Assembly (NCBI GenBank): GCA_021773815.1
Contig: JAJFJS010000035.1
Span: 1 to 64,000 of the forward strand
Direction: 5' to 3'
DNA: 64,000 bases
Source of the DNA: Gammaproteobacteria bacterium
GTDB taxonomy: Bacteria; Pseudomonadota; Gammaproteobacteria; Steroidobacterales; GCA-2729495
Positions 1 through 64,000 of the stretch are shown here, in pieces. Both the position numbers and the translations under genes were made by a program. The notes under the pieces are model-generated. The model saw only the letters and a list, made by a program, of their open reading frames with translations. It ran no database searches and was not told the DNA's origin. Positions within the stretch are counted from its first letter, which is position 1, and each line of letters opens with the position of its first letter.

Positions 1-633
1 CCCGCCCTTGCCGAGCCCGGCGACCGTACTCGACACTTTGGCCGACTCATGCCCGGCCAAGCCGCTGCCGCCGGTGTCGCGGCTCATGCCGGCGGTGTTG
101 ATGCCGCCGCTGCCCTTGCCGGCTTTCGACGTGATCATCGAGCGCTCGGTGCGTTTGGCGGCGCCGGCCGCACCGGCCAGGTTGGTCGCCTGCGTGACGC
201 TGGCCACCGCCTGATTGTCCCTGAGATCAGCGAGATCGTCGGCGAACGGCAGCAAGCCGGCAACCGACGCCTTCTTGCGCGCCTCGACGGCCCGGTCAAT
301 GGGTTTGGGTTCTTCCTTGACGACCGGTGCAGATTTCGGCTTCGGCTTCTCGACGACCTTCGGCGCCTCGAGCTCAAGCGGCTCGGGCTTCGGCCGCTCG
401 ATGACCACGGGCGGTGGCGGCGGCGGCTTGGGCTTATCAAGAATCAACTTCGCGAACCGCGGCGGCACCTTGTCGACGCGTTCATGCGTGACGTCCGGCA
501 ACGGCAGCAACGAGAACACGATGCTCAGCACCGCGCCGCCGATAACGGCCTGTTTGCAGATCCGGCGAAACAGCCGCTCTTCTTCCCGGGACGTCTCCCA
601 GGGCAGTTCATACAAGCGAAAATACGTCACCAT
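1..633 (-). CDS. AgmX/PglI-like TonB-family protein (partial, N-terminal part)
   Basis: The gene is cut by the left edge; 211 codons are visible from an ATG at 633. A short N-terminal segment is followed by one hydrophobic helix at about residues 28-46 and then a long Pro/Lys/Glu linker (several PKP and PPPPP runs, about residues 58-115), the build of a TonB-type energy transducer that crosses the periplasm. From about residue 120 the chain becomes Gly/Ala/Ser-rich. The C-terminal TonB/AgmX fold would lie outside the window and is not seen. The gene is last in a row of ExbB-ExbD-ExbD genes, 6 bp after the second exbD. This order and the linker match AgmX/GltJ-type proteins of the Myxococcus gliding machinery and related clusters. 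The exact family cannot be settled without the C-terminus. Confidence 0.75.
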   Translation of the reverse strand, partial: MVTYFRLYELPWETSREEERLFRRICKQAVIGGAVLSIVFSLLPLPDVTHERVDKVPPRFAKLILDKPKPPPPPPVVIERPKPEPLELEAPKVVEKPKPKSAPVVKEEPKPIDRAVEARKKASVAGLLPFADDLADLRDNQAVASVTQATNLAGAAGAAKRTERSMITSKAGKGSGGINTAGMSRDTGGSGLAGHESAKVSSTVAGLGKGG

Positions 634-639
634 GCGGCC

Positions 640-1203
640 TTACCCCTGTTTTCCCGCAGCAACAGATCCCGCCGCACGCGTCGCCGCCTTCGTTGCCGCC
701 TGCTGCGCCGGCGCACTCTGTAACACGGCCAGCGAGATCTGCCCGTAGTCAGCGGCGGTACACGTCGCCATCACGCGCTTGAGCAACCGGTACGGCAGGG
801 CCTTGTCGCCCATGATCGTGACCTCCCGGTCGGCGATATCGGCCATCGCATCGCGCCGCAAAACGCGATCGGACTGGCGTTGCAGCGCATTACGGAGTTC
901 ATCAATGACCAGGTCCGGCTGCGCCATGACGTCGGCAACCCGCGCTACCGGGCTGCCCTGCACGAGAATCTCCTCGCCGGTTACCATGATGACGACGTTT
1001 TCACGCGCCTTCTGTTCAGCAATTGATTCGGGCAGTTGCAGATCCCTTGCATTCGGCAGCACCTCAACCTGCGCCGAATTCACGAGCAGGAAGAACACGA
1101 GGATCGTAAATATATCCATCAGCGACACGAGGTTCAGCACGACCGTCTTCTTGCCCCGGTCGTTGCGTCGTTTCATGCGCTTGGCGCGGTGTGACATCTT
1201 CAT
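640..1203 (-). CDS. ExbD/TolR-type ion-channel subunit (second copy)
   Basis: Predicted 187 residues, one N-terminal transmembrane helix and a periplasmic domain, the ExbD/TolR layout. Around residues 28-47 the helix reads SLMDIFTILVFFLL; the Asp sits where TolR and ExbD carry the proton-transferring aspartate. A basic stretch (KRMKRRNDRGKK) before the helix fits N-in topology. The ATG at 1203 is preceded by GGAG at 7 nt; a TTG six bases further upstream is less likely. It lies 12 bp after another exbD-like gene and upstream of the TonB-like gene. Together with the ExbB-like protein it should form an ion-driven motor. The Ala-rich C-terminal tail is longer than in typical ExbD. Confidence 0.88.
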   Translation of the reverse strand: MKMSHRAKRMKRRNDRGKKTVVLNLVSLMDIFTILVFFLLVNSAQVEVLPNARDLQLPESIAEQKARENVVIMVTGEEILVQGSPVARVADVMAQPDLVIDELRNALQRQSDRVLRRDAMADIADREVTIMGDKALPYRLLKRVMATCTAADYGQISLAVLQSAPAQQAATKAATRAAGSVAAGKQG

Positions 1204-1215
1204 CGTCAAACTCCG

Positions 1216-1719
1216 TTAACCGGCCTTGCCGCGGACCGGCGCATCGCCGATCGAGATTTCGGGGAACAGCTCCGCCTGAATGACGGCATCGCCGGGCCCG
1301 GTGGCCTCGTACACGCGTACCGCGTCCATGACCTTGACGAGCACGTCGTAGGGCACATCCGCTTCGAGCAGCACGCTCGCATCGACCTTGTCCGGATATT
1401 TCGCCTTGATGCGCTTGAGGTAGTCATTCAGGCCGGCAAAGTCATGGCCGTCCGCCGTCACCGGCAGGCCCGTCAACAGGCCCGCATTGCGTTCGCCGAC
1501 CTCGAGCCGGTCGCGGCGCACGATGACTTCGAACTGCGGCGTCTCCGGTTCGGCCCCGGGCTGATCATTCGAGGAGGGAAGATTCAGCTCGAGGATCGCC
1601 ACCTGCGAGAACACGGCCGTAATCAGCAGGAACGGAACCAGGATCACCATCAGGTTCATGAATGCGGTGATGTTCAGTTCCACCGCCTCATGACGATGCC
1701 GGCTGTGGCGCTTGCTCAT
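1216..1719 (-). CDS. ExbD/TolR-type ion-channel subunit (first copy, Asn at the Asp site)
   Basis: Predicted 167 residues with the ExbD/TolR layout: His/Arg-rich cytoplasmic start, one helix at about residues 18-38, then a periplasmic domain. The helix reads ITAFMNLMVILVPFLL. Compared with TolR (PLLDVLLVLLLIF), the protonatable Asp is replaced by Asn, while the neighbouring exbD-like gene keeps it. The ATG overlaps the stop of the ExbB-like gene (ATGA at 1716-1719), so the two are likely translationally coupled. Heteromeric ExbD-type pairs such as AglQ/AglS are known from Myxococcus gliding motility. The Asn suggests that this copy has a structural or regulatory role rather than carrying protons. 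Confidence 0.88.
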   Translation of the reverse strand: MSKRHSRHRHEAVELNITAFMNLMVILVPFLLITAVFSQVAILELNLPSSNDQPGAEPETPQFEVIVRRDRLEVGERNAGLLTGLPVTADGHDFAGLNDYLKRIKAKYPDKVDASVLLEADVPYDVLVKVMDAVRVYEATGPGDAVIQAELFPEISIGDAPVRGKAG

Positions 1720-2369
1720 GCGGGCTGACCGGTCGCCGTCCGACGCTCATCGACCGCATTGAGGAATTTGACCGAGGCCATCTCCAGGCTGTCGACGATT
1801 TCCGTCGTCTTGCTCTGCAGAACCGTATGAATCAGCAGCAGCGGTATCGCGACCATGAGCCCGAACGCCGTGGTGTTCATCGCGACCGAGATGCTCGCCG
1901 ACAACAGGTCCGCCTTCTCGGCCGGATTCGCCGAGGCGACGGCCGTGAACGCGTTGATCAGGCCGATGATCGTGCCGAGCAGGCCGAGCAGCGTCGCGAT
2001 ATTGGCAAACGTCGCCAGGTAGTGCGTGCGCTTCTCAAGTCGCGGCATGACCTCCATCAGGCTCTCTTCCATCGCCTTCTCGATGTCGTCCCGGCGCGCA
2101 GCCGACTTGATGCGATTCAAGCCATAGGTCAGGATCTGCCCGATCGCACTGTGCGACTTCGACGTCACCGTTACCGCCTGCTGAAAGTTGCCGGCCTTGA
2201 TGTGCGGCGTGATCTTCTTCCAGACCATTCGGTTGGTCAGGCTCGTTTTGCTCAGATACAGATAACGCTCGATCGATATCGCCAACCCCAGCGTCAGCAC
2301 GATTACGATCGGATACATAAATACGCCGCCTTCCTGAAAGAAACCGACGATGCCTTCATAAATAGTCAT
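1716..2369 (-). CDS. MotA/TolQ/ExbB proton-channel protein
   Basis: Predicted 217 residues and three transmembrane segments (about residues 15-33, 118-140 and 160-182), as in TolQ/ExbB. The signature TLLGLLGTIIGLINAF and the third-helix motif SVAMNTTAFGLMVAIPLLL are characteristic; the Thr residues in these helices line the ion path in ExbB/TolQ. The start ATG has GGAGGG about 9 nt upstream. The gene is followed directly by two exbD-like genes and a TonB-like gene and preceded by TPR-protein genes. This resembles aglR-aglQ-aglS-type motors more than a siderophore exbBD locus, because no TonB receptor or iron gene is adjacent. Confidence 0.92.
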   Translation of the reverse strand: MTIYEGIVGFFQEGGVFMYPIVIVLTLGLAISIERYLYLSKTSLTNRMVWKKITPHIKAGNFQQAVTVTSKSHSAIGQILTYGLNRIKSAARRDDIEKAMEESLMEVMPRLEKRTHYLATFANIATLLGLLGTIIGLINAFTAVASANPAEKADLLSASISVAMNTTAFGLMVAIPLLLIHTVLQSKTTEIVDSLEMASVKFLNAVDERRTATGQPA

Positions 2370-2429
2370 TTCCTGACCCTCCTCGATAAAAACACATCAC
2401 CCGATTCACAAAACGCCAACCGGGATCCA

Positions 2430-2771
2430 TCACTCTCCGTTGTCGGATCTTCCGGACCCGTACAATTGATCGAAATACCTGATTTGTCTTAGAAACACAT
2501 CACGGTCTACGGGTGCGAGCACCTCGTCGACGAGGCTGTTGACCGGCTTGCCGACGATATCGCCCAGATGCGGCTCCTTCCACGGCACGATGTAAAGCAC
2601 CCGCGGCAGTTCCCGGTTGCCGCGGATCGACGTCGAGTCGAGCAGCAACTGGTCGGCCGCGACGCGCGCCTCGGCTGGCGGCGGCGACGGTTCGGTTTCA
2701 TCGGCGGCGTGACCGGTCGTGACGACCAGTCCGACCAGCAACGACAACGCCCCGAATAACATTCTGTTCAT
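2430..2771 (-). CDS. Small exported protein of unknown function in the motor operon
   Basis: Predicted 113 residues. The N-terminus (MNRMLFGALSLLVGLVVTTGHA) is a clear Sec signal peptide with an AxA-like cleavage site, so the mature protein is periplasmic and about 91 residues. No catalytic motif is recognised; the mature part is mostly acidic with a region of LPRVLYIVPWKEP. The ATG overlaps the stop of the upstream TPR lipoprotein gene by four bases, and the ExbB-like gene begins about 60 bp downstream, so it belongs to the operon. It may be a small periplasmic partner of the motor. A longer in-frame start at 2837 exists but would bury the signal peptide. Confidence 0.72.
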   Translation of the reverse strand: MNRMLFGALSLLVGLVVTTGHAADETEPSPPPAEARVAADQLLLDSTSIRGNRELPRVLYIVPWKEPHLGDIVGKPVNSLVDEVLAPVDRDVFLRQIRYFDQLYGSGRSDNGE

Positions 2772-3403
2772 GGCGTACCCCCGACCCGTGCCGCGCGATC
2801 CGGCTGACCGACGCGCCTCTGCAGATCGATGATCCATCGGTGCACTTCTTCGAGATCCGCATTGGCGGCCTCATGCGCGACGTAGTCCTCGTAATAACGC
2901 AACGCGAGTTCCGGCCGGCCGAGGTACAGGTCGTACAGGATGCCGAGGTTGTAATAGGCCAGCGCATACTCCGGATCGGCCTCAAGCGCCCGCAGGTAGG
3001 ACTGTTCGGCCGCGCCAAACTGTCCGCTGCGGCGCTGCGAGATGCCCAGATGGTTATAGGCCGGTGCGCATTGCGTGCACACCGTCACGGCACGCGCGAA
3101 GGCCGCTTCGGCGGCGTCCGGTCGGCCATTACGGCCATAGATGATGCCCAGGTTGACCTGCGCGCCGGCATAGTCCGGGTAGGTCTCGCCGAACGTCTCC
3201 AATGCCTGCTGGGCGCGCGTGTCGTCACCGGCATCCATGAAGCCGAGCGCCCGCGCATAACGGTTCGTCACCGCCGATGCATAGCGTTCACCGTCGACGG
3301 GCTGGCGATCCATACCGAGCCAACTGCAGCCGCCGGCCAGCAACACGACGACCGCGAGCGCGACGCGTTCAATCAATGCCCGTTTAATCGATAATGGCGA
3401 CAA
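2768..3403 (-). CDS. TPR lipoprotein
   Basis: About 211 residues. A hydrophobic N-terminus ends in the lipobox LLAGGC, so the protein is probably an outer-membrane lipoprotein. Residues about 50-190 form four or five tetratricopeptide repeats (for example AQVNLGIIYGRNGRPDAAEAAFARA and AYYNLGILYD). Two starts are possible: GTG at 3412 directly abuts an AGGA, whereas TTG at 3403 has AGGAG at 8 nt and is preferred here. It overlaps the end of the upstream large TPR gene. TPR lipoproteins (AglT/GltE) occur in the Myxococcus Agl/Glt complex, which the operon context recalls. The scaffold role is inferred. Confidence 0.82.
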   Translation of the reverse strand: MSPLSIKRALIERVALAVVVLLAGGCSWLGMDRQPVDGERYASAVTNRYARALGFMDAGDDTRAQQALETFGETYPDYAGAQVNLGIIYGRNGRPDAAEAAFARAVTVCTQCAPAYNHLGISQRRSGQFGAAEQSYLRALEADPEYALAYYNLGILYDLYLGRPELALRYYEDYVAHEAANADLEEVHRWIIDLQRRVGQPDRAARVGGTP

Positions 3404-6188
3404 GACGCTCACTCCTCTCGACCTTGGCGTAACGCGCCGGCATCAGTTCGGCCAGCCGGGCGAAACTTTTCTGTATCCATTCGTCATAGATGCCGTCCTG
3501 CGTCCGCGCGGTGTTTTGCAGCAGGATATCGATCGCCTGTTCCTCGAACGGGAAGGCCTGCTCCTCGAGCAGGATGTCGTACTGTTCGAGCTCTTCGGCG
3601 CCCAGGCCGCCTGGGCGCTCGGACGCCATCAGGTCCTGGCTCAGCACAAAATACAGGTCGGCAATTTCCCAGGTCGCGGCTGTCGTGACTTCCGCGATAC
3701 CGTAGTCGGCGGTCCCGCCGTACGCGGCCAGCGCGTATTCCATGTGCTTCTTCTTGCGTTTCAGGCTTTCTTTCAGCGGCGCGACAAGCTTCACATCACG
3801 GAACGCATCCCGCACCGGACCGGCCAGTTCGAGTGAAGCGCGGGCCGCCAGCGTCCGGCTGCGATCGGTGCGCGCGGCGCCGGCCTGTGCGTCGGCCGTC
3901 ACGATCTCGTTCAACCAGCGCAGCCGGTCGCCACGGTCGTTGCCGGCCGCAGCAATATCAACCAGTTTCTGGCGCGCCTCCAGCGCCTCGTCAAACGGCT
4001 CGGGAAAACGCGTCACGATGTCGATATAGACACGGCGCTCGTCGGCCGGCGCACCCGCGCCCGCATAGAGTTCCGCGGCCTGCCATAACGCCTCGCGATG
4101 CAGTTCGGGGCCGGCTGCATCGAGACCGGCGATGCGCACGTATTCGGCGGCGGCATCCGTCGTCCGGCCGGACTCACGGTAGGCGACGGCCAGTTTCTGC
4201 GTGACATCGTCACCGAATGCATGGTCCGGAAAGTCCTGCCGAAACCGCTCCAGTACGGTGACCGCATCGGTCCATTGCGTACCGGCGATTAATAGGGTCG
4301 CCGCGTCGAACATCGCATTCGGCACGAAGGTCGCACCCGGCGCCGCGACGCCGACCCGCAGGAATCCGCCAACGGCCAGATCGGTTTGACCGGCATCCCG
4401 GTCCAGTTCGGCCTGACGATAGACCGAGGCCGCGACGCGTTCGGTAATCTCCGCAACCGCGGCGGCATCGGCGACCGGATATTCCAGCAGGCGCTGATAG
4501 GCCCGCTCCGCCTGCCGGTAACGTTTGCGTTCGAAGTTTGCATGCGCGATCACGGTCCACGCAGTCTGTTCGTATTGCGGCGCGGCCGGCGGCAGGCGCG
4601 TCACGACGAGTCCGGCCACGCGCGTCGCACGCTCTTGCGCCCCGGCGGCAAACAGGTCCTCGGCCACCTTCGTCAGCACGGGGACGGCCTGCTCGTGCTC
4701 CGGAAACGCGGCGGCAAAGCGCAGCGCCTCGGCGACGAGCCCGGCCTGCCAGGCTTCGAGCGCGGCCGGCGGCAGGCTCCCGGCGTGCTCACGACTCGCC
4801 AGCAAACCGGCATACGCCGCGGCCGCGGCGCGTTCGTGCGGGCCGTAGTCGTATGCCGTGCGGCGGTATTCGACCGCGGCCTGATCGAAGAATCCCAGTT
4901 CCAGCAAGATGTCGGCCAGTAGGAAATTGCGCTCGGCTGAGTCCGGATCGTCCGGGAACCAGGCCAGGTAGCGGCGATACCACTCGACGGCCCGCAGGTA
5001 GGCCGCATCGTCATCGTCTGCCTGCGCCTGTGCGTGATCAAACGCCGCCAGGTCGCTGAGGCTTTCCTTCACCACGGCGACGACGGTCGGATGATCGGCC
5101 CGCTCACGCCCGTTCCAGAACTCAGCATCCATGCCGTACAGCGTGACAAACGCACGCTTGGCCTCGAGCACGCGGCTCGGGAACTGCGCCAGCGTATAGG
5201 CCTCGATAACCTTGAGCTGCAATGCCGGCGCGCGTTCATGCGTCGGCGCCCGCGCGACGAATGCCGCATAGGCCTGAGCCGCATCGTCGAACCGCTCCTT
5301 GTCGATATACAGGTCGCCGAGATGCGCATACAGCAGGTCGGCATAATGCACATCACCACGGTCCGCCAACAGTTCATCGATCGACAGGTGACCGTCGAGA
5401 TACGAGAAACTGATGCTCACGACGCGGAACGTATCGTCGATCAGTTCACGCTCGGGACGCGTCAGACCATCGAGCAACGCGACGGCATCTTCCGCACCGG
5501 CCATGCGTCGATCGAGCAGATCCATGAACGAGGCCAGCGATGCATCATGCCGCCCGCGCTTGAACAGGACCCAGCCGTGCTTGTACAGCGACTGCTCATA
5601 GAATGCCGACGCCGGCCCCTGCGTGATTACGGCGGCATAGGCGCCCTCCGCTTCGGCATAACGCCGGTCGACGAACAGGATCTCGCCGCGGCGAAACTGC
5701 CCCTCGGCATAGAATTTGCTGCCGGGAAAAGCCGCGATCAAACGGTCGAGCGCGGACAGCGCGCGTTCCGGTTCACCGATGGTTTCCCAGGCACGCGCGA
5801 GCTGGTACAGGATCCGGTCCGTGTCCGCATAGCCGGGATTGTTTTCAAGCAGCGCCTCGTATAGCTGCACGGCCTCGCGGAAGAAAGCATGACTGCCGTC
5901 GATCTCGCCGTCGATCTCACGTTCCTCGCCGGCCTTGAGGTTCAGGTCGCCGAGCCGGCGCAGCGCCTCGAGTTGCAGCGCCGGGTCATCGACGGGCATG
6001 TCGAGAAACAGCCGGTACTGCTCGCGCGCCAGCGCACCGCTGTCGATAACTTCGGGCTGCGCCTTGAGTTCGATATCGGGCTCTTTAAGGTCGCCGATTC
6101 GTGCCCGCCCGTCGGCATCGCCGCCGAACGGCCACCAGCCGCCGGCAAGGGTGACGGCCGTCAGCGTCGCGATCAACGGCGCCATCAT
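3384..6188 (-). CDS. Large periplasmic TPR scaffold protein
   Basis: Predicted 934 residues. A short hydrophobic N-terminus (MMAPLIATLTAVTLAGGWW) looks like a signal sequence. The rest is almost wholly alpha-helical solenoid made of tetratricopeptide repeats; examples are RILYQLARAWETIGEPERALSALDRLIAAFP and AEGQFRRGEILFVDRRYAEAEGAYAAV in consecutive register near residues 120-190, with further repeats through about residue 720. The C-terminal 150 residues are less repetitive. It starts on ATGATG overlapping the stop of the upstream TPR gene. The size and position recall GltD/AgmU, the large periplasmic TPR protein of Myxococcus gliding machinery, but TPR similarity alone is weak evidence for orthology. 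Confidence 0.85.
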   Translation of the reverse strand: MMAPLIATLTAVTLAGGWWPFGGDADGRARIGDLKEPDIELKAQPEVIDSGALAREQYRLFLDMPVDDPALQLEALRRLGDLNLKAGEEREIDGEIDGSHAFFREAVQLYEALLENNPGYADTDRILYQLARAWETIGEPERALSALDRLIAAFPGSKFYAEGQFRRGEILFVDRRYAEAEGAYAAVITQGPASAFYEQSLYKHGWVLFKRGRHDASLASFMDLLDRRMAGAEDAVALLDGLTRPERELIDDTFRVVSISFSYLDGHLSIDELLADRGDVHYADLLYAHLGDLYIDKERFDDAAQAYAAFVARAPTHERAPALQLKVIEAYTLAQFPSRVLEAKRAFVTLYGMDAEFWNGRERADHPTVVAVVKESLSDLAAFDHAQAQADDDDAAYLRAVEWYRRYLAWFPDDPDSAERNFLLADILLELGFFDQAAVEYRRTAYDYGPHERAAAAAYAGLLASREHAGSLPPAALEAWQAGLVAEALRFAAAFPEHEQAVPVLTKVAEDLFAAGAQERATRVAGLVVTRLPPAAPQYEQTAWTVIAHANFERKRYRQAERAYQRLLEYPVADAAAVAEITERVAASVYRQAELDRDAGQTDLAVGGFLRVGVAAPGATFVPNAMFDAATLLIAGTQWTDAVTVLERFRQDFPDHAFGDDVTQKLAVAYRESGRTTDAAAEYVRIAGLDAAGPELHREALWQAAELYAGAGAPADERRVYIDIVTRFPEPFDEALEARQKLVDIAAAGNDRGDRLRWLNEIVTADAQAGAARTDRSRTLAARASLELAGPVRDAFRDVKLVAPLKESLKRKKKHMEYALAAYGGTADYGIAEVTTAATWEIADLYFVLSQDLMASERPGGLGAEELEQYDILLEEQAFPFEEQAIDILLQNTARTQDGIYDEWIQKSFARLAELMPARYAKVERSERLVAIID

Positions 6189-8086
6189 GGCGTCGCACCT
6201 TCGCCATCCGCGGCAGCGCCCGCGGCCGCCACCGCCGTCCGGTCGTAGATTGTCGCGAGCGCAAACCGCGCCTGTATCCGGTAGCTGGCCAGACGGCGTT
6301 TCTGCGCCTCGAGCTCGTCGGCGATCATCGCCTGCAGGTGCGTCTCCTGACGCTGCAGCACCGCATCGATACGGGCCTGCATGGCCTCGATGCGCGGTTG
6401 CAGCGCCGCGATACGCATCTGTTCGGTTTCCAGTTCCACGGGCCGATCGGCGCGCGCGAGGCGGGCGCTGGCGGACAGTTCAGCGGTCGCCGCGAGGCCG
6501 CGATCAAGTTCGGCCAGGTTGCGACGAGCCTGCCACAGTCGATAGCGATAGTCCGCGTCGAGCCGCCACCACAACACGCCCTTGAGCACCCGCTGACGGT
6601 CACGCGCGGCGGCGGCCTGTGGCGCCTGCCAAGCGGGACTGGATTCCAGCGCCGCCAATCGGCTCCATTGCTCGGCCTCGGTCTTGTCAGCCAGGCCGAC
6701 GACATTGCGCTCGGCCTCAATCATGTCCAGCGTCAGCGCAAAGTCGTCGCGCCGTGACCGCAGTTCAGCCGGATCGATGCCGCCGAAACGCCGCTCGATC
6801 CTCGGCAGCCGCTCGGCATGTGCCAGTGAACGCGTGTCAACCATGTTCTCGAACACGGCCAGCTTGTCGCGCCAATCGGTCAGGTGCTCGCGCAGTGCGA
6901 CGAGGTCACGATAGCTGCGCAACCCGTCCTGAAACGTGTGATCCGCGACGAGCCGGTACAGGTACCGGGCATCGTCTGACTCCGGCAGGTGATCGAGTTG
7001 CCAGTGCCAGCGGCCGATGGTGCGGTCGTCATCGGCCAGCAGTGCCGGAACGATGCGGCCCGTCCGGGCCCGCACGACCGCCGCATCAAGACCGGCCAGC
7101 TCCCGATCGAAACTCACCATCGCCCCGACGTAGTGTTCGGCCGCCGAGCCGTCGGCGCCGATGCGACCGAAAGCATAGGGAATCGCCAGCAGCGATTCCT
7201 GCACGGCGCTGTCGAGCGGATCACGGTTACTCAGTGCGAGCCACGGCGTCAGCGCCTGCCGATAGTCGGCCTGCAGGACATCGGCCCAGCCGACGCCGAG
7301 CAGCGCCTTGTTCGCGTGCGGGCCGTTGAGGCGAATGCGCTCCAGCACTTCCCGGGCACGCTCACCGTCTTGTGCATGCAGATACGCAAAGCCGAGCGCC
7401 AGGTTCGCCTTATCGCGCAATGCCAGCAGTTCCGCGTCGTCGCTGCGCAGTCTTCCGACCCGATCAAGTTGCGCCGTGCCTTCGGCGTCGCGCGCCAACC
7501 GCACGAGCGCTACGCCCAGGTTGAAACGCACATACGCGAGCCAACCACCGTCCGACCGGACCGTTTCGAGCCGTGCGGCCGCATCGTCAAAACGACCCTG
7601 CGCCATCAGGCTCTGGGCGCGCAGCATCTCGTGTTCATCACGCAGCGCCGCGGTCAGCTGCGTACCGACCCGCTCGAACGCTGCGTCGGCCTCGGCAAAC
7701 AGGCCGCGCTGATAACGGGCCTTGCCGATAAAATGCCACGCGCGATCATGCACCGCCGGATCCGCGGACTCGGCAAGCAATCGATCGAAGATGGCCGTCG
7801 CCTGATCCGTCTGGCCGTACGACAAATAGAGTCCGCCGAGCAGCAACTCCGCGTCGACCGCATGGCGCGTCACGCGGCCGGCCTGGCGCGCCGCAAGCAG
7901 GTGGGTCAGCGCCGTGAACTCATCCTGCTGGTAGAAATGAAACAGCACCTCACCGTAATGCAGGTCGCGAATGGCACCGCCGCGCTCGCCGGCCGTGGCC
8001 GGCCCGGCAAAAGTCAACAGCCACGCGACGGCAAGCCATGCGCCATTGGCCATCGCGATCGATCGGTTGTGTGCGTTACGAGGCAA
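6185..8086 (-). CDS. Exported TPR protein
   Basis: Predicted 633 residues with an N-terminal signal (hydrophobic stretch ANGAWLAVAWLLTFAGPATA). Residues about 35-280 contain tetratricopeptide-type helical repeats (LLLGGLYLSYGQTDQATAIFDRLL and following). The C-terminal third (about 440-610) is rich in charged helices and is probably coiled coil. The TTG at 8086 has GGGAG at a good distance and lies just after the previous stop; an ATG at 8053 is the alternative and gives a shorter signal n-region. The gene overlaps the next TPR gene by 4 bp. Probably a periplasmic scaffold of the motor complex; no enzymatic motif is visible. Confidence 0.82.
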   Translation of the reverse strand: MPRNAHNRSIAMANGAWLAVAWLLTFAGPATAGERGGAIRDLHYGEVLFHFYQQDEFTALTHLLAARQAGRVTRHAVDAELLLGGLYLSYGQTDQATAIFDRLLAESADPAVHDRAWHFIGKARYQRGLFAEADAAFERVGTQLTAALRDEHEMLRAQSLMAQGRFDDAAARLETVRSDGGWLAYVRFNLGVALVRLARDAEGTAQLDRVGRLRSDDAELLALRDKANLALGFAYLHAQDGERAREVLERIRLNGPHANKALLGVGWADVLQADYRQALTPWLALSNRDPLDSAVQESLLAIPYAFGRIGADGSAAEHYVGAMVSFDRELAGLDAAVVRARTGRIVPALLADDDRTIGRWHWQLDHLPESDDARYLYRLVADHTFQDGLRSYRDLVALREHLTDWRDKLAVFENMVDTRSLAHAERLPRIERRFGGIDPAELRSRRDDFALTLDMIEAERNVVGLADKTEAEQWSRLAALESSPAWQAPQAAAARDRQRVLKGVLWWRLDADYRYRLWQARRNLAELDRGLAATAELSASARLARADRPVELETEQMRIAALQPRIEAMQARIDAVLQRQETHLQAMIADELEAQKRRLASYRIQARFALATIYDRTAVAAAGAAADGEGATP

Positions 8087-8092
8087 CCGCGG

Positions 8093-8635
8093 TCACTCCC
8101 ACTCCCGGACACGGAACTCCGGCTGCTGCTTGCTGACCTTGTCGGAAATCTGCAGTTCGACGTACTTCGCGCCGATCCGCTTGTCGAAGGCCAGCGTCGC
8201 GCCACGCCGGTAGTCGCGGCCGTGCGGCCCGATGCCGGTGAAAATCGCCACGAGTTCGTGATCGCCGGCCTTCAGGTTGCCCAGGAAGAGTTGCTGCACG
8301 CCGCCGCGATGCAGGGCATCGACCTCACGTTCCGTGTACAGGTAGTTCGCGACCGGCTTGTCGTCGAGCCGGAGTTGCACCGAATCGAGCGCGAAGAACT
8401 CGCCGACGTCCATCGACACGAAGACGGCAACCTGCGTATTTGCCGGGTACAACAATTCCTCTTCGAGCATGAACAGCTCGCGATTGAGGTCGAGCACCGC
8501 ACCCTTGAGCGTCTGCACCTCGGCATCGAGACTGACCGGCTGCAGATCGGCAGCGAGACCGGGCATCGCCGGCAATATCGCGAAGCACGCCGCAGTCACG
8601 CAGGCTCGTATGAAAAATCGAACGATAGGAGTCAT
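8093..8635 (-). CDS. Exported protein of the motor operon (conserved, unknown function)
   Basis: About 180 residues from the ATG at 8635, which has AGGAAAG just upstream. The first 30 residues are a signal peptide ending near GLAA. A short coiled coil (AEVQTLKGAVLDLNRELFMLEEELL) precedes a beta-rich domain containing DSVQLRLDDKPVANYLYTEREVDALHRGGVQQLF and AGDHELVAIF, which resembles a carbohydrate-binding-like or Ig-like fold. Proteins of this type are sometimes labelled AraC-like in databases; I see no helix-turn-helix and regard that label as wrong. It lies 6 bp upstream of a TPR gene, so it is likely a periplasmic component of the same machine. Confidence 0.75.
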   Translation of the reverse strand: MTPIVRFFIRACVTAACFAILPAMPGLAADLQPVSLDAEVQTLKGAVLDLNRELFMLEEELLYPANTQVAVFVSMDVGEFFALDSVQLRLDDKPVANYLYTEREVDALHRGGVQQLFLGNLKAGDHELVAIFTGIGPHGRDYRRGATLAFDKRIGAKYVELQISDKVSKQQPEFRVREWE

Positions 8636-8679
8636 CACGCTTTCCTGTTTTTTCCGCTGTTGGGTTTTCCGCTGTGGGT

Positions 8680-9240
8680 TCATTCGGCAAGGAGATCAGC
8701 GACTTCACGCGCGTACAGCGCTTCGTCGCCGCGGCTATAGCCGTCATGGATGTGCCGCACGATGCCGTGCGGATCAATCACGAAAGTCATCGGCAGCGTC
8801 CGTGGGTCGTACAAGCGACTGACACGCTTGTCGGTATCAAACAGCACCGGAAATCCCAGTTCCCGCCTGGCCGCCTCGCGTTTGGCTGCGGCACCGTCGC
8901 CATCGACATTGACGCTGAGAACACGCAGCCCGGACGGACGATTGGCCCGCTCGATCGCATCGAGCTGCGCGAGCTGTTCACGGCAGCGACCGCAACGAAT
9001 CGACCAGAAGTTCACGATGACGACATCGCCGCGAAATTCTGACAGGCGCAGGTTCTGCCCGACGGAACTGGCCAGCGCAAAATCGGGCGCCGGCGTCGCG
9101 ACGACCGGCGGCCGCGCAGACAATGGCGCCGCCCACGCACAGGCAACGACGACGACCCGGGCCATGAAGCCGATTGCCACGTGCGTCGGCACGAGCGTCC
9201 GACTCCTGGCCATGCATTTGCTGTTCATCGGCTGCAACAC
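8680..9240 (-). CDS. TlpA-like thioredoxin-fold protein (CGRC)
   Basis: About 186 residues. An N-terminal hydrophobic segment (FMARVVVVACAWA) suggests export or membrane anchoring. The remainder is a TlpA/ResA/AhpC-TSA thioredoxin fold: APDFALASSVGQNLRLSEFRG, then NFWSIRCGRCREQ with the redox pair CGRC in place of the usual CxPC, and the cis-Pro loop LPMTFVIDPHG. The missing Pro in the active site may alter its redox potential. The start is uncertain: GTG at 9240 (or TTG at 9237) has GGGAG 5-8 nt upstream; ATG at 9228 lies too far from it. It is the first gene after the c-di-GMP riboswitch and probably the first cistron of the motor operon. Confidence 0.82.
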   Translation of the reverse strand: MLQPMNSKCMARSRTLVPTHVAIGFMARVVVVACAWAAPLSARPPVVATPAPDFALASSVGQNLRLSEFRGDVVIVNFWSIRCGRCREQLAQLDAIERANRPSGLRVLSVNVDGDGAAAKREAARRELGFPVLFDTDKRVSRLYDPRTLPMTFVIDPHGIVRHIHDGYSRGDEALYAREVADLLAE

Positions 9241-9244
9241 GCAT

Positions 9245-9310
9245 TCTCCCGTTGCGCTCCGATCCGGTTTAGCGGAGGCGCAGTAATCCTGCGAAAAGAA
9301 CAAACGGGAG
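9245..9310 (-). promoter_or_regulatory. Possible SD-sequestering hairpin downstream of the riboswitch
   Basis: On the minus strand CTCCCGTT (9310-9303) can pair with AACGGGAG (9252-9245). The second arm contains the Shine-Dalgarno sequence for the TlpA-like gene starting at 9240. It lies 40-100 nt downstream of the aptamer, where an expression platform is expected. No T-rich terminator is seen, so translational control is more plausible. Switching is inferred. Confidence 0.4.
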
Positions 9311-9352
9311 CAAGGGACGCGCATTGCACTGCGCCGCGAATCGCATCACGGC

Positions 9353-9450
9353 GGTCGGCAGCCTCGCGGTCGTGGCCCGTCCGCGGCGTGCGGTCGGAGC
9401 CTTAGATCGATGGCTTTGCGTCCCTGCCTTTCAGCAGGTTTGCCTTTTCT
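9353..9450 (-). ncRNA. Cyclic di-GMP-I (GEMM-I) riboswitch aptamer
   Basis: The minus-strand sequence has the GEMM-I hallmarks in order. GGCAAACC (9444-9437) is followed by a stem CCTGC/GCAGG closed by a loop containing the GAAA tetraloop. Next come the strongly conserved GACGCAAAGCC (9422-9412), the tetraloop-receptor-like CTAA with GGC (9405-9399), a second GC-rich arm, and a closing TGCC (9360-9357) able to pair with the first GGCA. This is the published consensus for the c-di-GMP-I class. It lies in the leader of the downstream minus-strand operon (TlpA-like, TPR, ExbBD and AgmX-like genes), about 110 nt before the first start codon. The ends are approximate. Confidence 0.88.
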
Positions 9451-9529
9451 CCATGGCAGAACCGGTTGCCTTCCGTGCGAGGCGCGGACCGGTACTGTCA
9501 CCAGTTCGCATGGTCGCAGGCAACGCCCC

Positions 9530-9557
9530 GGATTCCTGTGATCGAGGTCACGAATCC
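9530..9557. promoter_or_regulatory. CRP/FNR-family operator (TGTGA-N6-TCACG)
   Basis: The sequence TGTGATCGAGGTCACG (9537-9552) matches the CRP-family palindrome TGTGA-N6-TCACA except for the last base, and sits in a larger dyad closed by GGATTC/GAATCC. It lies about 80 nt upstream of the c-di-GMP aptamer on the minus strand, in the promoter region expected for the motor operon. CRP, Vfr or Clp type regulators are candidates; which one binds is unknown. Confidence 0.5.
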
Positions 9558-9621
9558 CTTTGGATTAAGGTAAATTCACTTTTTTTTACAGTGAGTTATA
9601 GGCAATCCGGACGATTTCGGA

Positions 9622-10602
<981 letters not shown>

Positions 10603-10690
10603 GGCGGCGATTATACCGCCCGGCTCACGGTCAACGGCACCGGGGCCAGGACACGGAGTCGACCGCAAGGCGGCAACGGTACAGATCCGG

Positions 10691-11875
10691 TCAGAACCAG
10701 ACCGAGAAATAGAGCTGCAGCACGTCGGACGCGTAGCTGTACATTGGCTCGGTGCCCGTCGCATAGAGCGGCGCTCCGCCAGAGTCCACGGCGCGCAGGT
10801 CGCGGAAGTCCGAGTAATCGTAAAGAATATGATCGTAGTGCAGATTCACCGTGGCCTTGTCGAAGAACCCCCAGCCGTCCGCGATCAGGTCGTAGCTGAC
10901 CCCGAACCGAATCGTGTGACTATCGAAGGTACTCAATTCCTTATCGCGCGCGAGGAAATTCTGCGCGCCCTGATACGGGAACAGATCACTGTAGAAATCG
11001 GCCGCGGACTGCGTGTAGAAACGATAACTCAGGTCGAACACCCAGGCCGGTCCGAGCGGATGCGTATAACCGACATCGACATTGTGCGCATCGATGCCCC
11101 ATGAGTCGGCGAAGAAACGATACCCGGCCTGCACGGCCGCACGGTACGGAAGGTAGTATCGGGTACGCAATGCGACGGCATTGCTCGACCGGGTGCGCGG
11201 ATAGACCTCGGCCTCGAACGCATAGCCCGTCGCCGATCCGCCGTCGGCATAGCGTACCTGCCGGTACGGGTTATTCAGAAAACCCTCATCGGTAATCGCC
11301 TCGTAGTTGATCCCGAGCAGCATGTTCCGCGTCACGACCTGGCTCAACCCGAGCCGGTAGTTGCGCCGGTCGGCCTCGTCGGCAAATATCCCGTCGGGCT
11401 GGCCGTCGGGTCCGTTACGATAGACATCGTCGGCACCGCGGCCATAACCCATCGTCACGGTCGTCATGCCGCCGAAAATTTCCTGGGCGATGCCGATGTT
11501 CAGCGACTGGGCTTTGTAGTCCCGCTCGGAACTGCTGGTAAAGCCCATGCTCATCAGCGTGTCGCCGTTCAAAAAATCCACGCCGACGCTGTATTCGTCA
11601 CGCTCCTCGGTATACGCACTCGCGCCGCTTGTCACGACATCGATCGACGCGCTGCTGATGCGATCGACGTAATAGTTGCCGTAGACCGACACCCGGTCCT
11701 TGATGCTCTTGCGCACGAGGATCGAGGGCCCGTCGATCTTGACACCGCCGCCGTCGTAGTAGTGATACAACGTATCGGCACGGTCGTCAGGCAATACGCC
11801 GGCGGTCGCCGCCGGGGCGGCAAGACCGATGATTCCGGTGAATAGCAGTACGAGCAGATATCGGTATGCGGTCAT
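10691..11875 (-). CDS. DUF3570 outer-membrane beta-barrel-like protein
   Basis: Predicted 394 residues with a signal peptide (cleavage near TAG). The mature protein is rich in alternating aromatic strands (for example VSVYGNYYVDRISSASIDV, YRLGLSQVVTRNMLLGINYEAI) and ends in a terminal Trp-Phe (LYFSVWF), typical of a BAM-recognised outer-membrane barrel. Overall it matches DUF3570 proteins as I know them. The start lies two bases after the stop of the DUF4266 gene, so the two are coupled. ApbE and TlpA genes next to it suggest a redox-linked envelope function; the actual role is unknown. Confidence 0.82.
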   Translation of the reverse strand: MTAYRYLLVLLFTGIIGLAAPAATAGVLPDDRADTLYHYYDGGGVKIDGPSILVRKSIKDRVSVYGNYYVDRISSASIDVVTSGASAYTEERDEYSVGVDFLNGDTLMSMGFTSSSERDYKAQSLNIGIAQEIFGGMTTVTMGYGRGADDVYRNGPDGQPDGIFADEADRRNYRLGLSQVVTRNMLLGINYEAITDEGFLNNPYRQVRYADGGSATGYAFEAEVYPRTRSSNAVALRTRYYLPYRAAVQAGYRFFADSWGIDAHNVDVGYTHPLGPAWVFDLSYRFYTQSAADFYSDLFPYQGAQNFLARDKELSTFDSHTIRFGVSYDLIADGWGFFDKATVNLHYDHILYDYSDFRDLRAVDSGGAPLYATGTEPMYSYASDVLQLYFSVWF

Positions 11876-11877
11876 GA

Positions 11878-12102
11878 TTAGTTACATCCGCAGCCGCCGC
11901 CGGCGCTGCCCGACGCACCCCGTGCGCCTTCGCGCGCTTCGTGTACATGATTGATGTAACTGCTCGAAACAGGATCGCGATCCATGCTCATGATCGGATC
12001 GGCAAGCCGATCGCGTTCGTAGGGCCGGACCCATGGCTCGACCCCGCAGCCGGCCAGCAGCAAGAGCACGAGCAGCGCGGCCGATATCCGGGCGACCGTC
12101 AT
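11878..12102 (-). CDS. DUF4266 lipoprotein with a Cys-containing C-terminus
   Basis: A 74-residue lipoprotein: signal peptide with lipobox LLLLAGC, then WVRPYERDRLADPIMSMDRDPVSSSY, the conserved part of DUF4266, and a Gly/Ser-rich tail ending GGGCGCN. The start overlaps the stop of the TlpA gene (ATGA), and the stop is two bases before DUF3570. The mature protein is only about 55 residues and has a terminal Cys-Gly-Cys pair, so it could be a metal ligand, a disulfide substrate of the adjacent TlpA, or a modified peptide. The function is not established. Confidence 0.82.
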   Translation of the reverse strand: MTVARISAALLVLLLLAGCGVEPWVRPYERDRLADPIMSMDRDPVSSSYINHVHEAREGARGASGSAGGGCGCN

Positions 12103-12617
12103 GACCGCTCCCTCGCCAGCGCACGTACCTGGTCCTGGTACTCATCCTCGTAACCGGGCTTATAGCCGTGATGCAGGTAGCGAACGTTGCCCTGGCGATC
12201 GATCAGCACGGTACTGGGCATCGCGACAACGTCGTACAACTTGCTGATACCGTTGTCCGGGTCATACAACACGGGAAAACTGACCGGTCGCTCCGCGATG
12301 AAGGCCTGCCCGTCAGCCGAATTCTCCTCAACATTGATGCCTAGCAGCGTGAAGCCGAGCGGCTCGTAGCGCTGATGAATCTGTTCGAGCAGCGGCATCT
12401 CCTGGCGGCACGGACCGCACCAACTCGCCCAGAAGTTGATCATCACGACCCGACCGCGCAGATCACTGAGCGTGACCGGCCGACCATCGACATCGGTCAG
12501 CGTAAAATCGGGCGCCGCCGCCTGATCCGCGGTCCACGCGGGCAACGACGCGCCCAGCGACAGGATCAGTGTCGCGATCAGCATTCGGCACCGGGCCTGC
12601 ATCGTCAATGTATTCAT
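12099..12617 (-). CDS. TlpA-family thiol:disulfide oxidoreductase
   Basis: About 172 residues. The ATG at 12617 follows GAGGAGAAG closely; a TTG directly before it is the alternative. An N-terminal signal or anchor ends near AWTA, and a thioredoxin fold follows: APDFTLTDVDGRPVTLSDLRG, the active site NFWASWCGPCRQEMP and the cis-Pro loop AMPSTVLIDRQG. CGPC is the classical redox pair. It overlaps the DUF4266 gene, whose product ends in Cys-Gly-Cys, so it may keep those thiols reduced in the periplasm. The second TlpA-like protein nearby (8680-9240) has CGRC and is probably a paralogue. Confidence 0.9.
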   Translation of the reverse strand: MNTLTMQARCRMLIATLILSLGASLPAWTADQAAAPDFTLTDVDGRPVTLSDLRGRVVMINFWASWCGPCRQEMPLLEQIHQRYEPLGFTLLGINVEENSADGQAFIAERPVSFPVLYDPDNGISKLYDVVAMPSTVLIDRQGNVRYLHHGYKPGYEDEYQDQVRALARERS

Positions 12618-12641
12618 CAACTTCTCCTCGCGATCCGTCGC

Positions 12642-13310
12642 TCAAAAGAATCCGGTCAGGCTCATCGTCATCTCGATGTTGTGAGTCGTCTTGTCCTCAC
12701 CGAGCAGGTCGGAATCGAACAAGTGATCGCGTACGCCCAGATGCAGCGCCAACCAGTCCAGCATCAGCATGCGATAACCCGCGCCGAACACGAGCGTAAA
12801 GCTGTCGTCGTCGGCAAAGCTCGTGTTGCCGGCGCCGACCAGCACATACAGCGCACTGCTGAATGCGCGGTTGCGACCGAAAAATACTTCGCCCGGCAAC
12901 AGGTTGTAGCCGGCCGACAGGTCGTAATACGAATAATCGCGCTGTGAACCGGTCAAAATCTGTGCGCCACCGCTGAGTTTTTCATAGCTCGTGCGTCCAA
13001 CCGTGGTCTGGCCGTAGGTTCCTTCGACGAAAAAACTCTCGTTGACGTGGTAGGCCAGCCGAGCCCCGTAGACAGCGTTCGACTCGAAGTCCTCGACGCT
13101 CTTGATACCGAAGTACGCACCGATCTCGAAGTCCTCGGTGTCGATTTTCGCCGGCTTGACGGCACGACGGGCGACCTCCGGCTGAATCACGGCTTCGGAC
13201 TCATCGATGCCGCCGTCCATCGCGCCGCGACCGGCACAGCCGGCGAGCAGGATCACGCCCAGCAATGCCGGCATGACTCTCAAAAGAAAAATGCAAATCC
13301 GGCTTTCCAT
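12642..13310 (-). CDS. Outer-membrane beta-barrel lipoprotein (myxobacterial-type OMP family)
   Basis: Predicted 222 residues with a signal peptide and lipobox ILLAGC near residue 25. After a short linker (about 26-60) the chain is amphipathic beta strand: EIGAYFGIKSVEDFESNAVYGARLAYHV, SYYDLSAGYNLLPGEVFFG, DSFTLVFGAGYRML, ending MTMSLTGFF with terminal Phe. This fits the small eight-stranded barrel family seen in myxobacteria and some gammaproteobacteria. The gene overlaps the end of the upstream SH3b-barrel gene by 31 bp and has GAGGAAG as SD. It may be one of the outer-membrane parts of the envelope machine; that link is inferred from position. Confidence 0.82.
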   Translation of the reverse strand: MESRICIFLLRVMPALLGVILLAGCAGRGAMDGGIDESEAVIQPEVARRAVKPAKIDTEDFEIGAYFGIKSVEDFESNAVYGARLAYHVNESFFVEGTYGQTTVGRTSYEKLSGGAQILTGSQRDYSYYDLSAGYNLLPGEVFFGRNRAFSSALYVLVGAGNTSFADDDSFTLVFGAGYRMLMLDWLALHLGVRDHLFDSDLLGEDKTTHNIEMTMSLTGFF

Positions 13311-14017
13311 TCGTCCACTTCCTCATTGCTGTCGCGTTTCGTGAACACGACGTAACTTCGGTACTCGAGTCTGAGCAAAAATCGTTCGTTCACGTAACCC
13401 CGCAGGCCGAAGCCCACATGGGCCTCTTGGTCCGTCCGGTTCTCGGCCTCGACGAGCGTCGCGCTCGGTTCGATGTGAATCATGCCGGTGCCGAGAACGA
13501 AATACGGCGACACGAGCCAACCCGGATACGGCTGATGCACGAGATTGACGTTGGCCATCCAGCCGCTGGAGAAATCTCCTGACAGGTGCGTGCCCCAGAG
13601 TTCGGCCGACAGGTTCTCGCTGAACAGCCAGGCCGCGTACACGGATATTGCGTTCGCGCCGTCGAAATCACCGAGCTGGAATCCCGCCTCGGTGCGCCGG
13701 CCCAGGTATTCATCGCGGCCGGCCCGCTCGACTGCCGTCGGCTCGCCGTCGAGGTCCAGCGTGCGCGTCAATTGCTCCGCGCTGACCCAGCCCTTCTTGC
13801 CGCCCTCGGTATAGACCTTGAACCAGTCGGTGCGGCGCTTGCTGACGGTGAGTTGCTCGCCCCGGTCGGCGACATGAAAGATCGGGTAGCCCCGGCCAGG
13901 ACCGGTATGCAGTTCGATATATGGATCGGCGATGACGACGGCACGGCCGTCCTTACCATAAGCCGGACCGAACAGGCAAAAGGAGGTGAGCACGGCGATG
14001 AACGTGAGTCGGAGCAT
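13280..14017 (-). CDS. SH3b domain plus outer-membrane beta-barrel protein
   Basis: Predicted 245 residues with a signal peptide (MLRLTFIAVLTSFCLFGPAYG). Residues about 25-90 form a bacterial SH3 domain (YIELHTGPGRGYPIFHVADRGEQLTV ... WFKVYTEGGKKGWVSAEQL), which often contacts peptidoglycan or cell-wall proteins. Residues about 105-245 are beta-barrel strands ending in KAGFAFFF, a C-terminal aromatic signature for barrel assembly. It starts 3 bp after the stop of the HzsA-like gene and overlaps the next barrel gene. The SH3b-barrel pair would tie an outer-membrane pore or anchor to the wall. Confidence 0.85.
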   Translation of the reverse strand: MLRLTFIAVLTSFCLFGPAYGKDGRAVVIADPYIELHTGPGRGYPIFHVADRGEQLTVSKRRTDWFKVYTEGGKKGWVSAEQLTRTLDLDGEPTAVERAGRDEYLGRRTEAGFQLGDFDGANAISVYAAWLFSENLSAELWGTHLSGDFSSGWMANVNLVHQPYPGWLVSPYFVLGTGMIHIEPSATLVEAENRTDQEAHVGFGLRGYVNERFLLRLEYRSYVVFTKRDSNEEVDEWKAGFAFFF

Positions 14018-14020
14018 GGG

Positions 14021-16654
14021 TCAGTCCAGCGGTGCGTCGAACGGATTGTTAAAATACTGGCCGCCGATGTCGAGCCACTCGGCAATGAGACGCAATTCGT
14101 GGTCGCTCAGGTAATTCTCGTGCGTACCGCCGGTTGCAAAACGATTGAAGAACGCACCCGAGGCGAGTGCGCCGGCCGTCGACATCGGGCGACCGACCGA
14201 GACCGGTACGAGGATCGGGTCGCCGGTATCCGGATCGACACCGACCTGGATCAGGCGATCCTGCAGCGCGCCCATGACGAGTTCCTGTTCGTTATCAGCG
14301 AACATCAATTCGCGATAGGACAGGAAATGATCGGGTTGCTCGACCGACGGACCGTCGGTCAGTTCGAGTTGTCCGGCCGGCACCTGCAAGACCGTCGCCA
14401 CATCGCGGTTGTTGTGACAAAGCGTGCAGGTAATATCCGTGACGTTGTCGGCCGCCAGCCTGGGCCAGTTCCACAGCGGGTGGATATGCATCTCGTAGTG
14501 AATCACGGTGCGACAGCGGTTTGTCCAGTCGGCCTGGCAGGCCAGCGTGGCCGGTGCCGCTGTATCGAGATCCTGATAGGTCAGCGCATAGCTCGCATCT
14601 TTCACACGACCGGCGGCGATTTCATCGGTCCAGACATCAACATAGCGAACGTCGACGGACGGCGTGATCGCAGCGCAATCGGTGGCGCAACTGATACGCG
14701 CCCGCGCCTCGGCCATCGTTTCGCCGAAATCGGCGAAGATCGCCGGATCCGTATTCGGAAACGGTGCACTCGTCGTCAGCGCGCCGGCATAGGCGGCATC
14801 GAACGCATCGGCACGGCCATGCGACTCGCCGGTGCCGGTCTCGTGGCAACCGTTACATGACAGCGTGTCGCCCGGCCGAACCTGTAACCAGCTCTGGTGC
14901 CGCGGCGAGGTTCGCCGGCCGCGAGCGTCCACGACGCTGATCGCCAGCGCGACATCGGCGGGCACCTTGGCAATGACCGAACCGTCCGGCTCGATTGGCA
15001 CATAACCGATAATCTCGCGCATGCCCTGGGCCGCGGATCGCCCGAAAGCGGTATTGGCAAAATCGCGCGTGTCATCATCGGGGATCGACACGGCCTTGAC
15101 GATACGCAGGAAGCGCGCCGGCCGGCCGGCAGCCAGCGTCTGCGCAGGATCGGCAAGCGTCGCGATATCCGGATTCGCCGTATCGACCCCGTCGATATCG
15201 TAGACGCTGCGGATCTTCAACAAGCCGACGCCTTCATCGATCAAGGTTTGATCGAGTTCGCCGGTCGTATCCCGGTCGTAGATCAACGTCGGCAGATCGC
15301 GCGGCTGCGCCGCGACGATGTCGGTGAAGACCATGCCCTCTTCGGGCGGCAGGACCGGCAGCTGAGTGCCGTCGGTCGGGCTAACCATCCACAGTCCGAA
15401 TAGCGGATTCGCCGCGACGGCTGCCGGGTCGGCCAGGCGGGCGGGCGTGCACGGGACCGGCGCCGGGGGAACGGCGGTCTGATCGAGCAGCCGACACTGG
15501 CTCCAGCTCACGAGAATCCGGCCCGTGCCGTCCCACAGCGGGAACGCGGCGCCGAACGTCCCGCCGGGCGAGATCGAACCGTCGGTGCGCACATCGTTGA
15601 CCGTCGCGGCTATCTGGGCCGGACCGGTCAGGATGCCGCGGTTCGGCGCGGCCGGCTGCACATTCTCGAGATATTCGGCGACATCAATCGTGACGATCTC
15701 GCCGCCGAGGCGCGACGTCGTGAACGGGCGCAGCAAGGCCATGATCGAACCATCAAGCATTTCGCGGGGCTGGGCGAACTGGACCGTCGCACCGCCGGTG
15801 CCCGTCGCGTGACTGTTCGCACCGTAGAGCAACTGCTGGTCGGTGCCGTCGGGGTTCATCACGTACAGATTGAACCCGTTGCGCCCGCCCATATTGTCCC
15901 AGCGCGAGAAGACGATCCGACCGTCGCTGAGGACCAGCGGATCGGTATCGTGACTCTGGTTGAACGTCACCTGGTGAATATCGCTGCCGTCTTCATTCAT
16001 GACATGCAACGTGAATGCAAACTCATTGCGATTCTCGTCGAGCGCCGCAAACTGGGGTTTGCCTTCATCGAGCAGAATCGCATTGGACTGGCGCTGTCGG
16101 GTCGAAGCGAAAATGATCCGGCCATCGGCCAGGTAATGCGGCGCGATATCGTGTCCCGCTGCGGCGCTGATATCGGACTCGATGAGTCGACGCAGGCTCT
16201 CGGTATCGAGGTCGTATTCCCAGATATTCCAGGTCGGCTGATCTTCTTCGTCGGCATTCTCGATAAACTGCGCGCGCATGGCGAACAGGATGCGTCGACC
16301 GTCGAACGATGCCTCCAGGTCACGCACGTCACCGAGGCCCTGCGTCTCGGCCGCCGTGATGTTGCGCTCGGTTGCGCTCGGCGACGCTCGGTCACGGATA
16401 TACAGGTCGGCGCCGATATCGAAAGTAATCAGCGAGCGCAGGTCCGACGACTGCACAGCGCCCTGGCCGTCGATCGCCAGGGGTTTCTTGACGTAGGCCA
16501 CCGGAATATCGAGCACGACCGGGTCGGGTCCCTGCCCTCCGGCCAGATCCACACCTCCGCCGCCGCCGCCGCAGCCGGTCAGGCAGATTGCAACAATTAA
16601 CAGCACGCACCCACGAGTCAAACTCGTGATGCGACTGCACGCCCATACAGCCAT
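14021..16654 (-). CDS. HzsA-related multihaem lipoprotein with beta-propeller
   Basis: About 877 residues from the ATG at 16654 (GGGGA upstream). Signal peptide with lipobox CLTGC followed by a Gly run. Residues about 60-420 contain repeats of the TolB/PD40 propeller type (for example YLADGRIIFASTRQRQSN, VLSDGRIVFSRWDNMGGRNGFNLYVMNPDGTDQ). The C-terminal half has two CxxCH haem-binding motifs, CNGCH (about residue 600) and CTLCH (about 740), and two further Cys clusters. Family resemblance is to proteins labelled hydrazine synthase alpha-related; with no other anammox gene present, hydrazine chemistry is unlikely. It is divergent from the cytochrome/LamG/Tat gene set at 16858-22221. Confidence 0.8.
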   Translation of the reverse strand: MAVWACSRITSLTRGCVLLIVAICLTGCGGGGGGVDLAGGQGPDPVVLDIPVAYVKKPLAIDGQGAVQSSDLRSLITFDIGADLYIRDRASPSATERNITAAETQGLGDVRDLEASFDGRRILFAMRAQFIENADEEDQPTWNIWEYDLDTESLRRLIESDISAAAGHDIAPHYLADGRIIFASTRQRQSNAILLDEGKPQFAALDENRNEFAFTLHVMNEDGSDIHQVTFNQSHDTDPLVLSDGRIVFSRWDNMGGRNGFNLYVMNPDGTDQQLLYGANSHATGTGGATVQFAQPREMLDGSIMALLRPFTTSRLGGEIVTIDVAEYLENVQPAAPNRGILTGPAQIAATVNDVRTDGSISPGGTFGAAFPLWDGTGRILVSWSQCRLLDQTAVPPAPVPCTPARLADPAAVAANPLFGLWMVSPTDGTQLPVLPPEEGMVFTDIVAAQPRDLPTLIYDRDTTGELDQTLIDEGVGLLKIRSVYDIDGVDTANPDIATLADPAQTLAAGRPARFLRIVKAVSIPDDDTRDFANTAFGRSAAQGMREIIGYVPIEPDGSVIAKVPADVALAISVVDARGRRTSPRHQSWLQVRPGDTLSCNGCHETGTGESHGRADAFDAAYAGALTTSAPFPNTDPAIFADFGETMAEARARISCATDCAAITPSVDVRYVDVWTDEIAAGRVKDASYALTYQDLDTAAPATLACQADWTNRCRTVIHYEMHIHPLWNWPRLAADNVTDITCTLCHNNRDVATVLQVPAGQLELTDGPSVEQPDHFLSYRELMFADNEQELVMGALQDRLIQVGVDPDTGDPILVPVSVGRPMSTAGALASGAFFNRFATGGTHENYLSDHELRLIAEWLDIGGQYFNNPFDAPLD

Positions 16655-16857
16655 TCCGTGTCCCCGGCATTGCACTCGTCGGCCGTCAGTGTGCTGAGCC
16701 TGCCGAACGAATATACGAGGTAGATAACTTAATACAGGTAAATTTCGGGAATCCGTTAACGTGATCACAGAAACCCGAAACAGTTCACGAGATAAACCCA
16801 GACGTGCTGCGCACTTTGTTGCTCACGGGGTTGTTGTTGGTGAATTGCTTTCTGAAA

Positions 16858-18057
16858 ATGCGGCGTTCAATCGCCAGGGTGCGGGGAAGGTCCGGCCGCA
16901 GCAGATGGCTGAGGGCGGCCTGCCTGATCACCGTATTGTGGCCGGTCGTTGCCTGGTCCGGCGCGATGGAACAGGCCAAGCGACTGCATGAGCGTCTTGC
17001 CGGTGTACCGCCGACCGAAACGGTACTGCTCGACATGACCAACGACATCAATGGCGTCGGCGGACGAACGGCCGTCGATGCGGCCTTCACGGCGATGGAA
17101 AGCAGCGCGTTCTATGACGTGACACTGAAGAACTTTGCCGCGCCATGGACAAATCGTGATCAGGACGTCTTCGTCCCACTCAACGACTACACGGCCACCG
17201 TTATCGGCATGATTCGCGATGACGTGCCGTTCAACACGCTGCTGTCGGCGGATATCGTCTACACGGGCGCCGGAGGCCTCGGCCTGCCCGCCTATTCAAT
17301 GACGAATAACCAGCACTATGAGCAGCTCGAGCAGAGCGGGCTGAGCCTCAAGGACAACCTCGTCCAGACGGCACAGACCGCCGTCACGGACCTGCCGCCG
17401 GGCGGTGTCGCCGGCGTCATGACGACGCGCGCGGCAGCCCAGGCGTTTTTTATTGCCGGGACCAACCGCGCGATGTTCCGCTTCACGATGATCAATCACC
17501 TGTGCAACGACATGGAACAGGTGAAAGACATCACGCTGGCTTCGGACCGGATCCGTCAGGACGTGTCGCGCAGCCCCGGCGGTGACAGCCGCATCTTTCT
17601 GAATAACTGCATCGGCTGTCACACGGGCATGGATCCACTGGCGCAGGCGTATGCCTATCACGACTACGACGACACCGTCGGGCGCATCATCTACACGCCC
17701 GGCCAGGTGCGGCCGAAGTACTTCAACAACGCGGACAATTTCCGTCCCGGTTTCGAGACCCCGGACGATTCGTGGGCCAATTACTGGCGCCAGGGACAAA
17801 ACCAGTTGCTTGGCTGGGACACGAGCCGACCGGCCGCCGGTAGCGGCGCCGCATCGATGGGTGCCGAGCTGGCCAACAGCACGGCGTTCGCGCAGTGCCA
17901 GGTCAAGAAGGCGTTCCGGGCAGTCTGTTTCCGCGCCCCGTCGGACGCCGCCGACCGCAACAAGATCGACCAGGTGACTGCGGCGTTTCGCGCCGGCGGC
18001 GCCTACCGGATGAAACAGGTCTTCGCCGAGACCGCCGTCTATTGCATGGGGCCATGA
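16858..18057 (+). CDS. Exported cytochrome c-like protein
   Basis: About 399 residues from the ATG at 16858; a GTG at 16804 would add 18 hydrophobic residues. Basic n-region and a hydrophobic core (LRAACLITVLWPVVAW) form a signal peptide. Residues about 40-245 are alpha/beta with no motif I recognise. A single CIGCH haem motif lies near residue 250 (NNCIGCHTGMDPLAQA), in the style of C-terminal haem domains of DUF1585/DUF1592-like proteins. The next gene starts 4 bp after the stop. Probably a periplasmic redox or electron-carrier component of the set 16858-22221. Confidence 0.72.
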   Translation: MRRSIARVRGRSGRSRWLRAACLITVLWPVVAWSGAMEQAKRLHERLAGVPPTETVLLDMTNDINGVGGRTAVDAAFTAMESSAFYDVTLKNFAAPWTNRDQDVFVPLNDYTATVIGMIRDDVPFNTLLSADIVYTGAGGLGLPAYSMTNNQHYEQLEQSGLSLKDNLVQTAQTAVTDLPPGGVAGVMTTRAAAQAFFIAGTNRAMFRFTMINHLCNDMEQVKDITLASDRIRQDVSRSPGGDSRIFLNNCIGCHTGMDPLAQAYAYHDYDDTVGRIIYTPGQVRPKYFNNADNFRPGFETPDDSWANYWRQGQNQLLGWDTSRPAAGSGAASMGAELANSTAFAQCQVKKAFRAVCFRAPSDAADRNKIDQVTAAFRAGGAYRMKQVFAETAVYCMGP

Positions 18058-18061
18058 GCGC

Positions 18062-20554
18062 ATGAACGACCGGACTCTGCATGGCACACGCAACGCGGGC
18101 ACACACGCTGCGCTCGGCGCATGGCTGATCGTGAGCCTGCTGGTGTCCGGCTGCGGCGGCGGCGCGAGCACCGAAACGCTGCCGGCCGTGAACCTGCCGC
18201 AGACCGCTAACTATGCCGGCCCGGCCCCCGAGACCGAGGACGTGCAGGCCTTCCAGCTGAACCTGTGGAACAACATCGCGCGCACCGACCGGTGCGGTGC
18301 CTGCCACAGTCAGGACGGCGGCCAGAGCCCGATGTTTGCGCGCACCGATGATGTGAATCTGGCCTACGATGCGGCGCTGTCGCTCGTCGATCTCGGTGCC
18401 GCATCGGATTCGCGGCTCGTGACGAAGGTCGCCGGCGGTCACAACTGCTGGGAAGCCGTTGCCTCGGTGTGTGCCGACATCATGACCGGCTGGATTGAAA
18501 ACTGGGCCGGCAACACGACGGGCGCCGCGGCACGAACGATCGAATTGCAGGCGCCGGTCATCCGCGATGTCGGCGCCAGCAAGACCTTCCCGGCGGATCC
18601 GACCCTGTTCGGCGCAACCGTGCACCCACTGCTCGTGCAGCACTGCGCCGATTGCCACAACTCGAGCGCCGCCACGCCGCAGACGCCGTTCTTTGCCGAC
18701 GGCAGCATGGCCGTGGCCTATGATGCCGTCCGGCCGAAGATCGACCTCGACGACCCGGCCGCCTCCAGGCTCGTCAACCGGCTGCGCTTCGAATTCCACA
18801 ACTGCTGGACGGCCTCGTGCACCAACGACGCCAACTCGATGCAGACGCAGATCGAGAACTTCGCCGCCGGCATCATTGCGACGCCGGTTGATCCGAACCT
18901 CGTCATCAGCAAGGCGTTGCAGATCTATGACGGCGTCGTCGCCAGCGGCGGCAACCGCCACGAAGCCAACCAGATTGCGTTGTGGGAGTTCAAGACCGGC
19001 CAGGGGGCGACCGCTTTCGACACCAGCGGCGTCGATCCGGCCATCAATCTGACGCTGTCGGGTGACGTCGACTGGGTCGGCGGCTGGGGCATCGACATCA
19101 AGTCGGGCAAGGCACAGGGCTCGACCGCCGACAGCCGCAAGCTGCACGACCTGATCAAGTCCGCCGGTGAGTATTCGATCGAGGCCTGGGTTGTGCCGGG
19201 CAACGTCGCCCAGGAAGAGGCGCGCATCATCAGTTACTCGGCCGGCACCGCGGCACGCAATTTCCATCTCGGCCAGACGCTGTACAGCTACGATTATTAC
19301 AATCGCAGCGGCGCGACGGACGGCAACGGTGAACCGTTCCTGACCACTTCCGATCAGGACGAGGATCTGCAGGCCACATTGCAGCATGTCGTCGCGACCT
19401 ACGATCCGATCAACGGCCGCCGAATCTTTGTCAACGGCACGTTCACCGACGATGCAGATCCCGTCGCCGGCGGCACACTCAATGACTGGGACGACACTTT
19501 CGCGCTGGTGCTCGGCAACGAGGTCTCCGGTGACCGGCAATGGCAGGGCGTGTTCCGCATGGTGGCCATGCACAACCGTGCGCTGACCGAGGCGCAGATC
19601 GTGCAGAACTTCGATGTCGGCGTCGGCGAAAAATTCTTCCTGCTGTTCTCACTGCAGGATCTTGTCGCCATGCCCGATGCCTACATCCTGTTCGAGGTCA
19701 GTCAGTTCGACAGTTACAGTTACCTGTTCAATGCGCCGGTCTTCGTCAGCCTCGACGCAGCGGCGGCACCGGGCAGTATCCCGATCCGCGGCCTGCGGAT
19801 CGGGATCAACGGCGCCGAGGCGCCGGTCGGACAAGCCTGGCAGAACCTCGACGTCACGGTCAGCGATGCCGCGTATACGGCCGCGACCGGCCAGCCGCTG
19901 TCGAACCTCGGCACGATCATCGCGCTCGAGAAGGGCCCGGGCTCGGATGAGTTTTTCCTGAGCTTTGACCTGATCGCGGGAAATTCGAACGTGCGCACAC
20001 CGATGACGCCGCTGACGCCGACCCCGGTCGACCTGCCACCATCGTCTGACATCGGCGTCAAGACCTTCGCCGAAATCAATGCGACGATGTCGGCCATCAC
20101 CGGGATACCGACGTCCAACAGCAACGTATCGGCCACCTATACGTTGGTCCGGACGCAACTGCCGACCGTCGAGAATATCGAGGCGTTTTCGGCGGCTCAC
20201 GAAGTCGGTGTCGCGCAACTCGCGATCGAATACTGCAGTGCGCTCGTCGACGACCCGACCCGGCGAACCGCCTACTTCCCGGGCTTTAATTTCGCGGTCC
20301 AGCCCAGCGTCGCCTTTACCAACCGCGATCTCGTACTGGCGCCGCTGATCGACAACGCGATGAATATCGGCCTCGGCTCACAACCGACGTATGCCGAGGT
20401 GCGCGACGAGCTCGGCTATATCTCGACACCCGATTACATCAACCTGATCGACCGACTGATCGCCAGTGACGACAGCAATGCGCAACGCACGCTGGACGTG
20501 ACCAAGGCGGTCTGCGCGGCGGTCCTGGGCAGCGCGGTCACCGTCGTACAGTAA
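18062..20554 (+). CDS. Cytochrome c / LamG-domain lipoprotein
   Basis: Predicted 830 residues. Signal peptide with lipobox LLVSGC near residue 31. Two haem-binding motifs, CGACH (about 78) and CADCH (about 195), each start a repeated unit that ends in an HNCW segment (HNCWEAVASVC and HNCWTASC), suggesting duplication. Residues about 325-530 are a concanavalin-like LamG domain (YSIEAWVVPGNVAQEEARII, HVVATYDPINGRRIFVNGTF, LALGNE-like turn). The C-terminal 300 residues are beta-rich, then helical. Exposed on the envelope, it probably combines electron transfer with glycan or surface binding. Coupled to the genes on both sides. Confidence 0.8.
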   Translation: MNDRTLHGTRNAGTHAALGAWLIVSLLVSGCGGGASTETLPAVNLPQTANYAGPAPETEDVQAFQLNLWNNIARTDRCGACHSQDGGQSPMFARTDDVNLAYDAALSLVDLGAASDSRLVTKVAGGHNCWEAVASVCADIMTGWIENWAGNTTGAAARTIELQAPVIRDVGASKTFPADPTLFGATVHPLLVQHCADCHNSSAATPQTPFFADGSMAVAYDAVRPKIDLDDPAASRLVNRLRFEFHNCWTASCTNDANSMQTQIENFAAGIIATPVDPNLVISKALQIYDGVVASGGNRHEANQIALWEFKTGQGATAFDTSGVDPAINLTLSGDVDWVGGWGIDIKSGKAQGSTADSRKLHDLIKSAGEYSIEAWVVPGNVAQEEARIISYSAGTAARNFHLGQTLYSYDYYNRSGATDGNGEPFLTTSDQDEDLQATLQHVVATYDPINGRRIFVNGTFTDDADPVAGGTLNDWDDTFALVLGNEVSGDRQWQGVFRMVAMHNRALTEAQIVQNFDVGVGEKFFLLFSLQDLVAMPDAYILFEVSQFDSYSYLFNAPVFVSLDAAAAPGSIPIRGLRIGINGAEAPVGQAWQNLDVTVSDAAYTAATGQPLSNLGTIIALEKGPGSDEFFLSFDLIAGNSNVRTPMTPLTPTPVDLPPSSDIGVKTFAEINATMSAITGIPTSNSNVSATYTLVRTQLPTVENIEAFSAAHEVGVAQLAIEYCSALVDDPTRRTAYFPGFNFAVQPSVAFTNRDLVLAPLIDNAMNIGLGSQPTYAEVRDELGYISTPDYINLIDRLIASDDSNAQRTLDVTKAVCAAVLGSAVTVVQ

Positions 20555-20589
20555 CGGCTAACCGTCGCAACTATTACCGGAAGAAATTG

Positions 20590-22221
20590 ATGGCACGCAA
20601 ACACGGCAAACGCAATTACTTCGCGCCACAGCGCCACCCCGACCACCGGCGTCCGATTACAAGGCGGGATTTCATCGGCCAGGGATTCATGGCCGGCTCG
20701 GCATCGGTGCTGGGCGGCGGACTGCTGAGCCTGTTCGCCGATCCTCGCGCAGCATGGGCCGCACTGTCATCCGACCTGGACCCACTGCGTGCCGGTTGCG
20801 GCATCAACGTGCTCGGCGCCGGCAAGATCCCGTTTATCTGCTTCGACCTGGCCGGCGGCGCCAACATGGCAGGCTCCAACGTGCTGGTCGGCGGACCGGG
20901 CGGCCAGCTCGACTTTTTGTCGACGCAGGGTTACAGCAAGCTCGGACTGCCCGGCGATATGGTGCCGTCGGCGATCGATCCGCTGACCAACCTCGATTAC
21001 GTCGACCAGACACTCGGTCTCGCCTTTCATCGCGACAGCGCTTTCTTGCGTGGCATGATGGCCAGCATGTCGCCCGGCACGGCCGCGGGTGTGAACGGTG
21101 CCGTCATCCCGGCGCGCTCGGACAACGACACCGGCAACAATCCGCATAACCCGCTGTACGGCATCAACCGGGCCGGCGCGGACGGTTCGCTGCTGACGCT
21201 GATCGGGTCACGCAACTCCGACTCCGGCGGTAACTCGATGGCCCCGCCCATGATGGTCAATGCCGAGGCGCGGCCGACCAAGGTCGACCGCCCGAGCGAT
21301 GTCACGGGACTCGTCGACACGGGCCAACTCGTCGGGCTGCTCGGTCAGGACGACGCGGTCGCGGTCATGGAATCGATCTACCGGATCAGCGACAAGAAGA
21401 TGCAGCGGGTCAGCACGGGACTGAACTTCCCGGACCCGGTACAGGACCCGATCACGCGCGACGCGGTCGTCGAGGACCTGGTCAAGTGCGGTTACCTCAA
21501 GTCGGCCGATATCGCCGACCGTTTCGGTGATCCGTCGACGCTGAACCCGAGCCTCGACGCCGATATCGTCGGCGCCGGCGGCATCTTCACCGATGCCGAG
21601 TTCTCATCGGACAATGAATTCCGCAAGACCGCGGCAGTCATGAAACTCGTGATGAACGGCTTCGCCGGCGCCGGCTGCGTGACGATGGGCGGCTATGACT
21701 ATCACGGCGGCCGCCGGGCCGAGGGCGAGGTCAAGGATTTTCGTGCCGGGCGCTGCATGGGCGCGTGCCTTGAATACGCCGCGCGCGCCAATAACGGTGC
21801 AGGCGTGCCGTTGATGATGTATGTCTTCAGCGACGGCTCGCTGTCGAGCAGCGGCGCGATCGACAACACGGCCGACGGTCGCGGCAAGGGCGAATGGACG
21901 AGTGACAACAGTTCGACCGCCGCCTCGTTCTTCCTCGTCTACAACCCCGGCGGGCGGCCGAGTCCGATCGGTGGCACGCCCGAACAGCAGGCCATCCACC
22001 AGCAAATCGGATTTTTCCGGCCCGACGCCTCAGTCGACACGTCGGCGACACCGGCCGCCAACAACGTCAACCTGCTCGTCGAGACACTGCTCCTGAACTA
22101 CATGGCGCTGCACGGCGAAGCCGGCAACTTCGAGACACTGTTCCCGAACCATGGCCTGGGCAACCCGACACTGCGCGACAGCCTGACCGCATTCAACGCG
22201 ATCGTCAGCGGCACGATCTGA
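20590..22221 (+). CDS. Tat-exported protein, DUF1501-like
   Basis: About 543 residues from the ATG at 20590, with GGAAG upstream. The N-terminus contains a twin-arginine signal (ITRRDFIGQGFM, then a hydrophobic stretch), so the protein is exported folded, perhaps with a cofactor. Segments such as CFDLAGGANMAGSNVLVGGPGG, GGYDYHGGRRAEGEVKDFRAGR and the later VFSDGSLSSSG recall DUF1501/sulfatase-like alkaline-phosphatase-fold proteins. A His-containing GYDYHGG could be a metal site. It ends the operon 16858-22221 and is followed by a strong inverted repeat and a terminator. The enzymatic role is not known. Confidence 0.75.
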   Translation: MARKHGKRNYFAPQRHPDHRRPITRRDFIGQGFMAGSASVLGGGLLSLFADPRAAWAALSSDLDPLRAGCGINVLGAGKIPFICFDLAGGANMAGSNVLVGGPGGQLDFLSTQGYSKLGLPGDMVPSAIDPLTNLDYVDQTLGLAFHRDSAFLRGMMASMSPGTAAGVNGAVIPARSDNDTGNNPHNPLYGINRAGADGSLLTLIGSRNSDSGGNSMAPPMMVNAEARPTKVDRPSDVTGLVDTGQLVGLLGQDDAVAVMESIYRISDKKMQRVSTGLNFPDPVQDPITRDAVVEDLVKCGYLKSADIADRFGDPSTLNPSLDADIVGAGGIFTDAEFSSDNEFRKTAAVMKLVMNGFAGAGCVTMGGYDYHGGRRAEGEVKDFRAGRCMGACLEYAARANNGAGVPLMMYVFSDGSLSSSGAIDNTADGRGKGEWTSDNSSTAASFFLVYNPGGRPSPIGGTPEQQAIHQQIGFFRPDASVDTSATPAANNVNLLVETLLLNYMALHGEAGNFETLFPNHGLGNPTLRDSLTAFNAIVSGTI

Positions 22222-22235
22222 ACAGGATAAACGCT

Positions 22236-22304
22236 TTGCTTAAAGGTACCGGGTTTATTTGCGCGCTCTTCTGGCGCGCAAATAAACCCGGTACCTTTAA
22301 GCAA
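22236..22304. repeat. Perfect 31-bp inverted repeat with 7-bp loop
   Basis: Arms at 22236-22266 and 22274-22304 are perfectly complementary over 31 bp, separated by TCTTCTG. The arm contains AAAGGTACCGGG. It lies between the convergent Tat-protein and PEP-CTERM genes, next to a separate terminator. The GGTACC core recurs at 24923-24987, and a related GG(T/C)(G/A)CCGGTGTACA motif occurs at 24961 and 28490, so it is probably one of a family of mobile or REP-like palindromes. Confidence 0.8.
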
Positions 22305-22307
22305 GAC

Positions 22308-22337
22308 AAAAAAAACCCGCCGAGGCGGGTTTTTTTT
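22308..22337. terminator. Bidirectional rho-independent terminator
   Basis: An A8 run, a GC stem CCCGC/GCGGG with a four-base loop, and a T8 run. It serves both the plus-strand operon ending at 22221 and the minus-strand PEP-CTERM gene ending at 22355. Confidence 0.85.
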
Positions 22338-22354
22338 GAACTGGCGGCAGGCGA

Positions 22355-23101
22355 TTACACTGTCTTGCGCCGCATCCAGCCCAGCAGACCAAGCGCCGAT
22401 CCGAACAGCCAGACGGCGGCCGGTACGGGCACGACCTCGACTTCGATGGCCACTGAATCCAGCGGAAAGCCGCCGATCAGCGTGGATACGCCGATCGCAA
22501 ACTGGTAATTGCCGGCGACATTCGGATTAAAGCTGCCCGCCGGGGCATCGAGGAACGGCAGTGAATCGGCCGCCAGAAATCCGAACATCAGGTTCTGCGA
22601 ATCCTGTTCCAGCACCGAATTCGGATCCGTGCCGCACGGGATGCCGCAGAGCAGGGTCGTGGTCACGTCGATCTTGCCGAGATCCACGAGCGCGGTACCG
22701 GCGGCCGGATCGAAATCATAATAGAGATTGAACTGGTAATCGGTCAGCTTGCCGCCACCCTCTACCTGGATGTAATAGTTCCAGTTCCACAACGCACCCT
22801 CGATGGTGCTCTCGGCGGCACCGCCGAAGTTACTGCCGGCTCCGGCGTAGTACACGCCCGCCCCGTTGTTGCCCAGTGCCGGATTCGAATAACGCTGCGT
22901 GGCGTTCATCGCGATCGTGATGGTATTGGAACCGTCGATGATCTGCTTCGCGGCCGCGACCGCGCCATTCGGGATGCCGGAACCGCCGAAGTTTGCGTTC
23001 GGAAATGCGCCGAAGGTGTCATAGACCGTAAACGCCGATGCCATGCCGGGCGCGGCAAGCACACAGATCAGTAGCGTAGCCCTGATGAGGTAGTTCTTCA
23101 T
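22355..23101 (-). CDS. PEP-CTERM-like exported protein
   Basis: About 248 residues from the ATG at 23101 (GGGGA upstream). Signal peptide MKNYLIRATLLICVLAAPGMASA, a beta-rich Asn/Gly-rich middle, and a C-terminal sorting signal: VPVPAAVWLFGSALGLLGWMRRK, i.e. a Pro-containing motif, a hydrophobic helix and a basic end. This is the gammaproteobacterial variant of the PEP-CTERM signal recognised by exosortase/archaeosortase-type enzymes. No exosortase gene lies in this window, so it should be encoded elsewhere. The two Cys (CGIPC) may form a disulfide. Likely a surface or matrix protein; its ligand is unknown. Confidence 0.88.
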   Translation of the reverse strand: MKNYLIRATLLICVLAAPGMASAFTVYDTFGAFPNANFGGSGIPNGAVAAAKQIIDGSNTITIAMNATQRYSNPALGNNGAGVYYAGAGSNFGGAAESTIEGALWNWNYYIQVEGGGKLTDYQFNLYYDFDPAAGTALVDLGKIDVTTTLLCGIPCGTDPNSVLEQDSQNLMFGFLAADSLPFLDAPAGSFNPNVAGNYQFAIGVSTLIGGFPLDSVAIEVEVVPVPAAVWLFGSALGLLGWMRRKTV

Positions 23102-23165
23102 GATGACGATTCCCCTTATTTGAAACGTCGCTGTTATCGACACACGCCGGCTGCGAAGCATTGCA

Positions 23166-23229
23166 GGCAGATTGCATTTCCCTTGCGGGTTCGTCTCGCG
23201 CGAAGAGCCGGACCCGTTCGCAAGCTGCC
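23166..23229. other. Nested hairpin in the PEP-CTERM gene leader
   Basis: GGCAG (23166-23170) pairs with CTGCC (23225-23229); inside, CTTG and CGGGT pair with CAAG and ACCCG around a small internal bulge, capped by CTC/GAG. It sits about 65 bp upstream of the PEP-CTERM start on the minus strand. No known riboswitch consensus fits, and there is no T-run, so it is not a typical terminator. Confidence 0.35.
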
Positions 23230-23443
23230 GCATGGCATTGCCGTCTTACTTTTAAAATTTCTCGATCCAGCGACGTTGCGTCATCGGTTGGATCTAGTCC
23301 AGAGAATACATCCACGCCAGCAAGAAAACGACCGGTCGGCATTATGACAAATCTCGATCTAGCAGAATCAATGACTTACCCGATCTCGTTCAACCGAAAC
23401 CGAATATTCAACAATTGAATTTGCGCGCGATGCCCGCCAAAAC

Positions 23444-23457
23444 GGCACGGAACCTGC
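23444..23457 (+). promoter_or_regulatory. Putative sigma-54 promoter (GG-N10-GC)
   Basis: GGCACGGAACCTGC has the invariant GG and GC separated by ten bases and agrees with the sigma-54 consensus TGGCACG-N4-TTGC at most positions. It would direct transcription rightward to the methyltransferase gene at 23576. No enhancer-binding protein gene is nearby. Confidence 0.35.
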
Positions 23458-23575
23458 GTTCCGCCGGGAGTGCGGCCCGTCCACCGACATTGCAGTCAGA
23501 TACCGGTCAAGCGGCAACGCCGACGAGCGAATGGTCACGGCCGCGGTGTGCCGATTCTCGTACAATCCGGCGACG

Positions 23576-24907
23576 ATGCTCGATTCCCTACTCGCCTGCC
23601 CGCGTTGCGACGGCACGCTGACGCCGCGGCCGGACGCACTTGCCTGTCCCGGCTGTCGCGTCACCTTTCCGGTCATCGACGGTCTGCCCTTCCTGTTCGC
23701 CGAGCCGACCGCAACCCTCGGCGAATGGAAGGCACGCTGGCACATGGAAACGCAGCGCCTGAGTGACGACGCGAAGCGTTATGCGCAGGCGCTCGGTCAA
23801 GCCGCGCCGGACGGGCCAACACACCGACGCCTCGCCTTGCTCGCCCGGGCATCGACCGATCACGCCGACCGGCTGCGCGCCCTGCTGGCGCCGCTGGAAC
23901 TCGACACGCTGCAGGCCGGCCACGCATCCTACCTGGCGCTGCGTACCCGGTTGCCGACCAGCCAGGGACTCAACACGTACTACAGCAACGTGCACCGCGA
24001 CTGGTGCTGGGGCGACAAAGAAAACACGGCGAGCGCTGATATCGTCGCGGCCGCGCTTGGCGCGGTGACCGGCCGGATGCTGGTCCTGGGATCCGGCGGT
24101 TCGCGGCTCGCCTATGACCTGCATCGCCGGTGCCGGCCCGACACTACCGTCGCACTGGACTTCAACCCGCTGCTGTTGCTGCTGGCCCGACGCCTCACGC
24201 GCGGCGAACCGGTCGAACTCTGGGAATTCCCGCCGGCGCCGAAATCGATCGATGATTGCGCCGTGCTCCGGACGCTCACCGCCCCGGAACCGGTCGACGA
24301 GAATTTTCATTTCGTCGTCGCCGACGCACTGCGGGCGCCGTTTCAGCCGAACAGTTTCGATACAGTCATCACGCCGTGGATCTCCGACATCCTGCCCGAG
24401 GATTTCGCCGTCTTCTGTGCGCGCGTCAATCGCCTGCTCCGCCCCGGGGGCCGCTGGCTGAACTTCGGTTCGCTGGCTTTCGACCGGCCCGACCCGGCGC
24501 AAAACTACAGTCTCGAGGAAACGCTGCAGCTGGTCGAGCAACAGGGCTTCGCCGCACCGACCGTGCACGAGAATTCGATCCCGTATATGTGTTCACCGGC
24601 GAGCCGGCACGGGCGCCGCGAAATTGTCGTGACGTTCGTTGCCGCCAAGCGCGCCGACGCAGAACCCGTGCCGCGCCATGTCGCCCTGCCCGACTGGGTC
24701 GTCAAGGGCACGGAGCCGGTTCCATTACAGCCGTCATTCCAGATGCAGGCCATGTCAACGCGCATCCATGCGTTCGTCATGGCCATGATCGACGGCCAGC
24801 GCTCGATCGCCGACATGGCCAAACTCATGGAAGAACAACGCCTGATGACGGCCGACGAAGCGATCCCGGTGATCCGGTCGTTCCTGATCCGGATGCTCGA
24901 ATCCTGA
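23576..24907 (+). CDS. Zinc-ribbon class I SAM-dependent methyltransferase
   Basis: About 443 residues from the ATG at 23576. Residues 1-45 form a Trm112-like zinc ribbon (CPRCDGTLTPRPDALACPGC followed by FPVIDGLPFLF). The middle domain has a SAM-binding glycine loop (GRMLVLGSGGSRLAYDLH), VALDFNPLLLLLARRL and the DALRAPFQPNSFDTVITPWISDILP stretch of class I methyltransferases. It also resembles N2227/carnosine-methyltransferase-like proteins in the LRPGGRWLNFGSL and YSLEETLQL parts, but only loosely. The last 70 residues are helical and may be a small carrier or docking domain (MAKLMEEQRLMTADEA). The substrate is unknown. It stands alone between a divergent and a convergent gene. Confidence 0.78.
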   Translation: MLDSLLACPRCDGTLTPRPDALACPGCRVTFPVIDGLPFLFAEPTATLGEWKARWHMETQRLSDDAKRYAQALGQAAPDGPTHRRLALLARASTDHADRLRALLAPLELDTLQAGHASYLALRTRLPTSQGLNTYYSNVHRDWCWGDKENTASADIVAAALGAVTGRMLVLGSGGSRLAYDLHRRCRPDTTVALDFNPLLLLLARRLTRGEPVELWEFPPAPKSIDDCAVLRTLTAPEPVDENFHFVVADALRAPFQPNSFDTVITPWISDILPEDFAVFCARVNRLLRPGGRWLNFGSLAFDRPDPAQNYSLEETLQLVEQQGFAAPTVHENSIPYMCSPASRHGRREIVVTFVAAKRADAEPVPRHVALPDWVVKGTEPVPLQPSFQMQAMSTRIHAFVMAMIDGQRSIADMAKLMEEQRLMTADEAIPVIRSFLIRMLES

Positions 24908-24922
24908 CCCGGTTGCGACGCC

Positions 24923-24987
24923 GTTAAAGGTACCCCGGGTTAAAGGCACCGGGACGATCTGTACACCGGTGCCAACAAGGTACCAAC
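24923..24987. repeat. Palindromic repeat cluster with GGTACC and GGCACCGG/CCGGTGCC hairpin
   Basis: Two GGTACC palindromes (24929-24934 and 24979-24984) flank an 8-bp-arm hairpin (GGCACCGG 24945-24952 with CCGGTGCC 24966-24973). It shares GTTAAAGGTACC with the repeat at 22236 and the CCGGTGTACA core (inverted) with that at 28490. Located between the convergent methyltransferase and histidine kinase genes. Confidence 0.6.
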
Positions 24988-24991
24988 GCGT

Positions 24992-26368
24992 TTATCGGCG
25001 TATCGGCAACTCGATGACGACGCGCGCGCCGCCGGCGTCGGCACGGCCGATATCGATCGTTCCGCCGTACAACTCCACGAGTTCGGCCACGACCGCCAGG
25101 CCGATGCCCTGTCCCGGCACGTCACCGCGACGATCGGCGCGTGCACCGCGCGACAGGACGCGCTCGGCATCGGCGGTGCGTATGCCCGGACCGTCATCCG
25201 CGACAGCCAGTACAAGCGCCGGCCGCCCCGACGCATCATCGTGCCGGGCCAGCGTGACGGTCACCCCGGCTCGACACCATTTCCACGCGTTGTCCATCAG
25301 GTTGCCGAGCAACTCGTAGCAATCGCCCTGCTCGGCCGCATAGCTGACGCCGTCGGCATCGTGCAGTTCGAACTGCACGTCCTTGTCCTGATGGATCTTG
25401 CGCAGGCTGCTGGCGATATCGCGGGCGATCGGCCCGAGCCGCACCGGTTCCGGCGCAAGACCCCGCGGCCCGGTCGCCGCCGCGCGACGCAACTGATAAT
25501 CGACAACGCCCTGCATGCGCAGGGCCTGTTCACGGAGCGTGCCGGCATCGGGTTCCGGGCCCGACAACTCCGTGCGCATGACCGCCAGCGGTGTCTTCAG
25601 GCTGTGCGCCAGATCATCCATCGTGGTGCGAAACCTGCCGATCCGCTGGCGCTCTGATTTCACCAGAAGATTCATATTGCGGGCCACGCCGGCCAACTCA
25701 CGCGGATAGTCCTCACTCAGAAACGCCGCATCGCCGCTCTCGATCGCCGCGATCTCGCCGGCCATGCGACGCAGGGGACGCAGCCCCCAGCGCAGCAGCG
25801 CGGCGATAACGATCAGCAGGCCCGCGACGACGACGCCGAACCAGAGCATCAACCGTTGCCGGTACCACGCCAGTTGCCGGGTATAGGCCTCGAGATCCTC
25901 GGCGACGAACACCTGGAACCCGTAGGCAACGTCGCCGACCAGTTCCCAGGTGATGCCGACGCCCAGCACAAGCACGTCGGTGCCGGCGGCCAGCGTGCGC
26001 CGGGTGAAGATCCGCTCGCCGGATCCGACCTGCAGACCATCGGCCAGACCGATGCCGATGGCTGACGGCGATCGCCAGACGCGGCTGCCGACCGGGTCGA
26101 CGATTTCCGCGTACAGGCCCGAGCCGAGACTGGCCAGCCGCGGATCCGGCAACGGCTGCGGAAACGTCAGCCGGCCGTCGTCGCCGGGCTCGGCGGCGCC
26201 GATCAGGGCGAGGACCTGCACGTCGAGAATGTCGCGAATCGCGTTCTCGCTTAACTGGCGAAACAGCGCATCGAGTAACACGGTCGTCAGCGCAAACGCC
26301 GCACACAGCAGGATCGTCGTCGTGACGAGCAGACGTGCGCTGAGCGAGGCCGGCCGCGCCGTCATCAT
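24992..26368 (-). CDS. Membrane sensor histidine kinase (PhoQ-like)
   Basis: Predicted 458 residues. Two transmembrane helices (about 12-32 and 173-195) enclose a periplasmic sensor of about 140 residues, followed by a HAMP-like linker, the phosphoacceptor H-box DDLAHSLKTPLAVM, the N-box NLMDNAWKWC, and the G-boxes VADDGPGI and GQGIGLAVV of the HATPase domain. The arrangement and the H-box spelling AHSLKTPLAV are those of PhoQ/BasS-type kinases. The ATGATG start overlaps the stop of the response regulator gene. A PepSY gene and a regulator gene lie upstream. The sensed signal (cation, antimicrobial peptide, pH) cannot be read from sequence. Confidence 0.92.
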   Translation of the reverse strand: MMTARPASLSARLLVTTTILLCAAFALTTVLLDALFRQLSENAIRDILDVQVLALIGAAEPGDDGRLTFPQPLPDPRLASLGSGLYAEIVDPVGSRVWRSPSAIGIGLADGLQVGSGERIFTRRTLAAGTDVLVLGVGITWELVGDVAYGFQVFVAEDLEAYTRQLAWYRQRLMLWFGVVVAGLLIVIAALLRWGLRPLRRMAGEIAAIESGDAAFLSEDYPRELAGVARNMNLLVKSERQRIGRFRTTMDDLAHSLKTPLAVMRTELSGPEPDAGTLREQALRMQGVVDYQLRRAAATGPRGLAPEPVRLGPIARDIASSLRKIHQDKDVQFELHDADGVSYAAEQGDCYELLGNLMDNAWKWCRAGVTVTLARHDDASGRPALVLAVADDGPGIRTADAERVLSRGARADRRGDVPGQGIGLAVVAELVELYGGTIDIGRADAGGARVVIELPIRR

Positions 26369-27057
26369 TCCGTCTCGCCGGGTTCCGCGGCTGCCGTGAT
26401 TCGGTAACCGCGGCCGCGCAGCGTTTCGATCAGGTTAAACCGTCGCTGCGGGTCGAGCTTCTTGCGCAAACGTGTCATCAGTACCTCGATCACATTGCTG
26501 TCGCGCTCGAACGCCTGGTCATACAGCTGGTCAGTTAATTCTGCCTTCGTCACGACCTGTCCCGCGCGCAACACGAGCGTTTCCAGAATACGGTATTCGA
26601 ATGCCGTCAGTTCCACGGCCGAGCCGTCGACGAATACTGCCTGCGACCGCATGTCGATACTCAGCGGCCCGTGCGTGAGCACCGGTTGCGCATGCCCGGC
26701 CGAACGCCGCAGCAGCGCCTGAATGCGCGCCTGTAACTCGTCGATATTGAACGGCTTGACGACGTAGTCGTCGGCGCCCGCGTTGAGCCCGTCGACCTTG
26801 TCCTGCCAGTGATCGCGCGCGGTCAGTATCAGGATCGGGAACATCCGGCCATCCCGGCGCAACGCCTCGATCAGCTCGGTGCCGGATCGATCAGGCAGAC
26901 CGAGATCGACGATGGCCAGCGCGATGTCGAACTCCGTCGCGTAATACTGGCCCTCGGCGGCATCCGCAGCCTCATCGACGGTATAGCCGCCGGCGCGTAA
27001 CCGCTGCGCCAGCGATGTGCGCAGGTCCGCATCGTCCTCGATGATTAACAGGCGCAT
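26365..27057 (-). CDS. OmpR/PhoP-family response regulator
   Basis: Predicted 230 residues. Receiver domain with acidic pocket (EDD at residues 7-9), phosphoacceptor Asp in VDLGLPD near residue 51, Thr in LTARDHW and Lys in VVKPF; C-terminal winged helix (ELTAFEYRILETLVLRAGQVVTKAEL ... NVIEVLMTRLRKKLD ... LIETLRGRGYRI). The order PepSY-regulator-kinase in one direction and the closeness of the genes support a dedicated PhoPQ-like pair. Target promoters are not identifiable here; the divergent SYLF gene is a plausible target because of its location. Confidence 0.94.
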   Translation of the reverse strand: MRLLIIEDDADLRTSLAQRLRAGGYTVDEAADAAEGQYYATEFDIALAIVDLGLPDRSGTELIEALRRDGRMFPILILTARDHWQDKVDGLNAGADDYVVKPFNIDELQARIQALLRRSAGHAQPVLTHGPLSIDMRSQAVFVDGSAVELTAFEYRILETLVLRAGQVVTKAELTDQLYDQAFERDSNVIEVLMTRLRKKLDPQRRFNLIETLRGRGYRITAAAEPGETE

Positions 27058-27059
27058 GA

Positions 27060-27326
27060 CTACCGCACATCCCCGGTATCGGCATCGACGACGAACGTTC
27101 GCACGTGACCGTCGTCGGTCAACACCCGAATGCGATACACCAGCCGTTCGCCGGTTTTGCGTGACGTCGCCTGCAGCACCTGGCCACCATAGGTGTCCCT
27201 GACGAGCGTGACCGCCTGGTCGAGCGTGTAGCGCCGCTCATTGTCGTCCGCCCGGGCAGGCGGCGACGCCGCAACCACGCCCGCGCAGAGCAGCAGCAGG
27301 CACGCGCACAACCGGAGTTTTATCAT
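27060..27326 (-). CDS. Exported PepSY-domain protein
   Basis: About 88 residues from the ATG at 27326, with AGGTGAGG upstream. A signal peptide (MIKLRLCACLLLLCAGVVAASPPARA) precedes a single PepSY fold: YTLDQAVTLVRDTYGGQVLQATSRKTGERLVYRIRVLTDDGHVRTFVVDADTGDV. PepSY proteins are small periplasmic domains thought to modulate proteases or sensors. Here it precedes a PhoPQ-like pair by 2 bp, so it may tune the periplasmic domain of the kinase or be under its control. An upstream in-frame start at 27347 is less likely because it lacks an SD. Confidence 0.87.
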   Translation of the reverse strand: MIKLRLCACLLLLCAGVVAASPPARADDNERRYTLDQAVTLVRDTYGGQVLQATSRKTGERLVYRIRVLTDDGHVRTFVVDADTGDVR

Positions 27327-27478
27327 TCGGATCCTCACCTTCCGCATACGGTGCCACAGTGGTCATGAATCGGCCGTGAACGGGGCACGCTCCAGCGGCC
27401 CATTTTAAGCCGATTGCGGGGCAGAAGCCCCCTAGACAACCGCTTAGCCGCTGGTTCTCAAGGTATGCAAAAAAAGGG

Positions 27479-27507
27479 TTACATAAGCACCTGATTTATT
27501 GTAGATT
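27479..27507 (+). promoter_or_regulatory. Putative sigma-70 promoter for the SYLF gene
   Basis: TTACAT (27479-27484) and TAGATT (27502-27507) are separated by 17 bp in an AT-rich stretch. They would give a leader of roughly 110 nt before the start at 27625. Predicted by eye only. Confidence 0.4.
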
Positions 27508-27624
27508 ACGAGCCATTAACAGGTGGGGCGCGACAGTGCCCGTCCGATTGCACAGAGTGATTACGCTCTCAGAGGTCTCATCAAGAAGGACCGCGAGCCA
27601 CACCGCGATCTTTTGAGGATGGAA

Positions 27625-28434
27625 ATGATGAGACTGAAAACCGCTTTCTTTTCAATGGCCCTGGTCGTTGTGACCGCTCCGGCCCTGGCTGCCAATACCC
27701 TCGACCGGCGCATCGACGCCGCCACCGAGGTGCTCGAACAGATGACACAGATGCCCGAGCAGGGCGTGCCGTCCCATCTGTTGTCGAGCGCCTATGCGGT
27801 AGCCGTGATCCCGAACGTAATCAAAGCCGGGTTCATGCTCGGCGGCAGCTACGGTGAGGGCATCCTCGTCGTCCGGCAACCGGATGGCCGCTGGAGCAAC
27901 CCGGCCTTCATTAATATCGGCGCGGCCAGTATTGGCTGGCAGGTCGGCGCCCAATCGTCGGATATCGTGCTCGTATTCAAGTCCCGCAAGGGCGTCGACA
28001 GCATCGAGAGCGGCAAGCTGACGCTGGGCGGCGACGCCAACATCGCCGCCGGACCCGTCGGCCGGTCCACGTCGGCCGCGACCGACGGCCAGTTGCGGGC
28101 CGAGATCTATTCGTATGCGCGTAACCGCGGCCTGTTCGCCGGGGTCTCGCTGCAAGGTGCGTGGCTGCGCATGGACAACAAGGCGAATTTCGCCTACTAC
28201 GACAGTGGTCAGGGCACGGCGGCGCAGATCCTCAGCGACAACCACTTGCCGACGCCGGCGCACGCGCGCCGCTTCATCGAGGTGCTGTCCGCCCGCACAC
28301 CGAGCCTCCAATGGCAGACGCAGAACAGCCGCTCGGCGAGCACTCGCCCGGGCGCGGCGGCGCCCGAAGCCGACGGTGCACAGACCTTTGCGATCGACGA
28401 GGCGCCGGCGCCGCGCAGCGATTCAATCTTCTAG
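27625..28434 (+). CDS. SYLF/Ysc84-type lipid-binding exported protein
   Basis: About 269 residues from the ATG at 27625 (GAGG 6 nt upstream). Signal peptide MMRLKTAFFSMALVVVTAPALAA, then the SYLF domain: VAVIPNVIKAGFMLGGSYGEGILVVRQPDGRWSNPAFI, IGWQVGAQSSDIVLVF and GKLTLGGDANIAAGPVGRST, ending with NRGLFAGVSLQGAWLRMDNKANFAYY. The SYLF fold binds phosphoinositides in eukaryotic Ysc84; bacterial members are exported and of unclear role. The last 50 residues are disordered and Ala/Ser/Pro-rich. Divergent from the PepSY-two-component operon; a terminator follows. Confidence 0.9.
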   Translation: MMRLKTAFFSMALVVVTAPALAANTLDRRIDAATEVLEQMTQMPEQGVPSHLLSSAYAVAVIPNVIKAGFMLGGSYGEGILVVRQPDGRWSNPAFINIGAASIGWQVGAQSSDIVLVFKSRKGVDSIESGKLTLGGDANIAAGPVGRSTSAATDGQLRAEIYSYARNRGLFAGVSLQGAWLRMDNKANFAYYDSGQGTAAQILSDNHLPTPAHARRFIEVLSARTPSLQWQTQNSRSASTRPGAAAPEADGAQTFAIDEAPAPRSDSIF

Positions 28435-28457
28435 CGTTTACCGCCCGACCGACACGA

Positions 28458-28486
28458 GGCCCGCATCGATGATGCGGGCCTTTTTT
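28458..28486 (+). terminator. Rho-independent terminator
   Basis: A 10-bp stem GGCCCGCATC/GATGCGGGCC with a 3-base loop followed by T6, 24 bp after the SYLF gene. Confidence 0.88.
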
Positions 28487-28489
28487 CAT

Positions 28490-28639
28490 GGTGCCGGTGT
28501 ACAGTTTCTTAAGTTTCTTAAGTTTCTTAAGTTATTCTGAAAGAATTGGCTTGTCGTAGTTCGATGCCACACAGGGGGCGCCTGTTTCTTTCAGGTCCTA
28601 AAATAAATTAAGAAACTTAATAAACTGAACACCGGCACC
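28490..28639. repeat. 150-bp nested inverted-repeat element
   Basis: The outer arms GGTGCCGGTGT (28490-28500) and ACACCGGCACC (28629-28639) are perfectly complementary; about 20 further base pairs follow with two mismatches, including several copies of AAGTTTCTT. Inside, CTGAAAGAA and TTCTTTCAG form a second stem. The AT-rich arms differ from surrounding genes, and the structure is that of a non-coding mobile or REP-type element. The CCGGTGTACA motif is shared with 24961. Confidence 0.75.
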
Positions 28640-28658
28640 AATATATAAGCGCTGGAGC

Positions 28659-28679
28659 AATTGGTGTCTGACACCAATT
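28659..28679. repeat. GGTGTCTGACACC palindrome
   Basis: AATTGGTGTC, one base, GACACCAATT: two perfect 10-bp arms. The same core occurs twice at 36426-36467. It lies in the spacer before the MscS gene together with the 150-bp repeat. Confidence 0.75.
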
Positions 28680-28789
28680 TCCGGATCTTGGCGGCAGGCC
28701 GAGCCCGGTGTTAACGTAGCATTCATCAATTTCCGGCATGGTCTGACCATCATGGGCGCCGGACGTTTGCATAACAGGTCCGCACCGAT

Positions 28790-29878
28790 ATGGAACGACT
28801 CGTCAACGCAGTCACCGAGAGTTTTGCCTTTCTGCAACCGTACCCCTACCTGACGGCGCTCATCGTCATCGCCGTTTTCCTCGTGCTGGCCAAGCTCGTG
28901 GACATCATCTTCAGCCGGATCATCGCACGCATCGTCGCGCGGACCAGCACCCGCGTTGATGACCATTTTATCGCGTTGCTGCACCGGCCGATCTTTATGA
29001 CGGTCATGAGTGTCGGCCTGTTTATCGCAACCGGCATCATCGATCTCGAGGCATCCCTGCGCGGCACCGTCGCTGCGATCATCCAGACGCTGTTGATACT
29101 CGTCTGGGTCATCTTCGCGTTGCGGGCATCGGCGCTGCTGCTGACGGCGATGAGCCGGCAACAGCGGCGCTTCGAGTTCGTCCAGCCGACGACCGCGCCG
29201 CTGCTCCGCAATGCCGCGGCCGTCCTGCTGTTCCTGGCCGGCGTCTACGCGATCATGGTGGCCTGGGGCATCAACGTTACCGGCCTCGTCGCCTCGGCCG
29301 GCATCGTCGGCCTGGCGTTGAGTTTCGCGGCGCAGGACACGCTGTCGAACCTGTTCGCGGGCGTCGCGATCCTGGCCGACAAGCCATACCGGATCGGTGA
29401 CGTGATCATCATCGACGGCGGCGAGCGCGGCGAGGTCACGCACATCGGGCTGCGCAGCACGCGCCTGTTAACCCGCGACGATGTCGAAATCTCGATCCCG
29501 AACAGCGTCATGGGCAACGCGAAGATCATCAACGAGGCCGGCGGCCCGCCGCGGCGGTTCCGCATCCGCGCCAGCGTTGGCGTCGCCTACGGCTCAGACA
29601 TCGATACGGTCATGCAGATCCTCGAGCGGATCGGTCAGGACCAGGCCAACGTCCTCAGCGACCCGGCGCCGCGCGTTCGCTTCCGCCAATTCGGCGAATC
29701 AAGCCTGGATTTCGATCTGCTGTGCTGGATCGACGAACCGGTGAAACAGGGGCTCGTCGTGCACGAGCTCAATTGCGAGATCTATCGCAAGTTCGCCGAG
29801 TCCGGTATCCAGATCCCTTTCCCGCAGCGCGATCTGCACCTCAAGGAAATGCCCGGGCGCACCGACGAGGCGCTTTGA
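28790..29878 (+). CDS. MscS-family mechanosensitive channel
   Basis: Predicted 362 residues. N-terminal transmembrane helices (about 20-45, 67-87 and 98-120), a pair at about 145-190, and the conserved pore helix and beta domain: ASAGIVGLALSFAAQDTLSNLFAGVAILADKPYRIGDVIII, GERGEVTHIGLRSTRLLTRDDVEISIPNSVMGNAKIINE. The C-terminal alpha/beta part ends QIPFPQRDLHL, the usual MscS signature. It releases solutes on hypo-osmotic shock. Larger than E. coli MscS (286) because of the extra N-terminal helices. It stands alone with a convergent neighbour. Confidence 0.94.
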   Translation: MERLVNAVTESFAFLQPYPYLTALIVIAVFLVLAKLVDIIFSRIIARIVARTSTRVDDHFIALLHRPIFMTVMSVGLFIATGIIDLEASLRGTVAAIIQTLLILVWVIFALRASALLLTAMSRQQRRFEFVQPTTAPLLRNAAAVLLFLAGVYAIMVAWGINVTGLVASAGIVGLALSFAAQDTLSNLFAGVAILADKPYRIGDVIIIDGGERGEVTHIGLRSTRLLTRDDVEISIPNSVMGNAKIINEAGGPPRRFRIRASVGVAYGSDIDTVMQILERIGQDQANVLSDPAPRVRFRQFGESSLDFDLLCWIDEPVKQGLVVHELNCEIYRKFAESGIQIPFPQRDLHLKEMPGRTDEAL

Positions 29879-29914
29879 TGACGGTCGTTAGGGCGGGTCG
29901 CACCGGCACGAATC

Positions 29915-32900
29915 TCAGCGCCGGTTCAGCGGGCGGGCATCGCCCCATTTGTCGAGCGCCAGGCTGAATCGCGACTCGATGTCCGCAATCAACTGATCCT
30001 GCGGCACATTCAGGGGCTCGATCACAGGCGTTGCCATCGGCAGGCGTTGTACGATCGGCGTCGATATTGACGGCCGCACCAGCACGAAGGCCTCGAGGCC
30101 GGCGTCGACCGCCGCGACGGCCGCCGGCGCGGCATTCAACAGCCGTGTCGCCTCATGGCGCAGCCCATCACCGGCCGCCGCCAGCAGGTGCAGCCAAACC
30201 CCGGACTGCGCGAACACGCGACTGCCGTCGGGGGCAATCGACAGATGATCGACGGCGGCGGCCGCGCGCACGCCATGCTCCCGCGGCACCATCGATGCCA
30301 CATCCCAGAGACGCACCTGACGTTTAGCATTCACCGTCACGAGCACCGTTTCGTCCCGACTGACCGCCACCCGACAGATGGCCGAGTCCGGCGCGATCAA
30401 AGACTCGACGCTGTCGCTGCGCCACAACCAGCGCGTCAGCCCGCCCCGGTCACCGGCGATATAGACCCGCTGGCCGTCGTCGCTGACGGCCAGCTGCGGT
30501 TTTTCTGCCTGTATCGGCGCTTGCGCCAGCAGGTCACCGGTCACCGCATCGATAACGATGACCGAACGACGACTGGCCGAAAAGATCAGGCTGTCATCCG
30601 CCGCTATCACGATATCGTGGACCGCGCCGTCGGCGTGGCCGGCGAAGAAGCTGCGCGGCGCTCCGGACGCGGCCTCCCAGACGCGAACTCCGCCCTCGAG
30701 CGAACCGCTTGCCACCAACTCGCCCGACGTGCCGAATGCGGTAATGACGATCGGATCGAGGTGACCGATGAAACTCGGCCGCGGCCCGCTATCCGGCAGC
30801 ACGAGCGCCTGCCGGTCGGCCGGCAGTATCTGAACCTCACCGTCTTCGGTGGCCAGCGCGATACGCCGTCCATCCGGGCTGATGGCCGCCGCACCGCTGA
30901 CGGCCGGCGACACCCGTGCACCCGACGCCGCACCGGCGCTGTCGCTGAGCTGTGGCGGCAGACGCCAGGTCTTCAGCGCCCGCCGTCCGTCATAGGTCGC
31001 GGCGAATCCGTGGTCGGTGGCCAGCAGCGCGCGGGGCGCGAATGCATCCGGCGACTTGCGCGGCGTCGGTATGCCGTGCGTGAATCCGGCTCCCTTCGCG
31101 CGACCCGTGATCAGATCGATCAGTTCGTAGCCGCGATCGAGAGAGCCGAGCAGCAACCAGTTGCCTGACGTATCGGCCGTCCATGCACTGCTGCCACGCC
31201 GGTTCACAACGGGCCGCGGCGTACCGCTGACCGGCCAGACACGAAAACCAAACGCCGCATCCTGCGTCATCAGCCAGCGGCCGCTGGCATCGAACCCGAT
31301 GCCGGTCGGTTTCGCGCTGTGTTCGTATTCGCCGATCAGCCGGCCATCGCCAACGGACCACAGACGCACGAGTCGATCGCCGTCGCTGACCGCCATGAAC
31401 CGTCCGTGTGGACCCGGCGCGACGACGTCGGCGACACTGCCCGTCACGAGCCGGCCGATTTCTTTGGCCGCCGCGATGTCCCAGACCGACAGGGCGTTAT
31501 CGCCGGCGCGCAGCACCGTGTCGACAACCAGGATCCGGCCATTGGCCGACAGCACCGGCGCAAACACCGGCTCAACCTGCATCTGCACCAATCGTTTGCC
31601 GGTCCGTATCTCATGAAACTCAATCGTGCTGCCGGCCGTAACGAAGACGGCATCGTGACCCAGGGCGAACTGCGCCGAGGTAAAATTGACCGGTCGCGGC
31701 AGCCTCGCCAGGATCTCGCCATCACCGATATCCCAGACCAGCACATCGCCGCGTACGAGCGGATCCGCCGGCCAGGTCAACGCGCGCCGCCCGCCCGGCG
31801 ACAACACGCTGGAAATCTGCCGCGCTACGCCCGGTTCCGGGATCTCGCTGGTCTCGGGATTCGCGCCGGTCGTCGGCAACGCCGGCTTGTCGTCGATCCG
31901 GATCTCCCAGCCGACGAGGTTGCCGACCACACCCTGCACATGATCGACAAAATCGGCAGACCACGTTCCCTCGATATTGTCTTCGAGCAATGCCGCCAGC
32001 TGGCGTGTGCGCCGCGAGTCGAAGCGGAACGCGCCGTCGCCGGCGCTCGCGGTCTCCGGGTCGATGCCGAGGGTTACTTCGCGCCCCGAAGGCGCGCGGA
32101 CATCGATCGTGATATCGGTCGGTCGCGGATGATCGGTGCGCACCGTCAGGACCAGTCGCCGGCCATTGACTCCGCCCTCGTGCACCAGGCGTCGCTGGAG
32201 CGGGATCACCTCTTCTGCGAGCAGCGCGAGGCGCTGGACACGCTGCGGCCCGCCGTCAGCGACATGCCAGACGTCTACCCGGTGGCGGTCATCGAGAGTC
32301 GCGACCAGCCCCGCCTCCACATCGAGCTCAATGGCGCTCAGCGGCCGCGGCGTGCGCACCGTGCCCTTAAGCATGCCAAAATCATCGCCGAGCAGTTCGG
32401 CAGCGACGCGCAGGCGTTCGGGCGTGGGATCGTCGAGCATGCGCATGGCATACAGCAACGCCTCATCCCGCTCGCCCCGGTACATCGACGACGCAACCCG
32501 GCGCTCCCAGAACTCGGCCAGCATTTCCCGGGCAACGCTCTCGCGGCCCGGGATCTCGGCGAGGCTCTCGCTGAAGCGCTCAACCTCGGCCAGCCGGCGA
32601 GCCCGGCGGCTCTGTCGAACCAGGTAATCGGCGAACAGGTTGTCGGCCATATCGCCGAACCCCGGCAGAAAACCCAGCCGCCGATACGATTCCAGCACCG
32701 ACACATAGTCGATGTTCGCCGCGGTCAGATCCTTGATATAGGGCTGCGGCAGATACTTGGTATACCAGATCGGCGCGGCGACACAGATCAGCGCGATGCT
32801 CGCCGCGATGCCGAGCCGCTTCCAGCCGAACGGCTGATTGTGGCTGATCCATTGCGGCGTGAAGGCCTGCGCGTAGATCCGGTTGCGCAGCACAAACGTG

Positions 32901-33934
32901 CCGTCGGGGGCGATCACCACCGCGCCGGTCAACAACAGGTCCCGATGCACGTCGAGACCCGGGTCGGCAATGACACGCCGACCCTTGCTGATGCGCCGGA
33001 ACATCCCGAGCCGCGCCTCGCGACCGGACGACTCGCGCAGCAGTTCCCGCGCAACCGCCGACAGGTGCGGTTCATCGCGCGGACCGCGCGGCGTCAGGAA
33101 CAGCGTTGCGACGACTTCATCGACCAGTATCTCGTTCAGTTCTGAGCTTGAGCGCCGGGCCAGCGCCCGCAGGATTTTCTGGCTCAGGTAAGGCTGCCCG
33201 GCCGTCCAGTCCCAGACCGCCTGGGTGATGCGAGTGGTGGTCTGCTGGTCGGCGCCGAGACCGGCGGCAAGGCGACGCAGTTCCGATAGCTGAAAGTCAT
33301 CGAGTTCGATCTCGGTGCTGATATCGAACGGTGAGTCCTGACCATCGGGAATGCGCTGACCGACTGACACCGAACCGAGCAACGCGAAGGTCAGCCGTCG
33401 ATAGTTCGGCTCCGTCGCGCGGGCATCGTGGCAGGCGCGGATCGCCGACAGCAATTGCTTGGCGATCGCCTGCCCGAGCGCCGATTCGATGCGATCAATG
33501 AAAATGACCACCCGATCATCTGTTTCAGCCAGCACGACTTCCAGAAAGAATTCGCGCAGACGCTGCATGATGGTCAGACCGGCGCGCTCCTGCCACCAGG
33601 ACTGCAAATCAGAACGGATGCGCAGTTCGCGAACGATGCGATAGGCAAAACTGTAATACCAGCGACCGACATCGTCCTTCATCTCCCGGCTGCTGATCTG
33701 CGCGAGATCGATCGTCGCGACACGAATGCCCTCTTCACGCAACCGGCTCGCCGTCTGCGCCATCAGCGTCGTTTTTCCCTCGTGACTCGGCGCGAGCACA
33801 TGACAATACTCACCCTCGACCAGGCGCGCATACAACTGCATGTCCGAATCACGGAGCACGCAACAGGCGCGGCCGGGCTGCACGGGTCCGCCGACGACGT
33901 AATACTGACTGTTATGCTTTTCGCTGGTCACCAA
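29915..33934 (-). CDS. AAA/STAND-type ATPase with transmembrane helix and WD40 repeats
   Basis: Predicted 1339 residues. Residues 1-350 form an AAA-like NTPase: the start YYVVGGPVQPGRACCVLRDSD is typical of this family, Walker A is APSHEGKTTL (about 48-57), and Walker B is VVIFIDRIE (about 138). A winged-helix or sensor part follows. One transmembrane helix (about 365-385, IAASIALICVAAPIWY) separates it from a C-terminal half with WD40 repeats (for example GHLDPIVITAFGTSGELVASGSLEGGVRVWEAASG). Such proteins act as signal-sensing oligomerising switches. It stands alone; no effector gene adjoins it. A role in defence or stress signalling is possible but unproven. Confidence 0.8.
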   Translation of the reverse strand: MVTSEKHNSQYYVVGGPVQPGRACCVLRDSDMQLYARLVEGEYCHVLAPSHEGKTTLMAQTASRLREEGIRVATIDLAQISSREMKDDVGRWYYSFAYRIVRELRIRSDLQSWWQERAGLTIMQRLREFFLEVVLAETDDRVVIFIDRIESALGQAIAKQLLSAIRACHDARATEPNYRRLTFALLGSVSVGQRIPDGQDSPFDISTEIELDDFQLSELRRLAAGLGADQQTTTRITQAVWDWTAGQPYLSQKILRALARRSSSELNEILVDEVVATLFLTPRGPRDEPHLSAVARELLRESSGREARLGMFRRISKGRRVIADPGLDVHRDLLLTGAVVIAPDGTFVLRNRIYAQAFTPQWISHNQPFGWKRLGIAASIALICVAAPIWYTKYLPQPYIKDLTAANIDYVSVLESYRRLGFLPGFGDMADNLFADYLVRQSRRARRLAEVERFSESLAEIPGRESVAREMLAEFWERRVASSMYRGERDEALLYAMRMLDDPTPERLRVAAELLGDDFGMLKGTVRTPRPLSAIELDVEAGLVATLDDRHRVDVWHVADGGPQRVQRLALLAEEVIPLQRRLVHEGGVNGRRLVLTVRTDHPRPTDITIDVRAPSGREVTLGIDPETASAGDGAFRFDSRRTRQLAALLEDNIEGTWSADFVDHVQGVVGNLVGWEIRIDDKPALPTTGANPETSEIPEPGVARQISSVLSPGGRRALTWPADPLVRGDVLVWDIGDGEILARLPRPVNFTSAQFALGHDAVFVTAGSTIEFHEIRTGKRLVQMQVEPVFAPVLSANGRILVVDTVLRAGDNALSVWDIAAAKEIGRLVTGSVADVVAPGPHGRFMAVSDGDRLVRLWSVGDGRLIGEYEHSAKPTGIGFDASGRWLMTQDAAFGFRVWPVSGTPRPVVNRRGSSAWTADTSGNWLLLGSLDRGYELIDLITGRAKGAGFTHGIPTPRKSPDAFAPRALLATDHGFAATYDGRRALKTWRLPPQLSDSAGAASGARVSPAVSGAAAISPDGRRIALATEDGEVQILPADRQALVLPDSGPRPSFIGHLDPIVITAFGTSGELVASGSLEGGVRVWEAASGAPRSFFAGHADGAVHDIVIAADDSLIFSASRRSVIVIDAVTGDLLAQAPIQAEKPQLAVSDDGQRVYIAGDRGGLTRWLWRSDSVESLIAPDSAICRVAVSRDETVLVTVNAKRQVRLWDVASMVPREHGVRAAAAVDHLSIAPDGSRVFAQSGVWLHLLAAAGDGLRHEATRLLNAAPAAVAAVDAGLEAFVLVRPSISTPIVQRLPMATPVIEPLNVPQDQLIADIESRFSLALDKWGDARPLNRR

Positions 33935-34019
33935 GGGTCATTCCGGTTGACATTCCGTCTGTATTCGGTCGCAATAGGCGCCGAAAGTCAACTCCGTCAC
34001 AGATGACATGGAACGTCGC

Positions 34020-34262
34020 ATGTTGAGCAATTCACACAACCTCGTCACGCCCCCGCAAACCGACGACAAACGCTTCGGCGTGCGCGCCAGCCTGCCCGCC
34101 AGCGATCCGTTCCGGCATCTGCTCGACGCAAACTGGGAAACCTTCTATTGGTATGCCGGTGCGGCCGAGCGCGATGCAGCGATGACGGATATGCGCAAGC
34201 GGCACCGCTATTCCCGTATGGGAGACGCACCGACCGTTCGTTACGAACCGGTTAATCGCTAG
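34020..34262 (+). CDS. Small conserved-looking protein of unknown function
   Basis: About 80 residues from the ATG at 34020 (GGAA 6 nt upstream; ATG 34008 is possible). No signal peptide. Features: a central W-containing segment (LLDANWETFYWYAGAAERDAAMTDMRKRHRYSRMGDAP) and a basic end. Small proteins with the pattern WETFYWY-AAERD-RRHRYSR-GD occur in gammaproteobacteria as I recall, without function. It is divergent from the ATPase gene and just upstream of a TonB receptor gene on the same strand. Confidence 0.55.
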   Translation: MLSNSHNLVTPPQTDDKRFGVRASLPASDPFRHLLDANWETFYWYAGAAERDAAMTDMRKRHRYSRMGDAPTVRYEPVNR

Positions 34263-34307
34263 TCTCCCGCGCGCCCGGATCCATTGCTCTCACCCTCCCC
34301 GTCGCCG

Positions 34308-36410
34308 ATGTCGTTCGCGTTCCCGGATTGGCGGTCGGCAATCTGGCAATCGGCCGCTTGCGCGCTCGCAATGCTTGGCAGCGTGGTGCAGACAGCGTGG
34401 GCCGACGGCGGCGCTGCGGCCGACGAAATCGTCGTCACCGTGTCAAAGGCGCAGACTCCGATTCTCGACATCGCCGGCAACACGGCACGAATTTCCGGCG
34501 AGCGGATCCGGATCACGAATCCCGCACATATTCATGAACTGGGCAACCAGGCGGCCGGCGTCTGGCTGACGCGCGGCAGTGGCCAGGAAACCCTGCCGGC
34601 AATCCGTTCGCCGGTACTGACCGGACCGGGCGCATGCGGCGCTTTCCTGGTGCTCGAAAATGGCATCCCGATGCGGCCGACAGGATTTTGCAACATCAAC
34701 CAGATGTTCGAGCTACCAACCGAACTCGGTCGGTCGGTCGAGATGATTCGCGGGCCGTCGAATGCACTCTACGGGTCCAACGGGCTGCATGGCACGATCA
34801 ATATCCTGCTGCCCGATCCCGGGTCCGATCCGGGCTGGGGCGCCGGTGTGACCATCGGCCCCGACAACTTCTATCGCGCCCGGCTCGACTGGGACGGTAC
34901 GGCGGCACGCAATGGCGTGGCCGCCGGCGGGCTCGTCGACCATTACGACGGGTTCCGCGATGCGACCGGCTATCGCCAGCAGAAGGGCTACGTGCGACTG
35001 GATCGCGCAATCGACAACGGCACCGTCGAACTGACGCTGAGCGCACAGAATCTCGAGCAGGATACCGGCGGCTTTATTATCGGCCGCGACACGTACAAGG
35101 ACCGGGCGATTCGGACGACGAATCCGAACCCCGAGGCATTTCGCGATGCCGACAGTCAGCGCCTGTCGTTACGCTGGAGGCCGACCGAACGGACAGATGG
35201 CATCACGCCCGATCTGCGCCTTTACCTCAGGCGCTCCGACATGACTTTCCTGCAACACTTCATTCCCGGCCAGCCGCGCGAGGACAACGGCCAGGTCAGC
35301 GGCGGCATGATGCTAACGTTGCAGCGTGCGTGGCCGGCGATCGAACTGACGGCCGGGCTCGACGCCGAGGTCATGGATGCCTTTATCCGGCAATTCCAGG
35401 CGGCGCCCCTGAACGGCGACAGCACCTTCTTGAATGCGACGCTGCCGGCCGGACAGCACTACGACTTTGACGTCGACAGCATCATGGCGGCGCCCTATGC
35501 GCAGGTCACGGTGCCGGTCGGCGCATCGCTAAAGGTCATCGCCGGGCTGCGCGTGGAATACCTGCGCTACGACTATGACAACCGGATGCTGGCCGGCAAT
35601 ACGCGGGACGACGGCACGGCGTGCGGATTCGGCGGCTGTCGCTACAACCGGCCTGCCGACCGCTCCGACTCATTCACGAACGCGGCGCCGAACATCGGTC
35701 TGCTCTATCGGCTCGACGCGGTATCGACGCTCTACGCGACCCTCGCGCGTGGCTTTCGTGCGCCGCAGGCCACCGAGATGTACCGGTTGCAGAACGGGCA
35801 GACGGTGGCGGATCTGGACTCCGTCGAACTGGACAGCCTGGAAATCGGCATCCACCGCATTACCGATCGTTACCGGGTCGAGGCGACGGCGTTTTCGATG
35901 CACAAGCGAAACGATATTTTTCAGGACACCGACCGCAACAACATCAGCAACGGCAAGAGCCGGCACATCGGCATTGAACTGCAGGCCGATTGGCGAACCG
36001 CGACCGGATTCTATGCGGGCATCGCCGGCACCTGGGCCCGGCACCGTTATGATTTCACGACGGCCGCGCGCGGCGAGACGATCGTATCGGGCAATGACAT
36101 CGACACCGCGCCGCGGACGCTCGGCAGCCTGCGGCTCGGCTGGGATCGCGGCCGCGGCCGGGTCGAACTCGAGGGTGTCCACCAGGGCGCCTACAAGCTC
36201 GACGCGGCGAACGACCACCGCTACGGCGGACACGACCTACTGAACCTGCGCGCCCAATGGCGCATCGACGACGCATGGCAGCTCACGGGCCGGATCAACA
36301 ACCTGACCGACCGGCTATATGCCGACCGGGCAGACTACGCATTCGGCGACTACCGCTACTTCCCCGGCCGCACCCGGGAATTCTTCCTCGACATCGCCTA
36401 CCGCCACTGA
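34308..36410 (+). CDS. TonB-dependent outer-membrane receptor
   Basis: About 700 residues from the ATG at 34308; a TTG at 34284 would lengthen the n-region. Signal peptide ends near TAWA. Then EIVVTVSKAQTPILDIA (TonB box-like), a plug domain (ISGERIRITNPAHIHELGNQAAGVWLTRGSGQETLPAIRSP ... EMIRGPSNALYGSNGLHGTINIL) with a Cys pair at CGAF and GFCNIN, and a 22-strand barrel ending FFLDIAYRH. Ligand is not indicated: no iron-box or transporter is adjacent. It would be powered by a TonB-ExbBD complex, possibly elsewhere, as the motor at the left edge has no TonB receptor partners. Confidence 0.88.
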   Translation: MSFAFPDWRSAIWQSAACALAMLGSVVQTAWADGGAAADEIVVTVSKAQTPILDIAGNTARISGERIRITNPAHIHELGNQAAGVWLTRGSGQETLPAIRSPVLTGPGACGAFLVLENGIPMRPTGFCNINQMFELPTELGRSVEMIRGPSNALYGSNGLHGTINILLPDPGSDPGWGAGVTIGPDNFYRARLDWDGTAARNGVAAGGLVDHYDGFRDATGYRQQKGYVRLDRAIDNGTVELTLSAQNLEQDTGGFIIGRDTYKDRAIRTTNPNPEAFRDADSQRLSLRWRPTERTDGITPDLRLYLRRSDMTFLQHFIPGQPREDNGQVSGGMMLTLQRAWPAIELTAGLDAEVMDAFIRQFQAAPLNGDSTFLNATLPAGQHYDFDVDSIMAAPYAQVTVPVGASLKVIAGLRVEYLRYDYDNRMLAGNTRDDGTACGFGGCRYNRPADRSDSFTNAAPNIGLLYRLDAVSTLYATLARGFRAPQATEMYRLQNGQTVADLDSVELDSLEIGIHRITDRYRVEATAFSMHKRNDIFQDTDRNNISNGKSRHIGIELQADWRTATGFYAGIAGTWARHRYDFTTAARGETIVSGNDIDTAPRTLGSLRLGWDRGRGRVELEGVHQGAYKLDAANDHRYGGHDLLNLRAQWRIDDAWQLTGRINNLTDRLYADRADYAFGDYRYFPGRTREFFLDIAYRH

Positions 36411-36415
36411 AATGA

Positions 36416-36477
36416 GGGGAAAATATGGTGTCAGACACCATTTTCTCCAAATTGGTGTCTGACACCATTTTTTCCCC
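36416..36477. repeat. 62-bp hairpin of two GGTGTC-N-GACACC palindromes
   Basis: Arms 36416-36440 and 36453-36477 match over 25 bp with one mismatch, and each contains a palindrome (GGTGTC-A-GACACC and GGTGTC-T-GACACC). The loop is 12 bases. A GGGG start and CCCC end close the hairpin. It begins six bases after the receptor gene stop and may also act as transcription terminator (T6 before CCCC). Same core as 28659. Confidence 0.75.
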
Positions 36478-36592
36478 ATCACTTCGGTTTTCCCCATTGT
36501 CGGGGGGCGGCAAACCCAAGATAATGTCGGCCCCCATCATATGGCCTCCGCGCGACAGCCTGACGGCGCGAGGCACCAGGAGATAAGAGAAC

Positions 36593-37891
36593 ATGTCTGA
36601 GCCCCAGATTACGCCACCGGACGGCGGCGCGAAAATCACTATTGCCGGCGGCCGGCTGCAGGTCCCGAACAACCCGATCATTCCGTTTATCGAGGGTGAC
36701 GGCACCGGGCGCGACATCTGGGCATCCTCGGTGCGCGTCCTCGATGCGGCGGTCGAAAAAGCCTACGGCGGCGAACGCAAGATCCACTGGCTCGAAGTCT
36801 ATGCCGGCCAGAAACCGTTCGACAAATGGGGTTCATGGCTGCCCGATTCGACGGTCGAGGCCTGCCGCGAGTACCTCGTGTCGATCAAGGGCCCCCTGAC
36901 GACGCCGATCGGCGGCGGCATTCGCTCGTTGAACGTCGCACTGCGTCAACTGCTCGACCTATACGTCTGTCAGCGCCCGGTGCGCTGGTTCGAGGGCGTA
37001 CCGTCACCGGTCAAGAATCCCGGCAGCGTCGACATGGTGATCTTCCGCGAGAACACCGAGGACATCTATGCCGGCATCGAGTTCGAACAGGGCAGCGCTG
37101 CGGTCAAGAAATTCCTGGCGCTGTTCAAGGAAAACTTCCCGAACGAATTCAGCAAGATCCGCTTCCCGGAAACCAGCGGCATCGGCTTCAAGCCGATCTC
37201 ACAGGAGGGCACGGAACGCCTGACGCGATCAGCGATCGAATATGCAATTGCCAACGGACGCAAGAGCGTGACGATTGTCCACAAGGGCAACATCATGAAA
37301 TTCACCGAGGGTGCGTTCCGCGACTGGAGCTATGCACTGGCCGAACGTGAATTCGGCGATCAGACCTATACGTGGTCGCAATGGGAACGCACCAAGGCCG
37401 ACAAGGGCGAGCAGGCGGCCAACGCCGAGCAGGATGCCGCGCTGGCTGCCGGCAAGATCCTGATCAAGGACGCGATTGCCGACATCACGCTGCAGCAGGT
37501 GCTGACACGACCGAGAGAGTTCGACGTCATCGCGACGATGAACCTGATCGGCGATTTCCTGTCGGATGCATTGGCCGCACAGGTCGGTGGTATCGGCATT
37601 GCTCCCGGCGCCAACATCAACTACCAGAGCGGTCACGCAATTTTCGAGGCAACCCACGGCACGGCGCCGAAGTATGCTGATCAGGACAAGGTCAATCCTG
37701 GCTCACTGATCCTGTCCGGCGAGATGATGCTCCGCTATATGGGCTGGACCGAAGCGGCCGACCTGATCATCAGCTCAATCGACAAGACCATCGGCAACAA
37801 GACGGTCACCTACGACTTCGCGCGCCAGATGGACGGCGCAACGCAGGTCAAGTGCTCGGAATTCGGCACGCTGCTGATCGAGAATATGTAG
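36593..37891 (+). CDS. icd: NADP-dependent isocitrate dehydrogenase
   Basis: Predicted 432 residues, with AGGAGAT 8 nt upstream. It catalyses isocitrate plus NADP to 2-oxoglutarate, CO2 and NADPH in the TCA cycle. Family signs: [11 protein letters not shown] near the start, the substrate Ser/Arg region [32 protein letters not shown], the adenine/NADP region [43 protein letters not shown]. Length and arrangement match the homodimeric bacterial icd (416-430). Followed by a strong terminator; it is monocistronic. In E. coli the Ser of RxxSLNVAL is phosphorylated by AceK; here the SLNVAL context is present. Confidence 0.96.
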
Positions 37892-37920
37892 TTCATCATT
37901 CTGGTGAATTGCAGAAATAA

Positions 37921-37942
37921 GGGGCCGCAAGGCCCCTTTTTT
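37921..37942 (+). terminator. Rho-independent terminator after icd
   Basis: GGGGCC, GCAA tetraloop, GGCCCC, then T6; a compact GNRA-type terminator. Confidence 0.92.
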
Positions 37943-38015
37943 ATGGTTTCGTGCGCGCCTAAATTATGGGAATTAAGAGGACAGTTTTCCGGCGGTTACA
38001 ATAGACAGCGTGGCC

Positions 38016-38642
38016 ATGAACAAAATCGCCTTATACCTGCTGTTGCTGACCGTATCCATTACGGCCAACGCGCTGGAGCTGATGCTCGACCGCGTCGTTA
38101 TCAATACGAATCGCGGCGAAGCCGAACTGAACGTGAACAGCCGGGCGACATTCGATTTCGACCCCGAGTCGGGTGTGCTGACTTCGTCCGGCACATGGGT
38201 GGCCGAAGACAGGATGGGACCCGACCGGTTGTATCGCTTCGGCCACAAGGTCGAGGACTTCGCTGTCGGTGCCGACGGCAACCACACGGCCCGGTCGTAC
38301 GAGTGCGTCGAGGGAACTTTCGGCCCGATCATGATCGCCAACATCTGCGGCAACTATCGGTTCGGCCCGAACATGCTCGACGACGGAGGACTGGTTGACG
38401 ACATCGTCGTCGGCGAACCGAAATCACTGGATCGTCTGGAGGTCAGCCTGTTCGGCTGGGACGGGTCGACACTGACCGTCATCCTGAGCCCGAAAGATTT
38501 CAGCCGGACCGAGGTTTACCCGGAGCTGAGTCTGACGCTGACGTTCTCGGCCGGCGACGAACCACCCGACACCGATGCAGCGGTGTCGCCCCCCGTGTCT
38601 CCGCAGCCCCCAGCCGCGCCGGACCCGGCCGGCAGCCCATAG
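38016..38642 (+). CDS. Exported protein of unknown function
   Basis: About 208 residues from the ATG at 38016 (GTG at 38010 is possible). Signal peptide MNKIALYLLLLTVSITANA. The mature domain (about 20-180) looks beta-rich: RVVINTNRGEAELNVNSRATFDFDPESGVLTSSGTWVAED and SLTLTFSAG; two Cys (YECVEGTF ... NICGNYRF) probably make a disulfide. The last 25 residues are Pro/Asp/Ala-rich. No family is recognised. It stands alone, convergent with glpD. Confidence 0.7.
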   Translation: MNKIALYLLLLTVSITANALELMLDRVVINTNRGEAELNVNSRATFDFDPESGVLTSSGTWVAEDRMGPDRLYRFGHKVEDFAVGADGNHTARSYECVEGTFGPIMIANICGNYRFGPNMLDDGGLVDDIVVGEPKSLDRLEVSLFGWDGSTLTVILSPKDFSRTEVYPELSLTLTFSAGDEPPDTDAAVSPPVSPQPPAAPDPAGSP

Positions 38643-38652
38643 CGGATCGGCT

Positions 38653-40236
38653 TTAGCCGCTCAGCCGCGCGATCTCCCGCAGATAGCGGCGTTCTTCCTC
38701 GTCGCTGCGCGCCGCACTCCAGCCGACATGGCGTCGGGCGATCTGCAGCGCTTTGGGCAGCGCTGCCCTGCCCTGATCCGCCGACAGCCCGATCATCGTC
38801 CGGCGCAGCAGCACGTCAGCCAGCGTGGTCGGCATCTCGTGGTCGTAGACGAAGCCGATCTCGGCGGCGATCGCGTGGCTGTGCGGGCAAATCTCATCAC
38901 CGAGGCGCGGATTCGCGACGACGAGATCGCGAATTTCCAGCGCGCGACTGCCGTAAACCGTCAGCAAATGTTGACGAGATTCGGGCGAGATAAATTCGCA
39001 GGCATCCAGACCGTCGACCACCGTGGGCAGATCGACGCTCGCGCCGGGCAGCGGTAACTGCGCCGTCCGGCATTTCGGCCCCGCATGTCGGAGCCGTCGC
39101 ACGACGCGGTTGGTCACCTCTTCGGCGAGGCTGCGATAAGTCGTCAGCTTGCCGCCAATAACCGAGTACAGTCCTTTGGCGACGCGCCGGTGATGCTTGA
39201 TGATATGTCGGCGCGTGATGTCGCCCTCATCCTTCTTCTCTTTGCGCGGCAGCGGGCGCACGCCCGTGTAGCGATACAGGATACTGTTGCCATCGAGACC
39301 CGCGTCCGGGAACACCCGGTTGGTCTCGGTCAGCAGGTAATCGATCTCATCGGCATCCGCACCGGCCTCTCCCGGGTTACCGTCAAAACGAATGTCCGTC
39401 GTGCCGATCAGCAGCATGCCGTTCCACGGGATCACGAAGAACGGGCGGCCGTCGGACTCGGCCTCGATATAGCACGCGACTTTCGGCTGTCCCGGGATCG
39501 CAGGCACGACAATATGCGTGCCCTTGGTGCCGCCCATGAACCGGTGCGGCGGACGAATGACATCGCCGAGCACGCGGTCAACCCAGGGACCGGCGGCATT
39601 GACGACGACTCCGGCCGTCAGGTCGGACTGGCGGTCCGTGCGCAGATCCGTGTAACGCACGCCGCGCACGGACCGATCGGCCGTCAGTACGCGATCGACC
39701 CGACTGTAGGTCCGCACGTCAGCGCCGGCCGCGCGGGCCGCCAGCGTATTCTCGACGACGAGTCGCTCCGCGAACGTCACCTGCCCGTCGTAGTACGCAG
39801 CCGCGCCGATGAGTCCGTCCCGCCTCAGCGCCGGCAATTCCTTCAGCGCCTCGGCGACATCGAGCATTTCGTGTTTGGGCACCGACTTACCCCACGACAG
39901 CCAGTCGTAGAGTCGCATGCCCGCGGCGATCAGCCAGCGCCCGCGCCGGCCGCCGCGGTAGATAGGTATCAGCAGCCGCAGCGGCTGGACGAGGTGCGGC
40001 GCAATCCGCAGCAGCGCCTCGCGCTCGCGCAGCGATTCGTAGACGAGCCCGAGTTCGGCATGCTCAAGATAGCGCAATCCGCCATGAATCAGCCGACTCG
40101 ACCAACGCGTCGTACCGTTACACAGGTCGCCCTGTTCGAGCACGCAGACGCGCAGCCCGCGGCACGCGGCATCGCGGGCGATACCGGCGCCGTTGATGCC
40201 GGCGCCGACGACAATCAGATCGAAATCAGGAGTCAT
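38653..40236 (-). CDS. glpD: Glycerol-3-phosphate dehydrogenase, FAD-dependent
   Basis: Predicted 527 residues. It oxidises sn-glycerol-3-phosphate to dihydroxyacetone phosphate with electrons going to quinones, at the inner membrane. N-terminal Rossmann motif VVGAGINGAGIARDAACRG, then the signature GTTRWSSRLIHGGLRYLE, and the C-terminal GGKLTTYRSLAEE motif characteristic of GlpD/GlpA. No glpF, glpK or glpR adjoins it, so it is not in the usual glycerol operon. No obvious SD before the ATG. Size fits the 500-530-residue aerobic GlpD. Confidence 0.95.
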   Translation of the reverse strand: MTPDFDLIVVGAGINGAGIARDAACRGLRVCVLEQGDLCNGTTRWSSRLIHGGLRYLEHAELGLVYESLREREALLRIAPHLVQPLRLLIPIYRGGRRGRWLIAAGMRLYDWLSWGKSVPKHEMLDVAEALKELPALRRDGLIGAAAYYDGQVTFAERLVVENTLAARAAGADVRTYSRVDRVLTADRSVRGVRYTDLRTDRQSDLTAGVVVNAAGPWVDRVLGDVIRPPHRFMGGTKGTHIVVPAIPGQPKVACYIEAESDGRPFFVIPWNGMLLIGTTDIRFDGNPGEAGADADEIDYLLTETNRVFPDAGLDGNSILYRYTGVRPLPRKEKKDEGDITRRHIIKHHRRVAKGLYSVIGGKLTTYRSLAEEVTNRVVRRLRHAGPKCRTAQLPLPGASVDLPTVVDGLDACEFISPESRQHLLTVYGSRALEIRDLVVANPRLGDEICPHSHAIAAEIGFVYDHEMPTTLADVLLRRTMIGLSADQGRAALPKALQIARRHVGWSAARSDEEERRYLREIARLSG

Positions 40237-40295
40237 AGCCGACGATCACGTTGCCACGTAGATGCGAGTGGCGACCAGCGGCGCCGGGATCGAAA

Positions 40296-41582
40296 TCACG
40301 GCCGGGTCTGTCCCACACCGCGCACGAGATACTTGAAACTCGTCAGCTGCTCGGCGCCGACCGGGCCGCGGGCATGGATACGTCCCGTCGCAATACCGAT
40401 CTCCGCACCCATGCCGAACTCGCCGCCGTCGGCGAACTGCGTCGATGCGTTATGCAGCAGAATCGCACTGTCGAGATCGTGGAAGAATTTCTCGACGGCC
40501 ACCGGATCCTCGGCACAGATCGACTCGGTGTGGCCGGACCCATAGCGCTCGATGTGCGCAATGGCCGCGTCGATGCCGTCAACAACGCGGATCGACAGGA
40601 TTGCGTCCAGGTATTCGGTCGACCAGTCCGCCTCGGTGGCCGGCACGATACGGGCATCGGCCGCACAGGCCTGGGCATCGCCGCGCAGCTCGCAACCGGC
40701 CGCGCTCAACGCATCGATGACGGACGGAAAATGCGTCACCAGCGCAGCGCGGTCAATCAGTAGCGTCTCGGCCGCCCCGCAGATGCCCGTGCGTCGCATC
40801 TTCGCGTTGACGATGATGTCGGTCGCCATCTGTACATCGGCCGACTCATGTATATAGACGTGACACAACCCCTCAAGATGACCAATGACCGGCACCCGCG
40901 CATCCGCCTGCACGCGTGCAATCAGGCTCTTCCCGCCGCGCGGCACGATCACGTCGATGCAACCGTCCAGGCCGGCCAGCATCAGCCCGACGGCGTCGCG
41001 GCTCTTCGTCGGCACCATCTGGATGGCTGCGGCCGGCAACCCCGCCTGCGTCAGACCCTGCTCGAGGCAGCCATGGATCGCGGTGCTGGACGCGAAACTC
41101 TCGGAGCCGCCGCGCAGAATCACGGCGTTGCCGGATTTCAGGCACAGCGCTCCGGCGTCGGCGGTTACGTTCGGACGACTCTCATAGATGATACCGATCA
41201 CGCCGAGTGGTACCCGGACGCGCTGAATCTCGAGGCCGTTCGGCCGATCCCATTCGGCGATGACCTGCCCGATCGGATCGTCGAGCCGGGCGATTTCCTC
41301 CATGCCCTGCGCCATCGCGGCCACGCGATCCGCATCGAGCAATAGTCGATCGAGCATCGAGCCCGACAACCCGCGCGTCTTGGCCGCCGCCATATCCCGG
41401 GCATTGGCCGCCAGAATTTCAGCCTGACGCTCACGAATCACGGCCGCCGCAGCGGTCAGCGCCGCCGTCTTTTGTTCCGGCGTCGCGCGGGCCAGTTCCC
41501 CCGCCGCAGCGCGCGCGCGGCGCCCGAGACCGGTCATGATCTCCGCGATCTTCCCGTCGACGGTTTCCGTGGTTGCGCTCAT
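40296..41582 (-). CDS. proA: Glutamate-5-semialdehyde dehydrogenase
   Basis: About 428 residues from the ATG at 41582; GTG at 41591, overlapping the proB stop in a GTGA, is an alternative. ProA reduces glutamyl-5-phosphate to glutamate-5-semialdehyde with NADPH in proline synthesis. Visible: [27 protein letters not shown], the Cys nucleophile region [15 protein letters not shown], and the conserved [13 protein letters not shown]. It overlaps or adjoins proB, so both are one operon with ilvH. Confidence 0.96.
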
Positions 41583-41587
41583 GCCGT

Positions 41588-42736
41588 TCACCCGTTCATC
41601 AACACCAGGTCATCCCGGTGAATTATCTCATCCCGGCCCGCATAGCCGAGCAATTGACCTATTTCCTCGCTGCGCCGCCCGCAGATCTTGCGCGCATCGC
41701 GGCTCGAGTAGGCCGCGAGCCCGCGCGCGATCTCCCGGCCGCCGCCGTCGGTCACGGCAATCGCATCGCCGCGCTTGAATTTGCCGTCGACCGACAACAC
41801 GCCGACCGGCAGCAGACTGCCGCCGTTTGCGAGCGCCCGTTCGGCGCCGGCATCGATAACGAGCTGGCCGCGCGTCTGCAGGCTGCCGCCGATCCATCGT
41901 TTGCGCGCGGCGCGCGGCGACTCGTGCGCCACGAACCAGGTTGCCGGCCCGCCGTCCTCGACCGCCTTGATCGGCTGCAGATGCCGGCCGTTGGCGATCA
42001 GCGTCGCGCACCCGGCCGCGACGGCGATCCGTGCGGCCGTTATCTTCGTGATCATGCCACCGGATCCATAGGCCGTGCTCGACGCACCGGCCAACGCCGC
42101 GATTTGCGGCGTAATCTCGTTGACCACCTCGATCAGCCGGGCCGAGGGATTATGCGCCGGGTCCGCATCGAACAGGCCGTCCACGTCCGACAACAGCGTC
42201 AGGCAATCGGCGCTGACCATCTCGGCGACGCGCGCGCCAAGCCGGTCGTTGTCGCCGTAACGAATCTCATTGGTCGCCACCGTATCGTTCTCGTTGATGA
42301 CCGGCACGACCCCGAGGCGCAGCAGCGTTTCGAGCGTGCTGCGCGCGTTCAGGTAGCGGCGCCGGTTCTCGGTGTCGTCGAGCGTCAGCAATATCTGGGC
42401 GATGCGGATGTCACGCTTGCCGAGCAGCTCCTGGTAGGCATGCGCGAGCAACACCTGACCTGCGGCCGCTGCCGCCTGGTGATCCTCAAGCTTGCGCTGG
42501 TCGGGCCCGAGGCCGAGATACCGGCGACCGAGGGCAATCGCGCCGGACGACACGAGCAGTACCTGCTGCCCGCGGGCGCGCAGGCGCACGACCTCGTCGG
42601 CCAGCGACTCAAGCCACGTGTGATTCAGACGCCCGGAGTCATTGTCGACGAGCAACGAGGAGCCGATCTTGACGACGATGCGGGCGGCATCGGCCAGTGC
42701 GGGCCGGGTCCCGGCAGCCTGTATGTCAGCAGTCAT
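41588..42736 (-). CDS. proB: Glutamate 5-kinase with PUA domain
   Basis: Predicted 382 residues. It phosphorylates glutamate to glutamyl-5-phosphate, the first and feedback-regulated step of proline synthesis. N-terminal kinase core with [10 protein letters not shown] and the substrate loop [16 protein letters not shown], then [33 protein letters not shown]-like GSGGMITK, and a C-terminal PUA domain (about 285-382) with GALLARGVLxVxGxFxRGD-like features ([22 protein letters not shown]). It follows ilvH by 17 bp and precedes proA. ProB with PUA is the common bacterial form. Confidence 0.96.
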
Positions 42737-42753
42737 GATGGATTCGCGCCGGG

Positions 42754-43254
42754 TCAGATTGATGCGCTCAGCACCTGCGCCCCCCGGGCAATCGACAGCG
42801 GCCCGCTGCGCACGACGGTCACGATGTCCGCCTGATCGCCGATCCGGTCGACAAACTCGTCGAGATGACCGCTGCTGCCGACGAGCTCGAGCGTATAGCT
42901 GGTCAGCGCATCGTCGAGCACGCGGACATCATACCGGCCGGCCAGATCTTTGACGGCGCCCAGATCCTCGGCGGCCACGCTGAGCTTGATCAGCATCAGC
43001 TCTCGTTCGATATGGTCGCCCATCGTCATGTCGGCGATATTCATGACATCGACGATCTTGAAAAGCTGGTGCGTGATCTGGCTGATTACCTGATCCGAAC
43101 CGATTGACACCAGCGTCAGCCGGGACAACTCGGGATCCTCGGTCGGCGCCACGCTCAGCGATTCAATGTTGTAACCGCGAGTCGAAAACAACGAGGCGAC
43201 CCGCGACAGCGCGCCGGCCTCATTCTGCAGGAGTATGGATATGACGTGACGCAT
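42754..43254 (-). CDS. ilvH: Acetolactate synthase small (regulatory) subunit
   Basis: Predicted 166 residues. N-terminal ACT domain (ISILLQNEAGALSRVASLFSTRGYNIESLSV, residues 3-75), then the C-terminal regulatory part (DHIERELMLIKL, residues 80-166). It activates the catalytic subunit and mediates valine feedback. In E. coli ilvH follows ilvI in one operon. Here it faces away from the large-subunit gene, with a 163-bp shared spacer, and heads a minus-strand unit with proB and proA. Confidence 0.95.
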   Translation of the reverse strand: MRHVISILLQNEAGALSRVASLFSTRGYNIESLSVAPTEDPELSRLTLVSIGSDQVISQITHQLFKIVDVMNIADMTMGDHIERELMLIKLSVAAEDLGAVKDLAGRYDVRVLDDALTSYTLELVGSSGHLDEFVDRIGDQADIVTVVRSGPLSIARGAQVLSASI

Positions 43255-43417
43255 GGCCTGACGGGTCCAAGTTTGGGAAAAAACCCTTTAAATTTAGAAG
43301 ACTGGCAAGTCTCGCCCAGAACGTTCGGTATTGCAATGGACGAACAATTGTTCGACACTCGCTGAATAATAAGAATATCTTTTGCGAAAGCCCGTTGCGG
43401 GCGACAGATCCGGTCTT
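43255..43417. promoter_or_regulatory. Divergent control region between ilvH and ilvI/ilvB
   Basis: 163-bp spacer that must hold both promoters. A short stem GGG-A6-CCC followed by TTT lies at 43276-43291, and an AT-rich stretch (43340-43382) ends in the plus-strand leader. No clear leader peptide with Ile/Val/Leu codons and no attenuator is visible. Confidence 0.5.
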
Positions 43418-45277
43418 ATGGCAACTCCATCACCGACAATCAAATCCGCGGCGCACCCGCTGGCCGGCAAACGCATGTCGGGTGCCGAGATCATCGTTCA
43501 GGTCCTCGCTGATGAGGGCGTCGACACGATATTCGGCTACAGCGGCGGCGCCATCCTGCCGACCTACGACGCCGTGTTCCGCTACAACGACGACCGGCGC
43601 GCCGACAACGGCGATGTGCCGATGCCGCTGATCGTTCCGGCCAATGAGCAGGGCGCCGGATTCATGGCGGCCGGTTATGCGCGCGCGAGCGGCAAGGTCG
43701 GCGTCGTCATGGTCACCTCGGGCCCGGGCGCGACGAATACCGTCACGCCGGTCCGTGACTGCATGGCCGACTCGATCCCGATCGTCGTGATCTGTGGCCA
43801 GGTGCCAACCGATGCGATCGGCACGGATGCCTTCCAGGAGGCGCCGATCTCGGCGGTCATGGGCTCGGCCGTGGCCAAGCACGTGTTTCTGGTGACCGAA
43901 CCACAGAAACTGGAGCGAACGATCCGCACCGCGTTCGAAATCGCGCGCACCGGACGCCCGGGCCCGGTCGTCATCGATGTGCCCAAGGACGTGCAGAACT
44001 GGAACGGCGAATTTCAGGGCAAGGGCCTGCTGTCGATCGCCGGCTACCGGCAGCGCATCAAGACGATCGAGGACAATGCGCTGACCGCCGGCGCGGCGAA
44101 GGCCTTCTTCGACATGCTGCGGCGCTCGGAACGGCCGCTGATCTATGCCGGCGGCGGCGTGATCAACAGCGGTTCCTCTGCGATACTGCGTGAATTCTCG
44201 GCCCGCTTCGGCATTCCGATCACGACGACGCTGATGGGCATCGGTGCACAGGACACGACAGACCCGCTGGCGATGCACATGCTCGGCATGCACGGCGCGG
44301 CCTTCGCCAATTATGCCGTCGAGGATTGCGATTTTCTGATCGCGATCGGCGCCCGGTTTGACGACCGCGTGGCCGCGGTTCCCGAGAAATTCGCGCCGCG
44401 CGCCAAACACGTGGCGCATTTCGATGTCGACCCGTCCGAGATCGGCAAGGTCAAGAGCGCCGACTGGCACCATGTCGGCGTCATGCAGCGCGACCTGAAA
44501 GCGCTGATGTCCTACGGCAACCGGCACAACATCCAGCCGCAGCTCGACCGGTGGCACGACGAACTGCGCGCGCTGAAGAAGAAGTATGCGCAGAACTACG
44601 ATCGTGACAGCGAGCTGATCCAGCCGCATTACATCATCGAGGAAATCAACAAGCACACGAACGGCGAGGCCATCATCACGACCGGAGTCGGCCAGCACCA
44701 GATGTGGGCGGCGCAGTATTTCGACTTCAAGCACCCGCGCCTGTGGCTGACATCCGGCAGCATGGGCACGATGGGCTTCGGCCTGCCGGCCGCAATCGGC
44801 GCCCAGTTTGCGGTCCGCGACCGCCTGGTCATCGATATCGACGGCGACGCCAGCATTCGCATGAACCTCGGTGAGCTGGAAACCGTCACCACCTACGATC
44901 TGCCGATCAAGGTCGTCGTGCTGAACAATTATGGCGACGGCATGGTCCGCCAGTGGCAGAAGCTCTATTACAAGGCGCGCTTCTCGGCGACCGACAAGTC
45001 TCTGCATCGCAAGGACTTCGTCAAGGCGGCCCAGGCCGACGGCTTCGAGTTCTCCGTCCGCCTGGACAAAAAGGCCGATGTCGAACGCGTGATCCGGGAG
45101 TTCGTCGAGTTCGACGGACCGGCATTCCTGGAGGTCATCATCGACATGGATGCCTGCGTCTACCCGATGGTCGGCCCGGGCATGTCATACGACCGGATGA
45201 TCACCGGCGACTTCATCAAGAGTCGCCGCGACGGTGACGACGCGGACGACGAACTCGACGAATCATCGATGTTCTGA
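43418..45277 (+). CDS. ilvI: Acetolactate synthase large (catalytic) subunit
   Basis: About 619 residues from the ATG at 43418, longer than the usual 560-590. It makes acetolactate from pyruvate for Val/Leu (and acetohydroxybutyrate for Ile) with thiamine diphosphate, Mg and FAD. Signs: IFGYSGGAILPTYD, the catalytic Glu in ANEQGAGFMAAGYARASGKVG, VTSGPGATN, and the ThDP motif GDASIRMNLGELETV followed by VLNNYGDGMVRQWQ. A 13-residue basic/acidic insertion around residues 50-62 and a charged C-terminal tail (SRRDGDDADDELDES) account for the extra length. It could equally be called ilvB; I use ilvI because the small subunit is IlvH-like. Confidence 0.93.
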   Translation: MATPSPTIKSAAHPLAGKRMSGAEIIVQVLADEGVDTIFGYSGGAILPTYDAVFRYNDDRRADNGDVPMPLIVPANEQGAGFMAAGYARASGKVGVVMVTSGPGATNTVTPVRDCMADSIPIVVICGQVPTDAIGTDAFQEAPISAVMGSAVAKHVFLVTEPQKLERTIRTAFEIARTGRPGPVVIDVPKDVQNWNGEFQGKGLLSIAGYRQRIKTIEDNALTAGAAKAFFDMLRRSERPLIYAGGGVINSGSSAILREFSARFGIPITTTLMGIGAQDTTDPLAMHMLGMHGAAFANYAVEDCDFLIAIGARFDDRVAAVPEKFAPRAKHVAHFDVDPSEIGKVKSADWHHVGVMQRDLKALMSYGNRHNIQPQLDRWHDELRALKKKYAQNYDRDSELIQPHYIIEEINKHTNGEAIITTGVGQHQMWAAQYFDFKHPRLWLTSGSMGTMGFGLPAAIGAQFAVRDRLVIDIDGDASIRMNLGELETVTTYDLPIKVVVLNNYGDGMVRQWQKLYYKARFSATDKSLHRKDFVKAAQADGFEFSVRLDKKADVERVIREFVEFDGPAFLEVIIDMDACVYPMVGPGMSYDRMITGDFIKSRRDGDDADDELDESSMF

Positions 45278-45297
45278 GCTTTCGCTTTCCCGCCCGG

Positions 45298-46734
45298 TCA
45301 ATTCCCGGCCAGCCGACTCTCTTCCAACGATTCGATGCCCTGTGCTTCGGTGTGGCGAATCAGCAGCGCCTTCTGGCGCATGTAGCGCGTGATTCCCGAC
45401 GTACCCATGCGGGCGGCGCCGAGCCCGGAGAACAGGAATGAATCGTGGGCGGCATCGTGGACCTCGGTCGTCATGCCGCCGTCATTAATGCTGATTGCGC
45501 CGGCGTTGATGCGTCGTGCGACAGCCGCGGCCGCCTCGACATCAGGGCCGATAACCGAGGCCGACAGGCCGTACTTCGTGTCGTTGGCCAGCGCCACGGC
45601 CTCATCGATATCCCGATACGGCATGACCGGAATTACCGGGCCGAAGGTCTCTTCGGTCATGACGCGCATCGAATGATCGACGCCGGTCAGCACCGTCGGG
45701 CGCACCCAGGTGCCGCCACCATGCGTTTCGATGTCGCCACCGCAGCGGACGCGGGCGCCCCGCTGCCGCGCATCTTCGACATGCGCGGCGATAATGTCCG
45801 CCTGTTTGGCGAAAATCAGCGGGCCGATCTGCCCGCGATGTATATCAGGGTAATTCAGCTCGACGCGTTCGGCCAAAGCCACCAGCGTAGCGACAAATGC
45901 GTCATGCCGCTCCGCCGGGACATACACGCGTTCCAGCGACTGGCAGGCCTGGCCGGTCGCCTGCACGGATGCCCGCAAAACGATGCGCGCCGCCTTGTCG
46001 ATATCGGCGTCGGGCATCACGATGACCGGATCCTTGCCGCCGAGTTCGAGAAACGCCGGAATGAACTGACGCGCACAACCCTCGGCTACGAGGCGCCCGG
46101 TGGCGACGCTGCCGGTGAACGCGATCGCATCGACGTGTTCGATCAGCGCCGCGCCGGTGCCGCCGTCGCCTTCCACCCAGCGGAATACCGCGGCCAGTTC
46201 GGGAAAGGCCACCAGCGATTCGGCGAGTGGCCGGATAAATCTCGGCGTGACCTCACTGGGCTTGACGATGACGGCGCATCCGGCGATCAGCGCCGGAATC
46301 GCATCGAGCATCGACAGCAGGTACGGAAAATTCCACGGGCTGATGACCCCGACCAGCGAGTGCGGCACGTATTGCGTGCGAATGCCGACGCCTTCCGTCA
46401 CGGACGGCCGTTCGTCGCCGTCGGCCAGCAATGTCGGCGCCGCTTTGCACCAGCGCGCGACGACACCATCGAGCGCGCGAATCTCGACAAACGACACGAG
46501 ATGCCGACCCGTATCAGCCGTCAATGCCGCGAGAACCGCATCCGGCGCGGCCAGCAGTGCATCCGCCCATGCCCGGACGATCTCGCAGCGACGCGCGACG
46601 CCCAGGTCCAGCCATGCGCGCTGCGCCGCACGCGATTGTTCGGCTATCGCGCCGACCTCGGCCGCATCGAGCGGATGAATGGAATAATCGTTTTCCCCGG
46701 TACGCGGGTTGCGCACCGCCATGTCACGACTCAT
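45298..46734 (-). CDS. NAD(P)-dependent aldehyde dehydrogenase
   Basis: About 478 residues from the ATG at 46734, chosen because GGAG precedes it by 9 nt; earlier ATGs exist. Aldehyde dehydrogenase superfamily: cofactor loop FTGSVATGRLVAEGC, catalytic Glu in LELGGKDPVIV, catalytic Cys in ATGQACQSLERVYVP (the CQ of other ALDH families), and KYGLSASVIG. Family closeness to acyl- or succinate-semialdehyde dehydrogenases is likely, but the substrate cannot be read. Convergent with the acetolactate synthase gene. Confidence 0.9.
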   Translation of the reverse strand: MSRDMAVRNPRTGENDYSIHPLDAAEVGAIAEQSRAAQRAWLDLGVARRCEIVRAWADALLAAPDAVLAALTADTGRHLVSFVEIRALDGVVARWCKAAPTLLADGDERPSVTEGVGIRTQYVPHSLVGVISPWNFPYLLSMLDAIPALIAGCAVIVKPSEVTPRFIRPLAESLVAFPELAAVFRWVEGDGGTGAALIEHVDAIAFTGSVATGRLVAEGCARQFIPAFLELGGKDPVIVMPDADIDKAARIVLRASVQATGQACQSLERVYVPAERHDAFVATLVALAERVELNYPDIHRGQIGPLIFAKQADIIAAHVEDARQRGARVRCGGDIETHGGGTWVRPTVLTGVDHSMRVMTEETFGPVIPVMPYRDIDEAVALANDTKYGLSASVIGPDVEAAAAVARRINAGAISINDGGMTTEVHDAAHDSFLFSGLGAARMGTSGITRYMRQKALLIRHTEAQGIESLEESRLAGN

Positions 46735-46860
46735 CGTCGGCATCTCCATAGACGCCGGGAAAGGCCGGCGCATTAACTGGCTGGCGATTAAACACCAGAT
46801 GGCGCGGCTTGGCGACCTCCACCGCGCCGACTACGAATGATTCCGCGCGGAAAATACCGA

Positions 46861-47205
46861 TCAATCCAACAGACGATCAATCTTGGCCGCGCAGATGAAA
46901 TCATTTTCCGACAGGCCGTCGATCGCATGAGTCGTGTATACCACGCCGACCCGCCCGTACGATACGGCGAGGTCCGGATGATGCCCCTCGCTCTCGGCGA
47001 TCCACGCGATCGCATTCACGAATGAGATCGTCCGGTGGTATCCGGCAAATGTCAGCGTACGCGCGATCGACTTGCCGTCGTCCGCCAGTGTCCAATCGTC
47101 ATCCAGCGCGGGCATGAGCTCGGTAATCGCTGCCGCGGCGAGCGGCGGTACGCCGCCTTCACACGGCTCGCAGCGCCGCGCGAGCAAGTCAGATGTCCTG
47201 GTCAT
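46861..47205 (-). CDS. phhB: Pterin-4a-carbinolamine dehydratase
   Basis: Predicted 114 residues, the usual PCD size. It dehydrates 4a-hydroxytetrahydrobiopterin, recycling the cofactor of aromatic amino acid hydroxylases. The His pair motif GHHPDLAVSYGRVGVVYTTH, the helix ISFVNAIAWIAE and the end DGLSENDFICAAKIDRLL are conserved. It has an excellent SD (AGGAGGTGA) inside the end of the upstream VWA gene, which it overlaps by 17 bp. No phenylalanine hydroxylase gene is nearby, so a role outside pterin recycling (as in DCoH or molybdopterin-linked forms) is possible. Confidence 0.93.
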   Translation of the reverse strand: MTRTSDLLARRCEPCEGGVPPLAAAAITELMPALDDDWTLADDGKSIARTLTFAGYHRTISFVNAIAWIAESEGHHPDLAVSYGRVGVVYTTHAIDGLSENDFICAAKIDRLLD

Positions 47206-48262
47206 GGGTCGTCACCTCCTGTGGCCGTGCGCCGATCTGGATCCGGAATCCCGAACCGCCGCTCGATTCGGTCAGCGCAATGAATGTTCCGCCGTTGCGC
47301 TCGCACAGTGTACGCATCAGGTGCGAGAAACGGACGAAGCGCAGGTTGAACTGCTTGATATGCACCGGGAATGCCACGGCATGAATGCGTACAAGCCGGT
47401 TGCCGAACTCGTCGGATGTATTAATGCGATCGACGAAACCTGCGATCTGCTCGATCGTGGTGCGATCCTCGTCGAAATCATCGCCGAGGATGAAAACGCT
47501 CATCTTCAGGCCCGGCTTGTAGAACGCCTCGATCGCCTTTTGTACGCCCCGCCGCGGGCTGGAGTTACGCGCCTGGCGCATATTCTCGATACCCCTGAGA
47601 ATACGCCGGCGATTCGCCGCCGAGTCCGGAATCCAGCGACCCGTGTACTTCTGATCGAGGTAGTAACCGTCTGTATCGATCACCTGGATACCCTTGATGT
47701 CGGGATATACCTGCAGTGTCTCCTCGACGGTCTCCACGACGGTGCGCCAGGCGCCGGCCATCATGCTGCCCGATGAGTCGATGACGAACGCCAGGTACTG
47801 GCTGTCGACCGGGATACCGCCGACGGTCGTGTCGTCCTTCGCCGGTTGATAGTCAGCCAGCAGCGCCTTCATTTCCTCTGTCAGGCTCTGGCGCGCGGCC
47901 AGCAGTTCCTGGCGCTCCTCGGTCTCGCCCTGCGCCGCGACCTGCAGCGCGTCGTACCGGCCCTGCGCCTCCGTCACCAGCTTGCGCCGGCTCGACAAGC
48001 GCTGCCCGGACTCGAGCAATTGCTCGTCGACGGTCTGCAACTCGCGGTTCATGACGGCTGTTTCCCCGCGCATCTCGAACAACTCCTGCTGCAGAACTGC
48101 GATCAGGCCGATCAACTCCTGCTTGCTGCGCTCGATAATCTGCGGCTCGTATATCTTCGTCAACACGAGCAGCAGGATCACGGCGCCGAACGCACAGGTC
48201 ACGGCATCAAGAAACGACAGGCTGAAGGTCTCGGTATCTCGCTCTTTCCGCATCTTCGCCAT
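47189..48262 (-). CDS. VWA-domain protein with TolR/ExbD-like N-terminal helix (second copy)
   Basis: About 357 residues from the ATG at 48262. Residues 1-40: basic start, then the helix SLSFLDAVTCAFGAVILLLVL, which aligns with TolR's LLDVLLVLLLIF including the Asp. A long coiled coil (about 45-140) follows, then a von Willebrand A domain (about 155-350) with metal-site DSSGSM (about 163-168) and a further Asp cluster in LGDDFDED. Topology N-in puts the VWA domain in the periplasm. A one-base gap separates it from the first VWA gene. Instead of a peptidoglycan-binding domain this TolR-like stator has a ligand-binding VWA domain. Confidence 0.82.
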   Translation of the reverse strand: MAKMRKERDTETFSLSFLDAVTCAFGAVILLLVLTKIYEPQIIERSKQELIGLIAVLQQELFEMRGETAVMNRELQTVDEQLLESGQRLSSRRKLVTEAQGRYDALQVAAQGETEERQELLAARQSLTEEMKALLADYQPAKDDTTVGGIPVDSQYLAFVIDSSGSMMAGAWRTVVETVEETLQVYPDIKGIQVIDTDGYYLDQKYTGRWIPDSAANRRRILRGIENMRQARNSSPRRGVQKAIEAFYKPGLKMSVFILGDDFDEDRTTIEQIAGFVDRINTSDEFGNRLVRIHAVAFPVHIKQFNLRFVRFSHLMRTLCERNGGTFIALTESSGGSGFRIQIGARPQEVTTHDQDI

Positions 48263-48263
48263 C

Positions 48264-49361
48264 TCAGGGCCAGTCCCGGGACGGCGCCATGAACGAACCC
48301 CCGCGTTCGACCGCCAGCCGCCAGAAGTGCGCGGCCGCATCCGGATCGCCGTCCATCGGATACAACAGCACGTTGACCGGCACCCGTCCCGGCAACTCCC
48401 CCTTCGCCTTGTCGAACAGATCGATGCGGCGCCGGACGCTGACCAGTTCCGGTTTTGCCGGCACGGTCCGGCCCTGCGTCGGCAGGCCATCGGTCAGCAG
48501 GTACACGTTGTCCGGCAGCGGCTCGAGGTCGCGGATCGACCGAAACGCCCGGTACAGATTGCTGCCGTCGCCCGGCGTGACCTTGCGTAATGCATTAACG
48601 GCGCGGTCGATGCCGGTGCCGTCGTCGACGACGAGCCATTCGCCGGTCGAATCCGGCACGACGCTGGCCACGTTTTCACTGAACCGATAGATCTGGAACT
48701 TCGTCCCCGGCTGGAGCTTGGTCGTGAGCCAGTCAACCGTATCGACGGCCTGCTGCCATTTCGGCGCCTGTCGCTTGCGCTCGTCATCCATGGCGCGGAA
48801 ACGAACGACGTTGACATAGTTCGTCCCGAGCATGCTGGCCGATGCATCGACAAGAATCAGGACGCGCTTGCCGCCCATCTTCATTCCGGTCAGGTACTGG
48901 CGGTTGCCCTGGCCGACAAAACTGCGGATGCGCTGACCCGATTGCTCGCCCGGCGCCGCGATATCGGCGAGCAGCTTTTGCTTCGCCTGTGCGAGGCGTT
49001 CGACATCGGATGTCAGTTTCTCGACGCTGTCCACCTGCGCCACGGCCTGTGCTTCGGTCCGTTCGATCTCTTCGAGCAGCCGCTCGAGCCTCTGTTGCAG
49101 CGCTTCGGATTCCGCACGCGCCGAAGCGCTCTTGCGCTCGCGTTCCTCAAGCGTCGTCCGGACGCGAATAAGATCTTTGCGGCCGTCGAATACCTCCTCT
49201 TCGAGCAGGCTGGTCTCGGCCAGCAGTTCTTCGTTGGCCAGGTCTGCGCGCGCGGCCACCTGCGCATTGATGATCATATAAAAAAGAACAATGGCGCCCA
49301 GTCCGCAGGCCATGACGTCGAGAAACGCCACGCTGAATACATTGAACCGCCTACGCGCCAT
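48264..49361 (-). CDS. VWA-domain protein with TolR/ExbD-like N-terminal helix (first copy)
   Basis: Predicted 365 residues. N-terminus MARRRFNVFSVAFLDVMACGLGAIVLFYMIINAQ has a basic cap and a helix matching TolR/ExbD with Asp at the proton site. Residues about 45-125 are coiled coil (Glu/Gln/Arg heptads). The VWA domain (about 145-355) has DASAS at about 160-164 and the MIDAS partner TDGLPT. The protein overlaps the FHA-Hsp70 gene upstream by 11 bp. Together with the second copy it would form a two-subunit equivalent of a TolR dimer, driven by the MotA/TolQ-like protein of the operon. Confidence 0.82.
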   Translation of the reverse strand: MARRRFNVFSVAFLDVMACGLGAIVLFYMIINAQVAARADLANEELLAETSLLEEEVFDGRKDLIRVRTTLEERERKSASARAESEALQQRLERLLEEIERTEAQAVAQVDSVEKLTSDVERLAQAKQKLLADIAAPGEQSGQRIRSFVGQGNRQYLTGMKMGGKRVLILVDASASMLGTNYVNVVRFRAMDDERKRQAPKWQQAVDTVDWLTTKLQPGTKFQIYRFSENVASVVPDSTGEWLVVDDGTGIDRAVNALRKVTPGDGSNLYRAFRSIRDLEPLPDNVYLLTDGLPTQGRTVPAKPELVSVRRRIDLFDKAKGELPGRVPVNVLLYPMDGDPDAAAHFWRLAVERGGSFMAPSRDWP

Positions 49362-50748
49362 CGTCTCGCTCCGGCGCTGCGGCCTCGGCGACGACCCGCA
49401 GTTCGACCGGCGGGGTGCCGATGCCGATCACATCCCCGGCCTGCAGGGTCGCCGACCGTTCGATAACGTGGCCGTTGAGCCGGGTCCCAAAGCGACTGTG
49501 ATCGATCAGCTGCAGCCCTTCCGGCCCGGCCTCGATCTGACAATGACGGCGCGATACGCCCCCGACTCCCGCCGCCAGGCAAATCCCGTATTCTCCGGGC
49601 GCGAGGTCGGCCCCGACGCTCAGGGCCCGCGAGCCGATGCGGTAGACACGCTCGCCGTACAGGATATGCGTCGGCGCGCCCGCCGTCGCCGGCGACGCAG
49701 GCCGCGCCACCGTCACCTCGACGTCGGCGCGATCCCAGCGCAACGACGTCTTCAGCGGCACGCCGTCAGCGGAGGACTGGAACTCGCCGGCCCGGGCCAG
49801 CGCGCCGCGCGCGGCCGCGTCGGGTTCGAGAATATACGTCTTGACGCGCGGCAACCGATCGAGCGCAGCGACAAGTCCGGGGAGTCCGGCAAACCGGTCG
49901 GATACCTGGATCACGGCCTGCGCATCGACCGGCATCCGCCCCCGCATATGTTGCCAGATCGGCTCGCAACTATCCGCCAGCACACGTGCCAGCCCGTCAC
50001 GCTCGACGTCGACGGCATACTTGTCGCCGCCCTGTTCGAGGGTCACGGTCACCGCGGGTTCGCGTTGCAGCGCGCTCATCCAGGCATCGAACCCGTCATA
50101 CAACGCCTGCTCCGTGGTCGCATCATGCAACGGATCGAACCGGGTCCGGGTCAGAAATTGCGCGGCGATATATTCGACGCCGGCACGTCGCAGGCGCTCG
50201 GCGCCGATGCCGTCGATCGTCTGTCGGTCCACGACAGCGCACGCGCCTTCCTGTCCGAGCCGGGTGACCGTCGCATCGTGCAGTGACAGATCTATATGCC
50301 ACAACGTATCGACGCCATAGCGACAGCGGGTCGCCGCGACCGCGCGATCGACAAGACCGATGACCGGCATGCCGAGCTCTTCGGCAATGCCGAGCAGCAG
50401 GCCGAGCTGATTATTAGACCAGTTCGCCGGCACGACGAGAATCACGGCGTCGACGCCGGCCGACCACCGTTGCCACAGCGACTTAAGGTGTGCGTGCACG
50501 AGGTCCACGGACGTCGAGAATGGCCCGGCCACCAGCGCCATCGGCGCCGCTGACATTTCGTGCCAGAAAAAACGATGAATAGCGCGTGGCGTCAGTCGCA
50601 AACGGCGATAGGCCTGGGCACCGAATACGGGCGCACCGTCGTCGACGGCCGCATACCCCGGCACCAACCGGTCGCCGGACTCAAGCCGTCCGTCACGCCC
50701 GACCGCAACGATCCCGGCATCATTGAGGTCGATTGCAATTGTCGTCAT
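49351..50748 (-). CDS. Hsp70/actin-like ATPase with C-terminal FHA domain
   Basis: About 465 residues from the ATG at 50748. Residues 1-340 have an actin/Hsp70-type ATPase plan: phosphate-1 loop TTIAIDLNDAGIVAVG, DAVILVVPANWSNNQLGLLLGIAEELGMPVIGLVDRAVAA, and LWHIDLSLHDATVTRLG (phosphate-2-like, but with altered residues). The C-terminal 90 residues are an FHA domain: GSRALSVGADLAPGEYGI, GVSRRHCQIE, FGTRLNG, which reads phosphothreonine. A kinase gene is in the same operon, so the FHA may bind phosphorylated kinase targets. A longer start at 51363 would run through the upstream gene and is rejected. Confidence 0.78.
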   Translation of the reverse strand: MTTIAIDLNDAGIVAVGRDGRLESGDRLVPGYAAVDDGAPVFGAQAYRRLRLTPRAIHRFFWHEMSAAPMALVAGPFSTSVDLVHAHLKSLWQRWSAGVDAVILVVPANWSNNQLGLLLGIAEELGMPVIGLVDRAVAATRCRYGVDTLWHIDLSLHDATVTRLGQEGACAVVDRQTIDGIGAERLRRAGVEYIAAQFLTRTRFDPLHDATTEQALYDGFDAWMSALQREPAVTVTLEQGGDKYAVDVERDGLARVLADSCEPIWQHMRGRMPVDAQAVIQVSDRFAGLPGLVAALDRLPRVKTYILEPDAAARGALARAGEFQSSADGVPLKTSLRWDRADVEVTVARPASPATAGAPTHILYGERVYRIGSRALSVGADLAPGEYGICLAAGVGGVSRRHCQIEAGPEGLQLIDHSRFGTRLNGHVIERSATLQAGDVIGIGTPPVELRVVAEAAAPERDDGA

Positions 50749-50771
50749 GGGTCCGGAACCGGTTCGCGGCA

Positions 50772-51569
50772 TCAGTCGGCATGCATGTGTCGGATCAGGC
50801 GCTGATCGACATAGCTCTCGGCGTCGAATGCCAGGCGTTCCTGCAGCAGCTGCAACTGATGCACGAGAAACATCAGGAAGATACTGATCAGCAAAGCGAT
50901 GAACGTCGAGTTGAAGGCCGTGCCCAGGCTCTGCGAGACGCCGCTGATGTCGCCGTCGACAGCACGATGTGCCAGGCCCAGCGCGGCGCCGATGCCCCGC
51001 ACGGTGCCGATAAACCCGATCGACGGAATCGCCCACGCGATATAGCGAATCATCGACAATTCCGACTCGAGGCGCTCGGCCTCCGAGGTCACGAGCGTGT
51101 GCGTCGACGACGACACATCCTGTACATTGCGCGTGGCTCCGAACCTGCCCAGCGCGCCCAGCAACGCCCGCGGCAGCAGCAGGCTTCGTTGCGACTCGGG
51201 CAACGCCTGCAGCGGACGGGCATATTCCCGACTGTCCTCCGGCAGAATCCGCACCCCGTCGCTGACCGGCACGAGATCCAGGTTGAGCAAGGCTTTTTCC
51301 CGGCTGGCTCCCCATGCCTTGTAACCCATGATCGACAGAGCCCAGAACATCAGCACGAAACACGCTTCCTGCTCGAAATCCTTGACGATCACGAAGCCGG
51401 AACGCTCCGACACATAGTCGGGATCCTGCGCCATCATGACGCGCTGCTCCTCGATAACCGCGGCAGCATTCGGTCGAATGACGCCGACGTAAGCCGTATG
51501 TACGACGATGATCGCGATAATCAGCGAAAACAACTGGAACACGAACTCGGTAGAAAAACTGCTTTTCAT
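50772..51569 (-). CDS. MotA/TolQ/ExbB-like channel protein
   Basis: Predicted 265 residues. Two N-terminal helices (about 8-32 and 69-88), a cytoplasmic region of about 90 residues, and two C-terminal helices with the MotA/TolQ/ExbB signature: WAIPSIGFIGTVRGIGAALGLA and SQSLGTAFNSTFIALLISIFLMFLV, carrying the Thr of the ion path. It is more distant from TolQ than the left-hand ExbB-like protein. Its neighbours, two TolR-like VWA genes, supply the partner helices, so the three proteins plausibly form an ion-driven unit. Confidence 0.83.
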   Translation of the reverse strand: MKSSFSTEFVFQLFSLIIAIIVVHTAYVGVIRPNAAAVIEEQRVMMAQDPDYVSERSGFVIVKDFEQEACFVLMFWALSIMGYKAWGASREKALLNLDLVPVSDGVRILPEDSREYARPLQALPESQRSLLLPRALLGALGRFGATRNVQDVSSSTHTLVTSEAERLESELSMIRYIAWAIPSIGFIGTVRGIGAALGLAHRAVDGDISGVSQSLGTAFNSTFIALLISIFLMFLVHQLQLLQERLAFDAESYVDQRLIRHMHAD

Positions 51570-51605
51570 AGTTGGTGCTTCTTGCTCAACGGGTTCCGCA
51601 ACACC

Positions 51606-51848
51606 CTAAATATCGGACGGCAGCGATATTGCCTTGTCCGCCGATAACGGTTTCTTCGGGACAAACTCCTCGACCTCGTCGGCGCCGCTGACGTCACGCT
51701 CGATCTCGCTGATCTGCGTATCGATCTCGGCCGCCGACGGCAACTCCGACTCGGCAGCCGCCGGTTCCGACGGTGTCTGTGGCGCATCTTCTGCATGCGC
51801 AACAGCGGCAAAAGCGATCATGAGCAGCCACGTACGCGAAATTCGCAT
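51606..51848 (-). CDS. Small exported protein of unknown function
   Basis: 80 residues with a signal peptide (MRISRTWLLMIAFAAVAHA). The mature 60 residues are acidic and without motif, with a tail EEFVPKKPLSADKAISLPSDI; possibly disordered. The start is one base from the stop of the upstream FHA-PEGA gene (GGAGAA as SD). Conserved position in this operon is the only hint of role. Confidence 0.6.
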   Translation of the reverse strand: MRISRTWLLMIAFAAVAHAEDAPQTPSEPAAAESELPSAAEIDTQISEIERDVSGADEVEEFVPKKPLSADKAISLPSDI

Positions 51849-51849
51849 G

Positions 51850-54300
51850 TCAACGATTCTCCGCGGTCACCGGATCGGCATAGCGCGCAATTCGGAACCC
51901 GACATCGAGCCGACCGCGATCGCCGAAATCGCGATAGGCCAGGCGCAGTTCGCCGATGCTCGAATGCCGCCAGCCGGAACCGCGAACAACATGATACGGT
52001 CCGTCGGCCGGCCCGAACGGGTCGGCCTCGACACCGGCGCCGCCGGTCCGGATCCCGTAGCGGTCATTGACCCATTCGGCGACATTACCGCCCAGGTCGA
52101 ACAGGCCGGCCGGATTTGCCGCAAAGCTGCCGACCGGCGCCGTGACCGGATAATCGTCGTTATAGTTGCTCAACACGTTGGTCAGAATACTACGCGCGGA
52201 TAGGTCAGCGAAGTTTCCGGCCTTTCCGGTGGGCGGCATGTCATCGCCCCACGGATACCGGCGCGGCGTGCCCGCGCCGTCGTAGCGCGCCGCCCACACC
52301 CATTCGGCCTCCGTCGGCAGGCGGTATCCGTTGTTCGGCGGCGACGCCAGGACAATCGCCCCATCCGTCACGACGTACGCAAACGGCAGACCGTCTTTGG
52401 CGCTCAGCCAGTTGCAGTAGCCGGTCGCCTCCTCCCAGCTCAGCATGACGGCCGGATGGGCGTCGTACCCGAGCGGACCATACTTCTCGGCGCCCGACGT
52501 ATGCTTGGGCTTGAACGCACGAAACTGTGCGTTCGTGACCTCGTGCGTGGCCAGGTAGAACGGCCGCGTCAGCCGGACACCATAGCGGGACTCGTTCGGC
52601 CGACGTCCCTGCTCGCGGCGCGGCGAACCCATGTCGAAACGGCCGCCGCCCAGCAGCCGCAACGACGCGCCCTGCGCCGTCGTGACAACCTGTGGTTTGG
52701 CCGCGAGCACGGCCTCGTCGGGCGTCAGCAACCGGACGTCGAGCGTTTCGGGCAGGCCCGGCTTCGGCGTTACCTGCGCGGTGAACGGCGCATAGCCGGG
52801 ATGGCGAATCTCGATGCTATGCGGCCGCGCCGGCAACGTCAGGCTCTGCCCCGTCCGGCCCGCCGGCCGCCCGTCAACGAACAGCTCGGCCTGCGGCGGG
52901 ATGCTCGACACCGTGACGACGCCGGTCCGCGCCTCGAGATCAAGTTGCAGCGATGCGCCCGTGCGCCCGTCGATCCGCACGGTCCGGCTAACCGGCGCAA
53001 AACCCGGCTTGGTCACGAGCACGTTGTACGCAGCGCCGGGCGCCAGTTCGACTTCAACGGGCGTGCGGCCGCGATAACGCCCGTCAACACTGACAGCAGC
53101 GTCGCCGGGACGCGTCGTCACCGACAGCACGCCGTCGACCTCATCGAGGGCGATATCCGTAAACGCCTGCGCCGCGCCCGCGACCGTCACCAGCGGTCGC
53201 CGCCAGGTCTTGCGGCCGGGATGGCGGACCTCAATGTCGTGGGCGCCGGCCATAACCGGAACCGTCGCCGGCGTCTGTCCGGCGGCAACGCCGTCGACGA
53301 AAATCGTCGCACCCGCCGGTTGGGTCGCAAATGTCACATCGGCCCAGCCGGGTATAAGTTCGGCGTCAAGAGTTTGCTCCATGCCGCGACCCTCGATGTC
53401 GACGGTCGTGTCGAAGTCGAGAAACCGCTCGGTGACGAGTCGCACCGCGTGCGGGCCGGCGGCTACGGTCAGCGGCCCGGCGGCGGACAGGCCGGCGAGT
53501 TGCCCGTCGATTGACACGCGCGCATCGACGGGCGGTCGCGTCGCCACGATGAGGCGGCCCGGCAACTTCTCCAGAACCACCGCGAAAGACTGGCTGTCGG
53601 CATCATCGACGACGAACTGCGACCGCGACGGCGCATAGCCCTCGGCCGACGCGATCACGTGGTAAGTGCCAGGGCGCAACAAAAAGCGCTCACCGAACCG
53701 CAGCTTGAACCAGCCCCCGGCAATCTGGATATTTGCTTCGGGCGGCTCGGCATCAATGAACACGGCCTTCGACGTAAACAGGTAGCCGGCGACGAGCAGC
53801 AACAGCGACAATGCTCCCATGCCGATCCACCAGGTTCGCCGCGCGCCGGCGGCCTGCTCGCGGACCGCCGGCGGCGCCACCCCGTTACCCGCCGCCTCGC
53901 TTACGGCAGGCCGGATACGCAGATCGGCAGCGGTCGACGCGTCGTCGCGCATGACGCGATCCGGCGGCAGCGTCGGGTAGTCCGCCGGCCGCGCGCCGAC
54001 GCGCAGCCGCATCGTGTCCGCGGTCAGCTCACACGCAATTGTGACGCCACGTACGGTAACGATATCGCCATCGACGAGCCAGCGATTCGATGTCACCGGT
54101 TCGTCGTTGACGGTCACGCCGGTCGCGGTACCGATGCGCTGCAGAAACAGTCGCTGATCGAGAACGTCCAGCCGCGCGATGTCGCCGTCCGTTGCCGCGC
54201 CACCGACCTGAATATCCACGCCGGGCGCGCTGCCGATCCGCAACGGCCAGTGATCGGCGGCGCGCTCGCCGCCCGCATCGACGATAACGGCGCGGGCCAT
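51850..54300 (-). CDS. FHA-transmembrane-PEGA-SUMF1 multidomain protein
   Basis: About 816 residues from the ATG at 54300 (TAATG overlap with the kinase gene). Residues 1-100: FHA-like fold (PLRIGSAPGVDIQVGG, VNDEPVTSNRWLVDGD). One transmembrane helix about 155-175 (WWIGMGALSLLLLVAGYLF). Residues about 185-545: a row of PEGA repeats (for example DGRPAGRTGQSLTLPARPHSIEIRHPGYAPF). Residues about 560-815: SUMF1/formylglycine-generating-type domain (GGGRFDMGSPRREQGRRPNE, TNAQFRAFK, LPTEAEWVWAARYDG, NVAEWVNDRYG). The catalytic Cys of FGE is absent in the RGSGWRHSS segment, so it probably acts as binding fold. Inside-out wiring: phosphothreonine sensing in cytoplasm, ligand or wall binding in periplasm. 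Confidence 0.85.
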   Translation of the reverse strand: MARAVIVDAGGERAADHWPLRIGSAPGVDIQVGGAATDGDIARLDVLDQRLFLQRIGTATGVTVNDEPVTSNRWLVDGDIVTVRGVTIACELTADTMRLRVGARPADYPTLPPDRVMRDDASTAADLRIRPAVSEAAGNGVAPPAVREQAAGARRTWWIGMGALSLLLLVAGYLFTSKAVFIDAEPPEANIQIAGGWFKLRFGERFLLRPGTYHVIASAEGYAPSRSQFVVDDADSQSFAVVLEKLPGRLIVATRPPVDARVSIDGQLAGLSAAGPLTVAAGPHAVRLVTERFLDFDTTVDIEGRGMEQTLDAELIPGWADVTFATQPAGATIFVDGVAAGQTPATVPVMAGAHDIEVRHPGRKTWRRPLVTVAGAAQAFTDIALDEVDGVLSVTTRPGDAAVSVDGRYRGRTPVEVELAPGAAYNVLVTKPGFAPVSRTVRIDGRTGASLQLDLEARTGVVTVSSIPPQAELFVDGRPAGRTGQSLTLPARPHSIEIRHPGYAPFTAQVTPKPGLPETLDVRLLTPDEAVLAAKPQVVTTAQGASLRLLGGGRFDMGSPRREQGRRPNESRYGVRLTRPFYLATHEVTNAQFRAFKPKHTSGAEKYGPLGYDAHPAVMLSWEEATGYCNWLSAKDGLPFAYVVTDGAIVLASPPNNGYRLPTEAEWVWAARYDGAGTPRRYPWGDDMPPTGKAGNFADLSARSILTNVLSNYNDDYPVTAPVGSFAANPAGLFDLGGNVAEWVNDRYGIRTGGAGVEADPFGPADGPYHVVRGSGWRHSSIGELRLAYRDFGDRGRLDVGFRIARYADPVTAENR

Positions 54301-56630
54301 TAAATCGGGTCCTCGCAACGCAGGACGACCGGCGGCATCGACCCGTCGGCAATCACGCGAAACGACCGACGCACGTCCCGGTAGCCGTCGCGCGTGCCGA
54401 CGGCAACATAGGCGCCGGGTCGCAGATCGAGGGTGCGCGCCTCAAAGGTGCCGAGCCGGCCGACCTTGTAGATCACGACGTCCGTCAGGTTGTCGGACCG
54501 GAACCGGACCGGCACCGGCCGGGCGGCAACACGCAGCAGCGTATCGAGTCGTTGCACCTTGTCCGTCAGCGCCGGGCCGGGCGATTCGATGGCGCGCGCC
54601 TCAGCCAGCACGGCCGCTGCCTGTGTTGCCACCGAGTCTTCGTAGAAGCGATCGGCGACCGCGATGGCGCCGTTCAGATCAGCATCGAGCCGCGCCTGCG
54701 CGCGGGCGCGGGCCAGATCCGCACGCACGGCGTCGATCTTCGGATCGGTCGCCAGTACCTCGACGTAATGCTGCACGGCTGCGGTCCAGCGTTCCCCGGC
54801 TTCGGCGGCACGCGCCGAAGCACGCAGCGCCTCGATCTTACGCAGTCTCGCGTCGGCATCCACCTGGCGCAGCGCTTCCTGCGCCGCCGGGTCGCCGGGC
54901 CGCATCGCCAACGCTGCTTCGAAGGCGCGCCGGGCCGGCGCAAAGGCCTCGCGTTGCAGCGCATCAAAACCGGCGGCCATCTGCGTCTCGTAATCGAGCC
55001 GCGCCAACTCGGCGCGCATGCGGGCGACCCCGTCAGCGGCCGGTTGCCAGTCGGGATCGAGCGCGATGGCCTCGTCGAAGAACGCCCGCGCCGCCGACCA
55101 TTCGCCGGCGCGTTCGGCGGCGATCGCCCGGCCCATGATGTCCAGCACACGATCCAGACGCAGCGCGCGTTCCAGGCCGCGCTGCGCCTCCGGCCGCAGC
55201 GGTTCTATCGCCAGCGCGATCTCGAACTGACCGATCGCCGCCGGCTGATCGCGCGCGAGCAGTGCCTGCTCCCCATCGGCCAGCGCGCGCGCAAACACCT
55301 CCGGCGCACGCGCATCGAGCAGCCGCAGCAACTCGAGCGCACGGCGATGTTCGCGCAGCGCCGTCACGAACTCACGCTCACGGTAAGCGTTATCGCCGGC
55401 GGCCATGAACGCGCGGGCCGACGCCCAGTCGTCACCGCCCCACAAATCGACGCCGATGGCACGCAAACGCTCGTCAATTGCCAGCACTTCGCCGAGCGCC
55501 TCGTCGGCGCGCTGACGTTGCGCGGCGAGCGTCGCCGGATCGACGTCGGTCCCGGGGTCCGCCGCCGGCTCGGGCACCCGTGCCACCGGCGGCTCGGCGA
55601 CCGGCGCGCCGCGCTCGGCGACGAACGTCGGCAACCAGAACACGACGCCGGCCGCCACGGCCACGAGAGCGGCCAGCGCCGCAAACACAACGGTCGGCGA
55701 GAAGCCGCGCCGATCGGGCAGCAGCGGCACGGGGGTTGCCGGCGCCGCGACGGATTCGCCCGGCGCGGCACGCCGTTGCGGCCGGATCGTCTCGGCACCG
55801 GGCGCGGCGGTATGGATTTCCTTCAGCGCCGAACGCACGGCGGCGATGCCCGCGGGACGACGCCCGGGTTCCTTATTCAGCATCGCCAGCACCAGCGCGG
55901 ACAGGGACGACGGGATCGCCTGGTTGGCCGGATCGACCGTCAGCGGCGGCGGCCGTTCCGTGCGCACCCGTTGCGCTGTCGGCGCCGGATGAAACGGCGG
56001 CGCACCTGACAGCAACTCATACAGCAGTGCGCCGAATCCGTAGACATCGTCGGCGACGCTCGCCGGGTCGCCGGCGAGCTGCTGCGGACTCATATAGGGA
56101 AGCGATCCTCCGCCGCGCGGATCGATCGTTGCACCCGCTCCGGTGATCGTGGGGGCGATCGTGCCGGCGATGCCGAAGTCGGTCAGGTAGAAACGCCCGT
56201 CGTCGTCACGCAGCACGTTGGCCGGCTTGAGATCGCGGTGAATGATGCCCGACAGGTGCGCGTGCTCGAGCGCATCGCACAGACCCAGCGCGCAATCGAT
56301 GACGGACGCCACAGACCGATCGCGCCACTGTGTCAACGGGCGTCCGTCGACATAGGCCATCGCGATAAAACAGCCGTCGTCGACGGCAAAGAACCCATCG
56401 ACGCGAACGATATTCGGGTGACGCAGGACGCCGGCCTTGCGGCACTCCTCCTGCAACAGCGCGACGGCATCCGGCGACCCGGCCAGCGCCGGGTCGAGTA
56501 TCTTGATGGCCACACGTGATCCGACTGATCGATCTTCGGCCAGCCAGACACGCCCGCTCGCCCCGCGGCCGATTTCACGAATTAACTGGAATCGGTCGGA
56601 CCACACCTGACCGGGAGCCGGTCGCAGCAT
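54300..56630 (-). CDS. Membrane Ser/Thr protein kinase (PknB-type) with TPR-like and PEGA-like periplasmic part
   Basis: About 776 residues from the ATG at 56630. Kinase domain residues 11-275: glycine loop IGRGASGRVW, Lys in VAIKIL, HRDLKPANVL, DFGIAG and SPQQLAG. A transmembrane helix follows at about 315-338 (TVVFAALAALVAVAAGVVFWLP). The outer part (about 345-700) is Ala/Arg/Glu-rich helical repeat, TPR-like, and the last 70 residues resemble a PEGA domain (TLDLRPGAYVAVGTRDGYRDVRRSF). The gene overlaps both neighbours by one base. It probably phosphorylates FHA-bound partners in the same operon; direct targets are unknown. Confidence 0.9.
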   Translation of the reverse strand: MLRPAPGQVWSDRFQLIREIGRGASGRVWLAEDRSVGSRVAIKILDPALAGSPDAVALLQEECRKAGVLRHPNIVRVDGFFAVDDGCFIAMAYVDGRPLTQWRDRSVASVIDCALGLCDALEHAHLSGIIHRDLKPANVLRDDDGRFYLTDFGIAGTIAPTITGAGATIDPRGGGSLPYMSPQQLAGDPASVADDVYGFGALLYELLSGAPPFHPAPTAQRVRTERPPPLTVDPANQAIPSSLSALVLAMLNKEPGRRPAGIAAVRSALKEIHTAAPGAETIRPQRRAAPGESVAAPATPVPLLPDRRGFSPTVVFAALAALVAVAAGVVFWLPTFVAERGAPVAEPPVARVPEPAADPGTDVDPATLAAQRQRADEALGEVLAIDERLRAIGVDLWGGDDWASARAFMAAGDNAYREREFVTALREHRRALELLRLLDARAPEVFARALADGEQALLARDQPAAIGQFEIALAIEPLRPEAQRGLERALRLDRVLDIMGRAIAAERAGEWSAARAFFDEAIALDPDWQPAADGVARMRAELARLDYETQMAAGFDALQREAFAPARRAFEAALAMRPGDPAAQEALRQVDADARLRKIEALRASARAAEAGERWTAAVQHYVEVLATDPKIDAVRADLARARAQARLDADLNGAIAVADRFYEDSVATQAAAVLAEARAIESPGPALTDKVQRLDTLLRVAARPVPVRFRSDNLTDVVIYKVGRLGTFEARTLDLRPGAYVAVGTRDGYRDVRRSFRVIADGSMPPVVLRCEDPI

Positions 56631-57865
56631 CAGTTGACCGAAGCCGGGGGTGCGTCCTCCGGCGCCTCGCCTGCCGTGACGAACCCGGTTTCGGAAGAAT
56701 AGATCTCGTGCAGCAGTCGGCGCCACTCGAGATACTTCTGCTCGGCCGTCCCGGTCAGTCGTCGCGTCTGCCCCTCGACCTCGATAACCAGCGGCTCGGC
56801 CTCAGAGTCGAACGACTCGCCCAGTTCACGCAATGATTCGCTGTGTTCACGCGCCTCGGCCGACTTCTCAAATCCCGCAACGATGCCCTGCACGCCCATG
56901 ATGACTCCCGTGGTCGTGATAGCGGAGTTATTGCCGCCCTCGGCCTCGTAGGCCACGGCGCCGAGGATCGCGGCGAGCCCCATCAGCTGGCGCAGCCGCG
57001 CGGCGCGCTTGAGCTCCTGGTAATCGAGCGTCTCCTCGCGCGACATCTTGCGCCAGTCTTCGTACGGCGATGACATCTCGTAGTAGAGACTGGCGTAATA
57101 CTCGTTCAACGTATCGATGAACGTATATTCGCGGTCCCGCACGGCGCGTACCCGCTGCACCATCGGGTCTTCGGCGGCCGGCAGCCGGCGAATCTCGTAA
57201 ATGCCGTCATCCTTCTCGAGGTAATCACCGAACGCCGACGGCACGAGATCGGCCGCGAACCGCAGCTCGGCGACATCACGCAGCGTCCGCAATTCCTTTG
57301 CGGAAAGCCGGCGACGCACCTCGAGCAGATCATTGGCGATCTCGTTGTACATGTTCTGATACGGATCAACCGTCCGGTCGCGGTACTTCGAATAGGCCTT
57401 CTGCGGAACACGATCCTTGTACGTCTTGTTCAACCATTCCTTGCCCGTCGAATCCCACGCACCGACGGTCAATTTGACCTCGAGTCCGTCCGAATGCTCA
57501 ATGCGCCCCCAGATAAGCAGGTCGACGGCCTCGGAACGCTCGGGAAACACCCATACCGACCCCCAGAGTCCGGTCGTCTCGAGGGTTTTCTTCAGGTGAT
57601 ACGGCATATACCGGGCCTCGGCGCGCCGCACATCGGGGAACACGTTGTCTTCCGGGTCATCCTGCGACTCGGCAACGCCCGGATCGAAGATCAGGATGCC
57701 CACATCCAGCAATTCGTGCAGCGGCACCTCCGATTCGGCGCGAATCACATCCACGGTGTCATACGTCACGGTGCGCGAACCCGCGCAGGCGCCGACGCAC
57801 AGGGCCAGCGTCACGAGAGCGGCCAGGCGCAGGAGTCGATGCAATTGTCGTTGCACGTTGCGCAT
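56630..57865 (-). CDS. Lipoprotein of unknown function
   Basis: Predicted 411 residues with a signal peptide and lipobox CVGAC. The mature part (about 30-400) contains alternating helices and strands, for example LWGRIEHSDGLEVKLTVGAWDSTGKEWLNKTYKDRVP, and a hydrophobic stretch MGLAAILGAVAYEAEGGNNSAITTTGVIMGVQG at about 300-335. No family is recognised. It is second in the operon, overlapping the kinase gene (TGATG). An outer-membrane lipoprotein of the same system is a plausible role. Confidence 0.72.
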   Translation of the reverse strand: MRNVQRQLHRLLRLAALVTLALCVGACAGSRTVTYDTVDVIRAESEVPLHELLDVGILIFDPGVAESQDDPEDNVFPDVRRAEARYMPYHLKKTLETTGLWGSVWVFPERSEAVDLLIWGRIEHSDGLEVKLTVGAWDSTGKEWLNKTYKDRVPQKAYSKYRDRTVDPYQNMYNEIANDLLEVRRRLSAKELRTLRDVAELRFAADLVPSAFGDYLEKDDGIYEIRRLPAAEDPMVQRVRAVRDREYTFIDTLNEYYASLYYEMSSPYEDWRKMSREETLDYQELKRAARLRQLMGLAAILGAVAYEAEGGNNSAITTTGVIMGVQGIVAGFEKSAEAREHSESLRELGESFDSEAEPLVIEVEGQTRRLTGTAEQKYLEWRRLLHEIYSSETGFVTAGEAPEDAPPASVN

Positions 57866-57874
57866 ATCGACGCG

Positions 57875-58639
57875 TTACTTCATGCCCATGTGTTTTCTGT
57901 ACTCTTCCCAGAGTGCATCCCGAATCACCGGGTCCTTTTCCGCCTGCGCGGCCTCACGAATCTGTCGGGCAACCTGGTCTTCGGCGCTTTCATCGACGGT
58001 AATATCCTTGGGCAGATCAGCCACGCGCTCTTCGCCCGCCTCGGCGCCGCCGGCGCCCGTTGTGTCGCTGCCGCCCGCGTCGCCACCGCGCGACCCGCCG
58101 TCCGATTCGCCCGCCGACCCGGTGCTGCCGCCGGACCGGGAGCCTGCCGAGCCGCCCTCACCCGACGCCCCTGATGAACTCGCACCGCCCGTACTGCCGC
58201 TGCCGCCGCCGCGCATGCCCGCGGTCCGCACGGCGGACTCGTCGGCGTCTTCGCGTCGCCCGGCCGCACCGCCGGTGCCCTGACCGCCGGTCATGACGCC
58301 GGACCGCTCGCGACCCATCTGCTTGTCGAAATCACCGAGCGACTTATCGAGGACTTCGTCGAGATCGCCCGAACCGATGCCGCCGCCCGTGCTGCCGGAC
58401 GGCATGCCGGCCGGAGAACCCTCCGTGCCGCCGACCATGCCCCCGGGCGTGTCGCCCATTGGGTCGCCCGCAGGGTTACCCGAACTGCCGCCGGCCGGCG
58501 GGATGGTCGGAAATCCGCCCTGTGTACCGACCGGGGTGCTGCCCTGGTCGCCGGGCACCGACAGGCTCGTGTTACAGCCGGCCAGCAACAGGACCGCAAT
58601 GGGAATGATCTGCACGGCCGGGTGATGTCTTACATTCAT
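57875..58639 (-). CDS. Gly/Ser-rich lipoprotein
   Basis: Predicted 254 residues. Signal peptide with lipobox LLLAGC near residue 22. Residues about 30-190 are low complexity (Gly, Ser, Thr, Asp, Pro; GGSSG and GGSAGSRSGG runs) and presumably disordered. A helical C-terminus (AEDQVARQIREAAQAEKDPVIRDALWEEYRKHMGMK, residues 215-254) may bind a partner. First gene of the operon; a TATAAT-like -10 lies 37 bp upstream. The length of the linker could span the periplasm. Function unknown. Confidence 0.75.
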   Translation of the reverse strand: MNVRHHPAVQIIPIAVLLLAGCNTSLSVPGDQGSTPVGTQGGFPTIPPAGGSSGNPAGDPMGDTPGGMVGGTEGSPAGMPSGSTGGGIGSGDLDEVLDKSLGDFDKQMGRERSGVMTGGQGTGGAAGRREDADESAVRTAGMRGGGSGSTGGASSSGASGEGGSAGSRSGGSTGSAGESDGGSRGGDAGGSDTTGAGGAEAGEERVADLPKDITVDESAEDQVARQIREAAQAEKDPVIRDALWEEYRKHMGMK

Positions 58640-58675
58640 AGCGGCACTCGCTCGTGGGCGATGACGTCAGCCGTC

Positions 58676-58681
58676 ATTATA
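58676..58681 (-). promoter_or_regulatory. Putative -10 element (TATAAT) of the kinase/VWA operon
   Basis: The complement strand reads TATAAT, which would start transcription about 30 nt before the lipoprotein ATG at 58639. No good -35 is seen at 17 bp; overlapping GC-rich hairpins (58683-58711, CGCCCC/GGGGCG and CCAAACGGG/CCCGTTTTGG) suggest regulated or activator-dependent transcription. Confidence 0.4.
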
Positions 58682-58893
58682 TCGCCCCAAACGGGGCGCC
58701 GACCCGTTTTGGCAAGCCCGAACCGAATTAAGTTCCGCGGCGCATGGTCGGCATATCGCCGTCACGGGGCCCGTCGCGGCGTCTGTGCCTGGCCGTCGCA
58801 GCGAAACAATCTGTTACAACTCATCGGGAACAATCGTCTACACTCACGCCCCTGATGCGGCTGGGCTGATGTCGGTCATCCGATGCTCCGGAG

Positions 58894-58921
58894 TCGCCAA
58901 TTGCCCATCGCCAATTGCCCA
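58894..58921. repeat. Two tandem copies of a 14-bp unit
   Basis: TCGCCAATTGCCCA occurs twice head-to-tail and then begins a third time (58922-58925). Upstream of the MFS gene. Possibly a regulator site pair or simple slippage. Confidence 0.6.
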
Positions 58922-59002
58922 TCGCTTATGGCTAATGGCCAATCAAGCACCACGGCACACGTCATGGCGGCGCCTGACACGGGCCGGCTTACGGAGATCT
59001 GC

Positions 59003-60355
59003 ATGTCGTCCGAACCCCGAGGCATCCGGCTGCTCGGTTATATCCGGCTCAAGCCCGGACTGACTACTACCCACGGGATGACCATCCTGTTCGCCTGCAT
59101 CACGGGGATACCATTCCTCGTCGTCATCAATTTCATCCAGCCCTATATCCTGACGGCGATCCTCAATATTCCGACCGAGCAACACGGTTCGATCTCGGGA
59201 TACCTCGCGATCCTGCACGAGATCATCATGATCGCGCTGACCGGACCGGCCGGCGCACTGGCGGACCGTATCGGCCGGCGCCGCGTCACGACGGCCGGGT
59301 TCATCATCGCGGGCGCCGGACTCATGGTCTATCCGTGGGCATCGTCGATTGCCGGACTGATCGTGATCCGTGCGTTCTACGCCGTCGGCGCCGCAGCGCT
59401 GGTGTCGGGCATGTCGGTCTTTTTGGCCGACTATCCCGAAGAAAAATCACGCGGCAAGCTGATCGCCATGGCCGGTGTGCTGAACGGCTTCGGCATCCTG
59501 CTGTTGACGGCCATCGGTGGCAACCTGCCCAAGTGGCTCGTCGCGGCCGGTTACGGCCAGGTGCCCGCCGGGCGCATCGCGATGGGCGTCATCGGCGCCG
59601 TCGCGCTGGTCAGCGCGTTGATCGTCTATCTGGGCTTTCGGGGCGGCGACCGGGGCACGCACGCGCCGAACCAGCAATCGCTGCTGCAACTACTCCGGCA
59701 AGGGTTCGGGGCGGCGCGCAATCCGCGCATCGCGGTGTCCTACGCATCGGCGTTCGCGGCGCGCGGCGACGTCGTCGTTATCGGCACCTATGTGTCGCTG
59801 TGGGGCACGCAGGCCGGCATCGCCGACGGCATGCTCGAAGAAAACGCACTGGCCCGGGCGACGATCATCTTCGCCCTGATCCAGACCTCGGCGCTGCTCG
59901 CCTCGCCGATTATCGGCATCATGAACGACCGCATTAATCGCGTGACCGCGCTGGTGATCGGCATGGGGCTCGCGGCGGTCGGTTATATCGCCTTCGGTCT
60001 GCAGCACAGTCCGCTCGGCGAAGGCGCCATCGCGATCGCACTGGTGCTCGGTATCGGTCAGATCAGCGCGATCCTCGCCGGCACGACGCTGATCGGACAG
60101 GAAGCGGATCCGAAAATCACCGGCGCGACGATCGGCGTCTGGAATTTCTGCGGCGCGGTCGGCACGATGATCGGCTCACTGCTCGGCGGCCTGCTGTACG
60201 ACTGGTGGCGGCCCGGCGCACCGTTTCTGCTGATGGGCGGGCTGAACGCAGTCGTGATGCTCTGGGCCGTGAGTGTGCGCTGGCGTTTCCCGCAGCGCGA
60301 AGCACTGCAGATCATCGACACCACCCACGGCACCGCGACCCCGGATACTGACTAG
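59003..60355 (+). CDS. MFS transporter
   Basis: About 450 residues from the ATG at 59003, with GGAG 8 nt upstream; a start at 58883 would lack support. Twelve hydrophobic segments and the motif A-like loop GALADRIGRRRVTTAGF identify the major facilitator superfamily; a second DRINRVTAL repeat occurs in the C-terminal half. N-terminal residues about 25-60 contain the first helix. The substrate is not deducible. It is followed by a MaoC-type gene after 97 bp. Confidence 0.9.
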   Translation: MSSEPRGIRLLGYIRLKPGLTTTHGMTILFACITGIPFLVVINFIQPYILTAILNIPTEQHGSISGYLAILHEIIMIALTGPAGALADRIGRRRVTTAGFIIAGAGLMVYPWASSIAGLIVIRAFYAVGAAALVSGMSVFLADYPEEKSRGKLIAMAGVLNGFGILLLTAIGGNLPKWLVAAGYGQVPAGRIAMGVIGAVALVSALIVYLGFRGGDRGTHAPNQQSLLQLLRQGFGAARNPRIAVSYASAFAARGDVVVIGTYVSLWGTQAGIADGMLEENALARATIIFALIQTSALLASPIIGIMNDRINRVTALVIGMGLAAVGYIAFGLQHSPLGEGAIAIALVLGIGQISAILAGTTLIGQEADPKITGATIGVWNFCGAVGTMIGSLLGGLLYDWWRPGAPFLLMGGLNAVVMLWAVSVRWRFPQREALQIIDTTHGTATPDTD

Positions 60356-60452
60356 CCTGTCGCCACGGTCGATTCCAACACGCTGCCGGGCAGATCTGCT
60401 AGCATCCTCAGCCGATACGCCGGCGATGAGCGCGCGACGAGAGGATCAAGCA

Positions 60453-60920
60453 ATGCCACTAGCGGAAGTGTTGGCCGACCTGCAGCAGCAGATCGGCAAA
60501 GAGACCCATCTCAGTGACTGGATGCCGGTCACTCAGGAACTGATCGACATGTTCGCCAACGCGACCGGCGACAAGCAGTGGATCCACGTCGACGAAAAGC
60601 GCGCGCGGGAAGAGTCGCCTTACGGCACGACGATCGCGCACGGTTATCTGACGATGTCACTGTATCCGTTACTGCGCGGCCTCGTCGACGGCGACGAACC
60701 CCTGTTTCCCGGCGTCAAGAACGTACTCAACTACGGACTGAACAAGCTGCGATTCACCAACGTGGTCAAGACCGGCTGCCGGATTCGCGCACGCTGCAAG
60801 CTGGTCGCCGCCGAAGAGATCAAGAACAGCCTGCAACTGACCGAACAGTACACGGTCGAGATCGAGGGCGAGGATCGTCCCGCATGCGTTGCCGAATGCA
60901 TCATGCGGCTGTACTTCTGA
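60453..60920 (+). CDS. MaoC-like (R)-specific enoyl-CoA hydratase
   Basis: About 155 residues from the ATG at 60453 with GAGAGGA upstream. Single hot-dog fold with the MaoC signature: DMFANATGDKQWIHVDEKRAREESPYGTTIAHGYLTMSL, in which Asp and His are catalytic. It hydrates trans-2-enoyl-CoA to 3-hydroxyacyl-CoA, or acts in related dehydratase steps. The next gene (enoyl-CoA hydratase/isomerase type) starts 14 bp after its stop, so both belong to an acyl-CoA operon. Confidence 0.9.
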   Translation: MPLAEVLADLQQQIGKETHLSDWMPVTQELIDMFANATGDKQWIHVDEKRAREESPYGTTIAHGYLTMSLYPLLRGLVDGDEPLFPGVKNVLNYGLNKLRFTNVVKTGCRIRARCKLVAAEEIKNSLQLTEQYTVEIEGEDRPACVAECIMRLYF

Positions 60921-60933
60921 TCCGGATACCGCG

Positions 60934-61710
60934 GTGTCCGCCCCAGCCCTGCTCGTCGAACGACGCGATCGCATCCTGACGCTGACGATCAACCGACCCG
61001 AAAAGCGCAATGCGTTGCGCATGGATCTGCTCGATGCGCTCGGCGCGGCGCTAGCTGCACATGCGACAGACGCTTCGCTGCGCATCGCCGTCATTACCGC
61101 AAGCGGTGACCGCTGCTTTGCGGCCGGCGGCGACCTCGATGAACTGGCGGCGATTCGCTCAACGGAAGATGCCGAGGCGATGTCCCGGCGCGGACGCCGG
61201 GCACTCGACCAGGTCCGCGCATTTCCGCTGCCGGTCGTCGCCGCATTGAATGGTCTGGCGCTCGGCGGCGGTGCGGAACTGGCGATGGCCTGCGACCTGC
61301 GCATCGCGGCGGCCACGGCCGAAATCGGCTTCCTGCAGGGACAACTCGGCGTCACAACCGCCTGGGGCGGGGGCATCGACCTGATCGCGGCGGTCGGCAA
61401 CCGGCGCGCCCTGGACCTGTTGATCAGCGCGCGGCGACTGGCGGCGGACGAGGCGCTGTCGATCGGCCTGTTCGATCGGGTATGTGCGAACGACGAAGCG
61501 CTCGACGCCTGCCTCATGGCCTTCCTGCGGCCATACGTCGATCGCAGCCGCCAGGTTGTCGCAGGGTTCAAGGCGCTCACGGCAGCGCATCGCCGCGAGT
61601 TGCACCAGACGCTGTCGAGCGTCGAGCAATCGCGCTTTGTCGCAGCGTGGACCCATGACGATCACTGGGCAGCCGTCGAGCACGCGGCCGCGGCACGCGC
61701 AAAGAAATAG
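60934..61710 (+). CDS. Enoyl-CoA hydratase/isomerase family protein
   Basis: About 258 residues from a GTG at 60934, the first in-frame start after the MaoC stop. Crotonase fold: LTINRPEKRNALRMDLLDAL, AAGGDLDELA oxyanion part, ALNGLALGGGAELAMACDLRIAAATAEIGF. One of the two hydratase glutamates is present (GGAELAM), but at the second (in rat, PEILLG) the sequence reads QGQLGVTTAWGG, with Gln. This argues against a standard hydratase and for an isomerase, hydrolase or lyase activity. Tight coupling to the MaoC-type gene. No substrate assigned. Confidence 0.85.
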   Translation: MSAPALLVERRDRILTLTINRPEKRNALRMDLLDALGAALAAHATDASLRIAVITASGDRCFAAGGDLDELAAIRSTEDAEAMSRRGRRALDQVRAFPLPVVAALNGLALGGGAELAMACDLRIAAATAEIGFLQGQLGVTTAWGGGIDLIAAVGNRRALDLLISARRLAADEALSIGLFDRVCANDEALDACLMAFLRPYVDRSRQVVAGFKALTAAHRRELHQTLSSVEQSRFVAAWTHDDHWAAVEHAAAARAKK

Positions 61711-61723
61711 CGCTGGCCGGCGC

Positions 61724-63391
61724 TCAGGACTCTGCGTCGCGCAACTCGCGCCGCAGGATCTTGCCCACCGCCGATTTCGGCAACGTCGCGCGGAATTCGA
61801 CGAGCTTCGGGACCTTGTACGCGGCAAGCCGCTCCCGGCAAAAGGCGCGAATCGTGTCGACATCGACGACGGCACCAGGCCTGAGCACGACAAAGATCTT
61901 GACGACCTCGCGCCCGCGTTCGTCGCGTACGCCGATGCACGCGGCCTCGTGCACGTCGGGATGCATCGTCACGACGTTTTCGACCTCATTCGGGTACACA
62001 TTGAAACCGGAAACGATGATCATGTCTTTCTTGCGATCGACGATCCTGAAATATCCCTGTTCGTCGACGACGGCAATATCACCCGTCCGAAAGAAACCGT
62101 CATCGGTCATCACGGCGGCCGTCGCCTCGCGGTTGTTCCAGTAACCGGACATGACCTGCGGTCCACGGACGCACAGCTCGCCGGCTTCGCCGATCGGCAT
62201 CTCGCTACCGCTCTCGTCCCGCAGTGAAACATCGGTGCTCGGCAGCGGCAGCCCGATGCTGCCGCGAAACTCCGTCAGGCCCATCGGATTGGAGGTGATG
62301 ACCGGCGATGTCTCGGACAGGCCGTACCCCTCGGTGATAACCATTCCGGTGACATCAAACCATTGCCGTGCCGTATCGTCGAGCACGGCCATGCCGCCCG
62401 CCGAAACGATCTTCAGATGGGAGAAATCGACACCGGCAAAGTCCGGATAATTGACCAGGCTCTGGTACAGCGTATTGACGCCGGTAATCGCCGTGAACGG
62501 ATATTTTTTCATCTCGCGAACGAACGCCGCTGTGTCGCGCGGATCGGTGATCAGCAGGTTGTGCCCGCCGTGGCTCAGGTAGCACAGGCAGTTACACATC
62601 AATGCATAGACGTGATACAGCGGCAGCGCCGTGACGATCAGCTCGCGACCCTCCTCGATGCCCGCCGCAAACCACGCATTGAGCTGACGCACGTTGGCGA
62701 CGAGGTTGCGATGGTGGAGCATCGCCCCCTTGGCCCGGCCCGTCGTGCCGCCGGTGTATTGCAGAACGGCCAGGTCCGCACCGGTCATCCGCTCCTCGCT
62801 AAACCCGTCCGGCGCGGTCTCGAGCACCTGCCGAAATCCGACGGCACCGGCGATTCGCCAGGCCGGCACCCTGCGCTTGATATAGCGCACGGCGAAATTG
62901 ACGATTTGCCGCCGCGGGAACGGCAGCAGGTCGCCGATGTCCGTGACGATGACGCGATCCACGGCGGTTTCACCGATGACATCGGCCAGCGTGGCGGCGC
63001 TCGTCGAGGCGATAACGATCGCCCGCGCGCCCGAATCGATCAGCTGATACTCAAGTTCCCGCGGCGTATACAGCGGGTTCACGTTGACGATGACCAGACC
63101 GGCCCGCAGCGCCCCGAACAACGCGACCGGATACTGCAGCAGGTTCGGCATCATGATCGCGATGCGATCGCCTCGCGAGAGGCGGCCCTCGGTCTGCAGC
63201 CAGGCCGCGAAGCGCTTCGTCAGGTCATCGAGTTCGGCGTAGGTCAGCGACGCACCGAGGTTCGAATAGGCAATCCGGTCGGGAAACCGACGACAGGCGC
63301 TGCCGAACAGATCCAGCAGCGATTCGGCCGGATCCAGGTCGAGCTCGTGCGGCACGCCCTCGGTATATTGCTTGAGCCAGATTTTTTCCAT
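61724..63391 (-). CDS. fadD: Long-chain fatty-acid CoA ligase
   Basis: Predicted 555 residues. It activates fatty acids to acyl-CoA with ATP. AMP-binding signatures: YTGGTTGRAKGAMLHHRN, the second motif GYGLSETSPVI, YFRIVDRKKDMIIVSGFNVYPNEVE and the C-terminal Lys motif LPKSAVGKILRREL. The N-terminal EKIWLKQYTEGVPHEL agrees with FadD-type proteins. Convergent with the crotonase gene, with only 13 bp between stops. A preceding region of 380 bp carries a palindromic element. Confidence 0.95.
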   Translation of the reverse strand: MEKIWLKQYTEGVPHELDLDPAESLLDLFGSACRRFPDRIAYSNLGASLTYAELDDLTKRFAAWLQTEGRLSRGDRIAIMMPNLLQYPVALFGALRAGLVIVNVNPLYTPRELEYQLIDSGARAIVIASTSAATLADVIGETAVDRVIVTDIGDLLPFPRRQIVNFAVRYIKRRVPAWRIAGAVGFRQVLETAPDGFSEERMTGADLAVLQYTGGTTGRAKGAMLHHRNLVANVRQLNAWFAAGIEEGRELIVTALPLYHVYALMCNCLCYLSHGGHNLLITDPRDTAAFVREMKKYPFTAITGVNTLYQSLVNYPDFAGVDFSHLKIVSAGGMAVLDDTARQWFDVTGMVITEGYGLSETSPVITSNPMGLTEFRGSIGLPLPSTDVSLRDESGSEMPIGEAGELCVRGPQVMSGYWNNREATAAVMTDDGFFRTGDIAVVDEQGYFRIVDRKKDMIIVSGFNVYPNEVENVVTMHPDVHEAACIGVRDERGREVVKIFVVLRPGAVVDVDTIRAFCRERLAAYKVPKLVEFRATLPKSAVGKILRRELRDAES

Positions 63392-63534
63392 GCACCGTCC
63401 GGGTTCGGCTACTCAACAGGCTGCTGGTCGGGTTATTGTCGCATCGCGACGGGGCCTTTGCACCCGTCCCGTCACGGCCGGCGGTGCACTGTTGCACGAA
63501 TCCCCTTGGCAGCTGACGACGAATGCTGCTAGCG

Positions 63535-63691
63535 TGCATTATTCATGAAGGCGGCGCCGACTGCGGCCAATCGCATACTGAGTCGAGCCTCGTGACAACA
63601 CGAGAACTTAACAGTCTGTATATTCGGCGGGCGCCTGTCTCGGTTGTGCCGGCCCGTGGCGGCACAACGGCGATCCTTCATGAATAATGCA
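63535..63691. repeat. 157-bp MITE-like element with 17-bp perfect terminal inverted repeats
   Basis: TGCATTATTCATGAAGG at 63535-63551 is the exact reverse complement of 63675-63691. Inside lie two hairpins: CTCGTG-ACAA-CACGAG (63589-63604) and GTTGTGCCG/CGGCACAAC (about 63637-63666). It has no ORF of its own. No clear target-site duplication is seen. Located between fadD and the HMG-CoA reductase gene. Confidence 0.72.
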
Positions 63692-63774
63692 GGCGAAGGT
63701 CCATGCCGCCTTGTTGCGGCCATTGAAAGCACCTTATATAAAGGTGCCTGAACACCAGCGTGACGGAGTGAAAA

Positions 63775-64000
63775 GTGGCCGGATCGAGAATTCCTCGTTT
63801 TTACAAGATGAGCGTCGACGAGCGTGTCCGCGCGGTCCGCGACCAGGGGCTGCTGACGGACCGGGATCTCGACAGCCTGCTGTCCGGCGAAACGACACTG
63901 GGCGTCAACGCCGCCGACAAGATGATCGAGAACGTCATCGGCGTGCTCGGCCTGCCGATCGGCCTCGGACTGAATTTCCTGATCAACAGCAAGGAATACG
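63775..64000 (+). CDS. mvaA: Class II 3-hydroxy-3-methylglutaryl-CoA reductase (partial, N-terminal part)
   Basis: 75 codons are visible from a GTG at 63775 (GGAG 6 nt upstream) before the right edge. The start is SRIPRFYKMSVDERVRAVRDQGLL, then an AADKMIENVIGVLGLPIGLGLNFLINSKEY stretch; the ENVIG-LP-GL-LNFLIN run is diagnostic of class II (degradative-type) HMG-CoA reductase. This enzyme interconverts mevalonate and HMG-CoA. Most gammaproteobacteria use the MEP pathway, so the presence of a mevalonate-pathway or mevalonate-degrading gene is notable. Confidence 0.88.
   Translation, partial: MAGSRIPRFYKMSVDERVRAVRDQGLLTDRDLDSLLSGETTLGVNAADKMIENVIGVLGLPIGLGLNFLINSKEY

Follow-up and report, generated by a model that had tools for sequence, protein, structure and literature searches.

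A c-di-GMP-I riboswitch was found on the minus strand of the window (the whole stretch of DNA analyzed here, 64,000 nucleotides), at the head of an operon for an Agl/Glt-like envelope motor, and it is likely that this operon is transcribed from a cAMP-CRP class II promoter starting near position 9503, with c-di-GMP gating the translation of its first gene, tlpA. In the proposed mechanism, cAMP-CRP bound at 9552-9537 would activate transcription from about 9503 in class II geometry, the transcript would then fold the aptamer, and binding of c-di-GMP would alter access to the tlpA ribosome-binding site ∼100 nt downstream. Such a CRP promoter combined with ribosome-binding-site control would mean that cAMP sets transcription and c-di-GMP sets translation and, with a c-di-GMP sensor placed behind a cAMP promoter, that two "stay or go" signals probably govern production of the machine. 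Promoter and switch would indicate the conditions under which the gammaproteobacterial Agl/Glt-like core complex is made and would offer a direct handle for turning production of the motor on or off in a relative that can be cultured, in search of a phenotype. As far as our searches tell, the conserved tie of an RF01051 aptamer to a motor operon, together with a CRP-type promoter, is new: in a mostly non-subscription literature no paper containing both "c-di-GMP-I riboswitch" and "ExbB" was found, and no such link appeared among the matches listed (title and start of abstract) for GEMM-I or riboswitch with TPR, AglR/TolQ, TonB, or gliding motility or for AgmX/ExbD with TPR.

Scanning of the whole window with cmscan (Rfam 15) placed the c-di-GMP-I (GEMM-I) aptamer (RF01051) at 9454..9354 on the minus strand with 73.3 bits (cutoff, 35; E 1.8e-12), the match covering model positions 1 to 87 of 87 without truncation, and no other Rfam family rose above its gathering score anywhere in the window. 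The original prediction had drawn a GEMM-I aptamer on the minus strand at 9353-9450 and proposed an Infernal/Rfam search as the check; its coordinates lie within four bases of the match, and the search returned RF01051 well above threshold. The aptamer occupies the space separating the end of an apbE gene (9622) from the start of a gene run that reaches from a TlpA-like to a TonB-like protein. It is a convincing and unremarkable representative of RF01051, with the GAAA tetraloop and CUAAG present. Like Vc2 of Vibrio cholerae, it has the full-length model, the GAAA tetraloop, and the selectivity G and is located in an envelope-operon leader whose ribosome-binding site is far off, a distance also cited for Vc2 (PMC9262584); unlike the RF01051 consensus, it has CACG rather than uAuG as the 3' receptor half and a longer terminal loop, and its target, a TlpA/TPR/ExbBD/TonB-like motor operon, also differs.

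The statement that the aptamer lies in front of a motor operon was confirmed by the next minus-strand genes, which encode a TlpA/ResA-like thioredoxin (8680..9240; start candidates 9240 GTG, 9237 TTG, or 9192 GTG), an exported protein, U1, without a Pfam or NCBIfam family (8093..8683), three TPR proteins, a (6185..8086), b (3384..6188), and c (2768..3412), a small conserved protein, U2, without a family and with a signal peptide by eye (2430..2837), a MotA/TolQ/ExbB proton channel (1716..2369; PF01618, 108 bits), two ExbD/TolR proteins (1216..1719 and 640..1209), and a TonB-like protein (1..633), whose gene is cut because the window starts at the contig end. The nearest PDB sequences of the ExbB protein were TolQ/ExbB, and no PDB match was found for TPR protein b. 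The name AgmX, given earlier to the last protein, could not be retained, since its TonB matches fall far below the curated cutoffs (a full-length relative has a TonB_N match, also below the cutoff) and agmX (gltJ) is confined to Myxococcales and Bdellovibrionales in the account of PMC3169522; for the latter reason, GltG-like is a better guess. The Agl/Glt core complex (aglRQS, gltCDEG) is described there as seven genes comprising a TolQ/TolR-like motor, TPR, and TonB-like proteins, plus one additional gene (PMC3169522). The same set, ExbB with two ExbD, three TPR, a TonB-like, and an extra gene in one cluster, is found in the window operon, with a weak TonB-like assignment, and the motor thus resembles the core complex, the likeness being one of gene set alone; unlike the window operon, the core complex comes with no mention of a riboswitch in the consulted portion of PMC3169522. 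U1 is possibly the "additional gene" of that complex (PMC3169522). Its predicted structure, a helix plus a beta-sandwich, was discarded as an uninformative clue (mean pLDDT, 76; best PDB match, E 1e-3 and TM 0.30). A sample of 274 genomes from the class contained 58 with a U1 relative, three of them from the window's order.

To describe the distribution of this arrangement, U1 was sought in 147 genomes of the order and found in 87, and RF01051 was found in 105 of the 147 by a search whose filters miss weak matches. Up to 20 kb was fetched around each of 100 of the 106 U1 matches outside the window's own genome (those left being G057 twice, G063:C409, G141:C7, G003:C72, and G072:C61), giving 81 loci of a window-like system 1 and 19 of a paralogous system 2 (about 35 to 43% identity). 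The core order U1-TPRa-TPRb-TPRc-U2-ExbB-ExbD-ExbD-TonB-like was kept among the system 1 loci listed, with members occasionally under detection (e.g., TPRc in L058). The 1.70 Mb around the 100 loci contained 41 aptamers, 40 of which were on the U1 strand; for comparison, the whole own genome (3.87 Mb, 149 contigs) contains seven. Counting the window, 77 of 82 system 1 loci were assessable (L039, L059, L080, L090, and L108 having too little upstream sequence), and a riboswitch was present in 32 of the 77, 24 in the tlpA leader and eight ∼7 kb upstream; these counts include L047 as a leader match of only 25.3 bits (E 0.0035, 49-nt stretch) and take as negative L114 (f10) and L116 (f12), which have no leader aptamer and whose sequence ends before the haem gene. 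Leader-type aptamers stand roughly 680 to 920 nt before U1, and the eight far-upstream ones precede a haem-lipoprotein gene (HZS-alpha/PD40-like) in loci where HZS-SH3-OMP-TlpA-DUF3570 runs directly into U1 without the intervening apbE and second tlpA. The riboswitch thus follows the operon head.

At the family level, the riboswitch was present in 16/18 loci of the window's own family, f1 (the two exceptions being one genus), in 4/4 of f2 (three leader, one upstream), in 3/3 of f4, in 3/3 of f10 and 4/4 of f12 system 1 loci reaching far enough upstream, and in 2/10 of f11, and it was not detected in f3 (0/1), f5 (0/3), f6 (0/8), f7 (0/17), f9 (0/2), or f16 (0/2). Family f5 contradicts a fixed rule: its upstream module is fused to U1, yet no aptamer was seen. 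In system 2, all five f12 loci have an aptamer about 240 to 320 nt before U1, and none was found in 13 other assessable loci. On a tree of U1, ExbB, and TPRb (quick method; 97 rows, made up of the window and the loci in which both U1 and TPRb were matched), riboswitch presence needs at least six changes in system 1 and seven overall. Considering the family distribution and this tree, the riboswitch appears to be of long standing in one major section of the order, to be missing or lost elsewhere, and to be tied to the operon head. The link between riboswitch and motor operon that had been proposed for the window alone holds across 32/77 assessable loci and most of its own family. A second set consisted of those 80 of 418 GTDB loci that were most similar to U1; it yielded 32 aptamers, all on the U1 strand, and 22 of them represent new riboswitch loci, because 10 share the U1 stretch letter for letter with the first set. 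Titles in these 80 loci include MAGs labelled Woeseiaceae, Steroidobacteraceae, Nevskiales, and Lysobacterales, MAG labels being unsafe; contigs titled Halobacteria (L175), Janthinobacterium (L183), and Candidatus Planktophila (L203) also carry U1 and probably come from contaminated or wrongly labelled bins. No aptamer was found within 1.5-kb flanks in 27 loci from other orders, a span that a position 7 kb off would escape, and seven riboswitch-less loci showed no other RNA family at gathering score.

Upstream of the aptamer, on the minus strand, lie a CRP-type palindrome, CGTGACCTCGATCACA (9537..9552), which agrees with TGTGA-N6-TCACA at 9 of 10 positions, and an extended −10 element, TG-nn-A-nn-AT (9510..9518), which would place the transcription start near 9503; this promoter was no part of the original prediction. 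Class II CRP-dependent promoters carry TGTGA-N6-TCACA at a set distance from the −10 element, and the window sequence has this geometry. All 24 leader-type loci had a palindrome scoring 8/10 or better within 200 nt (0.84 expected from dinucleotide shuffles), and 17 of them had one scoring at least 9/10 (0.05 expected), compared with only three of the eight far-upstream loci at 8/10 or better (0.4 expected). In an alignment of 22 sites (omitting L057 and L110, the L048 site being hand-picked over an equal-scoring one), all 22 had A at +30.5 and T at +34.5 relative to the palindrome centre, 17 had T at 26.5, and 18 had G at 27.5, while the letters between the palindrome and the −10 element were not conserved. 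With a matrix built without the window, the site at 9537-9552 scored 32.2, compared with 16.5 for the next best in the window, and the composite motif GTGA-N6-TCAC-N19-TGnnAnnAT occurs once in the 3.87-Mb genome, at 9510-9551, its reversed control occurring nowhere in it. A general scan for the sigma-70 consensus detected no promoter between 9150 and 9700. The genome encodes CRP (equivalog match of 315 bits; cutoff, 266), one class III cyclase, and 17 GGDEF domains, and the sequence data suggest that the operon promoter depends on CRP. The CRP protein is nearest to E. coli CRP (261 bits) and then to Vfr (256 bits), which makes a Clp-like, c-di-GMP-binding CRP less likely (199 bits to 3iwz, which we take to be Clp).

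Promoter and riboswitch do not always travel together. A matching promoter was found by matrix in 12/17 assessable f7 loci, all without a riboswitch, and, at a score of >15 in the second set, in 7/22 new riboswitch loci and 9/37 new riboswitch-less loci, so that each element occurs without the other as well as in combination with it. The promoter score and spacing of L190 in that set equal those of L041, of which it may be a near copy. No promoter score exceeded 12.3 in the 27 loci of other orders. The two elements stand together in the window's own family, and in L091 (f2) the CRP site and the aptamer both precede the haem gene. In the paralogous system of f12, a CRP-like palindrome lies exactly 38 nt ahead of all six pre-U1 aptamers (five loci), with scores of 8, 8, 9, 10, 10, and 10 of 10. 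V. cholerae gbpA similarly has a CRP-driven promoter followed by a predicted GEMM-I leader, Vc1, and differs in its target gene (PMC4545359); since the effect of c-di-GMP on gbpA transcription is reported there to be independent of Vc1, gbpA is no demonstration of a working two-layer gate (PMC4545359).

With respect to the switching mechanism, an intrinsic terminator was rejected as the expression platform because no terminator-like site was detected on the minus strand between the aptamer and tlpA, and control at the ribosome-binding site is proposed for the same reason. Switching thus probably acts at the level of translation, as modelled below, and Rho-dependent control may operate. Two candidate strands were recognized on the minus strand. 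The first, GCGTCCC (9314..9320), is the exact complement of the aptamer core GGGACGC; GCGTCC occurs in 9/24 leaders (2.62 expected), in seven of them 28 to 34 nt past the aptamer, a pattern only suggestive of a switching strand because its carriers are relatives of one another. In several leaders, GCGTCCC pairs with the Shine-Dalgarno (SD) region. The second, CTCCCGTT (9303..9310), is a candidate anti-SD strand by sequence and fold, pairing in the minimum-free-energy fold with the probable SD region AACGGGAG (9246..9253). Across 22 leaders, SD/anti-SD duplexes were somewhat better than in shuffles (chi2 66.0, df 44; in-gene control, 35.9), with single-leader P values of <0.05 in 2/22 leaders and 1/22 in-gene controls, and the window duplex alone was not significant (P = 0.157). 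The probability of the aptamer without ligand exceeded 0.5 in 4/21 leaders and was 0.28 in the window, where SD access was equal in both states (0.07 and 0.06). Starts in these leader tests were chosen by rule, except that those of the window and, in the duplex test, of L044 were set by hand; L047 and L057 were outside both tests, and L044 was outside the forced-aptamer test. Three f10 aptamers (L111:3879-3961, L101:3814-3897, and L097:16032-16114) are directly followed by a T run (5 to 8), and for this reason transcriptional control may apply in f10.

The modelling points weakly to c-di-GMP turning the operon off: forcing the aptamer lowered SD access by >0.05 in eight of the 21 leaders and raised it in one, and Vc2 is described as a translational OFF switch (PMC9262584). 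Both observations speak against the opposite direction, in which c-di-GMP would free the ribosome-binding site (or block Rho) and the motor would be made in the sessile surface state. That ON switch nevertheless keeps a considerable chance, if somewhat short of an even one, a rating set slightly higher on account of the Vc2 reporter whose expression was raised by c-di-GMP, as cited in PMC4545359. Both directions occur among GEMM-I switches (PMC9262584), the window leader conceals its SD region even without the aptamer, and pilM and PEP-CTERM-like genes stand under the same aptamer class in the own genome, all of which favours activation.

The riboswitch might instead govern tlpA alone, with the motor genes using their own downstream promoter, a reading that we consider improbable. 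The genes follow one another closely on a single strand, overlapping or separated by short gaps; f10, f12, and one f2 genome lack this tlpA, and there the riboswitch heads a longer gene run; and in the paralogous f12 system, no tlpA match lies between the aptamer and U1.

GEMM-Ib aptamers, which sense 3',3'-cGAMP, have A at position 20, whereas the base that we take to be equivalent to G20 of Vc2 is G in all 23 aligned aptamers (seven from the own genome and 16 from relatives); the base taken, on the same assumed numbering, as C92 is likewise invariant (23/23). GEMM-Ib specificity was rejected on this count, and because of the G at position 20 the aptamer is assigned to the c-di-GMP type rather than the cGAMP type and is predicted to bind c-di-GMP, so that the ligand named at the outset is backed as far as a sequence can do so. 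In the kinds of genes it precedes, the window aptamer does resemble the Geobacter GEMM-Ib switches, which stand before cytochrome, pilus, and polysaccharide genes (PMC6456294), and G20 is described as contributing to selectivity without acting as a hard filter (PMC9262584); with G in every aligned aptamer and a G20A mutant seen bound to cGAMP, it is very improbable that cGAMP is the ligand here.

Covariation analysis of the 41 aptamers found by the model built here revealed that 95.8% of 831 cells were paired and that 13/21 helix pairs had changed on both sides; none of 500 shuffles reached any of five covariation measures, and in slid versions of the alignment only 32 to 58% of cells paired. 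As this alignment was fitted to the model, the count is biased by it; an independent RNAalifold fold of the first 23 aptamers gave double changes in 16/21 pairs. The window aptamer itself contributes one compensated change (U-A, compared with C-G in 22/23 rows) and has one nonstandard helix pair (A-C). That the riboswitch is a hitchhiker kept by descent, with no role in the operon, is hardly credible: largely vertical inheritance fits the tree, with its at least six changes in the system 1 part, and many relatives lack the element, but the aptamer covaries while the sequence between elements has diverged, and its position shifts with the operon head.

The gene that ends upstream of the aptamer is the last of a minus-strand haem/flavin module. 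It encodes an ApbE flavin transferase (9622..10764; PF02424, 266 bits) and is preceded by genes for a DUF3570 protein with one [S/T]GA[S/T] motif (10691..11875), a small lipoprotein ending in CGCN (11878..12102), called DUF4266-like by resemblance and its CxC end and not by a model, a TlpA-like thioredoxin (12099..12620), a beta-barrel-like outer membrane protein (12642-13310; match just under the cutoff), an SH3-domain protein (13280-14017), and an HZS-alpha-domain/PD40-like lipoprotein with two CxxCH haem motifs (14021..16768). The four gene types of the ApbE-DUF3570-thioredoxin-DUF4266 flavinylation clusters thus adjoin the riboswitch (PMC8238504), the DUF4266-like member being recognized by its CxC end. 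Unlike those clusters, the window adds a haem lipoprotein and has one [S/T]GA[S/T] motif in DUF3570 rather than two, and ExbB, TPR, riboswitch, and c-di-GMP are absent from the main text of PMC8238504. In f10, f12, and L091, the motor operon and most of the module form a fused gene run headed by a single riboswitch, which ties the motor to a flavin/haem outer membrane module previously catalogued separately. In several f11 loci the module lies nearby on the opposite strand, and in f6 and f7 no part of it besides apbE was found within the stretch upstream of the motor.

Module and motor may serve one surface function, given that they share a riboswitch at their head in f10, f12, and L091 and are also fused to each other in f5. 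It is a speculative and rather doubtful extension of this that they form a single energised surface redox/contact machine, jointly gated by cAMP at the promoter and c-di-GMP in the leader; if it were true, the gammaproteobacterial Agl/Glt-like core complex would be placed in a regulatory context, and its role would be linked to the decision between swimming and living on a surface. The original prediction took c-di-GMP control as support for a surface role of the machine, a step that the evidence does not establish. In Gammaproteobacteria, the matching gene set is clustered, its function is given as unknown, and it is considered unlikely to drive motility alone (PMC3169522), and the machine occurs without the riboswitch in several related families and in the other orders sampled.

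The six other aptamers of the own genome precede a secreted protein without a Pfam match (L001), an M23 peptidase (L002), pilM (L004), an FAD-binding/ALO oxidase (L005), and, in L006 and L007, a small protein without a Pfam match followed by TPR lipoproteins, which we presume to be PEP-CTERM-like. L001 has a 10/10 CRP-type site, and the other five have at most 7/10. The aptamers at L006:1501-1610 and L007:1501-1617 have GCAA/GCGA loops and long P3 loops and stand before small secreted proteins. In several genomes of the order, two GEMM-I aptamers share a strand at a spacing of a few hundred bases (e.g., L120:10094-10181 and 10745-10831; G011:C28:111525 and 111764). Three system 2 loci (L124:149-236, L126:10810-10897, and L131:271-357) have a further GEMM-I aptamer past the motor genes, which in L126 and L131 precedes another protein with a signal peptide by eye; the one in L126 is accompanied by a separate CRP-type site of 10/10.
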